A DNA stretch of 64,000 nucleotides from contig JANWYV010000004.1 of assembly GCA_025055075.1 (NCBI GenBank), forward strand, positions 1 through 64,000. The letters are read 5' to 3'. The first letter of the stretch is position 1, and every line of letters starts with the position of its first letter. Positions 1 to 64,000 of this stretch are shown in pieces. The translations under genes were made by a program, and so were the position numbers. The notes below the pieces were generated by a model that saw only the letters and a program-made list of their open reading frames with translations, was not told the origin of the DNA and did not search any database. This DNA comes from Blastocatellia bacterium. GTDB lineage: Bacteria; Acidobacteriota; Blastocatellia; HR10.

Positions 1-349
1 CCGTCCGACAGCTTTCAAAAGGCCCAGATCGCGCGCGGAGATTGAGCGTCTGTGCGCCCCATCTCGCGAGAAGAGATGGAGGACGTAACTGAAAGGCCGA
101 TGCACCACTCACGCCGTATTATTCAACGATTGCTCCCGTGCCGAGGGCTTCAGTCCGTATCGGTACGGTCTCACACCGACTCAGGCGATCGTCTTCCCGC
201 CACGACTAACGCGACTACCAACGTAAGGGTCGTCTAGGTGAGAAATGCCGCCCATGATTCGACCTCCTCGTCCGAGGCCTCTCCAAACTTCCGGTAGCCT
301 CAAGTATTCTGCCGGCTTGCCTATCGAGCCCTTTTTTGGCGGCGAGGCG
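1..349. other. Intergenic leading edge, no gene recognised
   Basis: Short open frames exist on both strands, but none has a recognisable domain, a Shine-Dalgarno (SD) sequence or a plausible composition. A small inverted repeat (CATCTC, 7-base loop, GAGATG) lies at about 60-78. The stretch sits downstream of the alanine dehydrogenase terminator and may include the end or control region of a gene outside the window. Confidence 0.4.
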
Positions 350-374
350 AAAAGGCCTCTCCCGAAGAGAGGCC
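350..374 (-). terminator. Rho-independent terminator of ald
   Basis: Read on the minus strand, an 8-bp perfect GC-rich stem (GGCCTCTC / GAGAGGCC) with a TTCGG loop is followed directly by TTTT. It starts about 16 bases after the alanine dehydrogenase stop codon, so it should end the leftward ald transcript. It is the clearest intrinsic terminator in the window. Confidence 0.75.
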
Positions 375-389
375 GGCGCTCCGCGCGCT

Positions 390-1502
390 TCACTCAATCT
401 CTTCAACGGGCGTATACGCCAATCCCTGGGATTCGGCGACGGCGGGATGGGTAACGTATCCCCGATATGTATTGACGCCCATCCGCAGGCCCGGATCGGA
501 ACGAATAGCGGCCTGAAATCCCAGCGAGGCGAGCTTCAGGGCATAAGGGAGCGTCACGTTCGTCAGCGCAAATGTGGATGTGCGCGGGACGGCGCCCGGC
601 ATGTTCGCAACGCAATAATGCAGGACGTCATCCACGAAGAAGACGGGATCGCTGTGTGTCGTCGGGCGCGAAGTCTCGGCGCATCCCCCTTGATCCACGG
701 AGACGTCCACGATGACGGCTCCTTTATGCATGCAGGAGAGCATCTCACGGGTGATGAGCTTGGGCGCCGCAGCTCCCGGGATCAAAACGCCGCAGATGAC
801 CAGATCCGCATTCTCGATGGCGTTCCAGATGTTGTAGGTGTTCGAAACGAGCGTGCGAATCTGACTTCCGAAGATGTCATCGAGGTATCGCAGCCGATCG
901 AGATTTCGATCAATGACGGTCACCTGCGCGCCCATGCCGACGGCGATGCGCGTGGCATTAGTGCCAACGACGCCCGCACCGAGGATGACGACTTTCGCCG
1001 GCAGGACGCCGGGGACGCCACCGAGTAAGACGCCGCGTCCACCATGGATCTTCTGCAAATACGTTGCGCCGACCTGCACGGCCATGCGACCGGCCACTTC
1101 GCTCATGGGCGTGAGAAGCGGTAACCGTCCCTCACTATCGGTGATCGTCTCGTATGCAATAGCCGTGACCTTGCGACGGAGCAGCTCGCGCGTCAACTCG
1201 GGAGCCGGCGCCAGGTGCAGATAGGTGAAGAGGATCTGCCCCTCGCGCAAGCGGTCGTACTCGACCGGCAGGGGTTCCTTCACCTTGATGATGAGATCGG
1301 CGCGTGCCCAGACTTCGGCCGGATCTTCCAGAATTTGCGCCCCGGCATCCTTGTACTCTTGATCGGAGATGCCACTGCCTTCTCCAGCTCTCGCCTCGAT
1401 GTAGACGGTATGCCCTTCTTCGCAGAGCGCCTTCACGCCTGCTGGAACGAGGCCGACGCGATATTCATCTGGCTTGATCTCCCTCGGAACGCCGATGATC
1501 AT
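390..1502 (-). CDS. ald: Alanine dehydrogenase
   Basis: NAD-dependent enzyme interconverting L-alanine with pyruvate and ammonium in the cytoplasm. The 370-aa product has the usual family length. The N-terminus [10 protein letters not shown] with Arg15, the KVKEPLP segment with Lys75, and His96 in TYLHLAP match known substrate-binding and catalytic positions. A Rossmann motif, GAGVVGTNA, lies near residue 175. The ATG at 1502 is chosen over an in-frame upstream ATG because AAGGAGGT precedes it at ideal spacing. It lies 91 bp downstream of an aldehyde dehydrogenase in the same direction and has its own terminator. The pairing suggests amino-acid catabolism, which is inference. Confidence 0.95.
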
Positions 1503-1593
1503 GAGCACCTCCTTCGGATATGCCCGCGAGAGGAAGCTCGCCCCGAGCGCGCGCGGATCGAGCTTCCTCTCCACGGGATCACGCGCGATCGCA

Positions 1594-3174
1594 TCAAGAC
1601 GGGATCACGCTCAATTCGGCCGTGTCAATTTGCGCCCGCTGCAATCGGCCACTGTAGTCAATATAGACGGCCTTCCACTCCGTGAACAATTCGAGCGCTT
1701 GCACGCCTGCTTCGCGATGCCCGTTGCCGGTCTCCTTCGTCCCCCCGAATGGGAGATGCGTCTCGGCGCCGATCGTCGGCGCATTCACGTAGAAAATCCC
1801 CGTGTACATCTCGCGCATAGCGATGAACGCCTTATTGATGTCCTGCGTGTAGATGGCCGAGGAGAGCCCATAGCGCACGTTGTTCCCGATCTGAATAGCC
1901 TCTTCCAAAGAGCTGCACGGGATCACGGAGACGACCGGTCCGAAGATCTCCTCTTGGCAGATGACCATGTCCGGATGGCAATCGGCGAAGATCGTGGGCT
2001 CGATGAAGTATCCGTGGGCGTATTCGCCGTGCGTCAACCGATTCCCGCCGCACATGAGCTTGGCGCGATCTTGATTCTTCCCGATCTCGATGTAGTGGAG
2101 GATGGACTGCACTTGGGCTTCGTTGATGATCGGCCCCATCTCCGTGCGCTCGTCGAGCCCATTGCCGACCCGAAGCGCGCGCGCCCGCTCGACGAATTGC
2201 GCGAGGAATTTCTTGTAGACCTTCTTGTGCACGACGATGCGGCTGGAGGCTGTGCATCGCTGTCCGCTCGTGCCGAACCCACCCCAGATGGCGCCGTCCA
2301 CGGCCAGATCCAAATTGGCGTCATCCATGACGATGATGACGTTCTTCCCTCCCATCTCCAGGTTGCATTTCTTGAACGACGGGGCGCACGCCTCGGAGAC
2401 CTTGCGACCGATCTCCGTTGAACCGGTGAAGGAGACCAAGCGCACATCGGGGTGAGTCATGAGCGGCGTGCCCACGTTCGATCCCGAACCGGTCACGAGA
2501 TTGACGACGCCTGGTGGGACACCGGCTTCCTCGCAGGCTTTCACGAGATTGTAGACCGACAGGGGCGTATCCGTCGCCGGCTTCATCACCACGGTATTGC
2601 CGCAGAGGATCGCGGGCATGAGCTTCCACGCGGGGATCGCCATGGGGAAGTTCCAGGGAGTGATGATCGCGCACACCCCGACGGGCATACGAACGGACAT
2701 CGCGAATTTGTTCGGGAGCTCGGAGGGCGTCGTCTGCCCATAGAGGCGACGCCCTTCGCCTGCCGTGAAGTAGCAGATGTCAATGGCCTCTTGCACGTCG
2801 CCGCGCGACTCTTTGAGGATCTTCCCCATCTCGCGCGTCATGTCGCGCGCGAAGGCCTCCTTGCGCCGGATCAGGATCTCTCCCAGGCGGAACATGATCT
2901 CCGCGCGCTTGGGAGCGGGAACCAAGCGCCACTTGTCATATGCTTCGCGCGCGGCGGCGACAGCGCGCGCGACGTCCTCGGCGTTGGACTTCGGGAAGAG
3001 GCCAATGAGATCGCGTGTATCGGCTGGGTTCCGATTCTCGAAATACTCCCCCGTGACCGAAGGGACCCATTCTCCGTTGATGTAGTTGAAGAAGCGCGGA
3101 GCTGCCGCCGTCCGAATCGCCGGCGCCCCCTTCGCCGTTTTCGTTCGAGCGATCACTGTTTTCGCTTTCGCCAT
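1594..3174 (-). CDS. NAD(P)-dependent aldehyde dehydrogenase, probably for a semialdehyde
   Basis: Oxidises an aldehyde to a carboxylate. The 526-aa protein is a full ALDH-superfamily member with an extra, basic Ala/Lys-rich N-terminus of about 25 residues. Visible motifs are [10 protein letters not shown] and VVMKPA (cofactor binding), FTGSTEIG, the general-base Glu in NLEMGGKN, and the catalytic Cys in TSGQRCTAS. The C-terminal [17 protein letters not shown] segment recalls semialdehyde dehydrogenases of the ALDH7 and succinate-semialdehyde groups, but the substrate cannot be fixed. AGGAGGG precedes the ATG. It follows the diheme cytochrome gene after 27 bp, so the two are likely co-transcribed. 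Confidence 0.9.
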
Positions 3175-3201
3175 AGCTCTCCCTCCTTTGGAATTGGGAC
3201 T

Positions 3202-3465
3202 TCACTCGCGTGGATGACAATTCGTACACGCGAATGCTGCATCTCGCCATTTCTGCGGATGGGACGGGCGAAGCGGATACGACGCGGTTGGATTCTCCGG
3301 ATCATGACAGGTCAGGCAATCGGAGCGAGTCCGCGCCGCGCGATGCGATTCATCATGCGGCAACGGAGAGGGCGAGACGCGAGGTCTTGTGGAGAGGAAC
3401 ACGAGGAAAAGGATGACGCTCAACACGAATCCGGCAAAGATGACATCCGCCCGCTTGATCCGCAT
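3202..3465 (-). CDS. Small membrane-anchored diheme c-type cytochrome
   Basis: This 87-aa protein has one N-terminal transmembrane helix (about residues 8-26). A short periplasmic tail carries two CxxCH heme-binding motifs, CLTCH (about residues 50-54) and CTNCH (about 80-84), the second almost at the C-terminus. Extra histidines between them could serve as distal ligands. It probably carries electrons at the outer face of the inner membrane. Partners are unknown: its neighbours are an aldehyde dehydrogenase and a patatin-like protein, not a recognised respiratory complex. The start lies just downstream of a promoter-like sequence, giving a very short leader. Confidence 0.8.
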   Translation of the reverse strand: MRIKRADVIFAGFVLSVILFLVFLSTRPRVSPSPLPHDESHRAARTRSDCLTCHDPENPTASYPLRPSHPQKWRDAAFACTNCHPRE

Positions 3466-3479
3466 CGTCCGCCCCGGTC

Positions 3480-3509
3480 AATATATTACAGCCGACGCGA
3501 CAGAAGCAA
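3480..3509 (-). promoter_or_regulatory. Predicted promoter for cytochrome-ALDH-ald
   Basis: Minus-strand TTGCTT and TATATT are separated by 18 bp, placing transcription start near 3473, about 8 bases before the cytochrome ATG. The -10 box and spacing are good and the -35 matches partly. Confidence 0.45.
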
Positions 3510-3522
3510 GCGGACGCCCCCC

Positions 3523-4398
3523 TCATCGCCGCAGGGGGACGGCGCGATGACGGGCAATGAACAAGGCGCGGCGCAATCGGCTGAAGAACCCTTCCCGTCC
3601 CCGTCGAAGGAGCCTTTGACAATCGGGCAGGCGCTTTCGCGCCGCTTCCTCTCCCGCTCGAATCAGCTCATCGGCGTGTTCCAACTCATCCCAAGAGAAG
3701 GTCGCCACATCGGGCGAGATGAGCACATCGGCATGTTCGGCCATGTAGGATTGCGCGGTGAAAGAGAGGATGGCGAGCGCCTGCGTATAAATCTGGAAGG
3801 CGTTTCGCGGCGGCGCCTCCATGATGGGATAGGCGTTCACGTCCACGGCGATCACGCGTTCGGCCCCAAGCGTCATGGCCACGAGCGTGGGGAGGTTGGC
3901 GACGACGGCGCCATCCACGAGCATCCGGCCATCGTCATCGAAGACAGGAGTGAAATAGCCTGGGATGGCGCAACTGGCGCGGATGGCGAAGGCGAGATCG
4001 CCCGCGGTGAAGACGCGCATCTGTCCGGTCGCGATCTCCGTGGCGACGACGGCGAGCGGAATCCGCAGCTCCTCAAAACGTGTGACGGGGAAATGGGCGC
4101 GGATGAACGCCTCCATGCGACGCCCGTCGCGCAGGCCGAGCCGCGAGGGACGGAACCGCCCGAGGTCGCTCCACCGAATGTGGCGCGCCATTTCGATCAT
4201 GCGCTCGATGGAGATGCCGCTCGCGTAAGCGCCTCCAATGAATGCGCCGACGCTCGTCCCAACGATCAGATCAATAGGGATCTCGGCCTCCGCGAGGACC
4301 TTCAAGACGCCGATATGCGCTAATCCCTTGGCCCCTCCCCCACCGAGGACGAGCCCGATCTTCGGGCGACTCTTGGATCGGCGTCGTGTCCCGCTCAT
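3523..4398 (-). CDS. Patatin-like phospholipase family protein (RssA/NTE type)
   Basis: A serine hydrolase with the patatin Ser-Asp dyad, expected to cleave fatty acyl esters of phospholipids or lysophospholipids. The 291-aa sequence shows the glycine-rich oxyanion loop ([12 protein letters not shown], residues about 18-29), the nucleophile elbow GTSVG (about 46-50) and the Asp motif VDGA (about 163-166). There is no signal peptide or extra domain, as in short bacterial RssA-like proteins. It starts 24 bp after purQ and lacks a strong ribosome-binding site, so it is probably the last gene of the M16-MBL-purBSQ operon. The physiological substrate is unknown. Confidence 0.9.
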
Positions 4399-4422
4399 GG
4401 AGCGCGAGGCGATGACGCGACC

Positions 4423-5127
4423 TCATTCGCGCGCCATCGCGGCCAAGACAAGGGCGAGCGATTGGAAGAGCGCGCGGCCATCGGAGCTGCCGAGGATCTC
4501 CTCCGAAGCGCGCTCCGGATGCGGCATCATTCCCAAGACGTTCCGCTCCCGATTGCAAATGCCCGCGATGTTGTCGAGCGATCCGTTGGGATTGGCGGCG
4601 TCGGTCACTTGTCCATGCGCATCGCAATAACGAAAGACGATACGATTCTCGCGCCGCAGCTCGGCGAGCGTCTCCGGATCGCAGTAATAGTTCCCTTCCC
4701 CGTGAGCGATCGGGAGCTGCAACACCTGGCCCCTCCGATAAAGGTGCGTGAAGGGGGTATCGGTCGCTTCGACGCGCACGTGCACGAACTGACAGAGGAA
4801 TCGGCGACCGCGATTCCGCATGAGGGCGCCCGGCAGCAGGCCGCTCTCGCAAAGGATTTGGAAGCCATTGCAGATGCCGAGCACGAAGCCCCCGCGCGCG
4901 GCGAACTCCCGCACGGCGCCCATGATGGGGCTGAAGCGAGCCAGCGCTCCCGCCCGCAGATAGTCGCCGTAAGAGAACCCGCCAGGCAAAATCACGGCAT
5001 TGTACTCGCCGAGCGACGTTTGCTCGTGCCAGATGAAATCGACCGGTTGACCAAGGACCTTGCTGATGACGTGATAGGCATCATGATCGCAATTGGATCC
5101 GGGAAAGACGACGACGCCGAATTTCAT
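4423..5127 (-). CDS. purQ: Phosphoribosylformylglycinamidine synthase subunit PurQ
   Basis: Glutamine amidotransferase subunit of FGAM synthase. It releases ammonia from glutamine for the fourth step of purine biosynthesis, working with PurS and PurL. The 234-aa protein begins [14 protein letters not shown]. It has the nucleophile Cys in GICNGFQIL (about residue 85) and the His/Glu pair in MMPHPERA near the C-terminus. The start at 5127 forms an ATGA overlap with the purS stop, so the two are translationally coupled. The synthetase subunit purL is not next to it. Confidence 0.95.
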
Positions 5128-5378
5128 GCCGATCCCCCCTCGATCTCGACCCAATATTCTTCGAGCACGGGATTGGCGAGCACATCGCGCGCGAGCTGTT
5201 CCAAGAGAGCGCGCGCTTGTTCCTGCGAGATATGGTCCTCCAGCTCGATCTCGAAATATTTCCCCTGTCGAATCTCGCGGATGCTCTCGTATCCTAAGGT
5301 CCGAATGGCGTGGTGAATCGCTTGACCTTGAGGATCGAGGACGCTCTTCTTTAAGCGGACGTGGACGGTCGCTCTCAT
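5124..5378 (-). CDS. purS: Phosphoribosylformylglycinamidine synthase subunit PurS
   Basis: The 84-aa PurS bridges PurL and PurQ in the three-subunit FGAM synthase. Recognisable features are the opening beta strand [19 protein letters not shown], the central [14 protein letters not shown] and the C-terminal [15 protein letters not shown]. The ATG at 5378 overlaps the purB stop by ATGA, and its stop overlaps purQ in the same way, so three purine genes are read as one coupled unit. Confidence 0.93.
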
Positions 5379-6709
5379 GATGGCTGTCCTCCCTCTCGCT
5401 CCGGTCGAGCGGCCGTTTCGCCGAAGACGCGGCGGAAAACGGCATCCACGTGTCGCAGCGCGCGATCCCAGCGAAAGAGGGCGTCCAGATCTTCGGAAGT
5501 CAATCGCGCGCGGATCTCGGGATCCGCACGCACCAGCTCTCGAAAATCGACGCCTTCGTCCCAGGCGCGCAAGGCGTGGCGCTGTACGATCTCGTAGGCC
5601 TGTTCCCGCGAGAGACCACGCTCGGTGAGGGCGAGCAGCAGCTCGCCGCTGAAGATCACGCCACGCGTCGCTTCCAAATTCGCCCGCATGCGCTCGGGGA
5701 AGACGACGAGCCGATCCAACAGCTCCGTCGTGCGATGGAGCAGATAGTCGGTGAGGATGCAACTCTCTGGAAGGATCAGGCGCTCCACCGACGAATGCGA
5801 GATGTCGCGCTCGTGCCAGAGGGCGATGTTCTCCAACGCCGCCTGCAGATTGGCGCGCACCACGCGCGCCAAGCCGCAGATTTGCTCAGCCACGATGGGA
5901 TTCCGCTTATGGGGCATGGCCGATGATCCTTTTTGTCCTTCGGCGAAAAACTCCTCGGCCTCGCGCACTTCGGTGCGGTGCAGGTGTCGGATCTCCAGGG
6001 CGATCTTCTCCAGACTGGAGGCGATGAGCGCGAGCACGGCGAGGAATTCGGCATGGCGATCGCGCGGGATGATCTGCGAGGAGATCGGTTCGGGCTGCAA
6101 GCCCAGGCGGCGGCACACGGCTTCCTCCACCCCCGGATCCAGATGCGCGAAAGTGCCGACAGCTCCTGAGATCTTCCCCACGCGAATCCGCTCGCGCACT
6201 TGAAGCAAGCGCTCCCGATTCCGCATCGTATCGGCGTACCACAGGGCGAGTTTCAGGCCGAAGGTGATGGGCTCGGCGTGCACGCCGTGCGTGCGTCCGA
6301 TCATGGGCGTGTCTTTGAACTCGAACGCGCGGCGCCGAAGGACTTCCGCCAACCGCTCCAGCCGCGAAAGGAGCATATCGGCCGAATCGCGAAGCAGCAG
6401 CGCCAATGCTGTATCCACGACGTCCGACGAGGTGAGACCATAGTGGATATAGCGGGCATCGGGACCGACAGTTTCGGCTACAGCCGAGAGGAAAGCGATC
6501 ACATCATGTCGGGTCGTGCGCTCGATCTCCTGAATGCGCGCCAGATCCACGCGAGCGTTCGCGCGAATGCGCTCCAGGGCTGACCGGGGAATACGTCCGC
6601 GTTCGGCGAGCACCTCGCAAACGGCCAGCTCGACCTCGAGCCATTTGCGAAACTTATTCTCCTCGCTCCAAATGGCCCCCATTTCGGGCAGGGTGTAGCG
6701 CGGGATCAT
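5375..6709 (-). CDS. purB: Adenylosuccinate lyase
   Basis: Catalyses two eliminations in purine synthesis, SAICAR to AICAR and adenylosuccinate to AMP, releasing fumarate each time. The 444-aa protein has the fumarase/aspartase signature [11 protein letters not shown] (about residues 260-270), the histidine region [10 protein letters not shown] (about 140) and the TTRHDVIAF segment. The ATG at 6709 is preferred over one four codons upstream because it makes an ATGA overlap with the preceding hydrolase gene. Confidence 0.95.
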
Positions 6710-7500
6710 AGCTCGATCCACTCGCTCGGTCGGTCGTGCGCGGCAATACGGATGCGCCGCTCGGCCTCGCGGGCGAACTGAGACCCCCGCGCCGTGAGCG
6801 CCTCCACCGCCGCCAGACGCGCCAACTCCGGATGATTGTTCGTCCGACTCAAATGCACGAGCACAATGAACTCGGCGCGCCCATCGAAGTCCTCGCGCAA
6901 GAAGCGCGCCATCTCTTCATTGGAGAGATGGCCATGCCGGCTGAGGATGCGTTGCTTGACGCTCCACGGATACGGTCCGTTGCGCAACAATTCCAGATCA
7001 TGATTGGCTTCGAGGATGAGGACATCCGCTCCCTTCACGCGCTCGCTGACCAACTGCGGGATATAGCCGAGATCGGTCACATATCCCACCTTCACCCCCC
7101 CCGCTTCGATCGTGAAGGCGAGCGTATCGGCAGCATCGTGCGGGACGGAGAAGGGACGGAACGTCATCGGCCCGATCTCGAACGGGCACTCAGCCTCGAT
7201 GTAGGTCACAGCGGTGATGGGATCATCGGGATTCATGCGGTTCCACATCTCACAACTCGCCCGCGAGATGAAGATCGGGATGCCCAAAGTGCGCCCCAGC
7301 CGCGGGACGCTCCGAACGTGATCCGTGTGTTCGTGCGTGAGGACGATGGCGGAGATGCGAGAGAGATCTTCCCCGATCTCCCGAAGCCGCCGCGCCAACT
7401 CGCGAGCTGAGAATCCGGCATCCACAAGGACGCGCGTCGTGCCGAAGACGAAGAGCGTCGCGTTCCCCGAACTGGAACTTCCCAAGATGTTGATCCGCAT
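6706..7500 (-). CDS. MBL-fold metallo-hydrolase (YycJ/WalJ type)
   Basis: A 264-aa metallo-beta-lactamase-fold hydrolase. It has the zinc ligands THEHTDH (about residues 60-66), a later His in SVPHD and Asp in YVTDLG, and the LILEANHD block typical of YycJ/WalJ-like proteins, which include an exonuclease linked to replication. The start MRINILGSSSSGN is preceded by GGAGGG, which excludes a longer upstream start. It sits between an M16 peptidase and purB with a 4-bp overlap to purB. The substrate is not determinable from sequence. Confidence 0.88.
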   Translation of the reverse strand: MRINILGSSSSGNATLFVFGTTRVLVDAGFSARELARRLREIGEDLSRISAIVLTHEHTDHVRSVPRLGRTLGIPIFISRASCEMWNRMNPDDPITAVTYIEAECPFEIGPMTFRPFSVPHDAADTLAFTIEAGGVKVGYVTDLGYIPQLVSERVKGADVLILEANHDLELLRNGPYPWSVKQRILSRHGHLSNEEMARFLREDFDGRAEFIVLVHLSRTNNHPELARLAAVEALTARGSQFAREAERRIRIAAHDRPSEWIEL

Positions 7501-7522
7501 CCCTCCCTCCGAATCGCCTCGC

Positions 7523-8788
7523 TCAACACGCCAGCCGCTCGCGATCCACGCGCACACTGTCCAATCGTCCCAAAAGGACGAGAGCCAACGCCTCGGTTTG
7601 AAAGATCTCCTGCGCGAGCCGTTGGACGTCGCTCGTGGAGACGGCTTCGATGCTCTTGAGGATCTGGTCGTAAGTCGTTTGATGGCCGAAGTAAATCTCC
7701 TGCTGCGCGATATGAGCCATGCGCGCGCTGGAGGATTCGAGACTGAGCATGGTCGCCGCTTTCGCCTGCTCCTTCGCCCGCTGCAACTCCTCAGCAGGCA
7801 CCGGCTCGCGCTTCAAGCGACGAAGTTCCGCGACAATGAGATCGAGGACACGCAGCACGTTCTTCGGCGACGTCGCCGCATGAATGAGGAGCAGCCCCGT
7901 ATCGGAGAAGAGCATAGTCCCGGCGCTCGTCGCATACGCCAGACCATGATCCTCGCGAATGGTCTGGAAGAGGCGGGAACTGGTCCCTCCGCCCAAAATG
8001 GAACTCAGCAAGAGGACAGCGTGCCGATCCCGCGACCGCAGGCCGGGACATTGCGCGCCCAACAGAATTTGCGTCTCCGAGAGCTGTTCCTTCTCGTGCA
8101 AGACGATCTGAGGAGAAGGCCAGGGGGTCGTGTCGCGAGGACGCATTCCGCTATCGGGGATATGATCGAAATAGCGCGCCGCCAATTCGACCAAATGCTC
8201 GTGTTCGACCTGCCCCGCCGCGGAGACGATGAGATTCGGCGGCGTGTAGAGCTGCTGGAAATACTGCAGGATCACTTCGCGCGTGAGCTGGAAGAGCGTT
8301 TCCTCAGTCCCCAGGATCGGCCGTCCCAAACGATGCTGGGGCCAGAAATTTCGCAGGAAAAGCTCAGTGGCCAGATCATCGGGCGTATCCTCGACGAGCC
8401 GCATCTCTTCCAAGATCACCTGTCGCTCCTTCTCGATCTCCTGCGCGTCAAAGCGGGGTGCGGTCACCAGATCGGCCAGCAGATCGAAGGCACGCGGCAG
8501 ATGCTCGTCGAGGATCTTCGCCGAATAGGCGGCGCATTCGTGGCTGGTGAAGGCATCGAGTGTCCCTCCCAGCCAATCCGACTCTTCCGCGATCTGGCGC
8601 GTGCTCCTCCGCTCCGTCCCTTTGAAGACGAGATGTTCGATGAAGTGCGTGATCCCCGACTGTTCCATCGGTTCATGCCGGGATCCGGCGCGCACCCAAA
8701 TACCGAGGCTCACTGAGCGAAGGTGATCCATGCGCTCGCTCACGACCGTGAGCCCGCTCGCGGTCACCGTCTTGCGAATCCGCCGCAT
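7523..8788 (-). CDS. M16-family zinc metallopeptidase (mitochondrial processing peptidase-like)
   Basis: A 421-aa inverzincin. The inverted zinc motif HFIEH (about residues 48-52) and a downstream glutamate about 75 residues on define an active beta-type subunit. The remainder has the paired M16 domains, including the C-terminal segment with the ALVLLGRLD strand. There is no signal peptide, so it is probably cytoplasmic, like bacterial YmxG homologues that degrade peptides. It is the first gene of the operon running down to the patatin gene. Confidence 0.92.
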   Translation of the reverse strand: MRRIRKTVTASGLTVVSERMDHLRSVSLGIWVRAGSRHEPMEQSGITHFIEHLVFKGTERRSTRQIAEESDWLGGTLDAFTSHECAAYSAKILDEHLPRAFDLLADLVTAPRFDAQEIEKERQVILEEMRLVEDTPDDLATELFLRNFWPQHRLGRPILGTEETLFQLTREVILQYFQQLYTPPNLIVSAAGQVEHEHLVELAARYFDHIPDSGMRPRDTTPWPSPQIVLHEKEQLSETQILLGAQCPGLRSRDRHAVLLLSSILGGGTSSRLFQTIREDHGLAYATSAGTMLFSDTGLLLIHAATSPKNVLRVLDLIVAELRRLKREPVPAEELQRAKEQAKAATMLSLESSSARMAHIAQQEIYFGHQTTYDQILKSIEAVSTSDVQRLAQEIFQTEALALVLLGRLDSVRVDRERLAC

Positions 8789-8817
8789 ACGACTCGCCTG
8801 CTATTCGAGAGGCTTGA

Positions 8818-8847
8818 ATGCTAGCATGAGGCGGAGTCGAGTCGCAA
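8818..8847 (-). promoter_or_regulatory. Predicted promoter for the M16-purBSQ operon
   Basis: Minus-strand TTGCGA and TAGCAT are 18 bp apart in the 166-bp divergent region before the M16 gene. Both boxes are partial matches. Confidence 0.4.
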
Positions 8848-8954
8848 CGGGCTCAGCACGATGCCTTCTCTCGCTCGAGATGCTCGTTGCTCTTCGCTCC
8901 GAGAGTGTGAGATACTATGCCCTCTCACGCGATGCCAAGACAAAGGAGGAGAGG

Positions 8955-10139
8955 ATGAATCGAGAGCATACCGTGTCAGGACGTCTTCCCGTCCCTCCCT
9001 TGACCCAACTCTCCGAGGAAGAGGAGCTGTTCCGACAGAGCGTCCGGCAGTTCGCCGAGGAACGCGTTCGTCCCCTAGTCAAGACGATGGACGAAGAGGG
9101 GAAGTTCGACTCGGGACTCCTTCGAGACTTCTTCAAACTCGGCCTCATGGGCATCAATGTCCCGGAGGAGTACGGCGGCGCCGGCAGCAGCTTTTTCATG
9201 GCCGTGCTCGCCGTCGAAGAACTCTCGCGCGTAGATGCCTCTGCCGGCGTCGTCGTGGATGTGCAGAACACGCTCGTCAACAATGCCATCACGCGATGGG
9301 GATCGCCGGAATTGAAGGCGAAGTACCTGCCGCGATTGGCGACGGACACCGTCGGCGCGTACGCGCTCTCGGAAGCCGGAGCGGGCAGCGATGCCTTCGC
9401 CTTGCAATGTCGCGCCATCGAGCGAGGGGACCACTACGTGTTGACGGGGCGCAAGCTCTGGACAACCAACGCTATGGAGGCCAACCTCTTCATCGTCTTC
9501 GCCACGGTCAATCCCGATCTCGGCTATCGCGGCATCACGGCGTTTCTGGTCGAGCGCGACTTCCCCGGATTCGCCGTGGGGAAGAAGGAGGACAAGCTCG
9601 GCATTCGAGCCTCCTCGACGTGCGAACTCATCCTGGATGAGGTCCCAGTGCCCAAGGAGAACATCCTCGGCGAGGTGGGTAAGGGATACAAGGTGGCCAT
9701 TGAGACGCTGAACGAAGGACGCATCGGCATCGGCGCGCAGATGATCGGCTTAGCTCAAGGCGCGCTGCAATGCGGGATTCAATATGCCAAGGAGCGAAAG
9801 CAATTCGGTCGCCCGATCGCGGAATTCCAAGCCATTCAATTCCTGATCGCGGAGCTGGCGACGGAGCTGGAGGCCGCGCGCTTGCTCGTCTACAACGCGG
9901 CCCGCTTGAAAGATGCCGGCCTGCCCTTTGTGAAAGAAGCGGCGATGGCCAAGTATTACGCGTCGGTGGTGGCCGAGAAGGTCACGTCCAACGTCATTGA
10001 AATTTACGGGGGCTACGGCTTCACCAAGGACTATCCGGCCGAGAAGTACTTCCGCGACTCGAAGATCGGCAAGATCTACGAAGGGACGTCGAACATGCAG
10101 TTGCAGACGATCGCGAAGATCTTGCTTGGAGAGCGATGA
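8955..10139 (+). CDS. Acyl-CoA dehydrogenase (short/branched-chain type)
   Basis: FAD enzyme that introduces the alpha-beta double bond in acyl-CoA and passes electrons to ETF. The 394-aa sequence has the family's full N-, middle- and C-terminal domains. ALSEAGAGSDAF contacts FAD and substrate, LWTTNAMEA is the second signature, and the catalytic base is the Glu in IYEGTSNMQ near the C-terminus, as in short-chain and 2-methyl-branched enzymes. The ATG at 8955 follows AAAGGAGG. An isolated gene whose stop directly abuts the stop of the convergent heptose kinase gene. Confidence 0.93.
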   Translation: MNREHTVSGRLPVPPLTQLSEEEELFRQSVRQFAEERVRPLVKTMDEEGKFDSGLLRDFFKLGLMGINVPEEYGGAGSSFFMAVLAVEELSRVDASAGVVVDVQNTLVNNAITRWGSPELKAKYLPRLATDTVGAYALSEAGAGSDAFALQCRAIERGDHYVLTGRKLWTTNAMEANLFIVFATVNPDLGYRGITAFLVERDFPGFAVGKKEDKLGIRASSTCELILDEVPVPKENILGEVGKGYKVAIETLNEGRIGIGAQMIGLAQGALQCGIQYAKERKQFGRPIAEFQAIQFLIAELATELEAARLLVYNAARLKDAGLPFVKEAAMAKYYASVVAEKVTSNVIEIYGGYGFTKDYPAEKYFRDSKIGKIYEGTSNMQLQTIAKILLGER

Positions 10140-11171
10140 TCAAAAGCCTTCGTCTCGACGCAGGAGCCAATCGGCGCGAATCGCCGCCAGCAGCTCCTGA
10201 CGCGTGACGACGGCCGTCCCGAGTTTCGCGATGACGACGCTGGCGGCGTAGTTGGCCAGTTGCGCGGCTTCGACAGGATCAGCGCCGGCGACGACCGAGA
10301 GACTGAGCGCGGCCATGACCGTATCGCCGGCTCCAGTGACATCATAGACTTCGCGCGCGACTGTTGGAATGTGCTGCACGAATCCCTCGCGGGAGAAGAG
10401 GCTCATCCCGTGCTCGCCACGGGTGAGGAGGACGTACTCGCTATCCACCAAGCGTTGCAGCTCGCGTCCGGCCTCCAGGAGCGAGACTTCATCGGTGATC
10501 TCCCGCCGGGTCACGGCCTCGGCTTCCCGTTGATTGGGCTTGATCCACGTCACCGGCCGATAGTAGGGGAAGTTCCGAACCTTCGGATCGAGGAAGACGG
10601 GAAGCTGTCGCTCGCGCAACTCCGGCAGAAGCGCCTCCAACAGCGAAGGCGTGATCGTCCCCTTCTCATAATCGGAGATGATGACGCCTTCGACCGACTC
10701 TAACCGATCGCGCACGATGGCGAGAAGACGGCGCGTGAGGGCTTCCGAGAGCGGCGTTCGACTCTCGCGATCGGCGCGCACGACCTGCTGATGCTGGGCG
10801 AGGATGCGCGTCTTGACGGTCGTCGGGCGCGTCACGTCGGTCAGGAGATCCGCCTCGAGCGATCCATCCGCGAGCAACGCCCGCACGCGTTCGGCCGCTG
10901 CATCTGCGCCCGTCACGGCGACAAGAAGCGGTCGGGCGCCGAGCGCGACGAGATTGCTCGCCACGTTGCCCGCTCCTCCCAAGCGAAACGATTCGTGCTC
11001 AATCTCCACGACGGGAACCGGCGCTTCCGGGGAGATGCGCCGCGCCTTTCCCCAGAGGTATTCGTCGAGCATGAGATCGCCGAGCACAAGCAGGCGTCGG
11101 GCGGCGAATCGGTGCACGAGAGCTTCCGCCCGCTCAGGCGTCACACGCTCTGAAAGCCTTTCGTCTGACAT
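10140..11171 (-). CDS. hldA: D-glycero-beta-D-manno-heptose-7-phosphate kinase
   Basis: Phosphorylates heptose-7-phosphate at C1 during ADP-heptose synthesis for the LPS core. The 343-aa protein is a PfkB/ribokinase-fold kinase with GDLMLDEYLWG near the N-terminus, the glycine-rich FRLGGAGNVASN segment, and the catalytic DVTGAGDTV (about residues 280-288). It is kinase-only, without the C-terminal adenylyltransferase half of bifunctional HldE, so a separate HldC is expected elsewhere. The start at 11171 lies 7 bp below the stop of the GT9 heptosyltransferase gene, consistent with co-transcription. Confidence 0.93.
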   Translation of the reverse strand: MSDERLSERVTPERAEALVHRFAARRLLVLGDLMLDEYLWGKARRISPEAPVPVVEIEHESFRLGGAGNVASNLVALGARPLLVAVTGADAAAERVRALLADGSLEADLLTDVTRPTTVKTRILAQHQQVVRADRESRTPLSEALTRRLLAIVRDRLESVEGVIISDYEKGTITPSLLEALLPELRERQLPVFLDPKVRNFPYYRPVTWIKPNQREAEAVTRREITDEVSLLEAGRELQRLVDSEYVLLTRGEHGMSLFSREGFVQHIPTVAREVYDVTGAGDTVMAALSLSVVAGADPVEAAQLANYAASVVIAKLGTAVVTRQELLAAIRADWLLRRDEGF

Positions 11172-11178
11172 CGCGAAC

Positions 11179-12294
11179 CTATGGCGACCGATCCCATTCG
11201 GCGACCGAGGCGCGCACACTGGGTTCCCCCGCGATCGAAGCGAGCACGCGTTCGATGGCTTCGATCACCTGTTCGACGCGGACATGCCGGATGCGTTCCT
11301 CCGGCGGGAGAGGGACGCCGAGATGATCGCGCGTTGCATGCACGATGGCGGAAGGTGCCGCCCCCCAGGGCCGCCAGACCGTCGGGTCCGACGCGCCGAA
11401 GATCACGACGGTCGGGCAACCGACAGCGGCCGCGATGTGCGCTGGCCCGCTATCGTTGCCCACAAAGAGCGCGGCTTGACGAAGCAGCGCGATCACTTCC
11501 TTCAACGTCAGGTCGGTGACGGGATGAGCAGCCATGCCGGCGAATCCTTTGACGGCATCGGTGATATGCCCCTCATGCCGTGCAGCGATGATGATGGAGG
11601 GCAACTCGTGCTTAGACGCCAAGTATTGCACGACCCGAGCGAACTTGGCGGCGGACCATCGCTTGGCCTCATGCGTGGCTGCCGGATGGATCACGGCGAA
11701 GGGACCGCGCAAGCCCATCTGCCGCAATCGCCGATGCACGCTCATAACGGCTTGCTCATTCGCCCGCAACGAGGACGGCGGAGCGGAGGAGATAGGAACG
11801 CCGCACCATTTCAAGAGCCCCAACTGCTGCTCGGCCGAATGGATCGCTGACTTCTGCCAGATTTGCGATGGATCGGGCGCCCGCCGAGTGTGCAACCAAC
11901 TGTAGCGATAACCGCGATAGCCGATCCGCTCCGGCGCCCGACTCAGGAACGCCAGCAGGGTCGCCGTCGTCCCCCCGTGCAGATTGAAGACGACATCGAA
12001 GGCGCGTTCGCGCAACCGCTGCGCCAGTTGCCATCGGCGTACCCCATCGCTCCACCATCGCCCTTCCCGTTCCAAGACGATCACGTCGTCCACCTGCGGG
12101 TGATCCTCCAACAGTGGGGCCGCGAGGACTTCACTGAGGACGCTGATTTGTAGCTCGGGTCTCCACGCCTTGAGCGCGGCCAGGCATGGGGTCATCAGCA
12201 CCGTGTCCCCGATCGAACGCAGCCGGATCAGCAGGACGCGCCGAATTCGATCCCACGGCAGTTCCGCATGAGTCGCGCGATTTGATCGTGCCAT
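11179..12294 (-). CDS. GT9 glycosyltransferase, ADP-heptose:LPS heptosyltransferase-like
   Basis: A 371-aa GT-B enzyme that should add heptose to the LPS inner core at the inner face of the plasma membrane. The N-terminal VLLIRLRSIGDTVLMTP matches the heptosyltransferase acceptor-side signature. AVIHPAATHEAKRWS and FVGNDSGPAHIAAAVGCPTV match the nucleotide-sugar region, and FGASDPTVWRP resembles the conserved C-terminal block. The adjacent heptose kinase supports the substrate. Which heptose position is transferred cannot be told. Confidence 0.88.
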   Translation of the reverse strand: MARSNRATHAELPWDRIRRVLLIRLRSIGDTVLMTPCLAALKAWRPELQISVLSEVLAAPLLEDHPQVDDVIVLEREGRWWSDGVRRWQLAQRLRERAFDVVFNLHGGTTATLLAFLSRAPERIGYRGYRYSWLHTRRAPDPSQIWQKSAIHSAEQQLGLLKWCGVPISSAPPSSLRANEQAVMSVHRRLRQMGLRGPFAVIHPAATHEAKRWSAAKFARVVQYLASKHELPSIIIAARHEGHITDAVKGFAGMAAHPVTDLTLKEVIALLRQAALFVGNDSGPAHIAAAVGCPTVVIFGASDPTVWRPWGAAPSAIVHATRDHLGVPLPPEERIRHVRVEQVIEAIERVLASIAGEPSVRASVAEWDRSP

Positions 12295-12366
12295 GATCCC
12301 CCCTCGATGCTCGTTCTCGCCTGAGCTGTCACCGCGATCGCTCTCATCGAAGACCGGCCCTCGCGT

Positions 12367-12573
12367 TCACTCCTGCCACAGCGCTCGCTCTTCCGCGCGC
12401 GCCTCCTCGATGAGCATCACGGGGATGCCTTCTCGAATGGGATAGACGCGAAGGCAGATGGGGCATTGAAGGCCTTGCCCATCCGCCGTCAGACGAACCT
12501 TCGCCTGCTCATTCATCTCTCGCACGCAGGCAGGACACGCCAAGATCTCCAAAAGCTCCGGCTTGATGCTCAT
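12367..12573 (-). CDS. Trm112-family zinc-binding protein
   Basis: A 68-aa protein of the Trm112/YcaR (UPF0434) family, small partners that stabilise and activate SAM-dependent methyltransferases acting on tRNA or release factors. Two CxxC pairs, CPAC (about residues 13-16) and CPIC (about 37-40), form a zinc-ribbon-like site, and the C-terminal RVYPIREGIPVML is the family hallmark. Its strong upstream promoter suggests transcription independent of the GT9 gene behind it, possibly also feeding the downstream GT9-hldA pair. Confidence 0.9.
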   Translation of the reverse strand: MSIKPELLEILACPACVREMNEQAKVRLTADGQGLQCPICLRVYPIREGIPVMLIEEARAEERALWQE

Positions 12574-12606
12574 CGCTCGTTCCTCTTCCGAAGACCTCTC
12601 GGAGCT

Positions 12607-12635
12607 ACTCTATCACGCCCCCCTCGGCTTGTCAA
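12607..12635 (-). promoter_or_regulatory. Strong sigma70-type promoter for trm112
   Basis: Minus strand shows a perfect TTGACA and TAGAGT with a 17-bp spacer. Transcription would start near 12600, about 27 bases before the Trm112 ATG. The -35 overlaps a T-rich run just past the stop of the upstream GT9 gene. Confidence 0.7.
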
Positions 12636-12644
12636 AAAAAGGGC

Positions 12645-13652
12645 TCAGGAGCGGAAGAGCGCCGCCGTCCGGCTCCGGCCGAGCATCTCGCTGGCGATCT
12701 CGAAGACGCGCTCGGTGGAGCACGCCGCCAAGGCCTCCCGTTCCACGAAGCGATGTTCCTCCCCCAGCGGTCGCCGCGTGCGCGCGCATCCGAGCATGAG
12801 CGTTGGGACACCAAGTGCCGCCGCGAGATGTCCCGGCCCCCCATCTCCGGAAACCACGAGCGTACAGCGCGCCAGCGCCGATGCCAATTCGCGCAACGAT
12901 CGCGCGCGCCACGAGAGTATCCCTCGGGGAGCGCGCGCTCGTCCCCACGCGCTCCGACCCACATCAATTGGGCGAATGCGAAAATGCTGCACCAACCGAT
13001 GGGTCAGATCGAGGAATCTCTCCAACGGCCACATAGCCGCGCCCGGATCGGCCTCCGGCGCAATGCCGACCAAAAGCTCTCCCGTTTCGACGCCACGAGC
13101 GCGCAACCAGCGTTCGAAGCGCTCATCCGTAGCGGGATCGGTTCGCAGTGCGGGCACGCGAGCCGTGGGCGTGATGTCGAGCGCACGCAAAGCGTCCAGG
13201 TACCGATCCGCGCGATGCCGCTGTGGATCATCCGGCCGGCGCCAGACGTTGAAGAAAGCTCCCGCGAGCCCTTCCGGCGACAGCGCGGCCAATCGGACGG
13301 GCACGCGAGCCGCCAACGCGAGCAGGATCGTCTCCCTCGATGGACGAAAATCAACGGCCAATTCGTACCGCCGCCTTCGGAATTCCCGGACCGCGTGGAG
13401 GACCTCCCACATATTCCATGGCAGAAGCCACTCGGCCGGTCGCTCGCTCCTGATCAACCAGATGTCCGAGACCGCGCCACTCAATGCGAGCAACTCGCCT
13501 CCCCACGATGTCGCAAATGCCGTGATCCGCGCCTCGGGGAAGCGCTCGCGCAGCGCCGCACAGGCCGGGAGAGCGAAGACGACATCGCTCATCCTCCCCC
13601 AGTGCAGTAGGAGGATGCGCGAGAACGTGCGCGCTCGCGAGACCGGTCTCAT
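12645..13652 (-). CDS. GT9-family glycosyltransferase
   Basis: A second heptosyltransferase-type GT-B protein, 335 aa and more diverged than its neighbour. Visible are ILLHWGRMSDVVFALPACAA (N-terminal GT9 signature with Asp), LVGIAPEADPGAAMWP (donor-side block) and LVVSGDGGPGHLAAALGVPTLML (the conserved nucleotide-sugar segment with DGGPGH in place of DSGPAH). It is coupled to an upstream unknown gene by an ATGA overlap at 13649-13652, which also fixes the start. The role is probably LPS or another surface glycan; donor and acceptor are unknown. Confidence 0.85.
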   Translation of the reverse strand: MRPVSRARTFSRILLLHWGRMSDVVFALPACAALRERFPEARITAFATSWGGELLALSGAVSDIWLIRSERPAEWLLPWNMWEVLHAVREFRRRRYELAVDFRPSRETILLALAARVPVRLAALSPEGLAGAFFNVWRRPDDPQRHRADRYLDALRALDITPTARVPALRTDPATDERFERWLRARGVETGELLVGIAPEADPGAAMWPLERFLDLTHRLVQHFRIRPIDVGRSAWGRARAPRGILSWRARSLRELASALARCTLVVSGDGGPGHLAAALGVPTLMLGCARTRRPLGEEHRFVEREALAACSTERVFEIASEMLGRSRTAALFRS

Positions 13653-14137
13653 CGTCGTCGTGTCGTCAACTCGAAAGATGGATAGGGCGCGCCCGCTCCC
13701 AGTGCTTTCAACTCCTCGCGCATCCACCGTCGCAAACAGGAGCGCACGCGCGCCCGAAAGTACGAGCCGCGCTCGCTCGCGTGATGGTCCACTAGCAGCA
13801 GCAATCGCTGCCACGATTGCTCCAAGCAATCGGCCACGCGCGAGATCCGCGTGATGTCGTAGGGAATGGCGATAGCCTCTGCACCGATGCGAGCGAAGAT
13901 CGCTAAGTAGCGGGCAATGGCCAAATCCGGAACCAACACGCGGCGTCCATCCAACTTCACTTCGATGCCGAGCAGCGTATGAATGATCTCCACGTGTCGC
14001 GCTCCGGCGGGACAATTCAAGGCATAACGACGCGTGCGATCCGCGAGGACCTGTTGATGATAGATCGTGGGGATCCAGGCTTCGCCAAGAGCTGCCTTCA
14101 CGCGCGCTGCGACGCTGTGAACTGTCTCTGTCGCCAT
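13649..14137 (-). CDS. Conserved-looking protein of unknown function, coupled to GT9
   Basis: A 162-aa soluble protein without a signal peptide, TM segment or recognised motif. The N-terminal half contains ALNCPAGARHVEIIHTLLG and a short beta-rich KLDGRRVLVPDLAIARYLAIF. The C-terminal half is helical, with SWQRLLLLVDHH and a basic RARVRSCLRRWMREEL. The start codon lies downstream of a promoter-like sequence, and its stop overlaps the GT9 start, so the two proteins are made together. The gene is divergent from hslV across 141 bp. No function is assigned. Confidence 0.7.
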   Translation of the reverse strand: MATETVHSVAARVKAALGEAWIPTIYHQQVLADRTRRYALNCPAGARHVEIIHTLLGIEVKLDGRRVLVPDLAIARYLAIFARIGAEAIAIPYDITRISRVADCLEQSWQRLLLLVDHHASERGSYFRARVRSCLRRWMREELKALGAGAPYPSFELTTRRR

Positions 14138-14154
14138 GACGAACGACCTTCGTA

Positions 14155-14184
14155 ATCGTAGGCCGCGCCGAGCGATGACGTCAA
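14155..14184 (-). promoter_or_regulatory. Predicted promoter for the unknown gene-GT9 pair
   Basis: Minus-strand TTGACG and TACGAT are separated by 18 bp, ending about 18 bases before the ATG at 14137. It lies back to back with the hslV promoter. Confidence 0.5.
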
Positions 14185-14240
14185 TCGAGGGCGATCGTTC
14201 CTCACGCGCCTTGCACTCCGGTTGCTCAGCCCGCACTTTC

Positions 14241-14269
14241 TTGACAATTCCAGACACGGCTCTTATAGT
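14241..14269 (+). promoter_or_regulatory. Strong sigma70-type promoter for hslVU
   Basis: Perfect TTGACA, a 17-bp spacer and TATAGT. The predicted start is near 14276, only about 3 bases before the first in-frame ATG of hslV, implying a leaderless or nearly leaderless message if that ATG is used. Confidence 0.75.
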
Positions 14270-14278
14270 GCTTATCGA

Positions 14279-14821
14279 ATGGCAAACGACGCGCGGATGA
14301 AAGGTACAACCGTCCTCTGCGTTCGCCGCCATGATCGCGTTGTCATGGCCTGCGATGGGCAGGTCACATTCCAGGACACGATCCTCAAGCATCACGCGCG
14401 CAAGGTCCGTCGGCTCTACAACGATCGTATCCTCGCGGGATTCGCGGGCTCGACGGGAGATGCTTTCGCGCTCTTCCAACGCTTCGAGAGCAAGCTCGAG
14501 GAATTTCGCGGGAACTTGGGTCGAGCGGCGGTGGAATTGGCGCGAGATTGGCGCACGGATCGATACCTCCGCCATCTGGAGGCATTGCTGATCGTCGCCG
14601 ATCGGGAACGCTCGCTCATCCTCTCCGGCAGCGGGGAGGTCATCGAGCCCGATGATGATGTGGCGGCGATCGGCTCGGGCGGACCGTACGCGCTGGCGGC
14701 GGCTCGCGCCCTGCTGCGGCATACGACGCTCTCGGCGCGGGAGATCGCCGAGGAAGCGTTGCGCATCGCGAGCCAAATCTGCATCTACACGAACGAGAAT
14801 TTCACCATCGAGGAGTTGTGA
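14279..14821 (+). CDS. hslV: ATP-dependent protease proteolytic subunit HslV (ClpQ)
   Basis: Threonine peptidase of the two-tiered HslUV complex. The 180-aa sequence contains the mature N-terminus [21 protein letters not shown], with the catalytic Thr exposed after removal of about 8-9 residues, and the [15 protein letters not shown] and [12 protein letters not shown] blocks. Two starts are possible, ATG at 14279 (MANDARM...) and 14297 (MKGTTV...). Neither has a clear ribosome-binding site, and the short propeptide of the first resembles the Bacillus ClpQ arrangement. hslU follows after 7 bp. Confidence 0.94.
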
Positions 14822-14828
14822 GCGAGGT

Positions 14829-16271
14829 ATGGTGATTTATCTCTCCAGCGAGGTCGAGACGCTCCCCAAACTCGATGAGCTGACGCCGCGTCAGATCGTC
14901 GAGGAGCTGGACAAATACGTCGTCGGCCAAATGGCCGCCAAACGGGCTGTCGCCATCGCCCTGCGCAATCGGATTCGCCGGCAGAAGCTGCCGCCCGATC
15001 TCGCCCAAGACGTCATTCCCAAGAACATCCTCATGATCGGGCCGACGGGCGTCGGCAAGACGGAGATCGCACGTCGCTTGGCCCGCCTCTCGAATTCGCC
15101 CTTCCTGAAGGTCGAGGCCTCGAAGTTCACCGAGGTTGGATACGTCGGACGAGATGTCGAGTCCATGATCCGCGATCTCGTGGACGTGGCTGTGGACATG
15201 GTGCGCGCCGAGAAGATGCAGGAGGTCGCCGATAAGGCGGAGCAAAATGCGGAGGAGCGACTGTTGGACCTCCTGCTCCCCTCGGGACGCAAGCGGAAGA
15301 CGCGACGACAGGCGCTCGGTGATTTCCTGGAGGAGGAAGAGAACGAGCCCGCGCTCCTGGAAGAGGGGACGGACTTCGAGCAATTGCAGCGCACGCGCGA
15401 GAAGTTGCGCCAACTCCTGCGCGACGGCAAGCTCAATCATCGCATCGTCGAGATCGAGGTTCGCGAGCGCTTCTTCCCCGGGCGCTTCGAGATCATCACG
15501 AGCCAGGGCGTCGAGGAGATGGACATCGCCATCCAGGAGTTGATCCCCGGCCTGTTCGGCCCTGGTCGCACGAAGAAGCGGAAGATGCGCGTGGACGAAG
15601 CCATGGAGTACCTCATCCAAGAGGAGGAGCAGAAGCTCATTGACATGGAGCAAGTCGCGCGCATCGCCTTGGAGCGCGTCGAGCAATCGGGCATCATCTT
15701 CCTGGACGAGATTGATAAGATCGCCGGCCGAGAATCCGGACACGGCCCGGATGTCTCGCGCGAGGGCGTGCAGCGTGATCTTCTCCCCATCATTGAAGGA
15801 ACCACCGTCAGTACCCGCTACGGCACGGTGCGCACCGATCACATCCTCTTCATCGCCGCTGGCGCTTTCCATGTCACCAAGCCCTCTGACCTCATTCCCG
15901 AGTTGCAGGGCCGATTCCCAATCCGCGTCGAGTTGGATCCGCTGACGGTGGAGGATTTCAAGCGCATTCTCACTGAGCCGAAGAACTCCCTCATCAAGCA
16001 GTACACGGCGCTTCTGGCGACTGAGGGGATCACGCTCGAATTCACGCCGGATGCTATTGATGCCATCGCCCAATTCGCCTACGCCGTGAACGAACAGACG
16101 GAGAACATCGGCGCGCGGCGCCTGCACACGATTATGGAGAAAGTGCTCGAAGACATCTCCTTCGAGGCGCCGGATTTGAAGGAGAAGCATCAGCGGATTG
16201 ACGCCGAGTACGTGCGCCGCAAACTCACGGGCATCGTGCAGAATCAAGACCTCAGCCGCTACATCCTGTGA
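14829..16271 (+). CDS. hslU: ATP-dependent protease ATPase subunit HslU (ClpY)
   Basis: AAA+ unfoldase that feeds proteins into HslV. The 480-aa protein has Walker [10 protein letters not shown] (about residues 71-79), the pore loop region [15 protein letters not shown], and a long charged I-domain (about 115-265) rich in Glu/Arg. Walker B is [11 protein letters not shown], and the sensor/C-terminal domain ends in LSRYIL, the tail that docks into HslV. Its TGA overlaps the GTG start of the following lipoprotein gene, so the transcript probably continues into 16268-17392. Confidence 0.96.
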
Positions 16272-17392
16272 CGATAGACCGGTGCATCGTCGGGCGACGC
16301 CGATTGGCTTCGTTGTTTCGCTCTCCCCTTCTCCTCCTCATGGGAGTGCTCGTCTCCGCCTGTGGAAAAGTCGGCGCGCCGCTTCCTCCGCTTCGCTCGC
16401 TTCCGGCTCGCCTCGAAGGCATGCGCGCCGAGCAGCAGGGCGATGTGATCCGGCTCATTCTGCCGCGCCCGAATCCGGAGGCGTTATCTGCTCGTGGGTT
16501 CGTCGTAGACCGCCTCGAGATCTATCGCGCTCTCGAGCCCCGAGGAGCCGTCGAAATCCCTTCGGAAGAATCGTTCTTCGAACGCGCGCGCCTCTTCGCC
16601 CTCCTCGATCGCCGGGAACTGGCGCGCTCGCCTGCCGAAGAGGTGCTCATCCTCGAGGACGGGCCGATCGAGGCGTTCGACCGCCGACGGCTCTATGCCG
16701 CGCGGTTGGTAGATACACGGGGACGATTCGGTCCGCTCTCGGACATCGTCGAGATCGAGCCCCAAGGCGATGTGCCCGTTCCCCCACACGCACTGAGTGC
16801 GACCGACGAAGCGCAAGGCCTCATTCGCATCACCTGGGCTCCCCCGACGCGCAACGTGGATGGTTCCACTCCGCCGAACGTCCTCGGATACAATGTCTAC
16901 CGTCGCCGCGCGACCGATCCTCATTTCGGCTCGCCGCTCAACGGCACGACGCTCGTCACAGAGACGACGCTGCGGGATCGAGATTTCCAGTATGAGACGG
17001 AGTACATCTACATGGTGAGGGCCGTCGCTCCAGCTCGCGATGGGACGCTCATCGAGAGCCGCGATTCGACGCCGATTCGGTTCACGCCGCGCGACGTGTT
17101 CCCTCCGGCGCCTCCTGAGGGAGTGATCGCAGCTTCCGCGCAAGGGATCATCAGCTTGTTCTGGACGGCGAATCCCGAGCCGGATGTGGTGGGGTACTAC
17201 GTCTATCGCGCGCCGTCGGCCGAAGCTCCGGAGTCGGCGTGGGTGCGACTGAACGCGCGTCCGCATCCGCTCACGACCTATCGCGACCAAACGGTCCGAC
17301 CGGGCGAACGCTATGCGTACCGGATCACCGCGGTGGATCGTGCGGGGAACGAAAGCCGGCCCTCGACGATCGTCGTTCAGGAGGTGCTCTGA
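16268..17392 (+). CDS. Fibronectin type III domain lipoprotein
   Basis: A 374-aa predicted lipoprotein. The GTG start overlaps the hslU stop (GTGA). An N-terminal hydrophobic segment ends in VSAC (about residues 29-32), a signal peptidase II lipobox, followed by a Gly-Lys-Val start of the mature chain. At least two fibronectin-III-like modules follow, with repeated patterns such as ITWAPP...GYNVYRR and [18 protein letters not shown] and the ending [13 protein letters not shown]. It is probably anchored in the envelope facing the periplasm and could bind protein or glycan. No catalytic motif is seen. Confidence 0.82.
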
Positions 17393-17393
17393 A

Positions 17394-18176
17394 ATGCAGA
17401 TCTGCCGATTCCTCGACCGTTCGTCGCCGAATCCGCATGAGGCGCGCTATGGCCTTGTGGAAGGAGAGCGCGTCGTCCCGATCAAAGAAGATCATCCCTT
17501 CGGGCCGATCACGCCCGATGCCTCGGCGGCGCTTCCCCTGGAACGCGTCCGCTTGCTCGCACCTTGCACGCCGAGCAAGATCGTAGCCCTTGGGCGAAAT
17601 TATCGCGATCATGCCGCCGAGCTGGGACATGATGTGCCCACTGAGCCGCTCATCTTCTTCAAACCGCCGAGCGCAGTGATCGGCCCAGAGGAGACGATCC
17701 GCCTTCCGGCGATGTCCGCGCGGGTGGATTACGAAGGCGAATTGGTCGTCGTCATGGGCCGACGCGCGTATCGCCTCCGCGAGGACGAAGACCCCCTCGC
17801 GTATGTCCTCGGCTATACGTGCGGTAACGATGTGACTGCTCGCGATCTGCAGCGGCGCGATGGACAATTCGCGCGCGCGAAAGGCTTCGATACCTTCGCT
17901 CCCATCGGACCGGTGATCGCCACGACGCTGGATCCGGCAAATCTCCGGATCGAGACGCGCGTCAATGGCCAGGTGCGCCAGCGCGCCCGAACGAGCGATC
18001 TCGTCTTCCCCGTGCCCATGCTCATCCGCTTCATCTCGCAAGTGATGACCCTGCTGCCGGGCGATCTCATCTTCACCGGGACGCCCGCGGGTGTCGGCCC
18101 GCTCGCCGACGGAGATATCGTCGAGGTGGAGATCGAGGGCATCGGAACCTTGCGTAATTCGGTGCGCGCCGAGTAA
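17394..18176 (+). CDS. Fumarylacetoacetate hydrolase (FAH) family protein
   Basis: A 260-aa enzyme of the FAH superfamily, which hydrolyses or isomerises C-C bonds in 2-oxo or beta-keto acids such as 2-hydroxyhepta-2,4-diene-1,7-dioate. The metal site is visible as Glu in DYEGELVVVMG and Asp in GNDVTARDLQ, with KGFDTFAPIGP and FTGTPAGVGPL as the other family blocks. The start directly follows the lipoprotein stop. It precedes a HOGA1-type aldolase by 56 bp, and both act on short 2-oxo-acids, suggesting a shared catabolic route; the substrate is inferred only at class level. Confidence 0.87.
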   Translation: MQICRFLDRSSPNPHEARYGLVEGERVVPIKEDHPFGPITPDASAALPLERVRLLAPCTPSKIVALGRNYRDHAAELGHDVPTEPLIFFKPPSAVIGPEETIRLPAMSARVDYEGELVVVMGRRAYRLREDEDPLAYVLGYTCGNDVTARDLQRRDGQFARAKGFDTFAPIGPVIATTLDPANLRIETRVNGQVRQRARTSDLVFPVPMLIRFISQVMTLLPGDLIFTGTPAGVGPLADGDIVEVEIEGIGTLRNSVRAE

Positions 18177-18232
18177 AACGATCGGCTCACCGCATGCTGA
18201 AGCGTGGAGAGCAGCGCACAAGGAGGTGAACG

Positions 18233-19159
18233 ATGAAACGACCGATCTCTGGGCTTCTGCCCCCAATCCCTACGCCGTTCGATGAAAGGGAGCAGGTCGC
18301 CTATGATCGTTTTCGCTCCAACATCGAGCGCTGGAACCGATGCGGCTACTCCGGATACGTCGTCATCGGTTCCAACGGCGAGTTCGTGCATCTCACCGAG
18401 AGCGAGCGATGGAAGGTGATCGAGACGGCGCGCGAGGCGATTCCCGGAGACATGCTCCTCATCGCCGGAGCGAGCTACAACGCCACGCGGGAGGCGGTGG
18501 AGTTCGCGCGGCGCGCAGCCAGCCTGCGCGCCGATGCGTTGTTGGTCGGGACCCCGCATTACTATCGCGACCAGATCACCTCGGTTGTCCTTTTGGATCA
18601 CTACCGAAGGATTGCTGACGCCTCGCCCATCCCGATCCTCCTCTACAACGTTCCACAGTTCACCGGCGTCGCCATCGCTCCGGAGATAGTGGCCCGCCTA
18701 GCCGAGCATCCGAACATCATCGGGATCAAAGACAGCGGAGGGAATCTGGCAGTCCTCGCGGAGATCTTGCGTTTGGTGCCCTCGGACTTCAACGTCCTCA
18801 CGGGATCGGCGGCGTTGCTGCATGCGGCGATGGCGCTCGGCGCAAAGGGTGGGATTCTGGCCGTCGGCTGCATCGCGGCGAAGATGTGCTTGGAGATCAT
18901 GCGCCTTGCGCGTGAGGGTGACGCCGCACGAGCGGCCGACTTACAACTTCGACTGCTGCCCGTTGCGCGCGCCGTCACCACGCAGTTCGGGATCAGCGGG
19001 TTGAAAGCGGCGCTGGATCTGCTCGGATTCTATGGCGGCCCGCCGCGTGCCCCACTTCCGGTACCGGATGAGAAAATGCGCGCCGAGATCCGCGCCATCC
19101 TGCGCGCCTCGGGGCTCTTCCCGGAGCTTGAAGACGCAGGCGCTCATGCCGTACCATAA
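18233..19159 (+). CDS. 4-hydroxy-2-oxoglutarate aldolase-like protein (DapA/HOGA1 family)
   Basis: A class I pyruvate-type aldolase of 308 aa. The Schiff-base Lys is in GIKDSGGN and the catalytic Tyr in LLYNVPQFTG. Several blocks match animal HOGA1 more closely than DapA: GYVVIGSNGEFVHLTESER replaces the DapA GTTGE motif, TPHYYRDQ follows, and FGISGLKAALDLLGFYGGPPRAPL lies at the C-terminus. HOGA1 cleaves 4-hydroxy-2-oxoglutarate to pyruvate and glyoxylate in hydroxyproline breakdown. A perfect AAGGAGGTGA precedes the ATG, implying high expression. Other 2-keto-acid aldol substrates remain possible. Confidence 0.85.
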   Translation: MKRPISGLLPPIPTPFDEREQVAYDRFRSNIERWNRCGYSGYVVIGSNGEFVHLTESERWKVIETAREAIPGDMLLIAGASYNATREAVEFARRAASLRADALLVGTPHYYRDQITSVVLLDHYRRIADASPIPILLYNVPQFTGVAIAPEIVARLAEHPNIIGIKDSGGNLAVLAEILRLVPSDFNVLTGSAALLHAAMALGAKGGILAVGCIAAKMCLEIMRLAREGDAARAADLQLRLLPVARAVTTQFGISGLKAALDLLGFYGGPPRAPLPVPDEKMRAEIRAILRASGLFPELEDAGAHAVP

Positions 19160-19214
19160 CCCCTTCGGCGCATCAGGCGAGGCGGACGCCGACTTGGCAT
19201 CGGAGGAGGTCAGC

Positions 19215-19616
19215 ATGAGTACGGTCCTCATCGAGAAGCGCGCCCCGATCTCTCACGGGCGAACCGATCTGCGCAAACGCAAGCCGAAACTCCTGGCTGT
19301 CATCAACGAGAATTGCACCGGATGCGCGGGCACGCCCGTGTGCGTCGAATATTGCCCGGTCGAGGCCTGTATGTTCTGGGTGCCCGATGAAGAACATCCG
19401 CCCTTCGGGCGCATCGAGGTGGATAAAACACTGTGCATCGGCTGCGCCAAATGCACGAGCAAAGGTCCCGATGGCACCTTCCTGGATGGTTGCCCCTGGG
19501 ACGCCATTGATATGGTCCCGACCGAAGAGTGGGAGCGTCGTCGCGGGGTGAAATTGCCGGACACTCCGGATCGTCCGCCGACGGAGTGGGGCGTCGTCCC
19601 GAGCGAATACGTCTAG
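19215..19616 (+). CDS. Dicluster ferredoxin with an insertion in the second cluster motif
   Basis: A 133-aa low-potential electron carrier. The first motif is C-x2-C-x5-C-x3-CP (CTGC...CVEYCP). The second reads CIGCAKC followed by 12 residues before CP, longer than the usual three, so the second cluster loop is enlarged. A charged N-terminal extension (RTDLRKRKPK) and a C-terminal tail of about 40 residues flank the core. GGAGGAGGT precedes the ATG at 19215. The uracil-DNA glycosylase gene begins 4 bp after its stop, and both products contain iron-sulfur clusters. Confidence 0.82.
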   Translation: MSTVLIEKRAPISHGRTDLRKRKPKLLAVINENCTGCAGTPVCVEYCPVEACMFWVPDEEHPPFGRIEVDKTLCIGCAKCTSKGPDGTFLDGCPWDAIDMVPTEEWERRRGVKLPDTPDRPPTEWGVVPSEYV

Positions 19617-19619
19617 GCG

Positions 19620-20381
19620 ATGACCGATCTCGCTCTCTCGGCGTCGAAACTGGCCGAGCTGCACGCGGAGATCATCGCGTGCCGGCGTTGTCCCCGCTTG
19701 GTGTGGTGGCGCGAAGAAGTCGCGCGCCGCAAACCCAAACGCTACCGGGAATGGGAGTATTGGGCCCGACCCGTACCCGGCTTCGGCGATCCCGCTGCTC
19801 GACTCCTCATCGTCGGACTCGCCCCGGCTGCTCATGGCGCGAACCGCACCGGGCGCATGTTCACGGGCGATCGGAGTGGAGATTGGCTCTACCGCGCTCT
19901 TCACCGCTTCGGCTTCGCCGATCGCCCGGAGTCCCGATGGCGGGATGATGGCCTCCAACTGCGCGACTGTTACATCACGGCCGCGCTCCGATGCGCCCCT
20001 CCACAGAATACACCCAGGCCGGAGGAATTGCAGAATTGCCGCCCCTTCCTCGAACGCGAATGGGTGCTGCTCAGAAACATACGCGTGATCATCGCCCTAG
20101 GACAGATCGCCTATGCGACCCTCCTCAAGGTCTTCCGCACCACCCATGCTCCGGAAGCGAAAGCGCCTCGCTCGTTCCCACGCTTTCGACACGGATTGGA
20201 GCTGGTCTTGACCCCAACGATGACGCTTTTGGCCTCATTTCACCCGAGCCAGCAAAATACCTTCACGGGGAAACTCACCGAGCCGATGTTCGAGGCGATC
20301 TTCCGTCGAGCCCGCGAGCTGGTGGAGGCGCGAGGAATCCACTTTCCTCCCGGCTGGCACGAAGAGGGGTACACGCCTTGA
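19620..20381 (+). CDS. udgB: Family 5 uracil-DNA glycosylase (UdgB)
   Basis: Removes uracil, and in this family also hypoxanthine and other damaged bases, from DNA. The 253-aa protein shows the family 5 motif GLAPAAHGANRTGRMFTGD (about residues 62-80), where motif A lacks the usual Asp/Asn general base, and motif HPSQQNTFTG (about 202-211). Cysteines at IIACRRC and later CAPPQN/NCRPF fit the family's [4Fe-4S] cluster. The enzyme is typical of thermophiles and Actinobacteria. Its stop codon overlaps the -35 box of the next promoter. Confidence 0.9.
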   Translation: MTDLALSASKLAELHAEIIACRRCPRLVWWREEVARRKPKRYREWEYWARPVPGFGDPAARLLIVGLAPAAHGANRTGRMFTGDRSGDWLYRALHRFGFADRPESRWRDDGLQLRDCYITAALRCAPPQNTPRPEELQNCRPFLEREWVLLRNIRVIIALGQIAYATLLKVFRTTHAPEAKAPRSFPRFRHGLELVLTPTMTLLASFHPSQQNTFTGKLTEPMFEAIFRRARELVEARGIHFPPGWHEEGYTP

Positions 20382-20406
20382 CCCATTCCCGCGCTCTCCT
20401 TAAAAT
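20378..20406 (+). promoter_or_regulatory. Predicted promoter of the GT4-GH130 locus
   Basis: TTGACC, a 17-bp spacer and TAAAAT. The -35 box incorporates the TGA stop of the uracil-DNA glycosylase gene. Transcription would begin near 20413, leaving a leader of about 56 bases before the ATG at 20469. Confidence 0.6.
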
Positions 20407-20468
20407 GTTTTCGTAGCATCTCGCTCGATGGGAGGAACACTCTTACGGCTTCTACTCGTGGCACCAAA

Positions 20469-22790
20469 ATGCGCAGAAGGGGGCGGAGACGTCTGAAGAT
20501 TTGCTTCATCAGCACGTATCCGCCGCGTGAGTGCGGGATCGCGACGTTCACCTATGATCTCTGCCACGCGATCATCGAGAACCACGCGAACGTTCACGCA
20601 TCGGTCATCGCCATGACCGATACGCCGGAGGGTTACGATTATCCCCCTGAAGTGGTCTTCGAGATTCGGCACAATCGCCTGAGCGATTATCGGCTGGCCG
20701 CCGAATACACGAACCTCTCCGGCGCCGACGTCCTCTGCCTGCAACACGAATTCGGGATCTTCGGCGGACAACAGGGCCGATACATCCTCGACTTCCTGGA
20801 GTCGCTTCGAAAGCCGATCGTGACGACATTGCACACGATCCTTTTCAATCCTCCACCGGGATATCGAGAGGTTCTCACCGAGATCGCTTGCGCTTCGGAT
20901 CATCTCGTCGTGATGAACAGCAAAGCCATTCCTGTCCTTCGGGATGTTTACGGCGTCAGCGAGGAGAAAGTCAGCCTCATTCATCATGGCGTTCCGAACG
21001 TCCCCTTCGTGGATCCCAACTACTACAAGGATAAGTTCGGCGTCGAAGGGCGACTGGTCCTGCTCACCTTCGGCCTCTTGAACCGGAACAAGGGGATCGA
21101 GATGGTGTTGGAGGCCTTGCCGGAGGTCATCGCTCGACATCCCGAAGTCGTCTACATCGTACTTGGAGCTACGCATCCGGTCGTGAGGCGGAAAGAGGGC
21201 GAAGAGTATCGCCTCTGGCTCCAGCGACGCGTGCAACAGCTCGGGCTGGAGGAACACGTCCTCTTCTTCAATCGGTACGTGGAACTGAGCGAGCTCTGCG
21301 AGTTCATCGGGGCGTGCGACATCTACATCACGCCATACCAATCCAAAGAGCAGATCGTCAGCGGAACGCTCGCATATGCCGTCGGCATGGGGAAGGCCGT
21401 TATCTCGACACCGTACTACTATGCTGAGGAATTGCTCGCTGAGAATCGCGGGCGACTCGTGGAGTTCGGCGACGTCGCGGGTTTGCGCGAAGCCCTTCTG
21501 GAATTGATCGAGAACGAAGCCCTGCGGCACCAGATGCGCAAGCGCGCGTATGAGTTCGGCCGGCAGATGATCTGGTCCGAGGTCGGCGCTCAGTATCTGA
21601 CGCTCTTTGAGCGCATCTCCGCATATGCGCCATCCAAAGCCGTCACGCTCTCTTTGCATAAAGCCTTCAGCGCTGGTTACGAGCTGCCGGAGATCAAGCT
21701 CGATCACCTGATCCGTTTGACCGATGACACGGGACTGATCCAACACGCCACCTATGGCATTCCAGATCGGCGCTACGGGTATTCGACCGACGATGTCGGC
21801 CGCGCGTTAGTCGTGACGTTGCGGCACTATCATCAGTTCGGAGATGAGGCAGCGCTCTCTTTGGCTGTGCGTTACCTGAGCTTCCTTCACTACGCGCAAC
21901 TCCCGAACGGGCACTTTCACAACTTCATGGATTATTCGCGCCGTTTCAGCGATAACGTGGGAACGGAGGATACGCTCGGGCGCGCTCTTTGGGGGCTGGG
22001 CGTCGCTATCGCCTACAGCCCGAATGAAGGGATGCGTGCGCTGGCCCGCGAGATGTTCGAACGAGCCTTCCCACAGATCACCCTGAGGCATCCGCGGGCG
22101 ATTGCTTACACGATCTGCGGTCTCTATAACTTCCTCCGGCGCTATGACGGAGCGGCACAAGTGCGTCGCCGAGTAGCGGAACTGGCGACGCAACTTCTGG
22201 AGTTGTACGCCCAAAATCGGGCGGAGGACTGGCTGTGGTTCCACGAGGCGTTGACCTATGGGAACGCGAAGATCCCCCATGCCCTGCTTTTGGCCTATCG
22301 GGCGACGGGAGAAGAGGAGTTCAAGAAGGTCGGTCTCGAATCCCTTGATTTCCTGATCGCGCAAACCTATCGCAACGACTACTTCGACTTCATCGGAAAC
22401 CAGGGATGGTATCGGCGCGGCGGCGAACGGGCGATCTTCAGCCAACAGCCCATTGAGGCCGGATATACGGCCGAAGCCTGCCTGACGGCCTTTGAGCTCA
22501 CGCAAGAGCAGCGGTACCTACAATTGGCGCGGGCAGCGGCCGAATGGCTACTGGGGCGAAATCGGCTCGGGGCACGCCTCTATGACTTGAGCACGGGCGC
22601 CTGCGCCGATGGGTTGGAACCACAAGGTCCGAGTCTGAATCAGGGGGCGGAGTCGACGATCTGCTGCATGCTGGCCTTCTTGACCGTCGCGCAGCAAGAA
22701 GCCCAGCAGACCGAACGTCGGGGAACGCTCAGTAGAGCGCAGCTCTCGGCGGCCGTGAGCGCGGAGGAGCGAACACCAACCTTCGAGTGA
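20469..22790 (+). CDS. GT4 glycosyltransferase fused to an (alpha/alpha)6-barrel domain
   Basis: A 773-aa two-domain protein. Residues about 8-390 form a GT-B, GT4-type transferase (FISTYPPRECGIATF, LQHEFGIFGG, LTFGLLNRNKGIEM). Its donor loop reads EQIVSGTLAYAVGMGKAVIST in place of the usual E-x7-E loop, as in a mannosyltransferase-like subgroup. Residues about 410-740 are helical with repeating Trp/Tyr-rich hairpins (YGYSTDDVGRAL, WGLGVAIAYS, DWLWFHEALTYGNAKIPHAL, EAGYTAEACL), resembling six-hairpin epimerase or glycosidase barrels. It is probably cytoplasmic. It heads a same-strand cluster with two GH130 proteins and may couple synthesis of a mannoside with its remodelling; the product is unknown. 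Confidence 0.8.
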   Translation: MRRRGRRRLKICFISTYPPRECGIATFTYDLCHAIIENHANVHASVIAMTDTPEGYDYPPEVVFEIRHNRLSDYRLAAEYTNLSGADVLCLQHEFGIFGGQQGRYILDFLESLRKPIVTTLHTILFNPPPGYREVLTEIACASDHLVVMNSKAIPVLRDVYGVSEEKVSLIHHGVPNVPFVDPNYYKDKFGVEGRLVLLTFGLLNRNKGIEMVLEALPEVIARHPEVVYIVLGATHPVVRRKEGEEYRLWLQRRVQQLGLEEHVLFFNRYVELSELCEFIGACDIYITPYQSKEQIVSGTLAYAVGMGKAVISTPYYYAEELLAENRGRLVEFGDVAGLREALLELIENEALRHQMRKRAYEFGRQMIWSEVGAQYLTLFERISAYAPSKAVTLSLHKAFSAGYELPEIKLDHLIRLTDDTGLIQHATYGIPDRRYGYSTDDVGRALVVTLRHYHQFGDEAALSLAVRYLSFLHYAQLPNGHFHNFMDYSRRFSDNVGTEDTLGRALWGLGVAIAYSPNEGMRALAREMFERAFPQITLRHPRAIAYTICGLYNFLRRYDGAAQVRRRVAELATQLLELYAQNRAEDWLWFHEALTYGNAKIPHALLLAYRATGEEEFKKVGLESLDFLIAQTYRNDYFDFIGNQGWYRRGGERAIFSQQPIEAGYTAEACLTAFELTQEQRYLQLARAAAEWLLGRNRLGARLYDLSTGACADGLEPQGPSLNQGAESTICCMLAFLTVAQQEAQQTERRGTLSRAQLSAAVSAEERTPTFE

Positions 22791-22794
22791 AAGC

Positions 22795-23757
22795 ATGGAA
22801 TGGCGGGCCCCATCGTTGCTCTTTCGCCGGTATGAAGGGAACCCGATCCTCACCCCGGCGGATTGGCCCTATCCGGTCAATGCCGTCTTCAATCCGGGAG
22901 CCATCGAGCACGAAGGGGAGACGCTGCTGCTCGTGCGCGTTGAAGATCTCCGCGGCTTCTCCCACTTGACCCTTGCTCGAAGCCGAGATGGACGGACTAA
23001 CTGGCGGATTGAGCCCCGACCGACACTCGAACCCGATCCGCGCTACAAGGAGGAATGCTGGGGGATCGAGGACCCACGCATCATCTGGCTCGCCGATCAG
23101 GAACAATACGCCATCACCTACGTCTCGTTCTCGCGCGGCGGGCCGCTCATCTCTCTCGCGCTGACCCGGGACTTCCGCCAATTCGAGCGCATCGGGCCGC
23201 TCCTGCCGCCGGAGGACAAAGACGCTTCGCTCTTCCCCCGCCGAATTCGCGACCGATATGTCTTGTTGCACCGGCCGATCATTCGGGGAGAAGCGCACAT
23301 TTGGATCTCCACCTCACCTGATCTGCGCTATTGGGGCGAGCATCAAATCGTGATCCCTGCTCGCCCCGGATGGTGGGACTCGCACCGGGTAGGGCTTGGC
23401 CCTCCGCCGATCGAGACGTCGGAGGGCTGGCTCATCATTTACCACGGCGTGCGGGTGACAGCCTCCGGCAGCCTCTACCGTGTCGGTCTCGCGCTGCTGG
23501 ATCTGGACTATCCGTGGCGCCTCGTTCGTCGCACCGAGAATTGGGTCTTCGCGCCGCAAGAGAGCTACGAACGGCATGGCGACGTCCCGGGCGTCGTCTT
23601 TCCGACGGGAGCCATCGTCGAACGCGAGACAGGCCAATTGCGCCTTTACTACGGCGCAGCGGACACAACGGTGTGCCTGGCTTTGGCGCCCCTCGACGAA
23701 GTCCTGGACTACTTGAAGCGCTGCCCTGCAGAAGCTTCTTCGGAAGCTCCATGCTGA
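22795..23757 (+). CDS. GH130-family glycoside phosphorylase-like protein (first copy)
   Basis: A 320-aa five-bladed beta-propeller of family GH130, whose characterised members phosphorolyse beta-mannosides such as mannosyl-glucose or mannobiose to mannose-1-phosphate. Typical blocks are YEGNPILTPADWPYPVNAVFNPG, LLLVRVEDLRGFSHL, WGIEDPRI with the catalytic Asp, PPEDKDASLFP, GWLIIYHGVR and LRLYYGAADT. There is no signal peptide, so it acts inside the cell. It starts 4 bp after the GT4 fusion stop and has a paralogue immediately downstream. The exact substrate and whether it is a phosphorylase or a hydrolase are open. Confidence 0.88.
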   Translation: MEWRAPSLLFRRYEGNPILTPADWPYPVNAVFNPGAIEHEGETLLLVRVEDLRGFSHLTLARSRDGRTNWRIEPRPTLEPDPRYKEECWGIEDPRIIWLADQEQYAITYVSFSRGGPLISLALTRDFRQFERIGPLLPPEDKDASLFPRRIRDRYVLLHRPIIRGEAHIWISTSPDLRYWGEHQIVIPARPGWWDSHRVGLGPPPIETSEGWLIIYHGVRVTASGSLYRVGLALLDLDYPWRLVRRTENWVFAPQESYERHGDVPGVVFPTGAIVERETGQLRLYYGAADTTVCLALAPLDEVLDYLKRCPAEASSEAPC

Positions 23758-23889
23758 GGATGCTCTCTCTGAGTGACCATCGCGAACTCCTCCGACAGCA
23801 TCTAAATCGGTCGCGTAAGGAGCGATCACGCGATCGTTCGAGCTCACAGAGCGAGCGACCATTCAATCCACGTGCTGGAGGGATGGCGC

Positions 23890-24843
23890 ATGAAGAAGAA
23901 CAAGTTTCGAGAGCTCTTGCGACGCTACGAAGGCAATCCGATTCTGACGACGGCCGACTGGCCTTATCCGGCCAACAGTGTCTTCAACGCCGGAGCGACG
24001 CTTCTACCGAACGGCGAGACGCTCCTTTTGGTCCGCGTCGAAGATCGGCGGGGCATCTCGCACCTGACCGTTGCCCGCAGCCAAGACGGGATCACGAACT
24101 GGCAGATTGATCCGCAGCCCACGTTTCCCCCTGATCCGGAGCGATATCCCGAAGAGATATGGGGGATTGAGGATCCCCGCATCACTTGGATCGAGGAGTT
24201 GGAGCGGTACGCGATCACTTACACCGCCTTCTCGACGAGCGGACCGCTCGTCTCCCTGGCCTTGACGCGGGACTTCCGGGTCTTTGAGCGCCGAGGGGTG
24301 ATCATGCCTCCAGAAGACAAAGACGCTGCGCTCTTCCCCCGGCGGTTCCGCGGCCGATGGGCGCTCATCCATCGCCCCATCTCCACCTATCCGACCAGTC
24401 GGGCGAATATTTGGATTTCCTTCTCGCCGGACCTCAAGCATTGGGGGGACCACACGGTCTTGCTCGAAGCCCGACAAGGAGCCTGGTGGGATGCGAACAA
24501 GATCGGTCTCTCCCCTCCCCCGATCGAGACGCCCGAGGGCTGGCTCATCATTTATCACGGCGTGCGTATGACCCCGGCCGGATGTCTCTATCGGCTCGGC
24601 CTCGCCCTGCTCGACCTCGAGGATCCCCGCCGTGTCATCCGTCGGAGCGACGAATGGATCTTCGGTCCCGATGCCCCGTATGAGCGCGTGGGCGATGTGG
24701 CCGATGTCGTCTTCCCCTGCGGGGCGATCCTCGATCCCAAGACGGGGGAGTTACGCCTCTACTACGGTGCCGCGGACACCTCGATTGCCTTGGCTATTGG
24801 CCAGGTGCGAGAGATGCTCGCCTGGCTTCTCCGAGGAGGATGA
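23890..24843 (+). CDS. GH130-family glycoside phosphorylase-like protein (second copy)
   Basis: A 317-aa paralogue of the preceding protein, alignable along its whole length and keeping the same blocks (YEGNPILTTADWPYP, WGIEDPRITW with the catalytic Asp, PPEDKDAALFPRR, LRLYYGAADTS). Differences are clustered in a Tyr-Pro-Thr insertion after LIHRPIS and around ARQGAWWDANKIGLS, near where acceptor specificity should lie. A 132-bp gap separates the two copies. ATG 23890 is chosen because GGAGGG lies 8 bases upstream. Two copies imply two related mannosides or a hetero-oligomer; both are inference. Confidence 0.88.
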   Translation: MKKNKFRELLRRYEGNPILTTADWPYPANSVFNAGATLLPNGETLLLVRVEDRRGISHLTVARSQDGITNWQIDPQPTFPPDPERYPEEIWGIEDPRITWIEELERYAITYTAFSTSGPLVSLALTRDFRVFERRGVIMPPEDKDAALFPRRFRGRWALIHRPISTYPTSRANIWISFSPDLKHWGDHTVLLEARQGAWWDANKIGLSPPPIETPEGWLIIYHGVRMTPAGCLYRLGLALLDLEDPRRVIRRSDEWIFGPDAPYERVGDVADVVFPCGAILDPKTGELRLYYGAADTSIALAIGQVREMLAWLLRGG

Positions 24844-24845
24844 GG

Positions 24846-25877
24846 ATGCGTATCGCGATGTTGGCTCCAATCTCTTGGCGCGTTCCCCCGCGGCACTACG
24901 GCCCGTGGGAACGCGTCGTCTCGCTTCTGACCGAAGGTTTAGTCCAACGCGGCGTGGATGTCACGCTGTTTGCGACGGCTGATTCGATCACGCGAGCGCG
25001 CCTTGTGGCCGTCTGTCCCCGCCCCTATTCGGAGGATCCGACGCTCGATCCCAAGGTCTGGGAGTGCCTGCACATCTCGGCCGTCTTCGAGCGCGCCGAT
25101 GAATTCGATCTCATCCACAACCACTTCGATTTCCTCCCACTGACTTATAGCGGACTGGTGCGCACCCCTGTTCTGACGACGATCCACGGCTTCTCCTCCG
25201 AACGCATATTGCCCGTGTACGAGAAATACAACGGGCGCACATACTACGTGGCCATCAGCGAGGCGGACCGTCGTCCCCAACTCACCTATGTCGCGACGAT
25301 CCATCATGGCATCCCGCTTGAAGAGTTCACCCTGCGACGCGAGCCTGGCGAATATCTGCTCTTTTTTGGCCGCATCCATCATGAGAAAGGCACGGCCGAA
25401 GCCATCGAGGTCGCTCGACGAGTCGGCCTGCCGCTCATCATCGCCGGGATCATTCAAGATCACTCCTATTTCGAGCGCGCGGTCGCTCCTCACCTGAACG
25501 ATCGAATCCGCTATATTGGTTCGGTCGGACCCGACCGTCGAGATGAGGTTCTCGGTCGCGCGCTGGCCTTACTCCATCTCATCAACTTCGAGGAACCTTT
25601 CGGCCTGAGCATGATCGAAGCCATGGCCTGTGGGACACCGGTCATCGCTCGGGGACGCGGCGCCGTTCCGGAGATTGTCCGGCACGGCGAGACCGGGTTC
25701 ATCGTAGATACGCTCGAAGAGGCTATCGAAGCCGTTCGGCGCGCGCCCGAACTCAACCGCGAGCGCATTCGGCAGCACGTCGCCGAGCACTTCAGTCAGG
25801 ATCGCATGGTGGAGGAATACCTGCGCGTCTACGAAACGATCCTCGGGCAATCCGGTTCGCACGGAGCGAGGCGATGA
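24846..25877 (+). CDS. GT4 glycosyltransferase
   Basis: A 343-aa GT-B, group 1 transferase. The N-terminal MRIAMLAPISWRVPP and HYGPWERVVSLLTEGL, the central LLFFGRIHHEKGTAEAIEVAR and the donor loop EPFGLSMIEAMACGTPVIA are typical of retaining GT4 enzymes. An ATG at 24840 overlaps the previous stop, but the ATG at 24846 has GGAGG at proper spacing and gives the usual MRIA start. The following glycosidase begins inside its stop codon (ATGA). It is probably the second sugar-transfer step of this cluster; donor sugar unknown. Confidence 0.86.
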   Translation: MRIAMLAPISWRVPPRHYGPWERVVSLLTEGLVQRGVDVTLFATADSITRARLVAVCPRPYSEDPTLDPKVWECLHISAVFERADEFDLIHNHFDFLPLTYSGLVRTPVLTTIHGFSSERILPVYEKYNGRTYYVAISEADRRPQLTYVATIHHGIPLEEFTLRREPGEYLLFFGRIHHEKGTAEAIEVARRVGLPLIIAGIIQDHSYFERAVAPHLNDRIRYIGSVGPDRRDEVLGRALALLHLINFEEPFGLSMIEAMACGTPVIARGRGAVPEIVRHGETGFIVDTLEEAIEAVRRAPELNRERIRQHVAEHFSQDRMVEEYLRVYETILGQSGSHGARR

Positions 25878-27079
25878 ACGATGAGATCTTCCGACTCGGC
25901 ATCAACTATTGGCCCGCGCATCGGGCCATGTTCTGGTGGCGGGAGTTCGAGGTCGAAGAGGTCGAACGCGATTTCGAGCGCCTTCGAGAAGCGGGCTTCG
26001 ATCTGGTGCGCGTATTCCTGCTCTGGGAAGAGTTTCAGCCGGAACCGGATCGGATCGCCTCGGAAACGATCGAACGGTTGCGCGCGGTTGCGGATCTGGC
26101 CGCGCGCGCTCGACTACAACTGCTGCCCACGTTCTTCACCGGCCACATGAGTGGCGCCAATTGGCTGCCCGCGTGGGCATGCGAACCGAGCGAGGCACCG
26201 ACGCGCTTTCGCACCATCGTGAGCGGTCGCGTCCTCCACGCGCGCCCGAGGAATTGGTATGCGGATCCCGAGCTGATCGAGGCTCAAGCTCGTCTCGTCC
26301 GCGAAGTGGTGCGCGCGCTTGGCACGCATCCAGCCCTCTGGGGATGGGACTTGGGGAATGAGCCCTCCAATTGCGTGATCCCCCCTTCGCACGAACACGG
26401 GCTCGCTTGGCTCGAACGCATGGTCGCGGAAATTCGCGCCGCCGGTTCGATGCATCCGATTACTCTTGGCCTTCACATGGAGGATCTCGAAGAGGACCGA
26501 CGTCTGGGTCCCGCCGAAGTCGCGCGCGCTTGCGATTTGCTCGCGATGCATGGTTATCCGGTCTATGCCGAATGGGCGGAGGGGCCAACGGACGCTCAGC
26601 TTCTCCCCTTCCTCGGCTTGCTGACACGTTGGTTGGGCGGTGGCCGAGACCTCTTATTCGAGGAATTCGGCGCGCCCACGCGTCCCCTTCAGACGGAGAT
26701 TCCGTCGCGCATCCCTTTTCTCAGCGAGGATGACGCGGCCCGATTCACGCAAGAGGCTCTGGCTCTGCTGCATCATTTCGGATTCGCGGGCGCACTGCTG
26801 TGGTGTTACAGCGATTACGCGCCCGCGCTGTGGGACCATCCGCCGTTTGACGAGGCTCCTCATGAACGTTTCTTCGGCCTCTGGCGCGCCGATGGGACTC
26901 CGAAGCCCGTCGTTGACGTGGTCCGAACATGGAGCGGCCTCCCTCGCCATGCTCCTCATCGGGACTTCACATGGATAGATATCGCTCCAGAAGAATTTTT
27001 CAAGAGCCCTCGCCTCCACCTCCCTCGCCTGTACGACCGCTTTCGCCGGGAAGGTACGTCGGCTACTCTCCCAACATGA
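25874..27079 (+). CDS. GH5-like (beta/alpha)8-barrel glycoside hydrolase
   Basis: A 401-aa clan GH-A type enzyme. The predicted acid/base is the Glu of WDLGNEPSN (about residue 162) and the nucleophile the Glu of LLFEEFGAP (about 262), the 100-residue spacing expected for retaining GH-A barrels; LRAVADLAARARLQLLPTFFTGH is the third-strand region. No signal peptide, so it is intracellular or peripherally located. Neighbouring GH130 proteins make a beta-mannosidase or mannanase-type activity attractive, but glucosidase activity is equally compatible. Its start overlaps the preceding GT4 stop by 4 bp. Confidence 0.82.
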   Translation: MNDEIFRLGINYWPAHRAMFWWREFEVEEVERDFERLREAGFDLVRVFLLWEEFQPEPDRIASETIERLRAVADLAARARLQLLPTFFTGHMSGANWLPAWACEPSEAPTRFRTIVSGRVLHARPRNWYADPELIEAQARLVREVVRALGTHPALWGWDLGNEPSNCVIPPSHEHGLAWLERMVAEIRAAGSMHPITLGLHMEDLEEDRRLGPAEVARACDLLAMHGYPVYAEWAEGPTDAQLLPFLGLLTRWLGGGRDLLFEEFGAPTRPLQTEIPSRIPFLSEDDAARFTQEALALLHHFGFAGALLWCYSDYAPALWDHPPFDEAPHERFFGLWRADGTPKPVVDVVRTWSGLPRHAPHRDFTWIDIAPEEFFKSPRLHLPRLYDRFRREGTSATLPT

Positions 27080-27424
27080 GCTGAAGAGAGGACTGGATGC
27101 CGCGCCTTCCAAGAGCGCGCGTCGCCGGTTCCTCCTCAACATCGCCACATCAGGTCTTGCGCCCGAATCGGCGGTCCTCTCCGGAGCTCATCGCCTGGAA
27201 ACGCGAGTCGGCGAAATCGCGGTATGGAGGTGGCTCGCAAAGGGTGAAACCGGCGCGGGATCGCCTCAACGGATTTGATCTCGGCGCGTCATGCGCGGAG
27301 CCACTCCGAGCGAATGCCCGAACCAAATCGGCACTGAGCGCTTGGGGACTATGCGCGCTGGGCGACATCGTGATTTGAGAGATTCGAGGTGATCTCGTCC
27401 TCGCCCGAATACGCATGCGCGCGC
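27080..27424. other. 345-bp convergent intergenic region without a confident gene
   Basis: It lies between the GH5-like gene and an opposing GT4 gene. One plus-strand frame without a start codon (about 27063-27278) contains a twin-arginine-like run, ARRRFLLNIATSGLA, followed by a short unrecognised tail. This may be a gene remnant or chance. No terminator hairpin or RNA gene was identified. Confidence 0.35.
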
Positions 27425-28609
27425 TCAGAGAACCCGAGCGAGGACCTCCAAAAATCGCTCTCGAAATGCCGCGCGGCCGAACGTCCGCGCGCGTTCGGCT
27501 GCGCGAACGCTGATGCGAGCGGCGTCTGGATCAGCAATGACCATAGCCGTTCGTTCGACCAATTCCGAGAGCGTCTCCCAGAAGAACCCATTGCCCCCCG
27601 GCTCGATGATCTCCCGCGGTCCACCGCGTCCGACGGCGAAGGGAATGCAACCATATCCCATGGCTTCCACGAGCGCGATCCCGAAGTGCTCGACGCGCTC
27701 AGGCTCTCGATCTTCGTCCACGTCGAATCCCGTCGCGTGCCAGAAGACTTTGCTGAGGCGATAGAGTCGGCGCACCTCAGCGCGTTCGGCATTCACGTGA
27801 AAGACTACGGGCACGCCGCGAGCATGTTGCTCCAACTCGGTCACGACGGCTTCGCCCGAAGCATCAGCCCCTCCCACAAGATGCAACTCCCAACCCGGAT
27901 GGCGCGCGACGAACATTCGGAAAGCTTCGATCAAGGTTCGCTGATTTTTCTCATGCCCTCCCCGAAAGAAGCGAGCGACGCTCAGGATGATGTCCCTCTT
28001 CTCGTCCCACGAAACAGGCGTGGTCGGCAGCTCTACCGGAGGCGGCAGCACGAACATCGGGACCGCGGGGCGCCAATTCTCTTCGACGATGCGCGCCGTG
28101 AAGTGCGAGTTGCAGAGGATGAGGTCATATCGGCGGAGTGCGCGAGGGAAGTATAGCGCGCGAGCGATCTCCCGCCTGATGTCAGCGAGACGGCGCGCGC
28201 GAAGCGCGTGGAAGAGATCCCGAGCCGTCCACCGACGATGAGGCACCTGGATCTGTAGGATATTGCGCCGCGCTGCGAGTGGCGGTGGGAGATCGGATTC
28301 CAGGGCGATCGCCACATCATAAGTCCGCGTCACGCGCTCCAACGCGCGATATGTCCGAGCGAGCGCGCGCCGATTCCATAGCCATTCGCGCACCCCTCGG
28401 GGAGAGGACACGGCCTCGCTCGGCATTTCGATGAGGCCGATACCGTTCAGACACAACCCGAGTCGCTCCCGGAGCAATCGCAGATCGAAAGGACGTACGG
28501 CGATGAGATCTACGTGATGCTGCTCAGCGAGAATCTCAGCGATCACCCCAAGATAGACCTCACCTCCACCCATGACGTGCCAGCCGGGATTATAGAGCGC
28601 CACTCGCAT
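27425..28609 (-). CDS. GT4 glycosyltransferase
   Basis: A 394-aa GT-B enzyme. The N-terminus MRVALYNPGWHVMGGGEVYLG has the glycine-rich acceptor loop. ILSVARFFRGGHEKNQRTLIEAF starts the donor domain, and EHFGIALVEAMGYGCIPFAVG is the E-x7-E loop of retaining GT4 transferases. It sits 24 bp downstream of a radical SAM gene on the same strand, so it belongs to the leftward block with the GT-C protein and two radical SAM proteins. The likely target is a surface glycan; donor and acceptor are unknown. Confidence 0.86.
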   Translation of the reverse strand: MRVALYNPGWHVMGGGEVYLGVIAEILAEQHHVDLIAVRPFDLRLLRERLGLCLNGIGLIEMPSEAVSSPRGVREWLWNRRALARTYRALERVTRTYDVAIALESDLPPPLAARRNILQIQVPHRRWTARDLFHALRARRLADIRREIARALYFPRALRRYDLILCNSHFTARIVEENWRPAVPMFVLPPPVELPTTPVSWDEKRDIILSVARFFRGGHEKNQRTLIEAFRMFVARHPGWELHLVGGADASGEAVVTELEQHARGVPVVFHVNAERAEVRRLYRLSKVFWHATGFDVDEDREPERVEHFGIALVEAMGYGCIPFAVGRGGPREIIEPGGNGFFWETLSELVERTAMVIADPDAARISVRAAERARTFGRAAFRERFLEVLARVL

Positions 28610-28633
28610 CCGTATCGCTTCTGCGAAAGCTCT

Positions 28634-29770
28634 TCAGCCCGGAAGTCGTTTGCGACTCGCCCGGAACGCCATCAGGTTCTCCCATACGGGACGAAGGCTC
28701 CGTCCCAGACTCGGCATCGCCTCGCACGCCGTCCAACACGCGCACTCGCGCGCCGCGATCGAACGGCGCACTCGCTCGGCCTCCGGACTCAACCAGATCT
28801 CTTCGAAGCTCCGCTCCCGCACATTTCCGAGTCTCTTGTTCAAGACCACGCAGGGATACACGTCGCCGTACGGATTGAGGTAGAACGAGTGAGTCCCCGA
28901 ATAGCACGTGAAGAGGCGACGCGGACGCGCCTCGTACACCGTCATGCGTCGCAGATAATAGGCTTGCACATCGAGCGCGCGCCGAGGCCACGAGAGATGC
29001 GCGAGATGTTCCATTGCCACGCGCTCGAGGACGCGCGCGATCGCGCGCAGATCCTCCAGGGGCCATGTCGTCTCCACGTCTGTGCGCGCGTAGTAGGTCT
29101 CGCTATTTTGAGCGAATTGCGCGTTGAACCCGAGGCCGCGCGCGCGGGCCAGCTCGTACACCCGCTCCAGATCGCGCCAATTCTCGCGCGTGATCGTGAA
29201 GCTCACCCCCACGCGAATCCCTCCGAGCGCGAGCGCTTCTTCGATCACGCGCCACGCCTTTTCATAGACTCGAATTCCCCGCTGCCGATCGTGCGTCTCC
29301 CCAACCCCATCGAGTGAGACCGAGAGATAGAGCCGTCCGGGCTCGGGTCGGTATTCGGTCAGGATTCGACGCAACGCTCTGGCGTTCAGCTCGGGATTGA
29401 TCGCTCCCGTTGGAATCGTGATCGTCGCGCGCGGGAATTCGGTGAGGAAGAACCCACAGATCTCCACGAAATCGCGTCGCAGAAAGACCTCTCCCCCCGT
29501 CAGAGCGATCGCGCGCAAGCCGCGCAAAAGTGGAGATCGAAAGACACCGCGGATCTCCGCGAGCGTCAGCTCTCCGCGCGCTCGCATGGGATCCTGCCGA
29601 TAGAGCGTCCAAATGTCGCACATCTGACAACGCGAGTTGCAGAGGAACGTGACGGCGAAATTCGCGTATCGAATCTCGTCAACGCGCGGCGGCAGGATGC
29701 GCTCGCGCAATCGCGCGCTCACGCGCTCTAGTTTTGCCCTGAGCCCACGATCTTCCGCGCGCTCGTTCAT
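28634..29770 (-). CDS. Radical SAM protein with SPASM-type C-terminal cysteines
   Basis: A 378-aa protein. The SAM-cluster motif CNSRCQMC (about residues 43-50) is followed by ALTGGEVFLRRD and LYLSVSLDGVGETHD, the radical SAM barrel strands. The C-terminal FTCYSGTHSFYLNPYGDVYPC together with ECACWTAC matches a SPASM/Twitch auxiliary iron-sulfur region. Such proteins modify peptides or small substrates. No precursor peptide gene is visible nearby, and the context is glycosyltransferases. ATG 29770 is the first codon of the conserved region. Confidence 0.85.
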   Translation of the reverse strand: MNERAEDRGLRAKLERVSARLRERILPPRVDEIRYANFAVTFLCNSRCQMCDIWTLYRQDPMRARGELTLAEIRGVFRSPLLRGLRAIALTGGEVFLRRDFVEICGFFLTEFPRATITIPTGAINPELNARALRRILTEYRPEPGRLYLSVSLDGVGETHDRQRGIRVYEKAWRVIEEALALGGIRVGVSFTITRENWRDLERVYELARARGLGFNAQFAQNSETYYARTDVETTWPLEDLRAIARVLERVAMEHLAHLSWPRRALDVQAYYLRRMTVYEARPRRLFTCYSGTHSFYLNPYGDVYPCVVLNKRLGNVRERSFEEIWLSPEAERVRRSIAARECACWTACEAMPSLGRSLRPVWENLMAFRASRKRLPG

Positions 29771-29823
29771 CGCCGATCCTCGCTCCCCAACGCCCGCACG
29801 GGCATTGTACCACAGGTTCCCCT

Positions 29824-31701
29824 TTAACGATCTCGCACCCGCCACACGCGCACTCGTTCCCATCGCCATCGCAGGAAGTCCCAATAGGGGACTTCCAGGA
29901 CTACCTCGGCAGGTTCGTCGGGCGGCCACCCCCAATACCGAAACTCGCGACGCGCGGCGTACGCCCAATAACTCGGCTGCCCTGTTCGTTCGATCTCGCG
30001 CTTTCCCCGTTGATAGAGCGTCCAGGCGTTGAACGTGTAGTTCAAATTGATCTCCTCGATCGGGACTCCGCGCGCGAGCAATTCGTTCCCCGCTCTCCAT
30101 AACGCTCCATAGCCGGCGATCATCGTCTTCGCCGTCGCGATGGCCACCCCACCGAGTCCAATGAGGAGAAGAACGGCGAGAGATGGTCGAAGTCTCGGCG
30201 CTAACCTCCTCGCACCCAACAGGAGCCCGATGGGGAAGAAGACCAATAGATAGCGATCGAATCGGCACGAGATGGCCACGAACAACCCGAGAAAGAGCGC
30301 AGCGAGGAGCAGGAGGAATCGCGTCATCCACGCTTGCCAAGATCTCCCGCCCTCTCCGCGAACTCCAGCGAATCGCCATCTCTCCCCCGCGAACGTGGCG
30401 ATGAGCCCGAGGAGAGCGAGCCCGTAGACGATGTGTTCGAGTCCGACATAGAAGTCCTCCACGCGACCGCGCCAGTAATCGAGACCACGCTGCGAAGGCG
30501 TGGTTGCTGTGTACACCTGGTAATAGGCGACGAGCGCCCGATCGATCCCCTCGATGAAAAAGCTCCTTCCGAGATCCGTTGCGAACAAGAGGGCGAGGAG
30601 TCCGAGAACACCCGTCCCGAAGCGAAAGATGCGGGCATGCGCACGATAGAAAGCTCCCCACGAGGCCCGGCCCTCTTCCACAACGGCCGCGAGCACAAGC
30701 GCCCCGGCCCATGCCGAGATCGCCGTGAACACGACCCCTCCTCCCTTCCCGAATGCCGGCAGAATGGCCGAATCGGTGAGATAGGGCATGTGGCGACCGT
30801 CGGCCCACAATGAGTAGGCGGCATACCCACTGAGCAACAACAGAACCACCAGGACGAGCTTCCCCCTCTCGCCGAGGAGCGCACGCCAGCGGGCGGCCCC
30901 CACGAGGGGAAGAGCGAATGCTCCAAGATAGAACACCACGATGAACGGGAGATGCCGAAGGTCATGAGCGATCCGGTAGGTCTTCAACATCTCCAATTGC
31001 GCGAATCGGAATTGCGTCGGCATCCCATGGACAGCAGCGATCCAGATATAGAAGCCCAGGAGCACGGCCATCGGCATTCCGATTGCGACCCATCGCGGCC
31101 ACGAGCGCTCGTCTGCTCTTCGCTCTCCGAGCAACGAGAGGAAGAATCCGACGGGAAGGAGGATCGCATATTGCCGCACTAAGACGGCGAAACTGGAGAA
31201 GAGGGCACCCAGGATGAGCGCCCGCGTGCGCTCGCGTTCCTCAGACGCGACGCGGCTTTTCGCGAAGAAATAGAGCGCTAGAAGGAAGAGCCCCAGAAAG
31301 GGCACGTCGGTGAAGAACGTGAAGCTCAACGTGAAAACGATCGGATTGAACCAGAGCGCGAGCGCGGCCAAAAGTGGGAACCGAGCGCGTTCTGCGTTCA
31401 TGTCCTCGAGCCGGAGAACGCACAGCCGATAGAACGCCCAAAGGCCCGCGAGACTGAGCGCGAGCGTCGAGAGATGCAGGGCTGAGAAGGAGAAGCCGAA
31501 AGGCCAACAAAAGAGCGCGCCCCAAATCGTTTGAAAGACGAGGCTCGCGGCCGATTCATCCGGCAAGCGAAGGCGTCCCGTCTGCAGGAAATGCTGGACC
31601 GAGAGGGCATAGGTCCAATCATCCCCCACGGGGTATTCGTAGAGGGGATTCACGAGCACTATGGGAACGATGATCGCGAGAAGTCCCCAGGCGCTCTTCA
31701 A
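29824..31701 (-). CDS. Polytopic GT-C membrane glycosyltransferase (ArnT/PMT-like)
   Basis: A 625-aa integral membrane protein with about 11-13 hydrophobic segments. Its first periplasmic loop carries Asp-Asp in YPVGDDWTYALSVQHFLQTGRL, the metal-binding acidic pair of lipid-phosphate-sugar-dependent GT-C enzymes. A soluble region of about 90 residues rich in Trp and Arg ends the chain. The TTG start at 31701 overlaps the stop of the upstream radical SAM gene and follows GGAGGGGAG; no ATG gives a sensible N-terminus. It probably transfers a polyprenyl-phosphate-linked sugar to lipid, protein or polysaccharide outside the inner membrane. Confidence 0.82.
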   Translation of the reverse strand: MKSAWGLLAIIVPIVLVNPLYEYPVGDDWTYALSVQHFLQTGRLRLPDESAASLVFQTIWGALFCWPFGFSFSALHLSTLALSLAGLWAFYRLCVLRLEDMNAERARFPLLAALALWFNPIVFTLSFTFFTDVPFLGLFLLALYFFAKSRVASEERERTRALILGALFSSFAVLVRQYAILLPVGFFLSLLGERRADERSWPRWVAIGMPMAVLLGFYIWIAAVHGMPTQFRFAQLEMLKTYRIAHDLRHLPFIVVFYLGAFALPLVGAARWRALLGERGKLVLVVLLLLSGYAAYSLWADGRHMPYLTDSAILPAFGKGGGVVFTAISAWAGALVLAAVVEEGRASWGAFYRAHARIFRFGTGVLGLLALLFATDLGRSFFIEGIDRALVAYYQVYTATTPSQRGLDYWRGRVEDFYVGLEHIVYGLALLGLIATFAGERWRFAGVRGEGGRSWQAWMTRFLLLLAALFLGLFVAISCRFDRYLLVFFPIGLLLGARRLAPRLRPSLAVLLLIGLGGVAIATAKTMIAGYGALWRAGNELLARGVPIEEINLNYTFNAWTLYQRGKREIERTGQPSYWAYAARREFRYWGWPPDEPAEVVLEVPYWDFLRWRWERVRVWRVRDR

Positions 31702-32726
31702 AAGGCCGGTCTCCCCTCCTGAGCGGCAGCATCTGCGGGACGCCCCAAGCGAGCGCGAAGGAAGTTCCACACGCGCTCGCCATTCAATCGCGCGTGCGTG
31801 TGCTGACAAGCTGCGCAGAGCGGCACGCGCTGAAAATCGAGCCGACAATGGCGACGGCGCAATTCGGCGAGTGCGGGCCCCTGCCAGATCTGCGCCAATG
31901 TCTGTTCCCCGAAGCGCCCGATCACCAACTCGCCGTCCACGTCGAAGCAACAAGGCACGACGTCCCCATTCCATAGGATCGTGAGAGCGTCCCAGAGGAA
32001 CGCCGTGCACGGAACGCGAAAATCTATGCCGCGCTCGGGGAGTCCGCGATCCTCGGTCTTCCCCGCCCACGTGTTGAACGATTTCACATGGATGAAGTCT
32101 CCGGGCTGAAGGAACGGCTGCCAATACGCTCGAAAGGCTTCGATCTCGTGAGCGGTCTCCCGCATGGCGATGATCTGGAAGACAGCTCGCGGTCCCTTCC
32201 CTCCTCCCGCTTGACGGGCCTCGAGGAACCGACGCACGTTCTCGAGAACCGCGGAGAAACGAGCGCCGCGACGAATCGCCTCATACGTCTCGGCCGTCAC
32301 CCCGTCCAGACTGAAGACGACCGTGTCCAGCGCAGACTCAGCGAGCTGCCGCGCTCGCTCTCCCCGCAGGAGCGTGGCATTGGTGCTGATGACGACGTTT
32401 CGGATCGAGGGATATTGCTTGATGTACGCAATGCGCTCGAAGAGATGCGCGTCTACGAGCGGTTCGCCCCAAGCGTGCAGCCACACGATCTCCGCGCCAT
32501 ATTCGGCGATCTCATCGGCCGCGCGTCGAAACAGCTCCATCGGCATCGTGCCGTCGGCTCGCATCTTGGAGCGAGTCGGACACATCAGGCAATCGAGATT
32601 GCAAATGCTCGTCGTCTCGATGTTGATACGCCGTGGGAAGGGCGGCGGCTCGGCCAGCTCCCGCCGATGCCACCAGAGGAAGAAGCGGGAAGCGCCTCGG
32701 GAGATGATTCGCTCCAGCCGCGTCAC
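31698..32726 (-). CDS. Radical SAM/SPASM domain protein
   Basis: A 342-aa protein with the radical SAM motif CNLDCLMC (about residues 42-49), WLHAWGEPLVD in the second strand and VVFSLDGVTAETYEAIRRG. The C-terminal SPASM-like segment includes VPCCFDVDGELVIGRFGE and PLCAACQH. It is probably cytoplasmic with at least two [4Fe-4S] clusters. It is translationally coupled to the GT-C gene behind it, and thpR ends 2 bp upstream. Related proteins occur in carbohydrate and lipid-linked oligosaccharide clusters as well as peptide maturation systems, so the substrate stays open. Confidence 0.86.
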   Translation of the reverse strand: MTRLERIISRGASRFFLWWHRRELAEPPPFPRRINIETTSICNLDCLMCPTRSKMRADGTMPMELFRRAADEIAEYGAEIVWLHAWGEPLVDAHLFERIAYIKQYPSIRNVVISTNATLLRGERARQLAESALDTVVFSLDGVTAETYEAIRRGARFSAVLENVRRFLEARQAGGGKGPRAVFQIIAMRETAHEIEAFRAYWQPFLQPGDFIHVKSFNTWAGKTEDRGLPERGIDFRVPCTAFLWDALTILWNGDVVPCCFDVDGELVIGRFGEQTLAQIWQGPALAELRRRHCRLDFQRVPLCAACQHTHARLNGERVWNFLRARLGRPADAAAQEGRPAF

Positions 32727-32728
32727 GA

Positions 32729-33295
32729 CTACCCTCTCAAAGGCGCGATGTGCAACGGGGTATAGAGCGCGCCCTCCGGACGAAGATCGCTCCGCATGAG
32801 GATCAGATGAGTGACCAGAAACCGATAGCTCGGGAACTCCTCGGCCAGAAAGAGGCGCGCCAACTCGCGCGCCGATCGCTCCGAACGGACGCGCCCAATG
32901 GTGAGATGGGCTGTGAACGGGCGCGTCTCTCGAGCGAACCCCTGCTGTGCGAGCGCGTCTTCCACTTGAGCGACGAGCGCGCGCAAGATTCCCTGTTCGT
33001 CACGCACGCCGATCCATAGCACGCGCGGACGATCGGCCGTTGGGAAAATCCCCCCGCGACCCGTCACCAACTCGAACGGTGCCGCGCTGCGCGCAATCTC
33101 ATCCAATGCTTCTCCGATGCGCCCCAGGCGCGCCTCTTCGACTTCTCCGAGGAATTTCAAGGTCAGATGCACGCCCGCCGGTCGCGTCCAACTCACTTCG
33201 ACCGGAAGGCGACGGAGCTTCGCTTGCACCCGTTCGATCGCCGCTTTGACCTCTTGCGGAACGTCAATGCACACGAAGGAGCGAATCGCCGCCAT
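32729..33295 (-). CDS. thpR: RNA 2',3'-cyclic phosphodiesterase
   Basis: A 188-aa member of the LigT/2H phosphoesterase family, which opens 2',3'-cyclic phosphates on RNA ends. The two catalytic histidine motifs are HLTLKFLG (about residues 43-50) and HLTIGRV (about 130-136), and the start MAAIRSFVCIDVP is characteristic. ATG 33295 is chosen over one six codons upstream because it gives the family N-terminus. It lies 14 bp after rarA and 2 bp before the radical SAM gene. Confidence 0.92.
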   Translation of the reverse strand: MAAIRSFVCIDVPQEVKAAIERVQAKLRRLPVEVSWTRPAGVHLTLKFLGEVEEARLGRIGEALDEIARSAAPFELVTGRGGIFPTADRPRVLWIGVRDEQGILRALVAQVEDALAQQGFARETRPFTAHLTIGRVRSERSARELARLFLAEEFPSYRFLVTHLILMRSDLRPEGALYTPLHIAPLRG

Positions 33296-33309
33296 CGTTC
33301 GCCCCCTCC

Positions 33310-34629
33310 TCATTCGGAGGCCACGCGCTCTCCCTCCGAAGGCGGATCCTCGTCAAAATATTTTCGCCCTCGAAGCGACTCCGGCAGACAGGGCATCTCC
33401 GCGTCGGGAGCCCCCGGCTCGTAATCGTGAATGTACTTGTACCCCACGCCATATCCCATCTCGCGCATCAGCGTCGTGACCGGATTGCGGAGATGGAGCG
33501 GCACGGGTTCTCGGGGATATTCGCAAGCATCGCGCTCGGCAGCTCGATAGGCCCGAAGGACGGCGTTCGATTTCGGCGCGCGCGCCAAATAGAGCGTGGC
33601 TTGCGTCAACGCCAGTTTCGCCTCGGGGAGTCCGACGAAATGGACGGCTTGCATCGCGGCGACGGCCTGAACGAGCGCTTGCGGATCGGCGAGCCCGACG
33701 TCTTCGCTAGCGAGGATGACCAATCGCCGAGCGATGAAGAGCGGGTCTTCCCCCGCTTCGAGCATTCGCGCGAGCCAGTAAAGCGCCGCATCGGCGTCCG
33801 AATGTCGAACCGATTTGATGAACGCCGAGGTCAGGTTGTAATGCTCCTCGCCCCCTCTGTCAGAGAATAACATCGGGCGCCGGATGATCTCTCGCACGAT
33901 GTCCTCGGTCACCCGCAGGGTTCCATCCGGATATCGCTCGGCGCTGTTCACGGCCAGCTCCAGGACGTTGAGCGCGACGCGGGCATCTCCTGAAGCGTGG
34001 GTGGCGATGACTCGCAGAAGCGGCTCCGCGATCTCCACGCGGAGATGTCCCAACCCGCGCTCCTCATCAGCGAGCGCGCGCCGAAGGATGAGGAGCACAT
34101 CGTCATCGGACAACGGCTTCAGGACGAAGACGTGACACCGTGAGAGCAACGGCGCGATCATCTGGAACGAGGGATTCTCCGTCGTCGCTCCGATGAAAAC
34201 CACGTCGCCGCGCTCGATGAACGGGAGGAACGCATCTTGCTGCGCGCGGTTCAAGTGGTGCACTTCATCCACGAAGAGAATCGTGCGCCGCCCTTGTACG
34301 CGACGCACTCTCTCGGCCCTGAGCATCGCTTGGCGGATCTCCTTGATCGTGCCGAGCACGGCGGAGAAGCTCAGGAAGTGCGCCTTCGTGTGCTGTGCGA
34401 TCACGCGAGCGAGCGTGGTCTTGCCGCTGCCCGGAGGTCCCCACAGGATCATCGAAGCGAGTTGATCGCGTTCGATCAAGCGCCGCAGGGGTTTGCCCGG
34501 GCCAATCAGCTCCGCCTGCCCCACGACCTCGTCGAGCGTTCGGGGACGCAGACGATCCGCCAGCGGCGCTGAATGCGACGCTTCCGCATCATCGCTCGAG
34601 ATGGGGAAAAGCGTCCGTTCCTCCTCCAT
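33310..34629 (-). CDS. rarA: Replication-associated recombination protein A (AAA+ ATPase)
   Basis: A 439-aa clamp-loader-like ATPase (RarA/MgsA) acting at stalled replication forks. Visible are [16 protein letters not shown], Walker [10 protein letters not shown] (about residues 65-73), Walker [13 protein letters not shown], sensor 1 [10 protein letters not shown] and the C-terminal tetramerisation region with [23 protein letters not shown] and [13 protein letters not shown] 34629 gives the usual N-terminus (MEEERTLF) and leaves 50 bp to the rplS stop, so it probably extends the ribosomal operon transcript. Confidence 0.94.
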
Positions 34630-34679
34630 GCTCGCTCTCCGCGCGGCGCTCGCTCGAAGGATATCGCTCGTCGGACGAA

Positions 34680-35102
34680 TCATTCGGCTGCTTCAGATGT
34701 CGCTGTCGGGGCCTCTTCGGCTTCCTGAGTCTGAATTCCCCTGGCCCCCACACCAACGGCTTCCTTCTCGCGGATGCGCGCGGCCTTCCCCTTCAGCTTG
34801 CGGAGATAGTAGAGCTTGGCTCGCCGCACATCCCCACGACGCACCACCTCGATCCGCTCGATGACGGGGGAATGCAGGGGGAAGATGCGTTCGACGCCGA
34901 CGCCAAAGCTGATCTTTCGCACCGTGAAGGTCTCGCGCAAGCCTCCATGTTTGCGCGCGATCACGATGCCCTCGAAAACCTGGATGCGCTCTTTATCCCC
35001 CTCCTTGATCCGCACGTGAACTCGCACCGTATCCCCCGGAGCGAAATCCGGGAGATCGGTTCGCATCTGCGTCTTCTCGAAGTCCCTGAGGATCGGATTC
35101 AT
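34680..35102 (-). CDS. rplS: Large ribosomal subunit protein bL19
   Basis: A structural protein at the 30S-50S interface. Residues 1-115 are standard bL19 ([35 protein letters not shown] split over the usual beta core; [28 protein letters not shown]). A further tail of about 25 residues rich in Glu, Ala and Thr is longer than in most homologues. It is the last gene of the conserved ffh-rpsP-khpA-rimM-trmD-rplS series. ATG 35102 is fixed by the family N-terminus [10 protein letters not shown]. Confidence 0.95.
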
Positions 35103-35150
35103 ACGCCTTCTCCTACCACAGGTCTCGCCTGTGTTCAAAAGCTACCAATT

Positions 35151-35915
35151 TTATCGGCTTTCCCCCACTTTGGGAAGCGTTCTCCGAAGCTCCTCGAGCA
35201 GTTGCCGATCCTCCTCGCTCAAAGGGACTTTTTCGAGAAGGTCGGGGCGATTGCGGAGAGTTTTGGCCAAGGCCATGCGCCGCCGCCATCGGGCAATCTG
35301 CGCATGATGCCCGGAGAGCAAGACTTCGGGGACGCGAAGGCCACGAAATTCCGCCGGGCGCGTATACTGCGGATAGTCGAGGATCCCCCCTTCAGCGAAC
35401 GATTCTCGACGTGCCGACTCCGCACGATGCAACGCCCCGGGCAAGAGTCGAACGACCGCTTCCACGATCACCATCGCTGGGACCTCCCCGCCCGTCAAGA
35501 TGTAATCGCCAATGGAGAGTTCGTGTGTCGCCAGGTGTTCGGCCACGCGCTCATCCACACCTTCGTACCGACCGCAAATGAGGATGAGCCGCTCGCGGGT
35601 GGCCAGATGTTCGGCCGTCGCTTGAGTGAAAACTCGCCCCTGAGGAGTCAGCAGGATGACAGCGACGCGCTCGCGATCGAACTGTTCGCCGAGCAAGCTC
35701 TCGACGGCACGAAAGATCGGTTCGGGCTTGAAGACCATCCCCTCCCCTCCGCCGAAAGGACGATCATCCACCGTGCGATGTTTGTCCGTGGCGAAATCCC
35801 GCAGGTCGTGCACGAGGATCTCCACCAATCCTCGCTCGCGCGCTCGTCGCACAATCCCAGAATCGAAGGGCCCGCGAAACATCTCTGGGAAGATCGTCAG
35901 GATATCGATGCGCAT
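35151..35915 (-). CDS. trmD: tRNA (guanine(37)-N1)-methyltransferase TrmD
   Basis: Methylates G37 next to the anticodon, preventing +1 frameshifting, with SAM bound in a deep trefoil knot. The 254-aa protein shows [39 protein letters not shown] and the knot segment [29 protein letters not shown]. The C-terminal region includes [13 protein letters not shown]. It is 48 bp upstream of rplS and 31 bp downstream of rimM. Confidence 0.96.
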
Positions 35916-35946
35916 GCTGGTCAGCGAATGGGAAATACTCCGGGGA

Positions 35947-36519
35947 TCACTGTGGCGTGGCTCGGCGCGAGACGGCCGATGATGAGCGCTCTCGATTCAA
36001 ATCGAGCAATCCTTCCGGAGGATTCACAATGATGAGCTTCGCGGCCGAATCCACAACGGGACAAATGGCGCGAGCGAAGGGAATTAAGATCTCCTCGGCC
36101 TCTTCCCCTTCCACGACGAGCACGGGGACCTCCGCCGTCTCCATGATGTCGCGCACGATCCCCACCCGATGGTTGGATTCCGTGCGCACTTCGCACCCGA
36201 GAAGCTCGAAGAGGAAATATTCATCCTCCTCCAACGGGACGGCCTCCGTCCGTGCGATCTTCACCCACCATCCTCGCAACCGATTCGCGGCCTCGATCGT
36301 CTCACACCCTTCGAATTTCAGGACGACCTGGCCACGGTGGAACCAATAGCGCTCCAAGCGCGATTCCACAACCATCCCCTCCGGAGCCTCCAGACGCACG
36401 CGGGTGACAGCGGCGAAGCGCTCCGGATGGTCCGTCACGATCTCGGCCACGACTTCCCCTTTTACTCCTCGTGGCCTCAAAATCTGCGCGATGGTAAGGA
36501 ATTCTGGTTCCGACCCCAT
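35947..36519 (-). CDS. rimM: Ribosome maturation factor RimM
   Basis: A 190-aa 30S assembly factor that binds uS19. The N-terminal RimM domain begins [29 protein letters not shown]. The PRC-barrel-like second domain contains [36 protein letters not shown] and the ending [14 protein letters not shown] poorly conserved tail of about 16 residues follows. The start is 1 base below the stop of khpA, typical of this operon. Confidence 0.94.
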
Positions 36520-36520
36520 C

Positions 36521-36757
36521 TCATTCGAGGATTTCTAGGACGAAGCGCTTTTTCATCTTCATCCCTGCCGCCCCCAGAATGGTGCGGATGGCGCGAGCGG
36601 TTCGACCCTCTCGGCCGATGACCTTTCCGAGATCGGAAGGGGCAACCCGCAGTTCTAGGACGGTGGTCGCCTCGCCCTCAACCTCTCGGACTTCTACCTG
36701 ATCCGGATAATCCACCAGCGCTTTCGCGATCATCTCAACGAGATCCCTGATCTTCAT
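36521..36757 (-). CDS. khpA: KH-domain RNA-binding protein KhpA
   Basis: A 78-aa protein with one KH domain: the RNA-binding GxxG loop is GREGRT (about residues 50-55), within [19 protein letters not shown]. KhpA and its partner KhpB act as a global RNA chaperone pair influencing cell division and small RNAs in Gram-positive bacteria. It keeps its conserved place between rpsP and rimM. Confidence 0.93.
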
Positions 36758-36861
36758 ACCCCACCTCTCCTCTGTGGCGTTGCCCGGAGCCGACGCCCCT
36801 ACATGCCGAACTCAGGCGCACCCTCCGTGAACGCGCATGCTGTCACAGGCCGAAATGCTCT

Positions 36862-37119
36862 TCACGACCCGTGCTCCGATACTGGCGGCGCGACCTTCCG
36901 GATCAATCGTCGGACGACCTCCGTCGGTTGGGCCCCACATCGAAGCCAATACTGGAGTCGCTCCCAATTCACGCGAATCTCCGCCGGATGGGTCAAGGGG
37001 TTGTAGTAACCGAGGGCCTCGACGAAGGCCCCATCGCGCTTGGAGCGCTTCTCGGCGACGACGATCCGGTAAAACGGCCGCTTTTTCGATCCCATTCGCG
37101 TCAAGCGTATGGCTAACAA
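36862..37119 (-). CDS. rpsP: Small ribosomal subunit protein bS16
   Basis: An 85-aa 30S protein, with [29 protein letters not shown] at the N-terminus split by the usual turn, [30 protein letters not shown] and a short basic tail. The start is a TTG at 37119, supported by GAGGAGGTG just upstream; no ATG fits. Its own promoter lies between ffh and this gene. Confidence 0.95.
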
Positions 37120-37144
37120 GGCCCCACCTCCTCAGCAGGCGTAA

Positions 37145-37172
37145 ATTATACCCACTTCGCGTAAAAAGTCCA
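37145..37172 (-). promoter_or_regulatory. Promoter for the rpsP-rplS ribosomal operon
   Basis: Minus-strand TGGACT and a perfect TATAAT are 16 bp apart, giving a start near 37138 and a leader of about 20 bases. It allows ribosomal-protein expression independently of ffh. Confidence 0.6.
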
Positions 37173-37173
37173 T

Positions 37174-37188
37174 CCCCCACGGCGGGGG
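37174..37188 (-). terminator. Possible attenuator or terminator after ffh
   Basis: On the minus strand CCCCC and GGGGG pair around a 5-base loop, and a run of five T residues follows 6 bases later. The separation makes it a weak intrinsic terminator; it directly precedes the rpsP promoter and partly overlaps it functionally. Confidence 0.35.
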
Positions 37189-37211
37189 CGGTGAGATAAG
37201 GCAGACGGATG

Positions 37212-38585
37212 TCAACTCCTCTTTTTTTTACGCTTCTTCCCCCCTTTGCCCAGGAGCTTCCCGAAGGGGAATGCCCCCTCCCTGAGGTGCTTCATCATCC
37301 GCCGCATCTCGACGTATTGTTTCAGCAGGGTGTTCACCTCCTCGACGGTCGTCCCGCTCCCGCGCGCGATGCGGCGGCGGCGGCTGCCGTCAATGAGCCG
37401 ATAATTTCGCCGCTCCTCGGGCGTCATCGAGTTGATGATCGCCTCGGCGCGCTTCAGTTGCCGTTCAAATTGTGCCATTTGCTCTGGCGTGATCCGACTC
37501 ACGCCGACGAACTTCAACATCTCGGCCGGCAACAGTTCGAAGATCTTCCCCAAGGAGCCGAAGCGCTTGGCCAATCGCAGCTGCTCGAGGAAATCCTCCA
37601 GCGTGAACTCCTCGCGGCGCAGCTTCTCCTGCAACCGCGCGGCCTCGCGCTCATCCACTTCAGCCTGAACGCGCTCGATCAAGCTGAGGACATCCCCCAT
37701 GCCAAGGATGCGCGACGCCATGCGATCGGGATAGAACGGCTCCAGGGCATCATACTTCTCACCCACGCCGATGAACTTAATGGGTTGGCCCGTCACCGCC
37801 TTAATGGAGAGAGCGGCCCCTCCTCGCGTATCGCCATCCATCTTGGTCAGAATCACCCCCGAGAGACCAATCCGCTGATGGAATACCTCGGCGCTGCGCA
37901 CAGCATCTTGTCCGGTCATGGCATCGGCGACCAACAGGATTTCGACCGGTTTCGTCTCTCGCTTGATCGCCTCCAGCTCCACCATTAACTCCTCATCCAC
38001 ATGCAATCGTCCCGCCGTATCCACGATCACAGGATCGAATCCCGTCAGCTCCGCGTGACGGCGCGCGCGTCGACATATCTCCACCGGATCGGTCACCGAA
38101 GGATCATCGAAAAAAGGACGGCGAATCTCTCGAGCGATCACGGCCAATTGCTCGCGCGCCGCTGGCCGATACACATCCGCGGACACGAGCAACGGATTTC
38201 GCCCCTGTGCGGCCAAATACCGCGCCAGCTTCCCGGCCGTCGTCGTTTTCCCCGATCCCTGCAATCCGACGAGCAAGATGATATTGGGAAGGCGTGAGGT
38301 CAGGAGCAGCCGCGTGGACGTTCCCCCGAGCATCTCCGTCAATTCATCGTAGACGATCTTGATGACCTGCTGTGCCGGAGAGAGAGAGGCGAACACTTCC
38401 TGCCCGAGCGCCTTCTCCCGCACGCGCTCGATGAATTGCTTTACGACGCGGAAATGCACGTCCGCCTCAAGCAGCGCCAGCCGAATCTCCCGCAACGCTG
38501 CCTCGACATCGGCTTCAGTCAATTTCCCATGACCCCGCAGGTCACGAAGGACCTTCCGCAGCTTCTCCGAAAGCGCGTCGAACAT
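37212..38585 (-). CDS. ffh: Signal recognition particle protein Ffh
   Basis: SRP54-type GTPase that delivers nascent membrane proteins to FtsY and the translocon. The 457-aa protein has the N domain (residues 1-85), G domain motifs GLQGSGKTTTAGKLA (about 105-119), DTAGRLHVDEELM, TKMDGDTRGG and GVGEKYDALEPF. The methionine-rich M domain includes MTPEERRNYRLIDGSRRRRIARGSG split over its helices. It ends in a strongly basic KRKKKRS tail. It heads the conserved operon. Confidence 0.96.
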   Translation of the reverse strand: MFDALSEKLRKVLRDLRGHGKLTEADVEAALREIRLALLEADVHFRVVKQFIERVREKALGQEVFASLSPAQQVIKIVYDELTEMLGGTSTRLLLTSRLPNIILLVGLQGSGKTTTAGKLARYLAAQGRNPLLVSADVYRPAAREQLAVIAREIRRPFFDDPSVTDPVEICRRARRHAELTGFDPVIVDTAGRLHVDEELMVELEAIKRETKPVEILLVADAMTGQDAVRSAEVFHQRIGLSGVILTKMDGDTRGGAALSIKAVTGQPIKFIGVGEKYDALEPFYPDRMASRILGMGDVLSLIERVQAEVDEREAARLQEKLRREEFTLEDFLEQLRLAKRFGSLGKIFELLPAEMLKFVGVSRITPEQMAQFERQLKRAEAIINSMTPEERRNYRLIDGSRRRRIARGSGTTVEEVNTLLKQYVEMRRMMKHLREGAFPFGKLLGKGGKKRKKKRS

Positions 38586-38626
38586 TCCCCCGCTTCACCT
38601 CATGATCTCCATGCAAAAGGAGTTAG

Positions 38627-38653
38627 GCTATAGAAAGCTCCTGCCTCTGTCAA
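38627..38653 (-). promoter_or_regulatory. Predicted promoter for ffh
   Basis: Minus-strand perfect TTGACA and TATAGC separated by 15 bp, shorter than optimal, about 40 bases before the ffh ATG. Confidence 0.5.
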
Positions 38654-38725
38654 GAGGCCACACCTCACCTTTTCGACACCCCTGTTGGGGGATGCCGCTT
38701 TGAAGCTACATCGGAGAAGAGAAAG

Positions 38726-39106
38726 TCACTTCGCCTTTTCGACGGAGAGGATCGTGAGGACCTTCACGCCCTCTTTCTTCTCGACCTTCCCCTTGATGGT
38801 CACCCGCTCGGCGACGAAGGGGATCAGCTTCTCATTCTTATTCGCCGTCCATGCTTCGCCCGCTAGTTTGTATAGCTCCCCTGTCTTCTCATCCACGACG
38901 CCCAGTGGGGCGCCAGCCTTGGCGCAGTTGATCGCGCAGGCTCGATGCGCCGCGCCTTTATTCTTGGCATCCTTCGTGTAGCAATTCCAATCTACGATCT
39001 CGCCCACGACCGTGACTTCCTGAGCGAGGAGCCAGCTCGTTGGTCCCATCATCGCCAGGCTCATGGCCAGGCTCACGACGAGCGCCATCCAAATGTTTCG
39101 CTTCAT
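38726..39106 (-). CDS. Small secreted protein with three conserved-looking cysteines, function unknown
   Basis: A 126-aa protein with a classic signal peptide (residues 1-29, ending SWLLA). The mature part starts with beta strands (QEVTVVGEIVDWNCY), then a Cys-containing segment HRACAINCAKAGAPLGVVDEKTGELY. The C-terminal region is Lys-rich (VAERVTIKGKVEKKEGVKVLTILSVEK). The strand order suggests an OB-like or metal-binding fold. GAGGAGGAGG precedes the ATG. It is expressed separately and divergently from the phosphoribosyltransferase gene. Function unknown. Confidence 0.78.
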   Translation of the reverse strand: MKRNIWMALVVSLAMSLAMMGPTSWLLAQEVTVVGEIVDWNCYTKDAKNKGAAHRACAINCAKAGAPLGVVDEKTGELYKLAGEAWTANKNEKLIPFVAERVTIKGKVEKKEGVKVLTILSVEKAK

Positions 39107-39197
39107 ACGACCTCCTCCTCAAAAGAGATTTGAGCCGCTTCGTCAATGACGCGGTATCATGCCCGATCCCCTCATCCTCGCCATACGCGAGGAAAAG

Positions 39198-39203
39198 ATT
39201 ATA
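39198..39203 (-). promoter_or_regulatory. Possible -10 box for the small secreted protein gene
   Basis: A perfect TATAAT on the minus strand, about 92 bases upstream of the ATG at 39106, with no convincing -35 box. It implies a leader of about 85 bases. Confidence 0.35.
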
Positions 39204-39234
39204 CACGAACGAGAAGGAAATCGCGGCCTGACTC

Positions 39235-39262
39235 TTGGCCCTTTTCGCTCGCGTGGTAGAAT
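39235..39262 (+). promoter_or_regulatory. Predicted promoter for the phosphoribosyltransferase gene
   Basis: TTGGCC and TAGAAT separated by 16 bp, about 20 bases before the ATG at 39283, where GAGGGG serves as ribosome-binding site. Confidence 0.5.
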
Positions 39263-39282
39263 TTCCCTCGCCGAGGGGACGC

Positions 39283-39966
39283 ATGGACCACGGGACCGAG
39301 CGCAGGCGCTTTCGCGATCGCACAGAGGCTGGGCATCAGCTCGCCGCTCGACTGCTCGCGTATCGCGACAGCGAGACTCTCGTTTTAGGGATCGCCCGCG
39401 GAGGCGTCGTCGTAGGCGCGCCCATTGCCGATGCCCTTCAGGCCGAGTTAGACGTCATCGCTCCACGCAAGTTGCCCATCCCGTTCAATCCGGAGGCTGG
39501 CTTTGGCGCCATCGCCGAGGATGGGACGATGTATCTCAATTCGGTGCTCGTCCGCGCCCTCGATTTGAGAGAGGAAGAGATCCGCGAGATCGCTGCGGAC
39601 GTTCTCGCTGAAGTCCGGCGTCGCGTGGCGCGCTATCGCGGTGATCGTCCGCCTCCGAGAGTGAAGGGGCGTCCCGTGATCCTCGTGGATGATGGTCTGG
39701 CCACCGGATACACGATGCTCGCCGCCATCGAGAGCGTGAAGAAAGATGCTCCGGCACGACTCGTGGTCGCCGTTCCCGTCAGCCCCCTCTCGACACTGCG
39801 CTCGATCGAGCCGCATGTGGATGAGCTGATTTGCCTCATCGCTCGAGAGACAGAGGTCTTCGCCGTCGCAGACTTCTACGAGGACTTTCGCGATCTGCGA
39901 GACGAAGAGGTGATCGCTCTGCTCGAACGAGCGCGTTCTCGCCCTCGAGAGAGGAGCGCGTCATAG
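39283..39966 (+). CDS. Phosphoribosyltransferase-domain protein
   Basis: A 227-aa type I PRTase-fold protein. The PRPP-binding loop is VILVDDGLATGYTM (about residues 127-140). Upstream blocks VLGIARGGVVVGAPIADAL and IAPRKLPIPFNPEAGFGAI match a family often annotated as predicted phosphoribosyltransferases and sometimes fused to dienelactone-hydrolase-like domains. The base or other acceptor is not known. Its last 91 bp overlap the 3' end of the opposing GT4 gene. Confidence 0.85.
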   Translation: MDHGTERRRFRDRTEAGHQLAARLLAYRDSETLVLGIARGGVVVGAPIADALQAELDVIAPRKLPIPFNPEAGFGAIAEDGTMYLNSVLVRALDLREEEIREIAADVLAEVRRRVARYRGDRPPPRVKGRPVILVDDGLATGYTMLAAIESVKKDAPARLVVAVPVSPLSTLRSIEPHVDELICLIARETEVFAVADFYEDFRDLRDEEVIALLERARSRPRERSAS

Positions 39967-41093
39967 AGGGCTTCGACGCGCCGCGTCTGCTCGCGCAGAT
40001 CGAAGGTGCGCTCCACCCACATCCGCGCGGCGCGTCCCAAGCGCGCGCGCCACGCCGCATCTTGAAGAAGCGCGAGCATGGCGTCGGCTAAAGGCAAGAC
40101 CTCTCCCCGCGGGACGAGAAGGCCCGTCTCCCCTTCTCGCACGATCTCCTCGGTTGCCCCCCCGCGCGACGCGATGACCGGGAGGCCACAGGCCATGGCT
40201 TCGATGAGGACGCGCCCGAAAGGCTCCGGCTCTAGTGAGCAATGGACCACAAGATCTAGTTCCCGCAGGATCGTTGCGACATCCGCGCGAAATCCGAGGA
40301 ACCGAACGCGTGAGGAGAGCTGCCGCCTGACGACTTCGCGTTCCAATTCTCTCCGGAACCCTTCGTGCCCCGTCGTGTCGTAAATCTCGTCCCCAACAAT
40401 GAGGAATTCCACTTCGGACAGCACTCGACTCACCCGCTCGGCGGCCTGGAGGAACACGTGCTGTCCCTTCCACGGCGCAAGCGCTCCGATCATCCCTACG
40501 CGGAGTCGTCCCTCCGCCCGCTTCGACGAGGCAGGAGAAAACTCTCGCAGATCAACGCCGTTAGGGATGACCAAGATGTTCGGTTGAGCGGAGAACTCGT
40601 TGGCGACAGCGTGGGAAGGGACGAGAACGACATCCGGGACGATCCGGCTGAGGATGCGAAAGAAAGGCCAGATCCGGCGACGCCGAAGGAAATCGTGCAC
40701 GTGCCAGACCAAGCGCGCGCGAACAAGCGGAGCGAGCGCAACGCTGAATATCTGTGCCTTGAGGCCATGCGCGTGGATCAATGCGACTGGCGCCTCATTC
40801 ACGAAGCGCGCTAGTTCGATCACTGCCCTTCTGATGTGCGGGAGCGACCGCAGAGCGCTGACATATTCGCGCCATGAACTGTATCGTCCGAGACGATGCC
40901 CCCTCCCCCAATAACTCACAAGGAGCGGGGAGATGCCAACTTCTTCTAATGCCTCCGCGAGTCGGCCGCGGCGCGGCACCACGACATGGACGCGAAATCG
41001 CTCCCGATCGAGCGAGCGCGCGAGGTCCAATAAGACGCGTTCCGCTCCGCCCAACTCCGCTCCCGTGCTCACGTGGAGAATCTGATCCTTCAC
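39876..41093 (-). CDS. GT4 glycosyltransferase, surface polysaccharide locus
   Basis: A 405-aa GT-B enzyme with the acceptor loop HVSTGAELGGAERVLLDLAR, donor-domain strand RVGMIGALAPWKGQHVFLQAA and loop EPFGRVLIEAMACGLPVIA. The GTG start at 41093 overlaps the preceding stop (GTGA), follows GGAGAC and gives the expected N-terminus. The last ~30 residues are Arg/Ser-rich and encoded where the gene overlaps the convergent phosphoribosyltransferase gene. It is the last enzyme of the leftward polysaccharide operon. Confidence 0.87.
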   Translation of the reverse strand: MKDQILHVSTGAELGGAERVLLDLARSLDRERFRVHVVVPRRGRLAEALEEVGISPLLVSYWGRGHRLGRYSSWREYVSALRSLPHIRRAVIELARFVNEAPVALIHAHGLKAQIFSVALAPLVRARLVWHVHDFLRRRRIWPFFRILSRIVPDVVLVPSHAVANEFSAQPNILVIPNGVDLREFSPASSKRAEGRLRVGMIGALAPWKGQHVFLQAAERVSRVLSEVEFLIVGDEIYDTTGHEGFRRELEREVVRRQLSSRVRFLGFRADVATILRELDLVVHCSLEPEPFGRVLIEAMACGLPVIASRGGATEEIVREGETGLLVPRGEVLPLADAMLALLQDAAWRARLGRAARMWVERTFDLREQTRRVEALYDALLSRGRERARSSRAITSSSRRSRKSS

Positions 41094-42214
41094 GTCTCCA
41101 ATGATTCCGCGAGCGCGCGATAGGCATCGAGCACCCGACGCGCCGTCTGCTCCCAAGTGAACGCACGGGCTCGGTCTCGAGCTTTTTTCACCAGCTCCTC
41201 GCGCATCTGCGCATCTTCGAGCACCCGCGCAGCCGCCTCGGCCAATGCCTCCGCGTCGTCGTCGCGCACTAGTATGCCGGCGTCTCCGAGCACCTCCGGT
41301 ACCGCACCGGCGGCGAGCGCCACGACGGGCACTCCGAGGCGCATCGCTTCAAGGACTGGCAGGCCGAAGCCCTCGTACGTCGAAGGGAAGAGCAAGAGCG
41401 CTGCCGATTGATAGACCATCGCAAGAGTCTCCCACGGGAGATTGGAGAATTGCCGAACGCATCGAGCGATCCTCCACCGCCGAATCATCTCCCAATGAGC
41501 GGACGCGAATCGCCCTCCCACTTGGACGAGATGAAGCTCTTCGCCCACCAACGCTCGAAGACGAACGAACGCCCGCAGCAAGGTCGGGATGTTCTTCCGC
41601 TCCTCACAGCTCCCCACATGCAGGACGATGCGCGCGCCGCGTGGAATACCGAGATGATCGCGAAGCTCCGCCGCCTCGCTCTCGCTCATCGGACGAGCGC
41701 TCACATGATCCCCTCCCAGGGGGATGACCGTGATTCGATCCTCGGGATAGTTGAGCCACTGCATCAGCTCGCTCTTCGTGAATTCGGAATCGGCGATCAC
41801 ATACGCGCTCTCCCGAAGAGCGGCCAGAACCCATCGCAACACGACGTTTCGAGCACGAGCGCGCGGGCTTCGCTCTCCTGCGCTCAGGAGATGCCACGGA
41901 TAGAGATCGTGCACCGTGATGATCGTGCGTCGTCGGTCGAGCCATCGGCCCACATGGGCGTACGAATGATCGAGGATGTGATGCAGGTCCGCCTCCCTCT
42001 GCCGTGAGGCTTGCGCGACGCTCCAGGGGAAGGCCAAATACCGCGCAGGAAATCGAAAGAAAGGCATGCGTCCCCAGGCCGGCACGGGCAAGCGCGCGAC
42101 CACGAAATCCCAGTCCGGTGCAACCCGCGGCAACCACCGTCGCAGTTGATCCGCATATAGCGCCATACTGCGCCAGCCCTCCACGTTCAGATCGGGGATC
42201 AAAAGGACACGCAT
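41090..42214 (-). CDS. GT4 glycosyltransferase (mannosyltransferase-like), surface polysaccharide locus
   Basis: A 374-aa GT-B enzyme. HDLYPWHLLS and VIADSEFTKSELMQWL lie in the acceptor domain. VLHVGSCEERKNIPTLLRAF and LLFPSTYEGFGLPVLEAMRLGVPVVA (read as two adjoining blocks) form the donor domain, closely following the pattern of WbpZ/MtfB-type mannosyltransferases. ATG 42214 shares a base with the previous stop, so translation is coupled. Linkage and donor are not certain. Confidence 0.88.
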   Translation of the reverse strand: MRVLLIPDLNVEGWRSMALYADQLRRWLPRVAPDWDFVVARLPVPAWGRMPFFRFPARYLAFPWSVAQASRQREADLHHILDHSYAHVGRWLDRRRTIITVHDLYPWHLLSAGERSPRARARNVVLRWVLAALRESAYVIADSEFTKSELMQWLNYPEDRITVIPLGGDHVSARPMSESEAAELRDHLGIPRGARIVLHVGSCEERKNIPTLLRAFVRLRALVGEELHLVQVGGRFASAHWEMIRRWRIARCVRQFSNLPWETLAMVYQSAALLLFPSTYEGFGLPVLEAMRLGVPVVALAAGAVPEVLGDAGILVRDDDAEALAEAAARVLEDAQMREELVKKARDRARAFTWEQTARRVLDAYRALAESLET

Positions 42215-43368
42215 CACTCTTCGCTGAGCACTCGCTCGAGGATTGAGCGCAAGCGGGGGACCAACACAGCATACTCGAAATGCTGACGCGCGAGCGCGAC
42301 ATTGGCCTGCCCCAGTTCCAGCACTTGCGGATGGTGAGCGAGCCATCGCAGGCGCTCGGCCAGCGCCTCCACGTACTGGTCACGCCCCTCATACGGGAGC
42401 AACATCTCGTCGGGGAGAAGTCGCGCTGCCTCGCCCACGCGACTGGCCACGACGAATCGGCCACAGGCGAGATAGAGCGGGAGTTTCCCCGTCGTGCGGG
42501 TCTCGCCGACGAGATCGTTCGTCTGCGTCGAGAGGCATACGTCCATGAGATTGATGTACGCCGGCAACTGCTCGAGCGGCACGCGTCCTATGAAGTGCAC
42601 GCGATCAGCGACGCCGGCGGCGCGCGCCCGTTCCTTCAATATGGGCAATCCCGATCCATCGCCCACGATCACGCCAACAAGTGGTACGTCCCTCGCGCGC
42701 GCGAGTGCTTCGATGAGTTCCCATCCATAGCAGAACCCCATGCGCGGACTCCAATGCAATGAGCCGACGACGCCGACGACGAGCTTCCCTTCCATGTTCA
42801 AGCGTCGCCGCAAGGATTCGACCGACAGCGGGCGGAACACGCGTGTATCCACGCCATCGGGGATCACCTCAACGCGCGTGATGCCGTGTCGAGCAAGCCA
42901 TTCTCGATGGCCATGACCGCGCACGACGAGAAGATCGGCCACGCGCACCGAGAGACATTCCAAAAGCTCCGTCAGCCGCTGCCCCACCCATCCACGTCCC
43001 AGTGTGCGCGCAAGGGCGGAGATGACATCGCCCGTGTCAATGATCACGCGCGCACGAGTCGCCGTCTTATACACGATCGCGGCCATGACCCCCGAGGCCG
43101 CCATGTCCATGACATACACGACCCGTGGGCGCCACCGAAAGAGCGCCCACAGGAAGCGAAAGACGGCGCGCACTTTCTGCCGACCGCGATAGAGCACCAT
43201 TCGGCGACAGGGCAAGTCGAGCCGAGAGGCAAATTGATGCGCGCGTTCAGCAACAGCTCCCTCCGGCTCCCCATTCACGAGAAAGATGATCTCCACCTTG
43301 GCGCGCTCCGAGGAGGAAGGGAGGCGCGACTGTCCTTCAGAGGATGCTGACGCGACGATTTCCCTCAC
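42214..43368 (-). CDS. GT4-type glycosyltransferase with atypical donor loop
   Basis: A 384-aa protein with GT-B architecture: VYVMDMAASGVMAAIVYK and VIIDTGDVISALART in the N-terminal domain, VVGVVGSLHWSPRMGFCYGWELI and VHFIGRVPLEQLPAYINLMDVCL in the donor domain. The donor loop reads NDLVGETRTTGKLPLYLACGRFV and lacks the standard E-x7-E arrangement, as in some hexosyltransferases of polysaccharide loci. Its start overlaps the stop of the next GT4 gene by 4 bp. Confidence 0.82.
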   Translation of the reverse strand: MREIVASASSEGQSRLPSSSERAKVEIIFLVNGEPEGAVAERAHQFASRLDLPCRRMVLYRGRQKVRAVFRFLWALFRWRPRVVYVMDMAASGVMAAIVYKTATRARVIIDTGDVISALARTLGRGWVGQRLTELLECLSVRVADLLVVRGHGHREWLARHGITRVEVIPDGVDTRVFRPLSVESLRRRLNMEGKLVVGVVGSLHWSPRMGFCYGWELIEALARARDVPLVGVIVGDGSGLPILKERARAAGVADRVHFIGRVPLEQLPAYINLMDVCLSTQTNDLVGETRTTGKLPLYLACGRFVVASRVGEAARLLPDEMLLPYEGRDQYVEALAERLRWLAHHPQVLELGQANVALARQHFEYAVLVPRLRSILERVLSEE

Positions 43369-44474
43369 GCCCCTTTCCTCGCTTGTTCGTACACGCGGAG
43401 CGTCTCATGCGCCGCGCGATCCCACGAGAACGCCCGGACGCGCTCGCGCGCTCGACAACCCATCGCTTCACGTAGCGCGGCATCTTCTCGAAGCCAGCGC
43501 ACGTAATGAGCAATAGCGCGAACGTTCCGCGCGTCCTCGACGAGGACTCCATCCTCGAGGTGCGTGATGATCTCGGCTGCACCGGCCGCTCGCGTGGTGA
43601 TCACCGGAAGTTCGGAAGCCATGGCTTCCCAAATGACCATTCCGTGCGCATCGTAGGCCGTTGGGAACAGGAGCGCATCGCTCGCAGCGTAATAGTCTTC
43701 GATGCGATCGGTATAGGCGAGAAACCGCGCGCGTTCGCCGACGCCAAGACGCCGAGCCAACGCTCGATACCGATGGATGGGCGAGCGGGAGATCAGGAGA
43801 AGCTGCGCATCCGGCACGAGAGCCAGCGCGCGCAACGCCTCCGCGGCTCCCTTCCGCAAGTCCCCTACGTAGAGAAGCAGGAAATCCCGCTCCGCGTATC
43901 CCAAGGCTCGGCGCACCTGCGCGCGCGCTCGACGACGTCGCCCCGGATGGAAGCGCTCAAGGTCAACGCCGGGACGAATCACCACGACGCGCTCGCGCCG
44001 AGCATAATGGTGCTCCAACTCGAGGCGCACCTTCTCGGAGACGGCGATCACCCATCCCGTGCGCGAAGGGTGATAGAGCGCGCGCTCCCAACGACCGACT
44101 ACTTCGCGGAAGAGCCAATGCCGCGCGCTCAGCCGTCCGTCTCGCTCTCGAAGGGCCCCCAACCACGCCCACTGACAGATGTGAGCCGTCGCGACATCGA
44201 GCGCGAACGCGCAGAGCCCTTGTCCATGAACGACGTCGAATGCCCCGCGCACGTGCCACCAGCTTCCGAAAGGGAACGTGAGGATCGTCGTCATCGCCGT
44301 CGCTCGCAGCGCCGGGACATGATGGCATCGAACGCGCGCGTTCGGCACGCTCGCGAAACGATTGGCGAAGACGTGCACCTCGTGCTCGCGACTGAAGCGC
44401 TCGGCCAGCTCGATGACGTATCGGCCATGGCCCACGCGATGATCGTAGTCATGAACGAGCAGCGCGATCCTCAT
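43365..44474 (-). CDS. GT4 glycosyltransferase, surface polysaccharide locus
   Basis: A 369-aa GT-B enzyme. MRIALLVHDYDHRVGHGRYVIELA begins the acceptor domain; VVVIRPGVDLERFHPG and LLYVGDLRKGAAEALRAL open the donor domain. The loop DAHGMVIWEAMASELPVITT is the E-x7-E element with Asp in place of the first Glu. The ATG at 44474 overlaps the polymerase stop (ATGA); an ATG six codons upstream is less likely. Confidence 0.86.
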   Translation of the reverse strand: MRIALLVHDYDHRVGHGRYVIELAERFSREHEVHVFANRFASVPNARVRCHHVPALRATAMTTILTFPFGSWWHVRGAFDVVHGQGLCAFALDVATAHICQWAWLGALRERDGRLSARHWLFREVVGRWERALYHPSRTGWVIAVSEKVRLELEHHYARRERVVVIRPGVDLERFHPGRRRRARAQVRRALGYAERDFLLLYVGDLRKGAAEALRALALVPDAQLLLISRSPIHRYRALARRLGVGERARFLAYTDRIEDYYAASDALLFPTAYDAHGMVIWEAMASELPVITTRAAGAAEIITHLEDGVLVEDARNVRAIAHYVRWLREDAALREAMGCRARERVRAFSWDRAAHETLRVYEQARKGA

Positions 44475-45880
44475 CGCCTCCGCGCGTTCCAAGGATGTCG
44501 TGCTGGCGTTCGAGAAACCGCATGGTCGGCTGCCTCAATGGGAACGAGGACCTCGCTCCAGGCGTGCCACCACGCTCGCTGCCGTCGGCGTTCGAGATCG
44601 GCGAGCTTCAGGACAGCTCCGAGGAAGAACCACCAGAGCATCCCATGCGGGATACTCAGCAACGGGGATCCAACGAGTGTCCCCGCACCGACCATGAACG
44701 CACCGCACACGATGGCGAGCGCGATCTCCTCATCGGGAGTCCCCTTCAATCGTTGCAGGGCGCGCCAGGCGCTTCGCAGCGCCGTTCCCAAAAGCAGGGC
44801 GAGCATCACCAGTCCGATGACGCCCATCTCGACCAAAATACGCCCGAAATCCCCATCGGCGAAGATGGGATGAAATGTCGGATACCACCGCCCCATGAAG
44901 AAAGGCACACCATGACCAGTCCGCCCAAGCCCATGCCCCCACGGCGCGTCAAGCAGCGCCTGAAATCCCGCGTGCAGAGGGTTCGATACCCTTCCCAGGA
45001 TCAAACCGACGTCGGCCAAACTGGCGAAGCGCTCCGCAGCCCGCCCCTCGGTCAAATCTATCCCCACTCGCATCCCGAGCGAGAGGAGCACCATCGCGAC
45101 CAAATAAACGCGCACCGATCGCCGATGCCACCACAGGAGGACCAAGCCGATGAGGACCATCACCAGGGCCGCCCGCGTCCCCGTCAGGACTAAGCTCGTC
45201 ATCATCGGCACGATCCCTAATCGCAGGAAGAAGCGCACAGAGGGAGTGATCTCCCGATCCAACGAGAGGATGAGAGCGAGCGCCGAAGCATACGCCATCA
45301 TCGAACCGAACGCTCCGGCCGAGACGAAGGTCGAGAAGATGCGAAACTCCACTTCGCCCGTCGGCGTGACATACGTCGCGAAACGATGTCGTTCGGCGGC
45401 GAGTTCATCATCGGGAATCGCGCTCTCAATGCCGGCCACATACTGGTAGATGCCATATAGGCCGGCGAGCACAGATAGCAAGATCACAATCAGCAGATAG
45501 GCGCGCACGTGCCGCCCCGAGCGCGTGATGTCATAGCCGAGCAGATAAGCGAGACTGAAGAAACACCAGCCGCGGAACGCCGCCAGCCCGATTGGGAGAG
45601 GAATTCCCGGAAAGAGCGCATACATCGCGCACAGCGCGAAGAAGATGAGTAAGATCTTCGTCACGGGAGTCGCCGGCAAGAGTCCGCGCCCACGGCGAAC
45701 GCGCGTCGTCGCCCAGAAGAAAAGCGCGAGCGCGAAGAGAATGTCGAAGAGGAAGTAGCTCGCGGGCGAAGGATAACGATCCTTGATCGGCGCCAAGACG
45801 AATCCGATGAGGATCGCTCCAACGAGCGAGAGGTGGATGAGCTTCTCGTGCCGCCACAGAATAGCCCACTCGCGCCACAT
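44471..45880 (-). CDS. O-antigen ligase/polymerase family membrane protein
   Basis: A 469-aa integral membrane protein with about 11-12 TM helices. A large periplasmic loop between about residues 285 and 340 contains WGHGLGRTGHGVPFFMGRWYP and the motif-like HPIFADGDFGRILVEMG. The layout matches the Wzy_C/WaaL family, which polymerises or ligates undecaprenyl-linked glycans in the periplasm. Its place among GT4 genes supports a role in assembling the polysaccharide. Whether it is a polymerase or a ligase cannot be decided by sequence alone. Confidence 0.85.
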   Translation of the reverse strand: MWREWAILWRHEKLIHLSLVGAILIGFVLAPIKDRYPSPASYFLFDILFALALFFWATTRVRRGRGLLPATPVTKILLIFFALCAMYALFPGIPLPIGLAAFRGWCFFSLAYLLGYDITRSGRHVRAYLLIVILLSVLAGLYGIYQYVAGIESAIPDDELAAERHRFATYVTPTGEVEFRIFSTFVSAGAFGSMMAYASALALILSLDREITPSVRFFLRLGIVPMMTSLVLTGTRAALVMVLIGLVLLWWHRRSVRVYLVAMVLLSLGMRVGIDLTEGRAAERFASLADVGLILGRVSNPLHAGFQALLDAPWGHGLGRTGHGVPFFMGRWYPTFHPIFADGDFGRILVEMGVIGLVMLALLLGTALRSAWRALQRLKGTPDEEIALAIVCGAFMVGAGTLVGSPLLSIPHGMLWWFFLGAVLKLADLERRRQRAWWHAWSEVLVPIEAADHAVSRTPARHPWNARRR

Positions 45881-46054
45881 ATGTCGTCCTTCACCGCGGA
45901 GAGACCACTGTCTCTCCGCTCATGACGGCGAGAAGGATACACGCTTTCGATCCACTCCGACAATAGACATTCCGAAGCTTCCTTCGGGGGAGGACCTTGG
46001 GAGATGGTCGCTTCCCGCGCCGAGATTCGCGCCCGCCTTCGTGAAACGTTTTCG
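45881..46054. other. 174-bp gap inside the polysaccharide operon
   Basis: No credible open frame, hairpin or consensus promoter was identified between the first GT4 gene and the polymerase gene. It might hold an internal promoter for the downstream five genes, but this is not demonstrable by eye. Confidence 0.3.
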
Positions 46055-47191
46055 TCAGCCGCTCTCAAGCAATTCGCCAAGCAGATGCTCGAATTGCTCG
46101 ACCATCCGACGCGCTTCGAAATATGCGCGCACGCGGCGCTCGGCCGCTCGCCCCATGGCGCGTCGTCGCTCGGCATCTCCGAGGAGCGCGCAGATGGCCT
46201 CGGCCAGTGCGCTCGGATCGGCGGGTGGGACGAGCCACCCCGTTTCTCCCGAGACGACGATCTCTCGCGCACCGCCGAGGTTCGTGGCGATCACCGGCCG
46301 CCCCGCGGCCATCGCTTCGCATAAGATGAGACCGAACGATTCCGGTCGCGTCGCCGCATGCACGAGGAGATCGCTCGCTGCGAGCACCTCCGGGATCTCA
46401 CGCCGGAAGCCGGCGAACACGACCCGCGCACCGAGGCCTAAAGTCACGGTCAAGGCACGCAAAGCCGTGCCATAGCCGGAGGACGCTCCTTTCATCTCCT
46501 CTCCCACAATCAGGAATCCCACATCCGGCATACGCTCGCTGACCAATTGCGCGGCGCGGAGGAAGAAGTCGTATCCTTTTCCCGGCTCCAATCGGCCAAC
46601 GGCGCTGACCAGATGACGAAATCGTCCCAAGTTCAGCTCTTCTCTCAGTCGCGCGAGCCGCTGCGGATCGGGGGACCGAAACCGCTCAACATCTACCCCG
46701 GGATGGATCACCCGCAACGGCGTTCGCTGCGCTCCGAACGCTCGACGATGCGCGTCAGCGGCGAAATGCGAACTCGTCACGACGACGCGAGCCGGAACGC
46801 GCACGGCGATGCGATCCACGAGATGACGCGATGAGGCGATCCCGTGCTGCCACCAGAGAGCGGGAACGCGTGCGAGCCAGGCCGCGACACCGCCATAGAG
46901 ATGGCCATATCCGTGCGAGCTGACGACAAGCCGCGCGCGCCATTTCTGTAGCCGTTCCCGAAGCGCGCGGATCGTGCCTCCATAATTGAGAGGATCGCGC
47001 AACCGGGTGATCGGTTGCCGATGCACGAAGACTCCTTGCTCTTCGACCTCTCGCACGAACGGCCCATCTCTCAGGAAAACGACGCGAGGGGTGAAACATC
47101 GCCGATCGAGTCCGCGGAAGATCTCGAAGAACACCGACTCAGCTCCCCCCCACTCACCGATGGGCAACACGAAGACGACGCTCGGCGACAT
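46055..47191 (-). CDS. GT4 glycosyltransferase, first gene of the polysaccharide operon
   Basis: A 378-aa GT-B enzyme: FVLPIGEWGGAESVFFEIFRGL acceptor loop, VVVTSSHFAADAHRRAFG, VSAVGRLEPGKGYDFFLRAAQL donor strand and ESFGLILCEAMAAGRPVIATN loop. It starts 6 bp after the M50B-like protease gene and is followed by 174 bp of untranslated sequence before the polymerase gene, the only real gap in this operon. Confidence 0.88.
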   Translation of the reverse strand: MSPSVVFVLPIGEWGGAESVFFEIFRGLDRRCFTPRVVFLRDGPFVREVEEQGVFVHRQPITRLRDPLNYGGTIRALRERLQKWRARLVVSSHGYGHLYGGVAAWLARVPALWWQHGIASSRHLVDRIAVRVPARVVVTSSHFAADAHRRAFGAQRTPLRVIHPGVDVERFRSPDPQRLARLREELNLGRFRHLVSAVGRLEPGKGYDFFLRAAQLVSERMPDVGFLIVGEEMKGASSGYGTALRALTVTLGLGARVVFAGFRREIPEVLAASDLLVHAATRPESFGLILCEAMAAGRPVIATNLGGAREIVVSGETGWLVPPADPSALAEAICALLGDAERRRAMGRAAERRVRAYFEARRMVEQFEHLLGELLESG

Positions 47192-47197
47192 CTTCCC

Positions 47198-47845
47198 TCA
47201 GCGCCCCGCCCGACCATATCGTCGGAGGACGACGACGAGAATGCCGATCGAGAGGCCGCTCCAAAGCAGCGCCCACACGAGGGCCGGAATTCGAGTCAAC
47301 TCTTGCATGGCGAGGGCGTCGGTCGGCACTTCCGTCGCCGAGAGGAGGAAAAGGTGCTTCAGATCGAAGAGCGCGTTCAAACAACTCTGCACGGCCAGAA
47401 ATCCGACGAGGAATTGCGCGATACGGAGCGACGCGATCCCAGCAGCGAAGCTCAGCAGTATGCTCCATGCCGCGCCGACGAGGAATCCGAAGCTCAGGAT
47501 TGGACGAATGAAAGCGAGCGTCATCACCGCCATCAGAAGAGCCGTCGCCCAAAGAGCGATCTGGGCGCGACGGGGTCGCCGGCACCACGCCAAGAGCGCG
47601 CTGCCATAGAGCATCGCCCCGACATATCCGGCGCTGGAGATGAGCGGCGCTAGACCTCCGCGCGTGGCCGTCACTCCGCTGCCATCCGGACGGATGTGCA
47701 TGTACACCACGCTGCCTCCGGTCGCCAAAGCGGCCAGCGCGTGCGCCGCCTCGTGCACGATCGTCACAAAGAGTCGGATGGGATACACGATGACTTCCGC
47801 AAAGGGCACGAACCACAAGGCTACGGTCGCGCCCGACGCCAGCAT
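47198..47845 (-). CDS. M50B-like membrane zinc metalloprotease
   Basis: A hydrophobic protein of about 215 aa with HEAAHALAAL (HExxH zinc motif) placed at the end of the first helical region and around six TM segments, matching the Peptidase_M50B-like family. The following GGSVVYMHIRPDGSGV segment is the loop typical of the family. Start choice is uncertain: ATG 47845 gives the usual short N-terminus, while GTGs at 47872 and 47884 or an ATG at 47974 would extend it; a TATAAT at 47895-47900 argues against the longest form. Substrate unknown. Confidence 0.75.
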   Translation of the reverse strand: MLASGATVALWFVPFAEVIVYPIRLFVTIVHEAAHALAALATGGSVVYMHIRPDGSGVTATRGGLAPLISSAGYVGAMLYGSALLAWCRRPRRAQIALWATALLMAVMTLAFIRPILSFGFLVGAAWSILLSFAAGIASLRIAQFLVGFLAVQSCLNALFDLKHLFLLSATEVPTDALAMQELTRIPALVWALLWSGLSIGILVVVLRRYGRAGR

Positions 47846-47934
47846 GAGCACGCGCACACCATCGCTCGCCACTCGTCGCGCCACGACGCGACGAATTATA
47901 GCATTGGCGCTTGCGTGCGAGAGCGAGGGGAAGA

Positions 47935-47964
47935 TTGCTTCTCCACGGCCGCCTGAAGTAAAAT
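47935..47964 (+). promoter_or_regulatory. Predicted promoter for doxX
   Basis: TTGCTT and TAAAAT with an 18-bp spacer, ending 42 bases before the doxX ATG. It is divergent from a minus-strand TATAAT at 47895-47900. Confidence 0.45.
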
Positions 47965-48006
47965 GGGGCCGCATCGGTTGGAAAAAACCGGGGGTGAGGA
48001 GGAGTT

Positions 48007-48423
48007 ATGCTGGCTCAAGGCCTCTCGCGATATAGCGAATGGTCGGCGCTTTTCCTCCGCATCGCTGTGGGAGTAATCTTCATCGCTCACGGCCGGCAGA
48101 AGCTCTTTGGTGGGCTCACGGGGTTCGGGCAATATTTGGAATCGCTCGGCGTCCCGCTTCCCAATATCTCCGCCCTCGTCGTCGCCCTCGTCGAATTCCT
48201 AGGAGGAATCGCTCTGCTCATTGGTCTCTTCACGCGCTGGGCAGCTCTTCTGCTCGCGATCAACATGCTCATGGCCATCTTGCTCGTCCATCTGCAGCAC
48301 GGGTTGACGGGGCCAGGTGGTTTCGAGTTCCCATTGGCGCTCTTGGCCGCGACGATTTCACTACTGCTCACCGGTCCGCAGCGGCTCTCCGTCGAGCGCG
48401 GCCTGTTCAAACGCGAATTTTGA
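48007..48423 (+). CDS. DoxX family membrane protein
   Basis: A 138-aa protein with four TM helices. FLRIAVGVIFIAHGRQKLFGG (residues about 16-36) is the DoxX signature, and LVEFLGGIALLIGLFTRWAAL is the conserved second pair. DoxX-like proteins are linked to quinone or thiosulfate oxidation and oxidative-stress complexes in other bacteria, but many remain undefined. GAGGAGGAG precedes the ATG. The enoyl-CoA hydratase gene follows after 15 bp. Confidence 0.9.
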   Translation: MLAQGLSRYSEWSALFLRIAVGVIFIAHGRQKLFGGLTGFGQYLESLGVPLPNISALVVALVEFLGGIALLIGLFTRWAALLLAINMLMAILLVHLQHGLTGPGGFEFPLALLAATISLLLTGPQRLSVERGLFKREF

Positions 48424-48438
48424 AGGGGGAAGAGCACG

Positions 48439-49203
48439 ATGTTTGAACCGACGGTCCTCGTCGAACGCGCGGGCTCCGTACTGAAGCTCACTTTGAATCG
48501 GCCGCCGCTCAATATCCTCAATATCCCCATGCTGCAGGAACTCAATCGAGCGCTCGAACAGGTGAACGCGGGCGTCCGCCTCGTACTTCTGCAGAGCGGG
48601 ATCGAGCGGGCGTTCTCCGCTGGCGCAGACGTGAGCGATCACGTGCCGGAGCGTGTCGAGCAGATGCTCGCGGAGCTGCATCGCGCGATCGTTCGACTCC
48701 TGGAGCTGGAGGCCCTTTCGATCGCCGTCGTTCGTGGGCATTGCCTGGGGGGAGGGATGGAACTCGCCATCAGTTGCGACTTCGTGCTCGCGGGCGAGGG
48801 CGCGCGCTTCGGGCAGCCGGAGATTCAACTCGGCTGTTTCCCGCCGGTCGCCGCCGTGCTGCTCCCGCAACTCATAGGGCCACGCCGCGCGGCGGAGGTG
48901 ATCCTAACGGGCAGAACGTTTTCGGCGCGCGATGCGGAAGCGATGGGCTTGATCACGCGCGCTGTCCCAGATGAAGAGCTGGCGACGGCAGTCGAAGCAC
49001 TCCTCGATGATCTCTTGCGGAAGAGTCCAATCGCGCTCACCTTCGCGAAACGAGCGCTCCGCTATGGACGATCGCTCGATCCGCGGACAGCGCTGCGCGC
49101 CGTTGAACGCCTGTATTTGGACGAGCTGATGGCGACCGAAGATGCGCGCGAAGGCATTCGCGCCTTTCTGGAGAAACGAGAGCCGGTGTGGACTGGACGA
49201 TGA
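48439..49203 (+). CDS. Enoyl-CoA hydratase/isomerase family protein
   Basis: A 254-aa crotonase-fold enzyme. The oxyanion-hole segments are AFSAGADVSDH (about residues 55-65) and GHCLGGGMELAISCD (about 100-114), the latter containing the first catalytic Glu. FGQPEIQLGCFPPVAAVLLP has the second Glu and, with its FPP run, resembles cyclohexa-1,5-diene-1-carbonyl-CoA hydratases more than fatty-acid crotonases, which have GxxPGxGGT there. This hints at aromatic or alicyclic acyl-CoA metabolism, but the neighbours do not confirm it. Confidence 0.87.
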   Translation: MFEPTVLVERAGSVLKLTLNRPPLNILNIPMLQELNRALEQVNAGVRLVLLQSGIERAFSAGADVSDHVPERVEQMLAELHRAIVRLLELEALSIAVVRGHCLGGGMELAISCDFVLAGEGARFGQPEIQLGCFPPVAAVLLPQLIGPRRAAEVILTGRTFSARDAEAMGLITRAVPDEELATAVEALLDDLLRKSPIALTFAKRALRYGRSLDPRTALRAVERLYLDELMATEDAREGIRAFLEKREPVWTGR

Positions 49204-49252
49204 GTCTCGGAGGAGCGCGGATGACGAGATCTCTTCGCGGAGGGGACAAGGC

Positions 49253-51031
49253 ATGAACATCGGCGCGTTGATGGGACTGTCGCTCTTGGCCTTGCTCGGA
49301 GGGTACTTCCTCTACGGGCGGTTCGTGGCGCGATGGGCAGGGATAGATCCGCGGCGTCCGACACCAGCGATGAGCATCAATGATGGCGTGGATTTCGTCC
49401 CCACGCGGGCGCCAGTTCTCTTCGGTCATCACTTTGCCTCCATCGCGGCGGCCGGACCGATCGTGGGACCGACGCTCGCTGTCATGTATGGGTTCCTCCC
49501 CGCTTGGCTCTGGATCATCATCGGGGTGATCTTCATCGGCGCCGTCCATGATTTCATCGCGCTTTTTGTGAGCGTGCGCGAAGGTGGGCGTTCGGTCGCC
49601 GAAGTCGCTCGACGAACTCTTGGAAAGGAGGGATTCGTTTTCTTCGCCGCCTTCGCTATCTTGCTCTGCATTCTCGTCGCGGCGGCGTTCCTGCAATTGA
49701 CGGCGGTGGCGCTGACCTCTCTATATCCCGCGCGCGAACTGGGACTGGGATCCGAACAAACGCTCATCAAGACGACGGTGAAGGACGGCATCGTTTATGC
49801 GAAGATCGGCGGCATCGCTTCGACCTCTGTCGTCATTATCACGGCTCTCGCACCGGTGGTGGGATGGTTGCTCTACAAGCGGCGCGTGCGCACCCGCTGG
49901 ATGAGCGTATTGGCGCTGCTGATCTGCGCCCTCTCGGTCTGGGTCGGACTTCAGGCTCCGATCACCCTTTCGCCGACGACGTGGATGCTCATCATCTGCG
50001 GCTATGTCTTCGTGGCCGCGTGGATCCCCGTCTGGCTCGTGTTGCAGCCCCGCGATTTCGTGAACGTGCATTTGCTGTACATCGGATTGGCGGCGATGGT
50101 CATCGGCGTGATCGGCGGCGGGTGGCACGGAGTGACGATGAACGCGCCGGTCGTGCATCTGACGAGCGAGAGCACGGCGGCTTTAGGCTGGGCGTGGCCT
50201 TTCCTCTTCGTGACCATCGCCTGCGGCGCGTGCTCGGGAGCACACGCCCTGATCGCTGGAGGAACGACCTGTAAGCAATTGGCTTCGGAAAAAGACGCGC
50301 CGATCATCGGCTATGGAGGGATGCTGTTAGAGGCCCTGCTAGGGATCTGCGTGACGCTCATCATCCTGGGAGCACTGAGTTTCGACGAATACAAGACGCT
50401 GGTATGGCCGATGGATGAATCCGGGCGCGTGAAAGCGGGAAATGCTCCGCTGGCCTTCGCCGTCGCCGTCGGGAAGATGCTCCACGTGGGATTGGAGATT
50501 CCGGCGATCTACGGGACGATCTTCGGGATCTTGATGCTCGAAGGCTTCCTGCTGACGACTGTGGATACGCTCGTCCGCTTGACGCGCTATCTCCTCGAAG
50601 AGCTCTGGACAGCCGTCTTCTCAGCTCCGCCGGCCTTTTTGCGCAACCGAGTGATAAACTCACTGATCGCGCTGAGCGGAATTGCCTCGTTGACGTTCAC
50701 GAACGCCTATCAAGCGATTTGGCCCGTCTTCGGATCGGCGAATCAATTGCTCGCCGCGCTGACGCTCCTCACGGCGACCGCTTGGCTCTTCAAACATGCT
50801 CGGAAGGTCTGGTTCACCGCACTTCCGGCGGTCTTCATGATCGCGACGACGATGACCTCGCTCGCGTTGCTGTTGCCGCGACACGCCCGCACCGGGAACT
50901 GGACGCTCGCGGGAACGGACGCCCTGCTTCTCATCCTGGCATTCGGTATGCTCGTTGTCATCTGGCGATATTTCCGCTGGCGCGCGCCCTCGGCGCGTCT
51001 CGAAGCTCCAGCGCCGGCCTATGATCCATGA
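49253..51031 (+). CDS. cstA: Carbon starvation protein A (CstA family transporter)
   Basis: A 592-aa polytopic membrane protein, about 15 or more TM helices, of the CstA/BtsT family that imports peptides or pyruvate in nutrient-limited cells. Hallmarks are GVDFVPTRAPVLFGHHFASIAAAGPIVGPTLA (two adjoining blocks near residues 48-80), GAVHDFIALFVSVREGG, CGACSGAHALIAGGTTCKQLASEKDA and the FGSANQLLAALTL segment. It is shorter than E. coli CstA (about 700 aa) at the C-terminus. ATG 49253 follows GGAGGGG. Confidence 0.93.
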   Translation: MNIGALMGLSLLALLGGYFLYGRFVARWAGIDPRRPTPAMSINDGVDFVPTRAPVLFGHHFASIAAAGPIVGPTLAVMYGFLPAWLWIIIGVIFIGAVHDFIALFVSVREGGRSVAEVARRTLGKEGFVFFAAFAILLCILVAAAFLQLTAVALTSLYPARELGLGSEQTLIKTTVKDGIVYAKIGGIASTSVVIITALAPVVGWLLYKRRVRTRWMSVLALLICALSVWVGLQAPITLSPTTWMLIICGYVFVAAWIPVWLVLQPRDFVNVHLLYIGLAAMVIGVIGGGWHGVTMNAPVVHLTSESTAALGWAWPFLFVTIACGACSGAHALIAGGTTCKQLASEKDAPIIGYGGMLLEALLGICVTLIILGALSFDEYKTLVWPMDESGRVKAGNAPLAFAVAVGKMLHVGLEIPAIYGTIFGILMLEGFLLTTVDTLVRLTRYLLEELWTAVFSAPPAFLRNRVINSLIALSGIASLTFTNAYQAIWPVFGSANQLLAALTLLTATAWLFKHARKVWFTALPAVFMIATTMTSLALLLPRHARTGNWTLAGTDALLLILAFGMLVVIWRYFRWRAPSARLEAPAPAYDP

Positions 51032-51057
51032 ACGCCGCATCCGGCAAGGAGGGAACG

Positions 51058-52182
51058 ATGCCCAAAGCCGTCTTTCTCTACAGCGAAGAATTCGCCCGCT
51101 ACGACTACGGACTCACGCATCCACTGAAGATGCGGCGATTGCGCCTCGTCTACGAATTGCTCGCGGCCTATGGCGTCTTCGAGGATCCGGACGTGGCGCT
51201 CATTGAGCCGAAGCCAGCCACCGAAGAGGATGCGCGCTCCTTCCACACGGAGGATTACTTGGCCGTCCTTCGCGCTTTGGAACAAGGAATCTACCCGAGC
51301 AATCCCTATGCTTATGGCCTGGGGCCGGGCGACAATCCGATCTTCCCCGGCTTGTATCGCCTGGCGCTACTGATCACAGGCTCATCGCTGGAGGCCGCGC
51401 GGCTCGTGGAGGCGCGGGAGACGCCTGTTGCCTTCAGCGTCGCCGGCGGTCTGCATCATGCACTGCCCAATCGAGCGTCGGGCTTTTGTTATCTCGACGA
51501 TCCTGTCATCGCGATCAAGTGGTTGCTCAAGCGCGGCCATCGCGTCGTTTACGTGGACATTGATGCGCATCACGGCGACGGCGTGCAGTTGGCCTTTTAC
51601 GATACCGATCAGGTGCTCACCATCTCGCTGCACGAGGATGGTCGTTTCCTCTTCCCCGGGACCGGATTCGTCGAAGAATTGGGAAGGGACGCCGGGTACG
51701 GCTATTCGGTGAACATCCCGCTCTATCCGGGGACGGACGATGAAACCTACGTCTGGGCCTTTGAAGAGATCGTCCCGCCGCTCATCGCCCTCTATCGGCC
51801 AGACATCCTGGTCACGCAACTTGGCGTGGACAGCTTCGCGACCGATCCGCTGACGGATTTGCGGTTGACGACGCACGGATACGCCCGCGTCGTCCGACGA
51901 TTGAAGAGCTTTGGTCTGCCCTGGGTCGCGCTCGGGGGTGGAGGTTATAACCTTTCCAACGTCGCGCGCGCATGGACGCTTGCGTTTGCCATTATGTGCG
52001 GGATCGAATTGCCCGATGAGATTCCGCCGACTGGTCGCGAGGCATTGCGCCGCGAAGGACTGGACGTGCATCGCCTCCACGATCCGGAGCCGACGAGGTG
52101 CACCGATTCGCGCGTGCGCGAACACGCGGAGAAGAGCGTGCGATACATTCAGCAGCATGTTCTCGCACGATTGACCGCATAG
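51058..52182 (+). CDS. Histone deacetylase family protein (AcuC-like)
   Basis: A 374-aa arginase-fold zinc amidohydrolase. Expected residues are present: the His-His pair in GGLHHALPNRASGFCYLDD, zinc ligands in VDIDAHHGDGVQ and GVDSFATDPL, and the catalytic Tyr in GGGGYNLSNVARAW. AcuC homologues deacetylate acetyl-CoA synthetase or, in others, acetylpolyamines. ATG 51058 with AAGGAGGG is preferred over ATG 51028, which would overlap the cstA stop. Being next to cstA suggests a link to carbon-limited acetate or peptide use, as inference. Confidence 0.9.
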   Translation: MPKAVFLYSEEFARYDYGLTHPLKMRRLRLVYELLAAYGVFEDPDVALIEPKPATEEDARSFHTEDYLAVLRALEQGIYPSNPYAYGLGPGDNPIFPGLYRLALLITGSSLEAARLVEARETPVAFSVAGGLHHALPNRASGFCYLDDPVIAIKWLLKRGHRVVYVDIDAHHGDGVQLAFYDTDQVLTISLHEDGRFLFPGTGFVEELGRDAGYGYSVNIPLYPGTDDETYVWAFEEIVPPLIALYRPDILVTQLGVDSFATDPLTDLRLTTHGYARVVRRLKSFGLPWVALGGGGYNLSNVARAWTLAFAIMCGIELPDEIPPTGREALRREGLDVHRLHDPEPTRCTDSRVREHAEKSVRYIQQHVLARLTA

Positions 52183-52187
52183 CCGTG

Positions 52188-54722
52188 ATGAAGTGCTCGT
52201 CCCTCTTCTGGACCTCTGCGCTTCGGACGCTGCGAGGAACAGGGTTCGTTCTCCTTTCGCTCTTTTGCCTGTGGGCTTCGGCATGGGGGAGAGAACGCCC
52301 TTCCTTCTCCCAAACGCATCTGAGCGTCGCCGTCGTGGATGAGAACGGCCGACCAATCCCGGGGGCGCGCGTGGTACTTGAGCGGGGGGACGGGAGCATC
52401 ATTCGTGAAGCGGAGACCGATTCGGTAGGACGATTCACCTTCTCCGATCTCGCGGCCGGAATGTACCGCCTCCGCGTTGAGAAAGAGCGCTTTTATGTCA
52501 TCACGGTGCCGGATGTTCGTCTTCCCGAGAACGCCGCCGTGGAGATCGTCTTGCCGCGGCAGCAGGAGTTCGTCGAAGTCGTCGAGGTGACGCCTTCCCC
52601 CTCGACGCTCGATCCATGGCGAACGACCGCGCGCGCGGAGTTGAGCGCCCTGGAGATCACCATGCTTCCGACGCCCGTCATGCGCGATCTGCGCTATTCG
52701 CTCGCCCTGCTCCCGAACGTCGTCCAGGATGCCTTCGGAAATCTCCACATCGCGGGCTCGGCCGAAACGCAAACTCTCGCGACGCTCGATGGTTTCACGG
52801 TCACGCATCCGATGACGGGACGCTTCGACGCGCGCGTGAGCGTAGATGCCATCGGCGAGGCTCAAATCCACAGCAGCCGATACTCGGCCGAATATGGGAG
52901 AGGCTCTGGTGGCGTGCTCGCTCTCTCCACGTTGATGGGGGACGATCGGTTCCGCTTCTCGGCCACCGATTTCATCCCCTCCGTCCAAAAGCGCAAGGGG
53001 ATTCACGTGGATGGCTGGACGCCGCGGGTGACTTTTTCGGGACCACTTCGAAAGAAGCGAGCGTGGTTTTATAACGCCTTCGAGGGAGAATACGATGTCG
53101 CCATCGTCGAGGAGCTGCCACATGACGCCGATCGCAACCATGTCTGGCGATGGAGTGACCTCGCAAAGGTGCAGGCGAATCTCACCTCGACGCACTTGCT
53201 GACGTTCACGGTTCTCCTCAATCGCTTCCGCTCGCCCTATGACGGACTCTCGCGCTTCATCCCGCGCGAGGCGACGCGCCGCCTCACTCACGAGGTCGAT
53301 CTCCTCACGCTGAAAGGGCAGATCTATCGGCCCAACGGTCTCTCTCTCGAATACGGCGTGGGCGCGATGTACTTTCGCCACTCTGAACGTCCGTGGGGAG
53401 ACGCACCGTATCTCCTCTTCCCTGAAGGCCCGCGCGGCAACTTCTTCCGAATGCGAGAGAGCCGAGCGCACCGTTGGCAGGGGATCGTGAATCTCACACT
53501 CCCCTCCTTCCACAGACGCTGGCGACACGAAGTGAAGCTCGGCGTGGAGTGGCATCACCTCGGGGCGCGGGAGCATGCGCAGCGCCGCCCCATCGTCATC
53601 TTTCGACACGATGGGACGCGGGTGCGAACGGTACAGTTCAATACGCCCATTGACGCACGAATGACGAATATCGAGGTGGGACTCTATGGGCAGGATCGGT
53701 GGTTCCTCTCTCCGCGGGGAGTGCTCGAAATCGGTCTTCGGTTCGATTGGGATTCCGCTCTCGGCGCAACGCGATGGTCGCCGCGCGCGACGGCGAGCTA
53801 TCTGCTCACTGCTGATCGGCGGACCAAACTCGTCGGAGGGATCGGCCTCTTTCATGACGCCACGAATTTAGAGCTCCTGCTGCGTCCTCTGGCCGGACGA
53901 CGATGGGATGTCTGGCATGAGGCCGAAGACCGCCTGGGGAAATCCACGGAGACCGTCTTTCGAGCGGATGCTCGTGCTCTCGCTCCATCGGGCGCGCTGA
54001 TTTGGAGCCTCGGCATCGAGCGACAGATCTCGACGGGGCTCTTCCTCTCCTTCGAGTTCTTGCAAAAGCGGGGATTTCGCGGATGGGCTTACGTCCCGAT
54101 GACCGAGAACGCCGTGATCTCACCAGGGCGTGAGATGAGATCTCCCCTCGATCTCTCGACGACGAACGTTCGCCTCATCGAGCTTCGCGATGTGAAGCGA
54201 GATCGCTACGATGCGCTTCACGGAGCGCTCCGATGGAACCTGTGGGAATCCGCCACACTCTTCGCCTCCTACGCGCGTTCGCGCGCCCGTTCCAACGCGG
54301 TGCTCGATTTCACCCCGGAGACGCTCATACTCGGCCCGCAAGCGGATGGACCGTTGTCGTGGGATACGCCGAATCGTTTCCTCCTTTGGGGATGGATGCC
54401 GCTGCCCAAGCGCTTCGCTCTCGCATGCGCGTTGGAATGGCGCGATGGCTATCCGTTCATCGTCGTCAACGAGGAGCAGCGACTCGTGGAGCCGCCGAAC
54501 CGACGACGGCTTCCCACGTATTTCTCCCTCAACCTTCACGTCGAGCGGCGATTTCAGCTCTTCGGCTTGCAGTGGGCCCTACGCGCCGGCGTCAATAATG
54601 TGACGAATCATCCCAACGCTTCGACCGTGAACAACAACGTGGATTCGCCGCAATTCCTCGCTCTCGGAGGACTCCAACGCCGCGCGTTCGTCGGGCGCCT
54701 CCGGCTCCTGGGGCGGAAGTGA
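52188..54722 (+). CDS. Oar-like TonB-dependent outer-membrane receptor
   Basis: An 844-aa protein: signal peptide (residues 1-34), a carboxypeptidase-regulatory-like beta sandwich (about 45-125; VDENGRPIPGARVVLE, GMYRLRVEKERF), a plug-like domain (about 140-260; LALLPNVVQDAFGNLHIAG, SAEYGRGSGGVLALST) and a beta-barrel. The barrel ends in GGLQRRAFVGRLRLLGRK with no terminal aromatic residue, unusual for outer-membrane proteins. It is shorter than classical Oar proteins (about 1000 aa or more). The ligand is unknown; such receptors are abundant in Acidobacteriota. Confidence 0.88.
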   Translation: MKCSSLFWTSALRTLRGTGFVLLSLFCLWASAWGRERPSFSQTHLSVAVVDENGRPIPGARVVLERGDGSIIREAETDSVGRFTFSDLAAGMYRLRVEKERFYVITVPDVRLPENAAVEIVLPRQQEFVEVVEVTPSPSTLDPWRTTARAELSALEITMLPTPVMRDLRYSLALLPNVVQDAFGNLHIAGSAETQTLATLDGFTVTHPMTGRFDARVSVDAIGEAQIHSSRYSAEYGRGSGGVLALSTLMGDDRFRFSATDFIPSVQKRKGIHVDGWTPRVTFSGPLRKKRAWFYNAFEGEYDVAIVEELPHDADRNHVWRWSDLAKVQANLTSTHLLTFTVLLNRFRSPYDGLSRFIPREATRRLTHEVDLLTLKGQIYRPNGLSLEYGVGAMYFRHSERPWGDAPYLLFPEGPRGNFFRMRESRAHRWQGIVNLTLPSFHRRWRHEVKLGVEWHHLGAREHAQRRPIVIFRHDGTRVRTVQFNTPIDARMTNIEVGLYGQDRWFLSPRGVLEIGLRFDWDSALGATRWSPRATASYLLTADRRTKLVGGIGLFHDATNLELLLRPLAGRRWDVWHEAEDRLGKSTETVFRADARALAPSGALIWSLGIERQISTGLFLSFEFLQKRGFRGWAYVPMTENAVISPGREMRSPLDLSTTNVRLIELRDVKRDRYDALHGALRWNLWESATLFASYARSRARSNAVLDFTPETLILGPQADGPLSWDTPNRFLLWGWMPLPKRFALACALEWRDGYPFIVVNEEQRLVEPPNRRRLPTYFSLNLHVERRFQLFGLQWALRAGVNNVTNHPNASTVNNNVDSPQFLALGGLQRRAFVGRLRLLGRK

Positions 54723-54744
54723 AGATCGCCGATCCCCCCTCTCC

Positions 54745-54774
54745 TTGACGCTCCCCGCCAGGCGCTCCTATACT
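54745..54774 (+). promoter_or_regulatory. Promoter for dnaJ
   Basis: TTGACG and TATACT with an 18-bp spacer, ending 27 bases before the ATG. The leader contains a small inverted repeat, CTCGG / CCGAG, about 54777-54796; it does not match the CIRCE heat-shock operator. Confidence 0.65.
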
Positions 54775-54800
54775 CCATCTCGGAAACACGAACCGAGACG

Positions 54801-55946
54801 ATGGTGAAGCGAGACTATTACGAAATCCTCGGCGTGACGCGAGAAGCAACGCGCGCGGAGATCACCCGAGCCTACAAAAAGCTCGCGCGCAAATACCATC
54901 CCGAGCTTAACCCCGGCGACGAAGAGGCACGTCGAAAGTTCGAAGAGATCACTGAAGCCTATGATGTCTTGAGCGATCCGAAGAAGCGTGCCCTCTACGA
55001 CCGATATGGCTGGCGATGGGATGAGCTGTCGAAGGAGGGGGAGAGACGAGCGACCCCCGATATCATTTTCGAGGGGTTCGATTTCAGTGCCGAGGAATCC
55101 TTCGGCAACTTTCTCGAAGAGTTGTTCGCTCCCTCCACTGGCAAACGGGTGAGGGCGCCGCAGCGCGGGGAAGACCTTGAAGTCCCCGTCGCCCTGAGCT
55201 TCGAACGCGCCTTGCGCGGCACGACAGTCCTCGTGACGGTCACCCGCCGTCAGACGTGTCCGCGCTGCGAGGGCCGCGGCGAAATTCAGGGTCCTCAAGG
55301 CACTTGCTTCCGATGCGGCGGGACAGGACGACGTCCGACATCGCGCGGCCCGCTCCGACTGAGTGTGTGCTGCGAGCAATGCGAGGGGACCGGACGGAGC
55401 GCTCCCATTTGCTCACTCTGCCATGGGGAGACGCGCATCCCGATCGAAGAATCGCTGGAGGTGAAAATTCCGGCGGGCGTAGATACGGGCTCGCGCATTC
55501 GCGTCGAGGGCAAAGGCGATGCCGGCTGGTATGGAGGCCCTCCCGGCGATCTCTACGTCGTCACCAACGTCCAGGCACATCCGTTCTTCGTCCGCAAAGG
55601 CGACAATATCTATTGCACGATCCCGATCACGATCACCGAAGCCGTCCTTGGCGCGAAGATCGAAGTCCCGACGCTGTGGGGGAAGGCCACGCTCCGCATT
55701 CCGCCCGGCACGCAGTCGGGCCAGATCTTCCGATTGCGCGAGCAAGGAGCTCCGAGCCTCCGTGGCGACGTGCGCGGCGATCAGTACGTCGAGGTCAGGG
55801 TCGTCATCCCGCGGCTCATTGATCAACGCTCGCGAGAGCTGATGCGCGAATTCGAGCGCTTGAATCCGGGGAATCCCCGCGCCGAGTTGATGCAGGTGGC
55901 CGGATTGCTCGTCGACGCATCATCGGAGGCGGAGGCCTCACATTGA
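54801..55946 (+). CDS. dnaJ: DnaJ-type co-chaperone with HPE in place of HPD
   Basis: A 381-aa type I J-protein: J domain (residues 4-70), a Gly/Phe-poor linker, four CxxC zinc-binding repeats (CPRCEGRG, CFRCGGTG, CEQCEGTG and degenerate CSLCHGET; about 153-215) and two C-terminal substrate-binding domains. The HPD tripeptide that activates the DnaK ATPase reads His33-Pro34-Glu35 (codons cat ccc gag). The Gly/Phe region is also nearly absent. It could be a paralogue with altered DnaK coupling; no dnaK or grpE lies beside it. Confidence 0.88.
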   Translation: MVKRDYYEILGVTREATRAEITRAYKKLARKYHPELNPGDEEARRKFEEITEAYDVLSDPKKRALYDRYGWRWDELSKEGERRATPDIIFEGFDFSAEESFGNFLEELFAPSTGKRVRAPQRGEDLEVPVALSFERALRGTTVLVTVTRRQTCPRCEGRGEIQGPQGTCFRCGGTGRRPTSRGPLRLSVCCEQCEGTGRSAPICSLCHGETRIPIEESLEVKIPAGVDTGSRIRVEGKGDAGWYGGPPGDLYVVTNVQAHPFFVRKGDNIYCTIPITITEAVLGAKIEVPTLWGKATLRIPPGTQSGQIFRLREQGAPSLRGDVRGDQYVEVRVVIPRLIDQRSRELMREFERLNPGNPRAELMQVAGLLVDASSEAEASH

Positions 55947-55971
55947 CACGGATGCCGAGGTTCTGTACTCT
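55943..55971 (+). promoter_or_regulatory. Predicted promoter for the phoH-ybeY-era operon
   Basis: Perfect TTGACA, a 17-bp spacer and TACTCT. The -35 box includes the TGA stop codon of dnaJ. Predicted start near 55978, about 37 bases before the phoH start codon. Confidence 0.6.
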
Positions 55972-56014
55972 TACTCTCTCGACCATCTCAGCGTGAGGAG
56001 GTGACACGAAGGCA

Positions 56015-56971
56015 TTGAAGAAGGTCGTTGTGGCGCCCAAAGGCATAGAATTGCTCTTTGGCCCGAATGACCAAAATATCAAGCTCCTGGAATCGATCCT
56101 GAATGTCCGTGTGGATGCCCGCGGCGGTGACCTCATCATTCATGGCGAGGATGCCGACATCGAGACTTTCCAGCGACTCTTGGATGACTTCGCCACGCTC
56201 GTCGAGGAAGGACGCCCGCCCTCAGAGCGAGATTTGAAGCTCGTCCTCCGACAGATCGCCGAAGATCGGTCTTACAGCTTGCGGGAACATTTTCGCATCG
56301 GCACGTTGAACCCGGCGGGCAAGAAGGTCGTCATGGCCCGCTCGGCGAACCAACTCCGATACATCCAGGCGATGGAACGCAGCGATTTCGTTTTCGCCAT
56401 TGGGCCAGCGGGAACGGGAAAGACGTACCTCGCCGTCGCCATGGCCGTCCAAATGCTCATGAACAAGCGGGTGAATCGGATCATCCTGACGCGCCCGGCC
56501 GTGGAGGCCGGCGAGAAACTCGGATTTCTCCCCGGCGATCTCCAGGAGAAGGTGGATCCTTACCTCCGTCCCCTATACGATGCGCTCTACGACATCATGG
56601 ATTATGAGCGCGTCGAACGGTTCTTGGAACGACGCGTCATCGAGATCGCGCCCCTCGCGTTCATGCGCGGGCGGACGCTCGGCGATTCGTTCATCATCCT
56701 CGACGAAGGGCAAAACACGACCTCGGAACAGATGAAGATGTTCCTGACGCGCATCGGCCTCGACTCGAAGGTCGTCGTCACGGGTGACGTCACCCAAATC
56801 GATCTCCCTCCGGGAAAACGATCGGGATTGGTCGAAGCTCGTGAGATCCTCTCTGGCATCGAAGGCATCGAATTCGTCTATTTCACGGAGAAGGACGTGG
56901 TGCGTCATCCGCTGGTGAAAGCCATCATCAAGGCCTACGAGGAGAGGAACAAGAAGACGCTGATGGAGTGA
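56015..56971 (+). CDS. ybeZ: PhoH-family ATPase (YbeZ)
   Basis: A 318-aa P-loop protein thought to work with the endoribonuclease YbeY in rRNA processing. An N-terminal KH-like region (residues 1-80) precedes Walker [10 protein letters not shown] (about 131-139), [19 protein letters not shown], Walker B with [11 protein letters not shown], where Gly replaces the usual Ala, and [10 protein letters not shown]. The start is a TTG at 56015 preceded by GAGGAGGTGA with slightly long spacing; no ATG gives the family N-terminus. Confidence 0.93.
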
Positions 56972-56997
56972 TCCTCGACGGAGGTGCTGCCTGAGCC

Positions 56998-57426
56998 GTG
57001 GTCCTCATGATGAATCGTCAACGGAGATATCGTCTGAACGTGCGAGCGTTGGCGCGCTTCACCGAGCGCGTCTTGGCCGCCGTCGGCAAGAGTGGGCATG
57101 GGGTCGCGATCGTATTCGTCGGCGATCGAACGATCCGCCATCTCAATCGGGAATTCCGGGGCATTGACCGACCCACGGATGTCCTCTCCTTCCCCTTTGG
57201 CGAGACGGAGCCTGACGTTCCGGGATCACCGCCGTATCTCGGTGACGTCATCATCTCGGTGGAGACGGCGCGACGATACGCTGCGCGGTGGCGCATCTCG
57301 CTTGATCGAGAGCTGCGGAATTTGATCATTCACGGCGTGCTGCATCTGTGCGGTTACGATCACGAGACCGATCAAGGAGAGATGCGCCGACTGGAACGCC
57401 GCCTTCGACGTACGCTTCCTCGATAA
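56998..57426 (+). CDS. ybeY: Endoribonuclease YbeY
   Basis: A 142-aa zinc-dependent RNase needed for 16S rRNA 3'-end maturation and ribosome quality control. The signature HGVLHLCGYDHETD (about residues 110-123) carries the three zinc-binding histidines, and FRGIDRPTDVLSFPFGE is the second conserved block. Start GTG 56998, with GGAGGTG upstream; ATG 57007 or 57010 is possible. It lies 26 bp after ybeZ. Confidence 0.94.
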   Translation: MVLMMNRQRRYRLNVRALARFTERVLAAVGKSGHGVAIVFVGDRTIRHLNREFRGIDRPTDVLSFPFGETEPDVPGSPPYLGDVIISVETARRYAARWRISLDRELRNLIIHGVLHLCGYDHETDQGEMRRLERRLRRTLPR

Positions 57427-57444
57427 GGAATTCCCGATGCGCCT

Positions 57445-58737
57445 ATGTTGACTCTCGCGAGCATCACCTGTCTGTTGATCCTCGTGCTCTTGGCGACGTT
57501 CGAGAGCGCGCTGGCGCAGCTCAGCGATGTGCAATTGCGCGTCCTGCTTGTCGAGCAGGAACGTCGCTTTCGCTCTCGCCTGCTTCGAGAACTCGTCGAG
57601 AACCGCCAGCGCCTGCTCCTGACGCTCAGCATGGGGATGCACCTGATGACCGTTTTACTGGCCATCACCACCGTCTTCCTGTTCCAGCGTTGGGAGGTCG
57701 AGCATCCGCTCGCGGCAGGTCTCGTCGCCATGATCCTCGTCGTCGGCGTGTTTCGGCAGTTCCTACCGCGCCTCCTGGTCCAGAACGATCCCGAGCGCAT
57801 GCTCTTGCGCTTGCTTCCCGTGATCTCGGCTTTCTACGCGCTCTTTTGGCCGCCAGCATATCCCATCTATCGCGCCCTTCAGGCCGCGAAAGCTCGAACC
57901 CCTGAGCCCCCTGAGGAGGAGAGCTCCGGCGAAGAGATCCAAGCGTTCATTGACGTGGGAGAACAAGAAGGCATCATCGAGGAATCCGAAGGGCAGCTCA
58001 TCCAATCCATCGTGGAACTCGGCGATCGGCGCGTCCGCGATGTGATGACCCCTCGAAGCGACATCGTCGCGATTCCTCTGCAGACGACCATCGAGGATGC
58101 TCTTCGTACAATGGTCGAGACCCGATATTCGCGATTGCCCGTCTATCGAGAGCACTTGGACGACATCGAAGGGATCGTTGTCCTTCGCGATCTTGTGGCC
58201 GCTTATCTCGCGGGCCGAGGGAATGAGCGAGTCACTGCGGCGATGCGACCGGCCTACTTTGTGCCAGAGACCAAAGGCGCGGCCGAGCTGTTGCAGGAGA
58301 TGAAGCGCGCCCGCCTTCATATCGCTCTCGTCGTGGACGAATACGGAGGCATCGCCGGCCTGGTCACGCTGGAGGATCTGCTGGAGGAGATCATCGGGGA
58401 GATCCACGATGAAGGGCAACCCGAGCCCGCTGAGATCCTCGCTCAACCCGATGGGACGTTCCTCGTCAAAGGGACGACCGACGTCCGGAAGCTCGAACTC
58501 TTCTTCCGCACCGAGATCGAGAGCGACGACTTCACGACGGTGGCCGGATTGATCCTCAAACATCTGGATCATCTTCCCACTGTCGGCGAGGGCATCGAAT
58601 ATAAGGGCTTCCGCTTCGAGGTCGTGGATGCCGATGCTCGTCGTATCCGCACGGTGCGCGTTCATCCGCCCCCCCCGCCTTCCCCCTCCCCGGAAGAGGA
58701 GGGAGGAATTTCTCATGCGACGACTGCCCGGAGGTGA
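57445..58737 (+). CDS. CNNM/CorC-type protein with paired CBS domains
   Basis: A 430-aa membrane protein: N-terminal CNNM/DUF21-like region with about three or four hydrophobic segments (residues 1-145), a short Pro/Glu linker, two CBS domains (about 195-315, containing VRDVMTPRSDIVAIP and DEYGGIAGLVTLEDLLEEIIG) and the CorC_HlyC domain (about 330-410). Homologues handle magnesium or cobalt efflux, or resistance. A run of Pro and Glu (PPPPPSPSPEEEGG) closes the chain. The gene is in the ybeY-era operon, as in many bacteria. Confidence 0.9.
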   Translation: MLTLASITCLLILVLLATFESALAQLSDVQLRVLLVEQERRFRSRLLRELVENRQRLLLTLSMGMHLMTVLLAITTVFLFQRWEVEHPLAAGLVAMILVVGVFRQFLPRLLVQNDPERMLLRLLPVISAFYALFWPPAYPIYRALQAAKARTPEPPEEESSGEEIQAFIDVGEQEGIIEESEGQLIQSIVELGDRRVRDVMTPRSDIVAIPLQTTIEDALRTMVETRYSRLPVYREHLDDIEGIVVLRDLVAAYLAGRGNERVTAAMRPAYFVPETKGAAELLQEMKRARLHIALVVDEYGGIAGLVTLEDLLEEIIGEIHDEGQPEPAEILAQPDGTFLVKGTTDVRKLELFFRTEIESDDFTTVAGLILKHLDHLPTVGEGIEYKGFRFEVVDADARRIRTVRVHPPPPPSPSPEEEGGISHATTARR

Positions 58738-58744
58738 ATCGCTC

Positions 58745-59653
58745 ATGTCAGAAGACGTCGCTGATCGCCCGACGAAATCCGGATTCGTCGCCCTCATCGG
58801 CCGACCGAACGTCGGAAAATCGACGCTCTTGAATCAGCTCATCGGCCAGAAGATCGCTGCCGTCTCGGACAAACCGCAAACCACGCGCTGGCGCATTCGC
58901 GGGATCCTCACTCGTCCGGAAGGGCAAATCATCTTCGTGGACACGCCAGGGATCCACAAACCCATCCACCGCATGAACGAACGTATGATGAGCGCTGTCG
59001 AAGCCGCCATCGCCGACGTGGACCTTTTGCTCTTGATGATCGATGTGACCGAGCCCTTCGGAGGGGGCGATCGCTTTGTGCTAGAGATGGTGAAGCGAGC
59101 GGAGAAGCCGGCCTTTTTGCTCCTGAACAAGATTGATCGGCTGGCCGACAAGCGCCAGCTTCTCCCGCTCATTGATCTCTATCGCCGCGAATACGACTTC
59201 AAGGAATACATCCCCCTCTCGGCTCTCACGGGGGAGAACGTGGACCTACTCCTTCGCCGCCTCTTCGAACATCTCCCGGAAGGTCCCTTGTATTATCCCG
59301 AGGGCGAGATCACCGATCAACCCGAACGGCTCCTGGTGGCCGAGATCGTGCGCGAGAAGATCCTCATGATCACGCGCGATGAGATCCCCTATGTCACGGC
59401 GGTCTATACGGAGAGCTTCAAAGAGGAGGGGAACCTGCTCCGCATCCACTGCGTGATCTTGGTCGAGCGCGAGTCGCAAAAGCCGATCATCATCGGCAAA
59501 GGAGGCGAACGCTTGAAGAAGATCGGCACGCTCGCCCGCCAAGAGATCGAATTCCTGTTCGGGAAAAAGGTCTTCCTGGAGCTTTACGTCAAAGTTCGCG
59601 AGAAGTGGCGCGAGAACGACGCCCTGCTCACGCAACTTGGTTTGGAACGTTGA
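58745..59653 (+). CDS. era: GTPase Era
   Basis: A 302-aa ribosome-assembly GTPase binding 16S rRNA. G1 GRPNVGKSTL (about residues 19-28), G2 with KPQTTRWRIRG, G3 DTPGIH, G4 NKIDRL and G5 SALTGEN, then the KH domain containing IIIGKGGERLKKIG. Start ATG 58745 has GGAGGTGA seven bases upstream; ATG 58715 also has a site but would lengthen the N-terminus and overlap the previous gene. Confidence 0.96.
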   Translation: MSEDVADRPTKSGFVALIGRPNVGKSTLLNQLIGQKIAAVSDKPQTTRWRIRGILTRPEGQIIFVDTPGIHKPIHRMNERMMSAVEAAIADVDLLLLMIDVTEPFGGGDRFVLEMVKRAEKPAFLLLNKIDRLADKRQLLPLIDLYRREYDFKEYIPLSALTGENVDLLLRRLFEHLPEGPLYYPEGEITDQPERLLVAEIVREKILMITRDEIPYVTAVYTESFKEEGNLLRIHCVILVERESQKPIIIGKGGERLKKIGTLARQEIEFLFGKKVFLELYVKVREKWRENDALLTQLGLER

Positions 59654-59721
59654 CGGAGGATCTTTCGGCGAAGACCGACGAAGGGCGATTCCTCCATCTG
59701 CAGTGCGTCCTCAGCGTCATC

Positions 59722-59741
59722 CAGGAAGTGAGCGCTTCCTG
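59722..59741. terminator. Inverted repeat between convergent era and NHL-repeat genes
   Basis: Perfect 7-bp arms CAGGAAG / CTTCCTG with a 6-base loop in the 125-bp convergent gap. There is no T tract on either strand, so any terminator role is tentative. Confidence 0.35.
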
Positions 59742-59778
59742 AATGTGGCGAGCGGCCTTCTAGACTTCACCGCGGCCA

Positions 59779-61680
59779 TCAGTGCCTCACTTCATACGCG
59801 AGAGAGAGACGCGGAGAGGTCCCGCCGGATCCAACCTCAAGGGGGATTTCCTGGCGGGCTTCGGTGAAATAGCAGAGGCCGGTGAGGTCAGAACGACAAT
59901 AGTAGAGCGTCCATTCGACGATGAGCCGACCCTTTCCCTCACGGAAGACGACGGGGAGCGAGATGGGGAACGTTGGACGGCGAAGCGTCAGCGTCGTCTG
60001 CTCCTGATCGAAGCGCACGACGGGATCTCCTTCGACGCGCAGCGAAATCAATGAGGGGGCTTGTTCGTTCACCTTATGGTCCTTGGGTAAGCGTAACGAG
60101 AGAGTAAGCGTTCCCGCACCCGCTGCCACCCGTTGTGCGGGCCCAATCAACACGGGGGAGACGGAAGCCGCCTTCCCACGCGGACGCAGCCGCTCCACGC
60201 CCTTCAATTCCAGCGTGGCGACACGTCCCGTCTGCAGATCAGCGACGCGAATGACGTGATTGTTCGTATCGGCGATGTAGAGCTTCCCGTTGGCGACGCT
60301 GATTCCCGCGGGCTCATCGAAGAGCGGGCGCTCGCCATCGCGCAATCCGGCTTCCCCAGTGCCGAGAAATGTGACGACCTGCCGCACGGTGGGGAAGAGC
60401 TTCTTGATCTTGTTGTTGTACGTGTCGGCCACGTAAATGACGCCCTCGTGAAATGCCACGCCGAGCGGATGTTGCAATCGGGCTCGAGAGCTTGGCCCAT
60501 CGCGATCGCCGAAGACGAAGAGGTCTTCGCCGACGAGCGTCTCCACGCGCCCGCGCGGATCGAGGTCAACGGCGCGAATGGCGCTCGCCTCGCTATCGGC
60601 GACATAGAGCCGCTGGCCATCGGTCGTCAGCCCACTCGGTTGAGCAAGCGACGCCTCCAGTAGAGGTCCATCTTGGCATCCTTCATATCCACTCCCCGCA
60701 TACGGCATCACGGTCTTCGCCTTCAAATCCAGCACCCAGAGTTGATGTGAGCCGGCCATGGCGATGTAGAGCCGATCGTCCAGAAAGAGGAGATCCCACG
60801 GCGAATTCAAATCCACCTGAAGCGCTGGCCCTCCCGAATGGAACAGACGGCGCAATTGATATCCTGTCCCCGCAATCGTCCTCACCGTGCGGGCCTTCAA
60901 ATCCGCTTCGCGAATAGCGTGATTCTCCGTATCGGCGATGTACAGTGTGTCGCCGCGCAGAGCCATCCCTTGCGGATGATTGAATTGCGCCGTCTCGAAA
61001 TCCCCATCTCGCAATCCGGCCTCCCCGTGTCCAATCACGTCCAGGATCGTCCCATCGGTGAGCGAGGCCACCACGATGCGATTGTGATTCGAATCAGCGA
61101 TGAAGAGACGCCCAGAGGCAGCGTCGGCGAGGACCTTCCCCGGGAAGGAGAGCACCGGCTCCGGCACGCGCTCCCGTTCAAGATCGAATCGAATGGGCCG
61201 ACGATCAATCTCTCCCCGCGCGTCGAAGGTGCGGATCACCTCGGCGATCACCGCTCCGAAAACCTCAGCCGTGATCTCGCCCGCGACTTGTCCGACGATC
61301 TTCCCCCGTGGGTCAATGAGCACCAGCGTTGGCCATGCGCGCGCGCCGTAGAGCCGCCAGACGAGCATGTCGCGATCGTTCACCACCGGATGCTCGATCT
61401 CGTAGCGCAAGATCGCCTGGCGGATGTTCTCGGTCTCCCGCTCGGCGGGGAATTTGGCCGAATGCACTCCAATGACGACCAGCTCGCGCTCGAATCGCCG
61501 CTCCAACTTCTTCAACTCCGGGAGAATGTGCATGCAGTTGATGCAGCAGTAGGTCCAAAAATCGAGCAGCACGACTTTTCCGCGCAGTTCGCGGAGCGTG
61601 AGCGGACGCTTCGTATTCAACCATTCCAAGCCTTCCGGAAATTCCGGCGCCGTCACCTTCCCCATGTAATCCTCGGACAT
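59779..61680 (-). CDS. Thioredoxin-fold/NHL-repeat protein (NHLRC2-like)
   Basis: A 633-aa protein. Residues about 15-150 form a thioredoxin-like domain with CINC as the CxxC motif in FWTYCCINCMHILPEL. Residues about 190-500 are a six-bladed NHL beta-propeller (repeats of LYIADTENHAIR and LYVADSEASAIRAV type). A C-terminal beta-sandwich of about 110 residues ends the chain. This order matches animal NHLRC2. ATG 61680 has AAGGAGGGG six bases upstream and yields a cytoplasmic protein; an upstream ATG at 61773 would add a hydrophobic N-terminus. Function unproven. Confidence 0.85.
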   Translation of the reverse strand: MSEDYMGKVTAPEFPEGLEWLNTKRPLTLRELRGKVVLLDFWTYCCINCMHILPELKKLERRFERELVVIGVHSAKFPAERETENIRQAILRYEIEHPVVNDRDMLVWRLYGARAWPTLVLIDPRGKIVGQVAGEITAEVFGAVIAEVIRTFDARGEIDRRPIRFDLERERVPEPVLSFPGKVLADAASGRLFIADSNHNRIVVASLTDGTILDVIGHGEAGLRDGDFETAQFNHPQGMALRGDTLYIADTENHAIREADLKARTVRTIAGTGYQLRRLFHSGGPALQVDLNSPWDLLFLDDRLYIAMAGSHQLWVLDLKAKTVMPYAGSGYEGCQDGPLLEASLAQPSGLTTDGQRLYVADSEASAIRAVDLDPRGRVETLVGEDLFVFGDRDGPSSRARLQHPLGVAFHEGVIYVADTYNNKIKKLFPTVRQVVTFLGTGEAGLRDGERPLFDEPAGISVANGKLYIADTNNHVIRVADLQTGRVATLELKGVERLRPRGKAASVSPVLIGPAQRVAAGAGTLTLSLRLPKDHKVNEQAPSLISLRVEGDPVVRFDQEQTTLTLRRPTFPISLPVVFREGKGRLIVEWTLYYCRSDLTGLCYFTEARQEIPLEVGSGGTSPRLSLAYEVRH

Positions 61681-61867
61681 TCGCTGCCCCTCCTTCGACA
61701 CGGGCCCCGCGCTCTTGATGGAGAGCGCCATCAAGACGACGGGGATCATGAGGATTTTCCCGTCTCTCGCCATGCGGTTTGAAGCCAACATGCTACCAGA
61801 ACTTCCGGTGCGGAGCAATCGCGCCGCTATTGCCAGGTCTTCCTTCCTTGCCTCATAATGAGCGCCG

Positions 61868-62455
61868 GTGAGCGACGCGGCTCGGATCTATTGCGCGCAA
61901 TGCGGTGCTCCGATTCGCTCGGGGGCGAAATTCTGCACCCGTTGTGGGTGGCGCGTATCTTCCTCTCCGGAGGAGGAGTCGAGTGGATATCGAAGCCTCT
62001 TCGCCTCGCCACCTCCCGTAGTCGAAGGGAAGCCATACTCCTCGATGGAGGAATGGAGGGGATTCCAGGCGTATTCCCGCACGTTCTTCGGCGCACCGGG
62101 TCCGGAACGGAACGTGGTACTCTATGTCATCCTATCGCTGCTCAGTTGTGGCCTCTTCGCACCTCTGTGGATGTATCTGATCGGCCGCGATCTGCGCCGA
62201 GCACTCGTGCACGAGGAATTGCGCCCCGGATTAGACCTTCTGCTGGCCGCTATCACCTGCGGCATCTGGTGGTTTTACCTCCTCTACCGGTATTCCTCGC
62301 TCGTCGTGGAACTGAAGCGCCGCGTCGGATTGAGCGGTGGGGAATTGCCGGTGATCTCCCTCATCCTCGGCATCTTGAGCTTGGGCTTGGTGAGCCTGGC
62401 GCTCATGCAAAGCGAATTAAATCGCATCTGGCGGGTCGTGGAAGGACGGACATGA
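61868..62455 (+). CDS. Zinc-ribbon membrane protein with DUF4234-like domain
   Basis: A 195-aa protein with an N-terminal zinc ribbon (CAQC...CTRC, about residues 9-26), a Pro/Ser linker, and a C-terminal membrane domain of about four helices (VVLYVILSLLSCGLFAPLWMY, LLLAAITCGIWWFYLLYRYS) that resembles DUF4234. The GTG start at 61868 is inferred from the ribbon position. The next gene overlaps its stop by ATGA. No activity is known for the family. Confidence 0.78.
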   Translation: MSDAARIYCAQCGAPIRSGAKFCTRCGWRVSSSPEEESSGYRSLFASPPPVVEGKPYSSMEEWRGFQAYSRTFFGAPGPERNVVLYVILSLLSCGLFAPLWMYLIGRDLRRALVHEELRPGLDLLLAAITCGIWWFYLLYRYSSLVVELKRRVGLSGGELPVISLILGILSLGLVSLALMQSELNRIWRVVEGRT

Positions 62456-62988
62456 GAATCGGAAGCGCAGGGGAATGGAGCCGACAAAGGCTCGCGCCAC
62501 ACCGGGAAGGAGACTCGCGGCGATGCGCTCCATTGGGAGAGCGCACGGAGGCTTTGGGCGAACTTCTTCTGGTTGCGCTGGCAGCGCTTCTCGTGTACTT
62601 GACGACCTCGGCCCCGACGACTTCACTGCTCTTTTGCCCGTTTCGCTGGCTCACGGGGTGGCCGTGCCCGGGATGCGGAATGACGCGCGCATTCGGCGCA
62701 CTGGTGCAGGGGCAATGGGAACGAGCCCTCTCCCTTCATCCGCTCAGTCCGATCGTCGCGCTCGGATGGTTGCTCTTCGGGCTCTCCGCGTTCTCGAAGG
62801 CCATCCTTCCCTCGCGCGCTCCGTTCCGCCACCTCAGCGCTCTCGGCGAGCGCATTCTGATGACCTCGTGGACCATTGGCCTAGCTCTCGCCCTGGTCCT
62901 GGGCGTATGGGGGATTCGCTTGATCGCTCTCATCGTCAAGGGGGAAGCAAGCGAGCTTTTCCGCCAGGGCTGGTTGAGTCGCTTGTGA
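62452..62988 (+). CDS. DUF2752 family membrane protein
   Basis: A 178-aa protein with three or four TM helices. The hallmark is CPFRWLTGWPCPGCGMTRAF (about residues 62-81), the cysteine-containing motif of DUF2752, with a preceding disordered basic N-terminus of about 35 residues. Its ATG overlaps the previous stop. The pairing of zinc-ribbon DUF4234 and DUF2752 membrane proteins suggests a joint membrane function that is not yet known. Confidence 0.82.
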   Translation: MRIGSAGEWSRQRLAPHREGDSRRCAPLGERTEALGELLLVALAALLVYLTTSAPTTSLLFCPFRWLTGWPCPGCGMTRAFGALVQGQWERALSLHPLSPIVALGWLLFGLSAFSKAILPSRAPFRHLSALGERILMTSWTIGLALALVLGVWGIRLIALIVKGEASELFRQGWLSRL

Positions 62989-62999
62989 AAGCGCGACGC

Positions 63000-63473
63000 T
63001 CACGTTCGCTTCCGGCCAAAGAAGCGGTGCAACAAATGACGAAGCCGCTCCTTCAGGGGAAGCCCTCGCTTCAGGGAGATCGTACGTCCGCTTCTGCGAC
63101 GCTCAATAGCAACAACGCGCCCGAGGATCTGGTGCAAAGCGATAGGCGTGCTGGGGAACTCCGCGCGATCCCCGCGCGTGATGGCATAGGTGCATCCGCC
63201 GCGCTCTTCGAGGGCGATCACGCGCTGCACGACGGCTGTGCCACTGCTCGTCGCATAGAGCACGATGTCGTGCGGACGAATCGTCGTCACATCCACGGGT
63301 TCGATGGTGAGAATATCGCCTTCTTCGATCGTCGGCCGCATCGTGGGCCCGGACATCTCCAGGCGCAGGGGGCGATTCCGCGAAAGCTCGAACCGGGCGT
63401 ACTCCAGAAGCTCCGGCAGATCGAGCCGGAGCCGCTGTCCCCGATACGTCTTCATCTCTCTGAACGTCGGCAT
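63000..63473 (-). CDS. S24/S26 signal-peptidase-like protein with Thr at the nucleophile position
   Basis: A 157-aa protein with the S26/LexA-like beta core: MSGPTMRPTIEEGDIL (about residues 40-55), DIVLYATSSGTAVVQRVI and AITRGDRAEFPSTPI. In active serine enzymes the first block reads G-x-S-M-x-P; here Thr44 (codon acg) replaces the Ser, and the later HR or KR position is QR. The C-terminus is strongly basic. There is no N-terminal TM anchor. It may be a non-catalytic or Thr-nucleophile variant. ATG 63455 (residue 7) is an alternative start. Confidence 0.75.
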   Translation of the reverse strand: MPTFREMKTYRGQRLRLDLPELLEYARFELSRNRPLRLEMSGPTMRPTIEEGDILTIEPVDVTTIRPHDIVLYATSSGTAVVQRVIALEERGGCTYAITRGDRAEFPSTPIALHQILGRVVAIERRRSGRTISLKRGLPLKERLRHLLHRFFGRKRT

Positions 63474-63510
63474 ATCCGCCTCGCGTCATGCCAATATTAG
63501 CCCGAGTGGG

Positions 63511-63516
63511 TATAAT
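63511..63516 (+). promoter_or_regulatory. -10 box upstream of the GT2 gene
   Basis: A perfect TATAAT, 27 bases before the ATG at 63543. The -35 region (63488-63493, ATGCCA) matches poorly. AGGAG precedes the start codon. Confidence 0.4.
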
Positions 63517-63542
63517 CTTCAAGCCGTCAGGAGCCGAGCGCC

Positions 63543-64000
63543 ATGCCCGATCTTTCGATCGTCATCGTGAGCTACAATACGCGCGAGCTGACGGAGCGCT
63601 GCCTGCGCTCTCTCTTCGCCTTCACGCGCGATCTTCCGATCGAAGTCATCGTCGTGGACAACGCGTCCGAAGACGGTACGGCCCGCCGAGTGCGAGAGGA
63701 ATTCCCCGACATCCAGCTCGTCGAGAATACGACGAATGTGGGATTCGCGCGCGCCTGCAATCAGGGCTTACGGCGAGCACGCGGGCGATACCTCATGTTG
63801 CTGAACAGCGACACGGAATTGTGCGCAGACGTGCTCGGCCCACTGCTTCGTCGGCTCGATGCCCATCCGGAGGTCGGCGCGGCCGGCCCCCGATTGATCT
63901 ACCCGGACGGGCGCACACAGCATTATTCGGCAGCGCGCGCGAAATCTCTGCTGGGGACGCTCGCCCAATACAGTATCCCCCGGCGCCGCGAGATCCCCCT
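63543..64000 (+). CDS. GT2-family glycosyltransferase (5' part; runs off the window)
   Basis: About 152 codons are present and open to the window's end. The GT-A fold is clear: LSIVIVSYNTRELTERCL, EVIVVDNASEDGT and NVGFARACNQGLRRARGRYLMLLNSDTEL, the last containing the DxD-like metal site. It then has AAGPRLIYPDGRTQ, as in rhamnosyl- and other glycosyltransferases of surface-polysaccharide synthesis. The acceptor and donor are unknown. Confidence 0.88.
   Translation, partial: MPDLSIVIVSYNTRELTERCLRSLFAFTRDLPIEVIVVDNASEDGTARRVREEFPDIQLVENTTNVGFARACNQGLRRARGRYLMLLNSDTELCADVLGPLLRRLDAHPEVGAAGPRLIYPDGRTQHYSAARAKSLLGTLAQYSIPRRREIP

Follow-up and report, generated by a model that had tools for sequence, protein, structure and literature searches.

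Genes for GH130 proteins are usually explained by diet or by the uptake of mannans. For the genus Thermoanaerobacter, however, the authors of one study state that nothing has been identified from which 1,2-β-oligomannan might come (PMC4264767). What, then, is to be made of a locus in an uncultured member of the Acidobacteriota (Blastocatellia bacterium, GenBank assembly GCA_025055075.1) in which two GH130 genes stand among genes for sugar transferases and a hydrolase, with no transporter in their midst? The locus lies within the first 64,000 nucleotides of contig JANWYV010000004.1, the stretch that was analysed as a whole and that we call the window. A preliminary description of this DNA had proposed that the genes specify an intracellular or membrane glycan, or a glycoside akin to a compatible solute, that is both built and recovered. 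The five genes belong to a set common to methane-making archaea and several bacterial phyla, and this set probably makes and re-uses a reserve or protective sugar.

Organization of the locus

The locus consists of five tightly packed open reading frames on the same strand, here called A to E, which occupy positions 20469-27079 and are all present where the preliminary description had placed them (Table 1). When C and D are read from the ATG codons that most of their orthologues also use, the genes are spaced by 4, 132 and 2 bp and then overlap by 4 bp, which reproduces the gaps reported before. The assignments made at that time, i.e., a GT4-barrel fusion, two GH130 proteins, a GT4 and a GH5-like protein, agree with the Pfam matches, the PDB relatives and the AlphaFold models. 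The proteins are likewise devoid of export signals, as had been proposed: none of the five showed a hydrophobic N-terminus, a signal peptide or a transmembrane segment, the highest Kyte-Doolittle mean over 19 residues being 1.34.

Table 1. Features of the five-gene locus, in window positions
Feature	Position	Strand	Assignment and remarks
A	20469..22790	+	Fusion of a GT4-like GT-B domain and an (alpha/alpha)6-barrel domain (Pfam GT4 domain, structure model)
A, GT4-like GT-B domain	about 20493-21626	+	Pfam GT4; AlphaFold
A, barrel domain	about 21681-22709	+	(alpha/alpha)6; AlphaFold and fold search
B	22795..23757	+	GH130 (PF04041), genus/family-level duplicate
C	23890..24843	+	GH130, widely conserved copy; ATG start, alternative GTG start at 23872
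D	24846..25877	+	Canonical GT4 glycosyltransferase; ATG start, alternative start at 24840
E	25874..27079	+	Cytosolic GH5_18-like hydrolase, probable beta-mannosidase

Beyond the locus lies the convergent block with transferase and radical SAM proteins that had been noted earlier; it encodes a GT4, two radical-SAM/SPASM proteins and a PMT-like membrane protein, and we saw it only within this genus. Neither a guanylyltransferase nor an ABC importer is encoded within the cluster in the window, and guanylyltransferase-like genes are found elsewhere in the same genome, at C16 and C30. No structured RNA or tRNA was found in the window, and a promoter/terminator scan returned a single promoter-like site 5' of A (20378-20406) that is not above chance expectation.

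Predicted activities of the five proteins

Protein A is kept as a single fused protein in the orthologues that we found. Its transferase domain has a GT-B fold (AlphaFold pLDDT 91.2) with MshA, PimA and BshA as top fold matches, and across 31 orthologues the PimA-type Arg and the E-x7-E pair are not kept: the Arg position is Leu, the first Glu is variable and the second is not Glu. In the absence of these usual GT4 residues, transferase activity of A is not assured. The barrel is also modelled with confidence (pLDDT 90.8) and is identified as (alpha/alpha)6 by fold search; its invariant columns suggest D55/D56 (in a TDD motif) and E342 (NQGAES) as candidate catalytic acids, with residues counted from base 21627. 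The fold fits that of the AGE and cellobiose 2-epimerases (TM 0.65-0.68 against the latter), an activity that requires several His. We reject this assignment since the catalytic histidine set is absent, only H40 being invariant and H27 nearly so among conserved polar residues that are mostly acidic; the same mismatch of histidines disposes of the idea that such a barrel supplies a mannosyl-glucose phosphorylase. The barrel belongs to the same (alpha/alpha)6 family as YPO2471 (PDB 7tem; profile E 1.5e-20), with which it has DDxAR and NxGAES motifs in common, although YPO2471 is exported and lacks a GT4 domain, and the title of its PDB entry names no function. Searches of the open-access literature returned no account of the A fusion or its cluster, that of Methanosarcina included. 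A can now be named as a conserved, uncharacterised partner of GH130.

B and C score 199 and 191 bits, respectively, against PF04041 (cut-off 26) and are 64.5% identical to each other, with B, to judge by its sequence, a recent duplicate confined to the genus or family level. Three basic phosphate-contacting residues mark the GH130 phosphorylases and are absent in GH130 hydrolases (PMC4599007). By our own matching of alignment columns to the roles given in that paper, B has phosphate-site residues R160, R198 and H217 beside its catalytic D93; at the corresponding columns C has R, K and H, and its A-linked C-type orthologues have basic residues. As in beta-1,2-mannoside enzymes, the residue before the catalytic Asp is Glu in both proteins (E92-D93 in B) and not the Tyr of the beta-1,4 type (GH130_1/GH130_2). 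A further marker column, equivalent to BT3780 Lys199 as judged from an alignment that did not include BT3780, is Lys in B (K142) and C (K144) and in four beta-1,2 references, and Arg in three beta-1,4 references; the references were taken from printed PDB alignments, in which several are partial and BT3780 is absent. B and C thus resemble Teth514_1788/1789, Lin0857 and Uhgb_MS in the Glu-Asp pair, in the residues of the phosphate site (R, R/K and H) and in the lysine of NKD/DKD, and a beta-1,2-linked substrate is suggested by these residues. By score they differ from that set, in that their best full-length PDB match is the beta-1,4 enzyme TM1225 (226 bits), and they do not reach the NCBIfam equivalog cut-offs for beta-1,2-mannobiose phosphorylase (237-240 of 550 bits and 196-200 of 450 bits).

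D has a Pfam GT4 domain and, in 30 of 30 D proteins, keeps the residues of retaining GT4 enzymes (the GT-B phosphate-site Arg and Lys and the E-x7-E pair, present as R, K, E, E). Its nearest solved relative is the glucosylsucrose synthase TeGSS (PDB 7fg9, about 41% identical), of which Tyr18, Arg179, Lys184 and Glu256 are all kept, the phosphate-contacting residues among them (PMC9909042). This likeness to a UDP-glucose enzyme suggests that the donor of D may be glucose rather than mannose. It also raises the prospect of an osmo- or thermoprotectant glycoside akin to glucosylsucrose, in which D would extend an alpha-1,2 oligosaccharide and GH130 would cap it with beta-mannose, and genes for a universal stress protein, DnaK/GrpE, GroES/GroEL and cold-shock proteins do neighbour the locus in some relatives. 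We consider such a compatible solute very unlikely, however, because none of the 30 D proteins has the sucrose-stacking Trp10 of TeGSS, its place being taken by Ser or Ala, which also rules out D as a glucosylsucrose synthase proper, and because the one match to the sucrose-phosphatase family in the same genome is partial and weak (43 bits).

E has a single, marginal Pfam match (PF02449, 22.1 against a cut-off of 21). Its PDB relatives, all at 69 bits or less, are mainly GH5_18 enzymes and exo-beta-mannosidases or mannosidases, which makes the earlier label of GH5-like the right one. The sequence match to ScGH5_18 (E 4e-17) and BlGH5_18 is full-length and includes both catalytic Glu, even though overall similarity is low (65 bits); E163 and E264, the acid/base and nucleophile pair, do not vary among the 15 sequences aligned, of which ScGH5_18 is one. 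E is a probable cytosolic beta-mannosidase, as predicted from these alignments.

Distribution and the link to mannose

Is the grouping of these genes more than an accident of one genome? A adjoins a GH130 gene in Acidobacteriota, Planctomycetota, Desulfobacterota, Fusobacteriota, alphaproteobacterial plasmids and Methanosarcinia, in many cases with D present as well, and the order A-C-D is seen again in archaea, the three genes standing together in Methanosarcina. Among 162 Blastocatellia genomes A occurs in 19, the C-type GH130 in those 19 plus two more, D in 16 and E in 15, with the occurrences nested one within another, so that E accompanies A, C and D in all 15 of its genomes; the partners occur together almost without exception, also where they are unlinked, and D and E are adjacent even apart from A and C. 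A search for the gene order in other genomes, which the preliminary description had suggested as a check, thus found that the set and the A-C-D order cross phyla and domains, whereas the full A-B-C-D-E order is genus-level and the A-C-D-E set Blastocatellia-level. The conserved units are A-GH130 and either D-E or D-PMI. Recurrence of order and co-occurrence on this scale rules out a chance neighbourhood of five genes. Two rhizobial plasmids carry a separate AGE epimerase gene after A-GH130.

The link of this gene set to mannose-containing sugars is now strong. In Pyrinomonas among the bacteria and Methanosarcinia among the archaea, D carries a fused PMI cupin (PF01050, mannose-6-P isomerase), and elsewhere, unlike TeGSS, it stands just ahead of one. 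The fusion ties mannose supply to the transferase; one cluster (L048) has separate PMI, ManC and PMM genes, and the order on a Sphingobium plasmid is GMP/PMI-PMI-A-GH130-PMM. These fusions and operons, together with the cytosolic proteins, sustain the earlier view of an intracellular, mannose-linked set. PMI and PMM are equally suited to making Man-1-P and to breaking it down.

Possible functions and known systems

GT4 enzymes are retaining and give alpha products, and GH130 enzymes act on beta-mannosides. It follows that the beta bond is made by GH130 in reverse or by another enzyme, and that the scheme first proposed, in which the transferases build and GH130 recovers, fails chemically as stated; what stands of it is a conserved, mannose-linked and cytosolic set. 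The reading that we tentatively prefer is that a beta-mannosyl glycoside is cycled in the cytosol by way of mannose-1-phosphate. PMI and PMM, which are encoded outside this locus but in relatives lie beside A or D, with PMI also fused to D, would convert fructose-6-P to Man-1-P; D, and possibly A, would produce an alpha-linked acceptor glycoside, to which C and B would add, or from which they would remove, beta-1,2-linked mannose in a reversible reaction with Man-1-P and phosphate. The A barrel and E may trim or reset the glycoside, and reclaimed Man-1-P would enter GDP-mannose or glycolysis with no ATP spent. One proposed substrate, mannosyl-glucosylglycerate, is unlikely: it is alpha-linked, and the genome has no match to the mannosyl-3-phosphoglycerate synthase family, which also eliminates mannosylglycerate synthesis.

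The closest known system is the GH5-GH130-GH130-guanylyltransferase-GT4 cluster of Thermoanaerobacter sp. X-514 (Teth514_1785-1796; PMC4264767), which in terms of enzyme class resembles our locus in having two GH130 genes, one GH5 glycosidase and one GT4. Both of its GH130 proteins lack signal peptides and were characterised as beta-1,2-mannoside phosphorylases, and the cluster, which differs in having an ABC importer and a guanylyltransferase and for which no GT4-(alpha/alpha)6 fusion was described, was proposed to serve salvage, not synthesis (PMC4264767). By analogy, B and C might only phosphorolyse, and E hydrolyse, imported or self-derived beta-mannosides, with Man-1-P passing to GDP-mannose for use by D (perhaps A) on unrelated envelope glycans. 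Uptake-linked use does occur in the family: in the two Blastocatellia genomes without A the C-type GH130 has hydrolytic neighbours, and in one of them (G086) it is flanked by genes for an ABC sugar importer, for a barrel protein that is secreted and for an MGH1-like hydrolase. Salvage alone nevertheless seems to us somewhat unlikely for the present locus, as A nearly always adjoins GH130, the D-PMI fusion binds mannose supply to a transferase, and no importer turned up in this cluster or at those loci with A for which we inspected the surrounding genes. The absence of an uptake system, as first described, thus extends to most relatives. Of the conditions under which the preliminary description would have failed, a gene order found nowhere else and a dedicated transporter in the operon, neither holds for the loci that contain A. 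The presence of cytosolic β-mannoside phosphorylases, transferases and PMI in organisms without a mannan diet, methanogens included, instead points to an endogenous β-mannoside.

The physiological role of the proposed cycle would be that of a reserve or stress-protecting oligosaccharide. We know of no GT4-barrel partner in the Leishmania mannogen cycle, which provides the nearest parallel in logic and in logic only: mannogen is a beta-1,2-mannan that is kept as a reserve inside the cell and processed via Man-1-P by enzymes with a GH130 fold (PMC8950772), but it is eukaryotic and its enzymes are GT108 transferase/phosphorylases rather than GH130. A bolder version, which we regard as unlikely, would have a horizontally spread bacterial-archaeal module, present also in methanogens that are genetically tractable, for a beta-1,2-mannosyl oligosaccharide carbon store or buffer, a prokaryotic counterpart of mannogen with GH130 as the in vivo synthase via Man-1-P and the GT4-(alpha/alpha)6 fusion priming or resetting the chain.

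Finally, A and D might build a lipid-linked or surface oligosaccharide in the cytosol for export by a Wzx-like flippase, with GH130 and E editing or recycling faulty intermediates. This is quite unlikely, since a phosphorylase pair with a beta-mannosidase makes an odd editing set and no flippase lies beside the Methanosarcina-type, Acidobacteriota or plasmid loci examined. The radical-SAM/GT4/PMT block that follows the locus in this genus would be in keeping with such a product, as would the Methanolobus-type loci, where a flippase gene (PF01943) is divergent from A and, in three cases, an extra GH130 is present.

Organization and distribution of the locus

The window (G000:C4:1-64000) belongs to an assembly of 3.02 Mb that is 98.8% complete. 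'Bacterium HR10', 'Bacterium HR08' and uncultured Blastocatellia or Acidobacteriota MAGs are the closest named relatives, which places the host among uncultured Acidobacteriota of Blastocatellia type. All five ORFs that the preliminary description grouped as a mannoside locus (A to E) are present as described, with GT4 domains in A and D and GH130 domains in B and C (Pfam, NCBIfam). E received no strong family assignment from Pfam or NCBIfam and groups with GH5_18 enzymes and an exo-β-1,4-mannosidase (phmmer against the PDB). The stated lack of signal peptides also holds, a hydrophobic N-terminus and membrane segment being absent from 5/5 proteins. The genes immediately before A, which share its orientation, encode a ferredoxin-like protein and a uracil-DNA glycosylase of family-4 type. 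The GT4 and radical-SAM genes of the convergent block recur downstream of the locus in a same-genus genome (L023), and the GT4 recurs downstream in L030.

The grouping is real, and its spread is wider than could be known from one sequence. With A as query, 23 loci were found in named genomes of Acidobacteriota (including Pyrinomonas), Syntrophobacterales, Desulfobacteraceae, Methanosarcinales, Methanolobus, Verrucomicrobia, Planctomycetota, Hydrogenedentota and Latescibacterota. GH130 adjoins A in most named and class loci with enough downstream sequence; the Latescibacterota loci and some from Verrucomicrobia depart from this. A survey of 162 Blastocatellia genomes finds the A barrel in 19 and C-type GH130 (orthologues of C) in those 19 and 2 more. 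D occurs in 16 and E in 15, one E copy being a fragment; D carriers are nested in the A/C set and E carriers in the D set, a co-occurrence with Fisher p of about 1e-19 to 1e-23 across the 162 genomes by a test that ignores phylogeny. D and E remain together even where they lie on a different contig from A (G005, G008, G009, G063). Pairwise distances of A correlate with those of C (r = 0.92, 19 loci and the window) and of D (r = 0.92, 13 loci and the window); B is confined to the window's genus and its sister genus.

Archaea carry the locus as well, A being present in 37/238 genomes of the class to which the Methanolobus genome belongs, one of them a complete chromosome of 5,751,492 bp, which we take to be Methanosarcina acetivorans C2A; that species was GH130-positive in a separate control search. 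GH130 directly follows A in 25/30 archaeal loci, usually with D next; of the remaining five, four either break off at a contig edge or carry an additional GT4 gene behind A, and L089 has no GH130 in the 1.5 kb covered downstream of A. Three Methanolobus-type loci (L117, L118, L123) have a divergent Wzx-like flippase and second C-type GH130 upstream of A, and L031 has the flippase alone. Plasmid-borne homologues of A (35-46% identity) occur in Sphingomonas, Sphingobium, Rhizobium, Devosia, Novosphingobium, Deinococcus (order A-D-C, its C-type GH130 61% identical) and Ilyobacter (D-GH130-GH130-A, with two other GH130 types). Chaperone or stress genes (DnaK/GrpE/J-domain, GroES/GroEL, cold-shock protein) adjoin plasmid A-GH130 pairs in L128, L133 and L132.

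Features of the window and of related loci
Feature	Location	Coordinates	Strand
Ferredoxin-like protein and uracil-DNA glycosylase	window	19032-20381	+
Convergent block: GT4, two radical-SAM/SPASM proteins, PMT-like membrane protein	window	27425-32726	-
CstA-like carbon starvation transporter	window	49142-51031	
TonB-dependent-receptor-like protein with carboxypeptidase regulatory domain	window	52098-54722	
Secreted stand-alone barrel relative of A	L080 (G086:C85:27001-39962)	3982-5895	
D fused to type II phosphomannose isomerase cupin	L026, L027, L031, L117, L121, L124		
Longer GH130 type	L032	13261-14754	
Longer GH130 type	L042, L043, L127-L129, L131-L135		
GMP/PMI-A-GH130	Sphingomonas plasmid		
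GMP/PMI-PMI-A-GH130-PMM	Sphingobium plasmid		
PMI-A-GH130	Sinorhizobium, Devosia plasmids		
A-GH130-AGE epimerase	Rhizobium plasmids		

Link to mannose metabolism

The tie of the gene set to mannose is backed by independent fusions and operons. D ends in a mannose-6-phosphate isomerase domain (PF01050, E 1e-31 to 1e-38) in the Pyrinomonas and intact methanogen proteins checked. In four more Acidobacteriota genomes (L047, L048, L055, L078) this PMI domain is encoded by its own gene immediately downstream of D, followed in L048 by ManC-type guanylyltransferase and PMM/PGM genes. Elsewhere the window's genome encodes Man-1-P guanylyltransferase-like proteins and a PMI cupin; mannosylglycerate synthase was not found in it.

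Predicted activities of the proteins

The C-terminal half of A is predicted with confidence to be an (α/α)6 barrel (pLDDT 90.8), closest among solved structures to the exported protein YPO2471 (7tem, TM 0.75) and next to the AGE/cellobiose-2-epimerase superfamily (TM 0.65-0.68) and GH9-type and GH76 enzymes. D56 (TDD motif) and E342 (NQGAES) are invariant and D55 nearly so; YPO2471 and the secreted relative in G086 share these acidic residues, the epimerase histidines are not conserved, and our best guess is a glycosidase-type active site. The N-terminal half is a predicted GT-B fold (pLDDT 91.2) with mean column identity of 68% across bacteria and archaea, in which Leu replaces the PimA-type Arg and the E-x7-E pair is lost; this half may be a GT4 relative that is non-catalytic or has diverged in mechanism.

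D is about 41% identical (298 bits) to the glucosylsucrose synthase of Thermosynechococcus (7fg9), in which residue roles, including sucrose stacking by Trp10, have been described (PMC9909042). Tyr18, Arg179, Lys184 and both E-x7-E glutamates are kept in 30/30 family members and Ser or Ala replaces Trp10 in all 30, which argues that D is, as judged from its residues, a canonical α-forming transferase of the retaining kind, with an acceptor that is probably something other than sucrose. All E family members retain both GH5 catalytic glutamates.

B and C (64% identical) score below NCBIfam equivalog cut-offs. Both have Glu immediately before the catalytic Asp and, by our own column assignment, Arg, Arg/Lys and His at the putative phosphate site, residues that set phosphorylases apart from GH130 hydrolases (PMC4599007). 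A near-active-site column holds Lys in 4/4 β-1,2 references, Arg in 3/3 β-1,4 references and Lys in B, C and A-linked C-type orthologues; we equate this Lys with Lys199, the specificity marker in BT3780, a protein itself outside the alignment. In Verrucomicrobia and on alphaproteobacterial plasmids the partner of A is a GH130 type of greater length (about 430-550 aa), which may not be a simple phosphorylase, because Gln occupies the Arg/Lys phosphate position in 3/3 aligned sequences (L032, L042, L043).

Synthesis or salvage

Since GT4 enzymes are retaining and their donor GDP-mannose is α-configured, α-mannosides are the expected products. GH130 enzymes act on β-mannosides by an inverting mechanism (PMC4264767). 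The earlier proposal that transferases build a mannoside from which phosphorylases recover mannose therefore needs a β-forming step that it lacks as stated. The simplest would be reverse phosphorolysis by GH130 itself, with PMI and PMM supplying or draining Man-1-P, D making the acceptor, and E and the A barrel trimming; here the GH130 direction, linkage and product are what we infer. The main rival is that the locus salvages β-mannosides. It is favoured by the precedent of Thermoanaerobacter, whose known GH130/GT4 cluster has the A-E locus as a variant, and by G086, where C-type GH130 accompanies an ABC importer (solute-binding protein and permeases), the secreted barrel protein and an MGH1-like hydrolase in L080, apparently a catabolic version of the barrel/GH130 pair. 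Reverse phosphorolysis, the step proposed for synthesis, is run in vitro by both Thermoanaerobacter GH130 enzymes (PMC4264767), and A-type loci differ from that cluster in their GT4-(α/α)6 and D-PMI fusions and in occurring in two domains of life.
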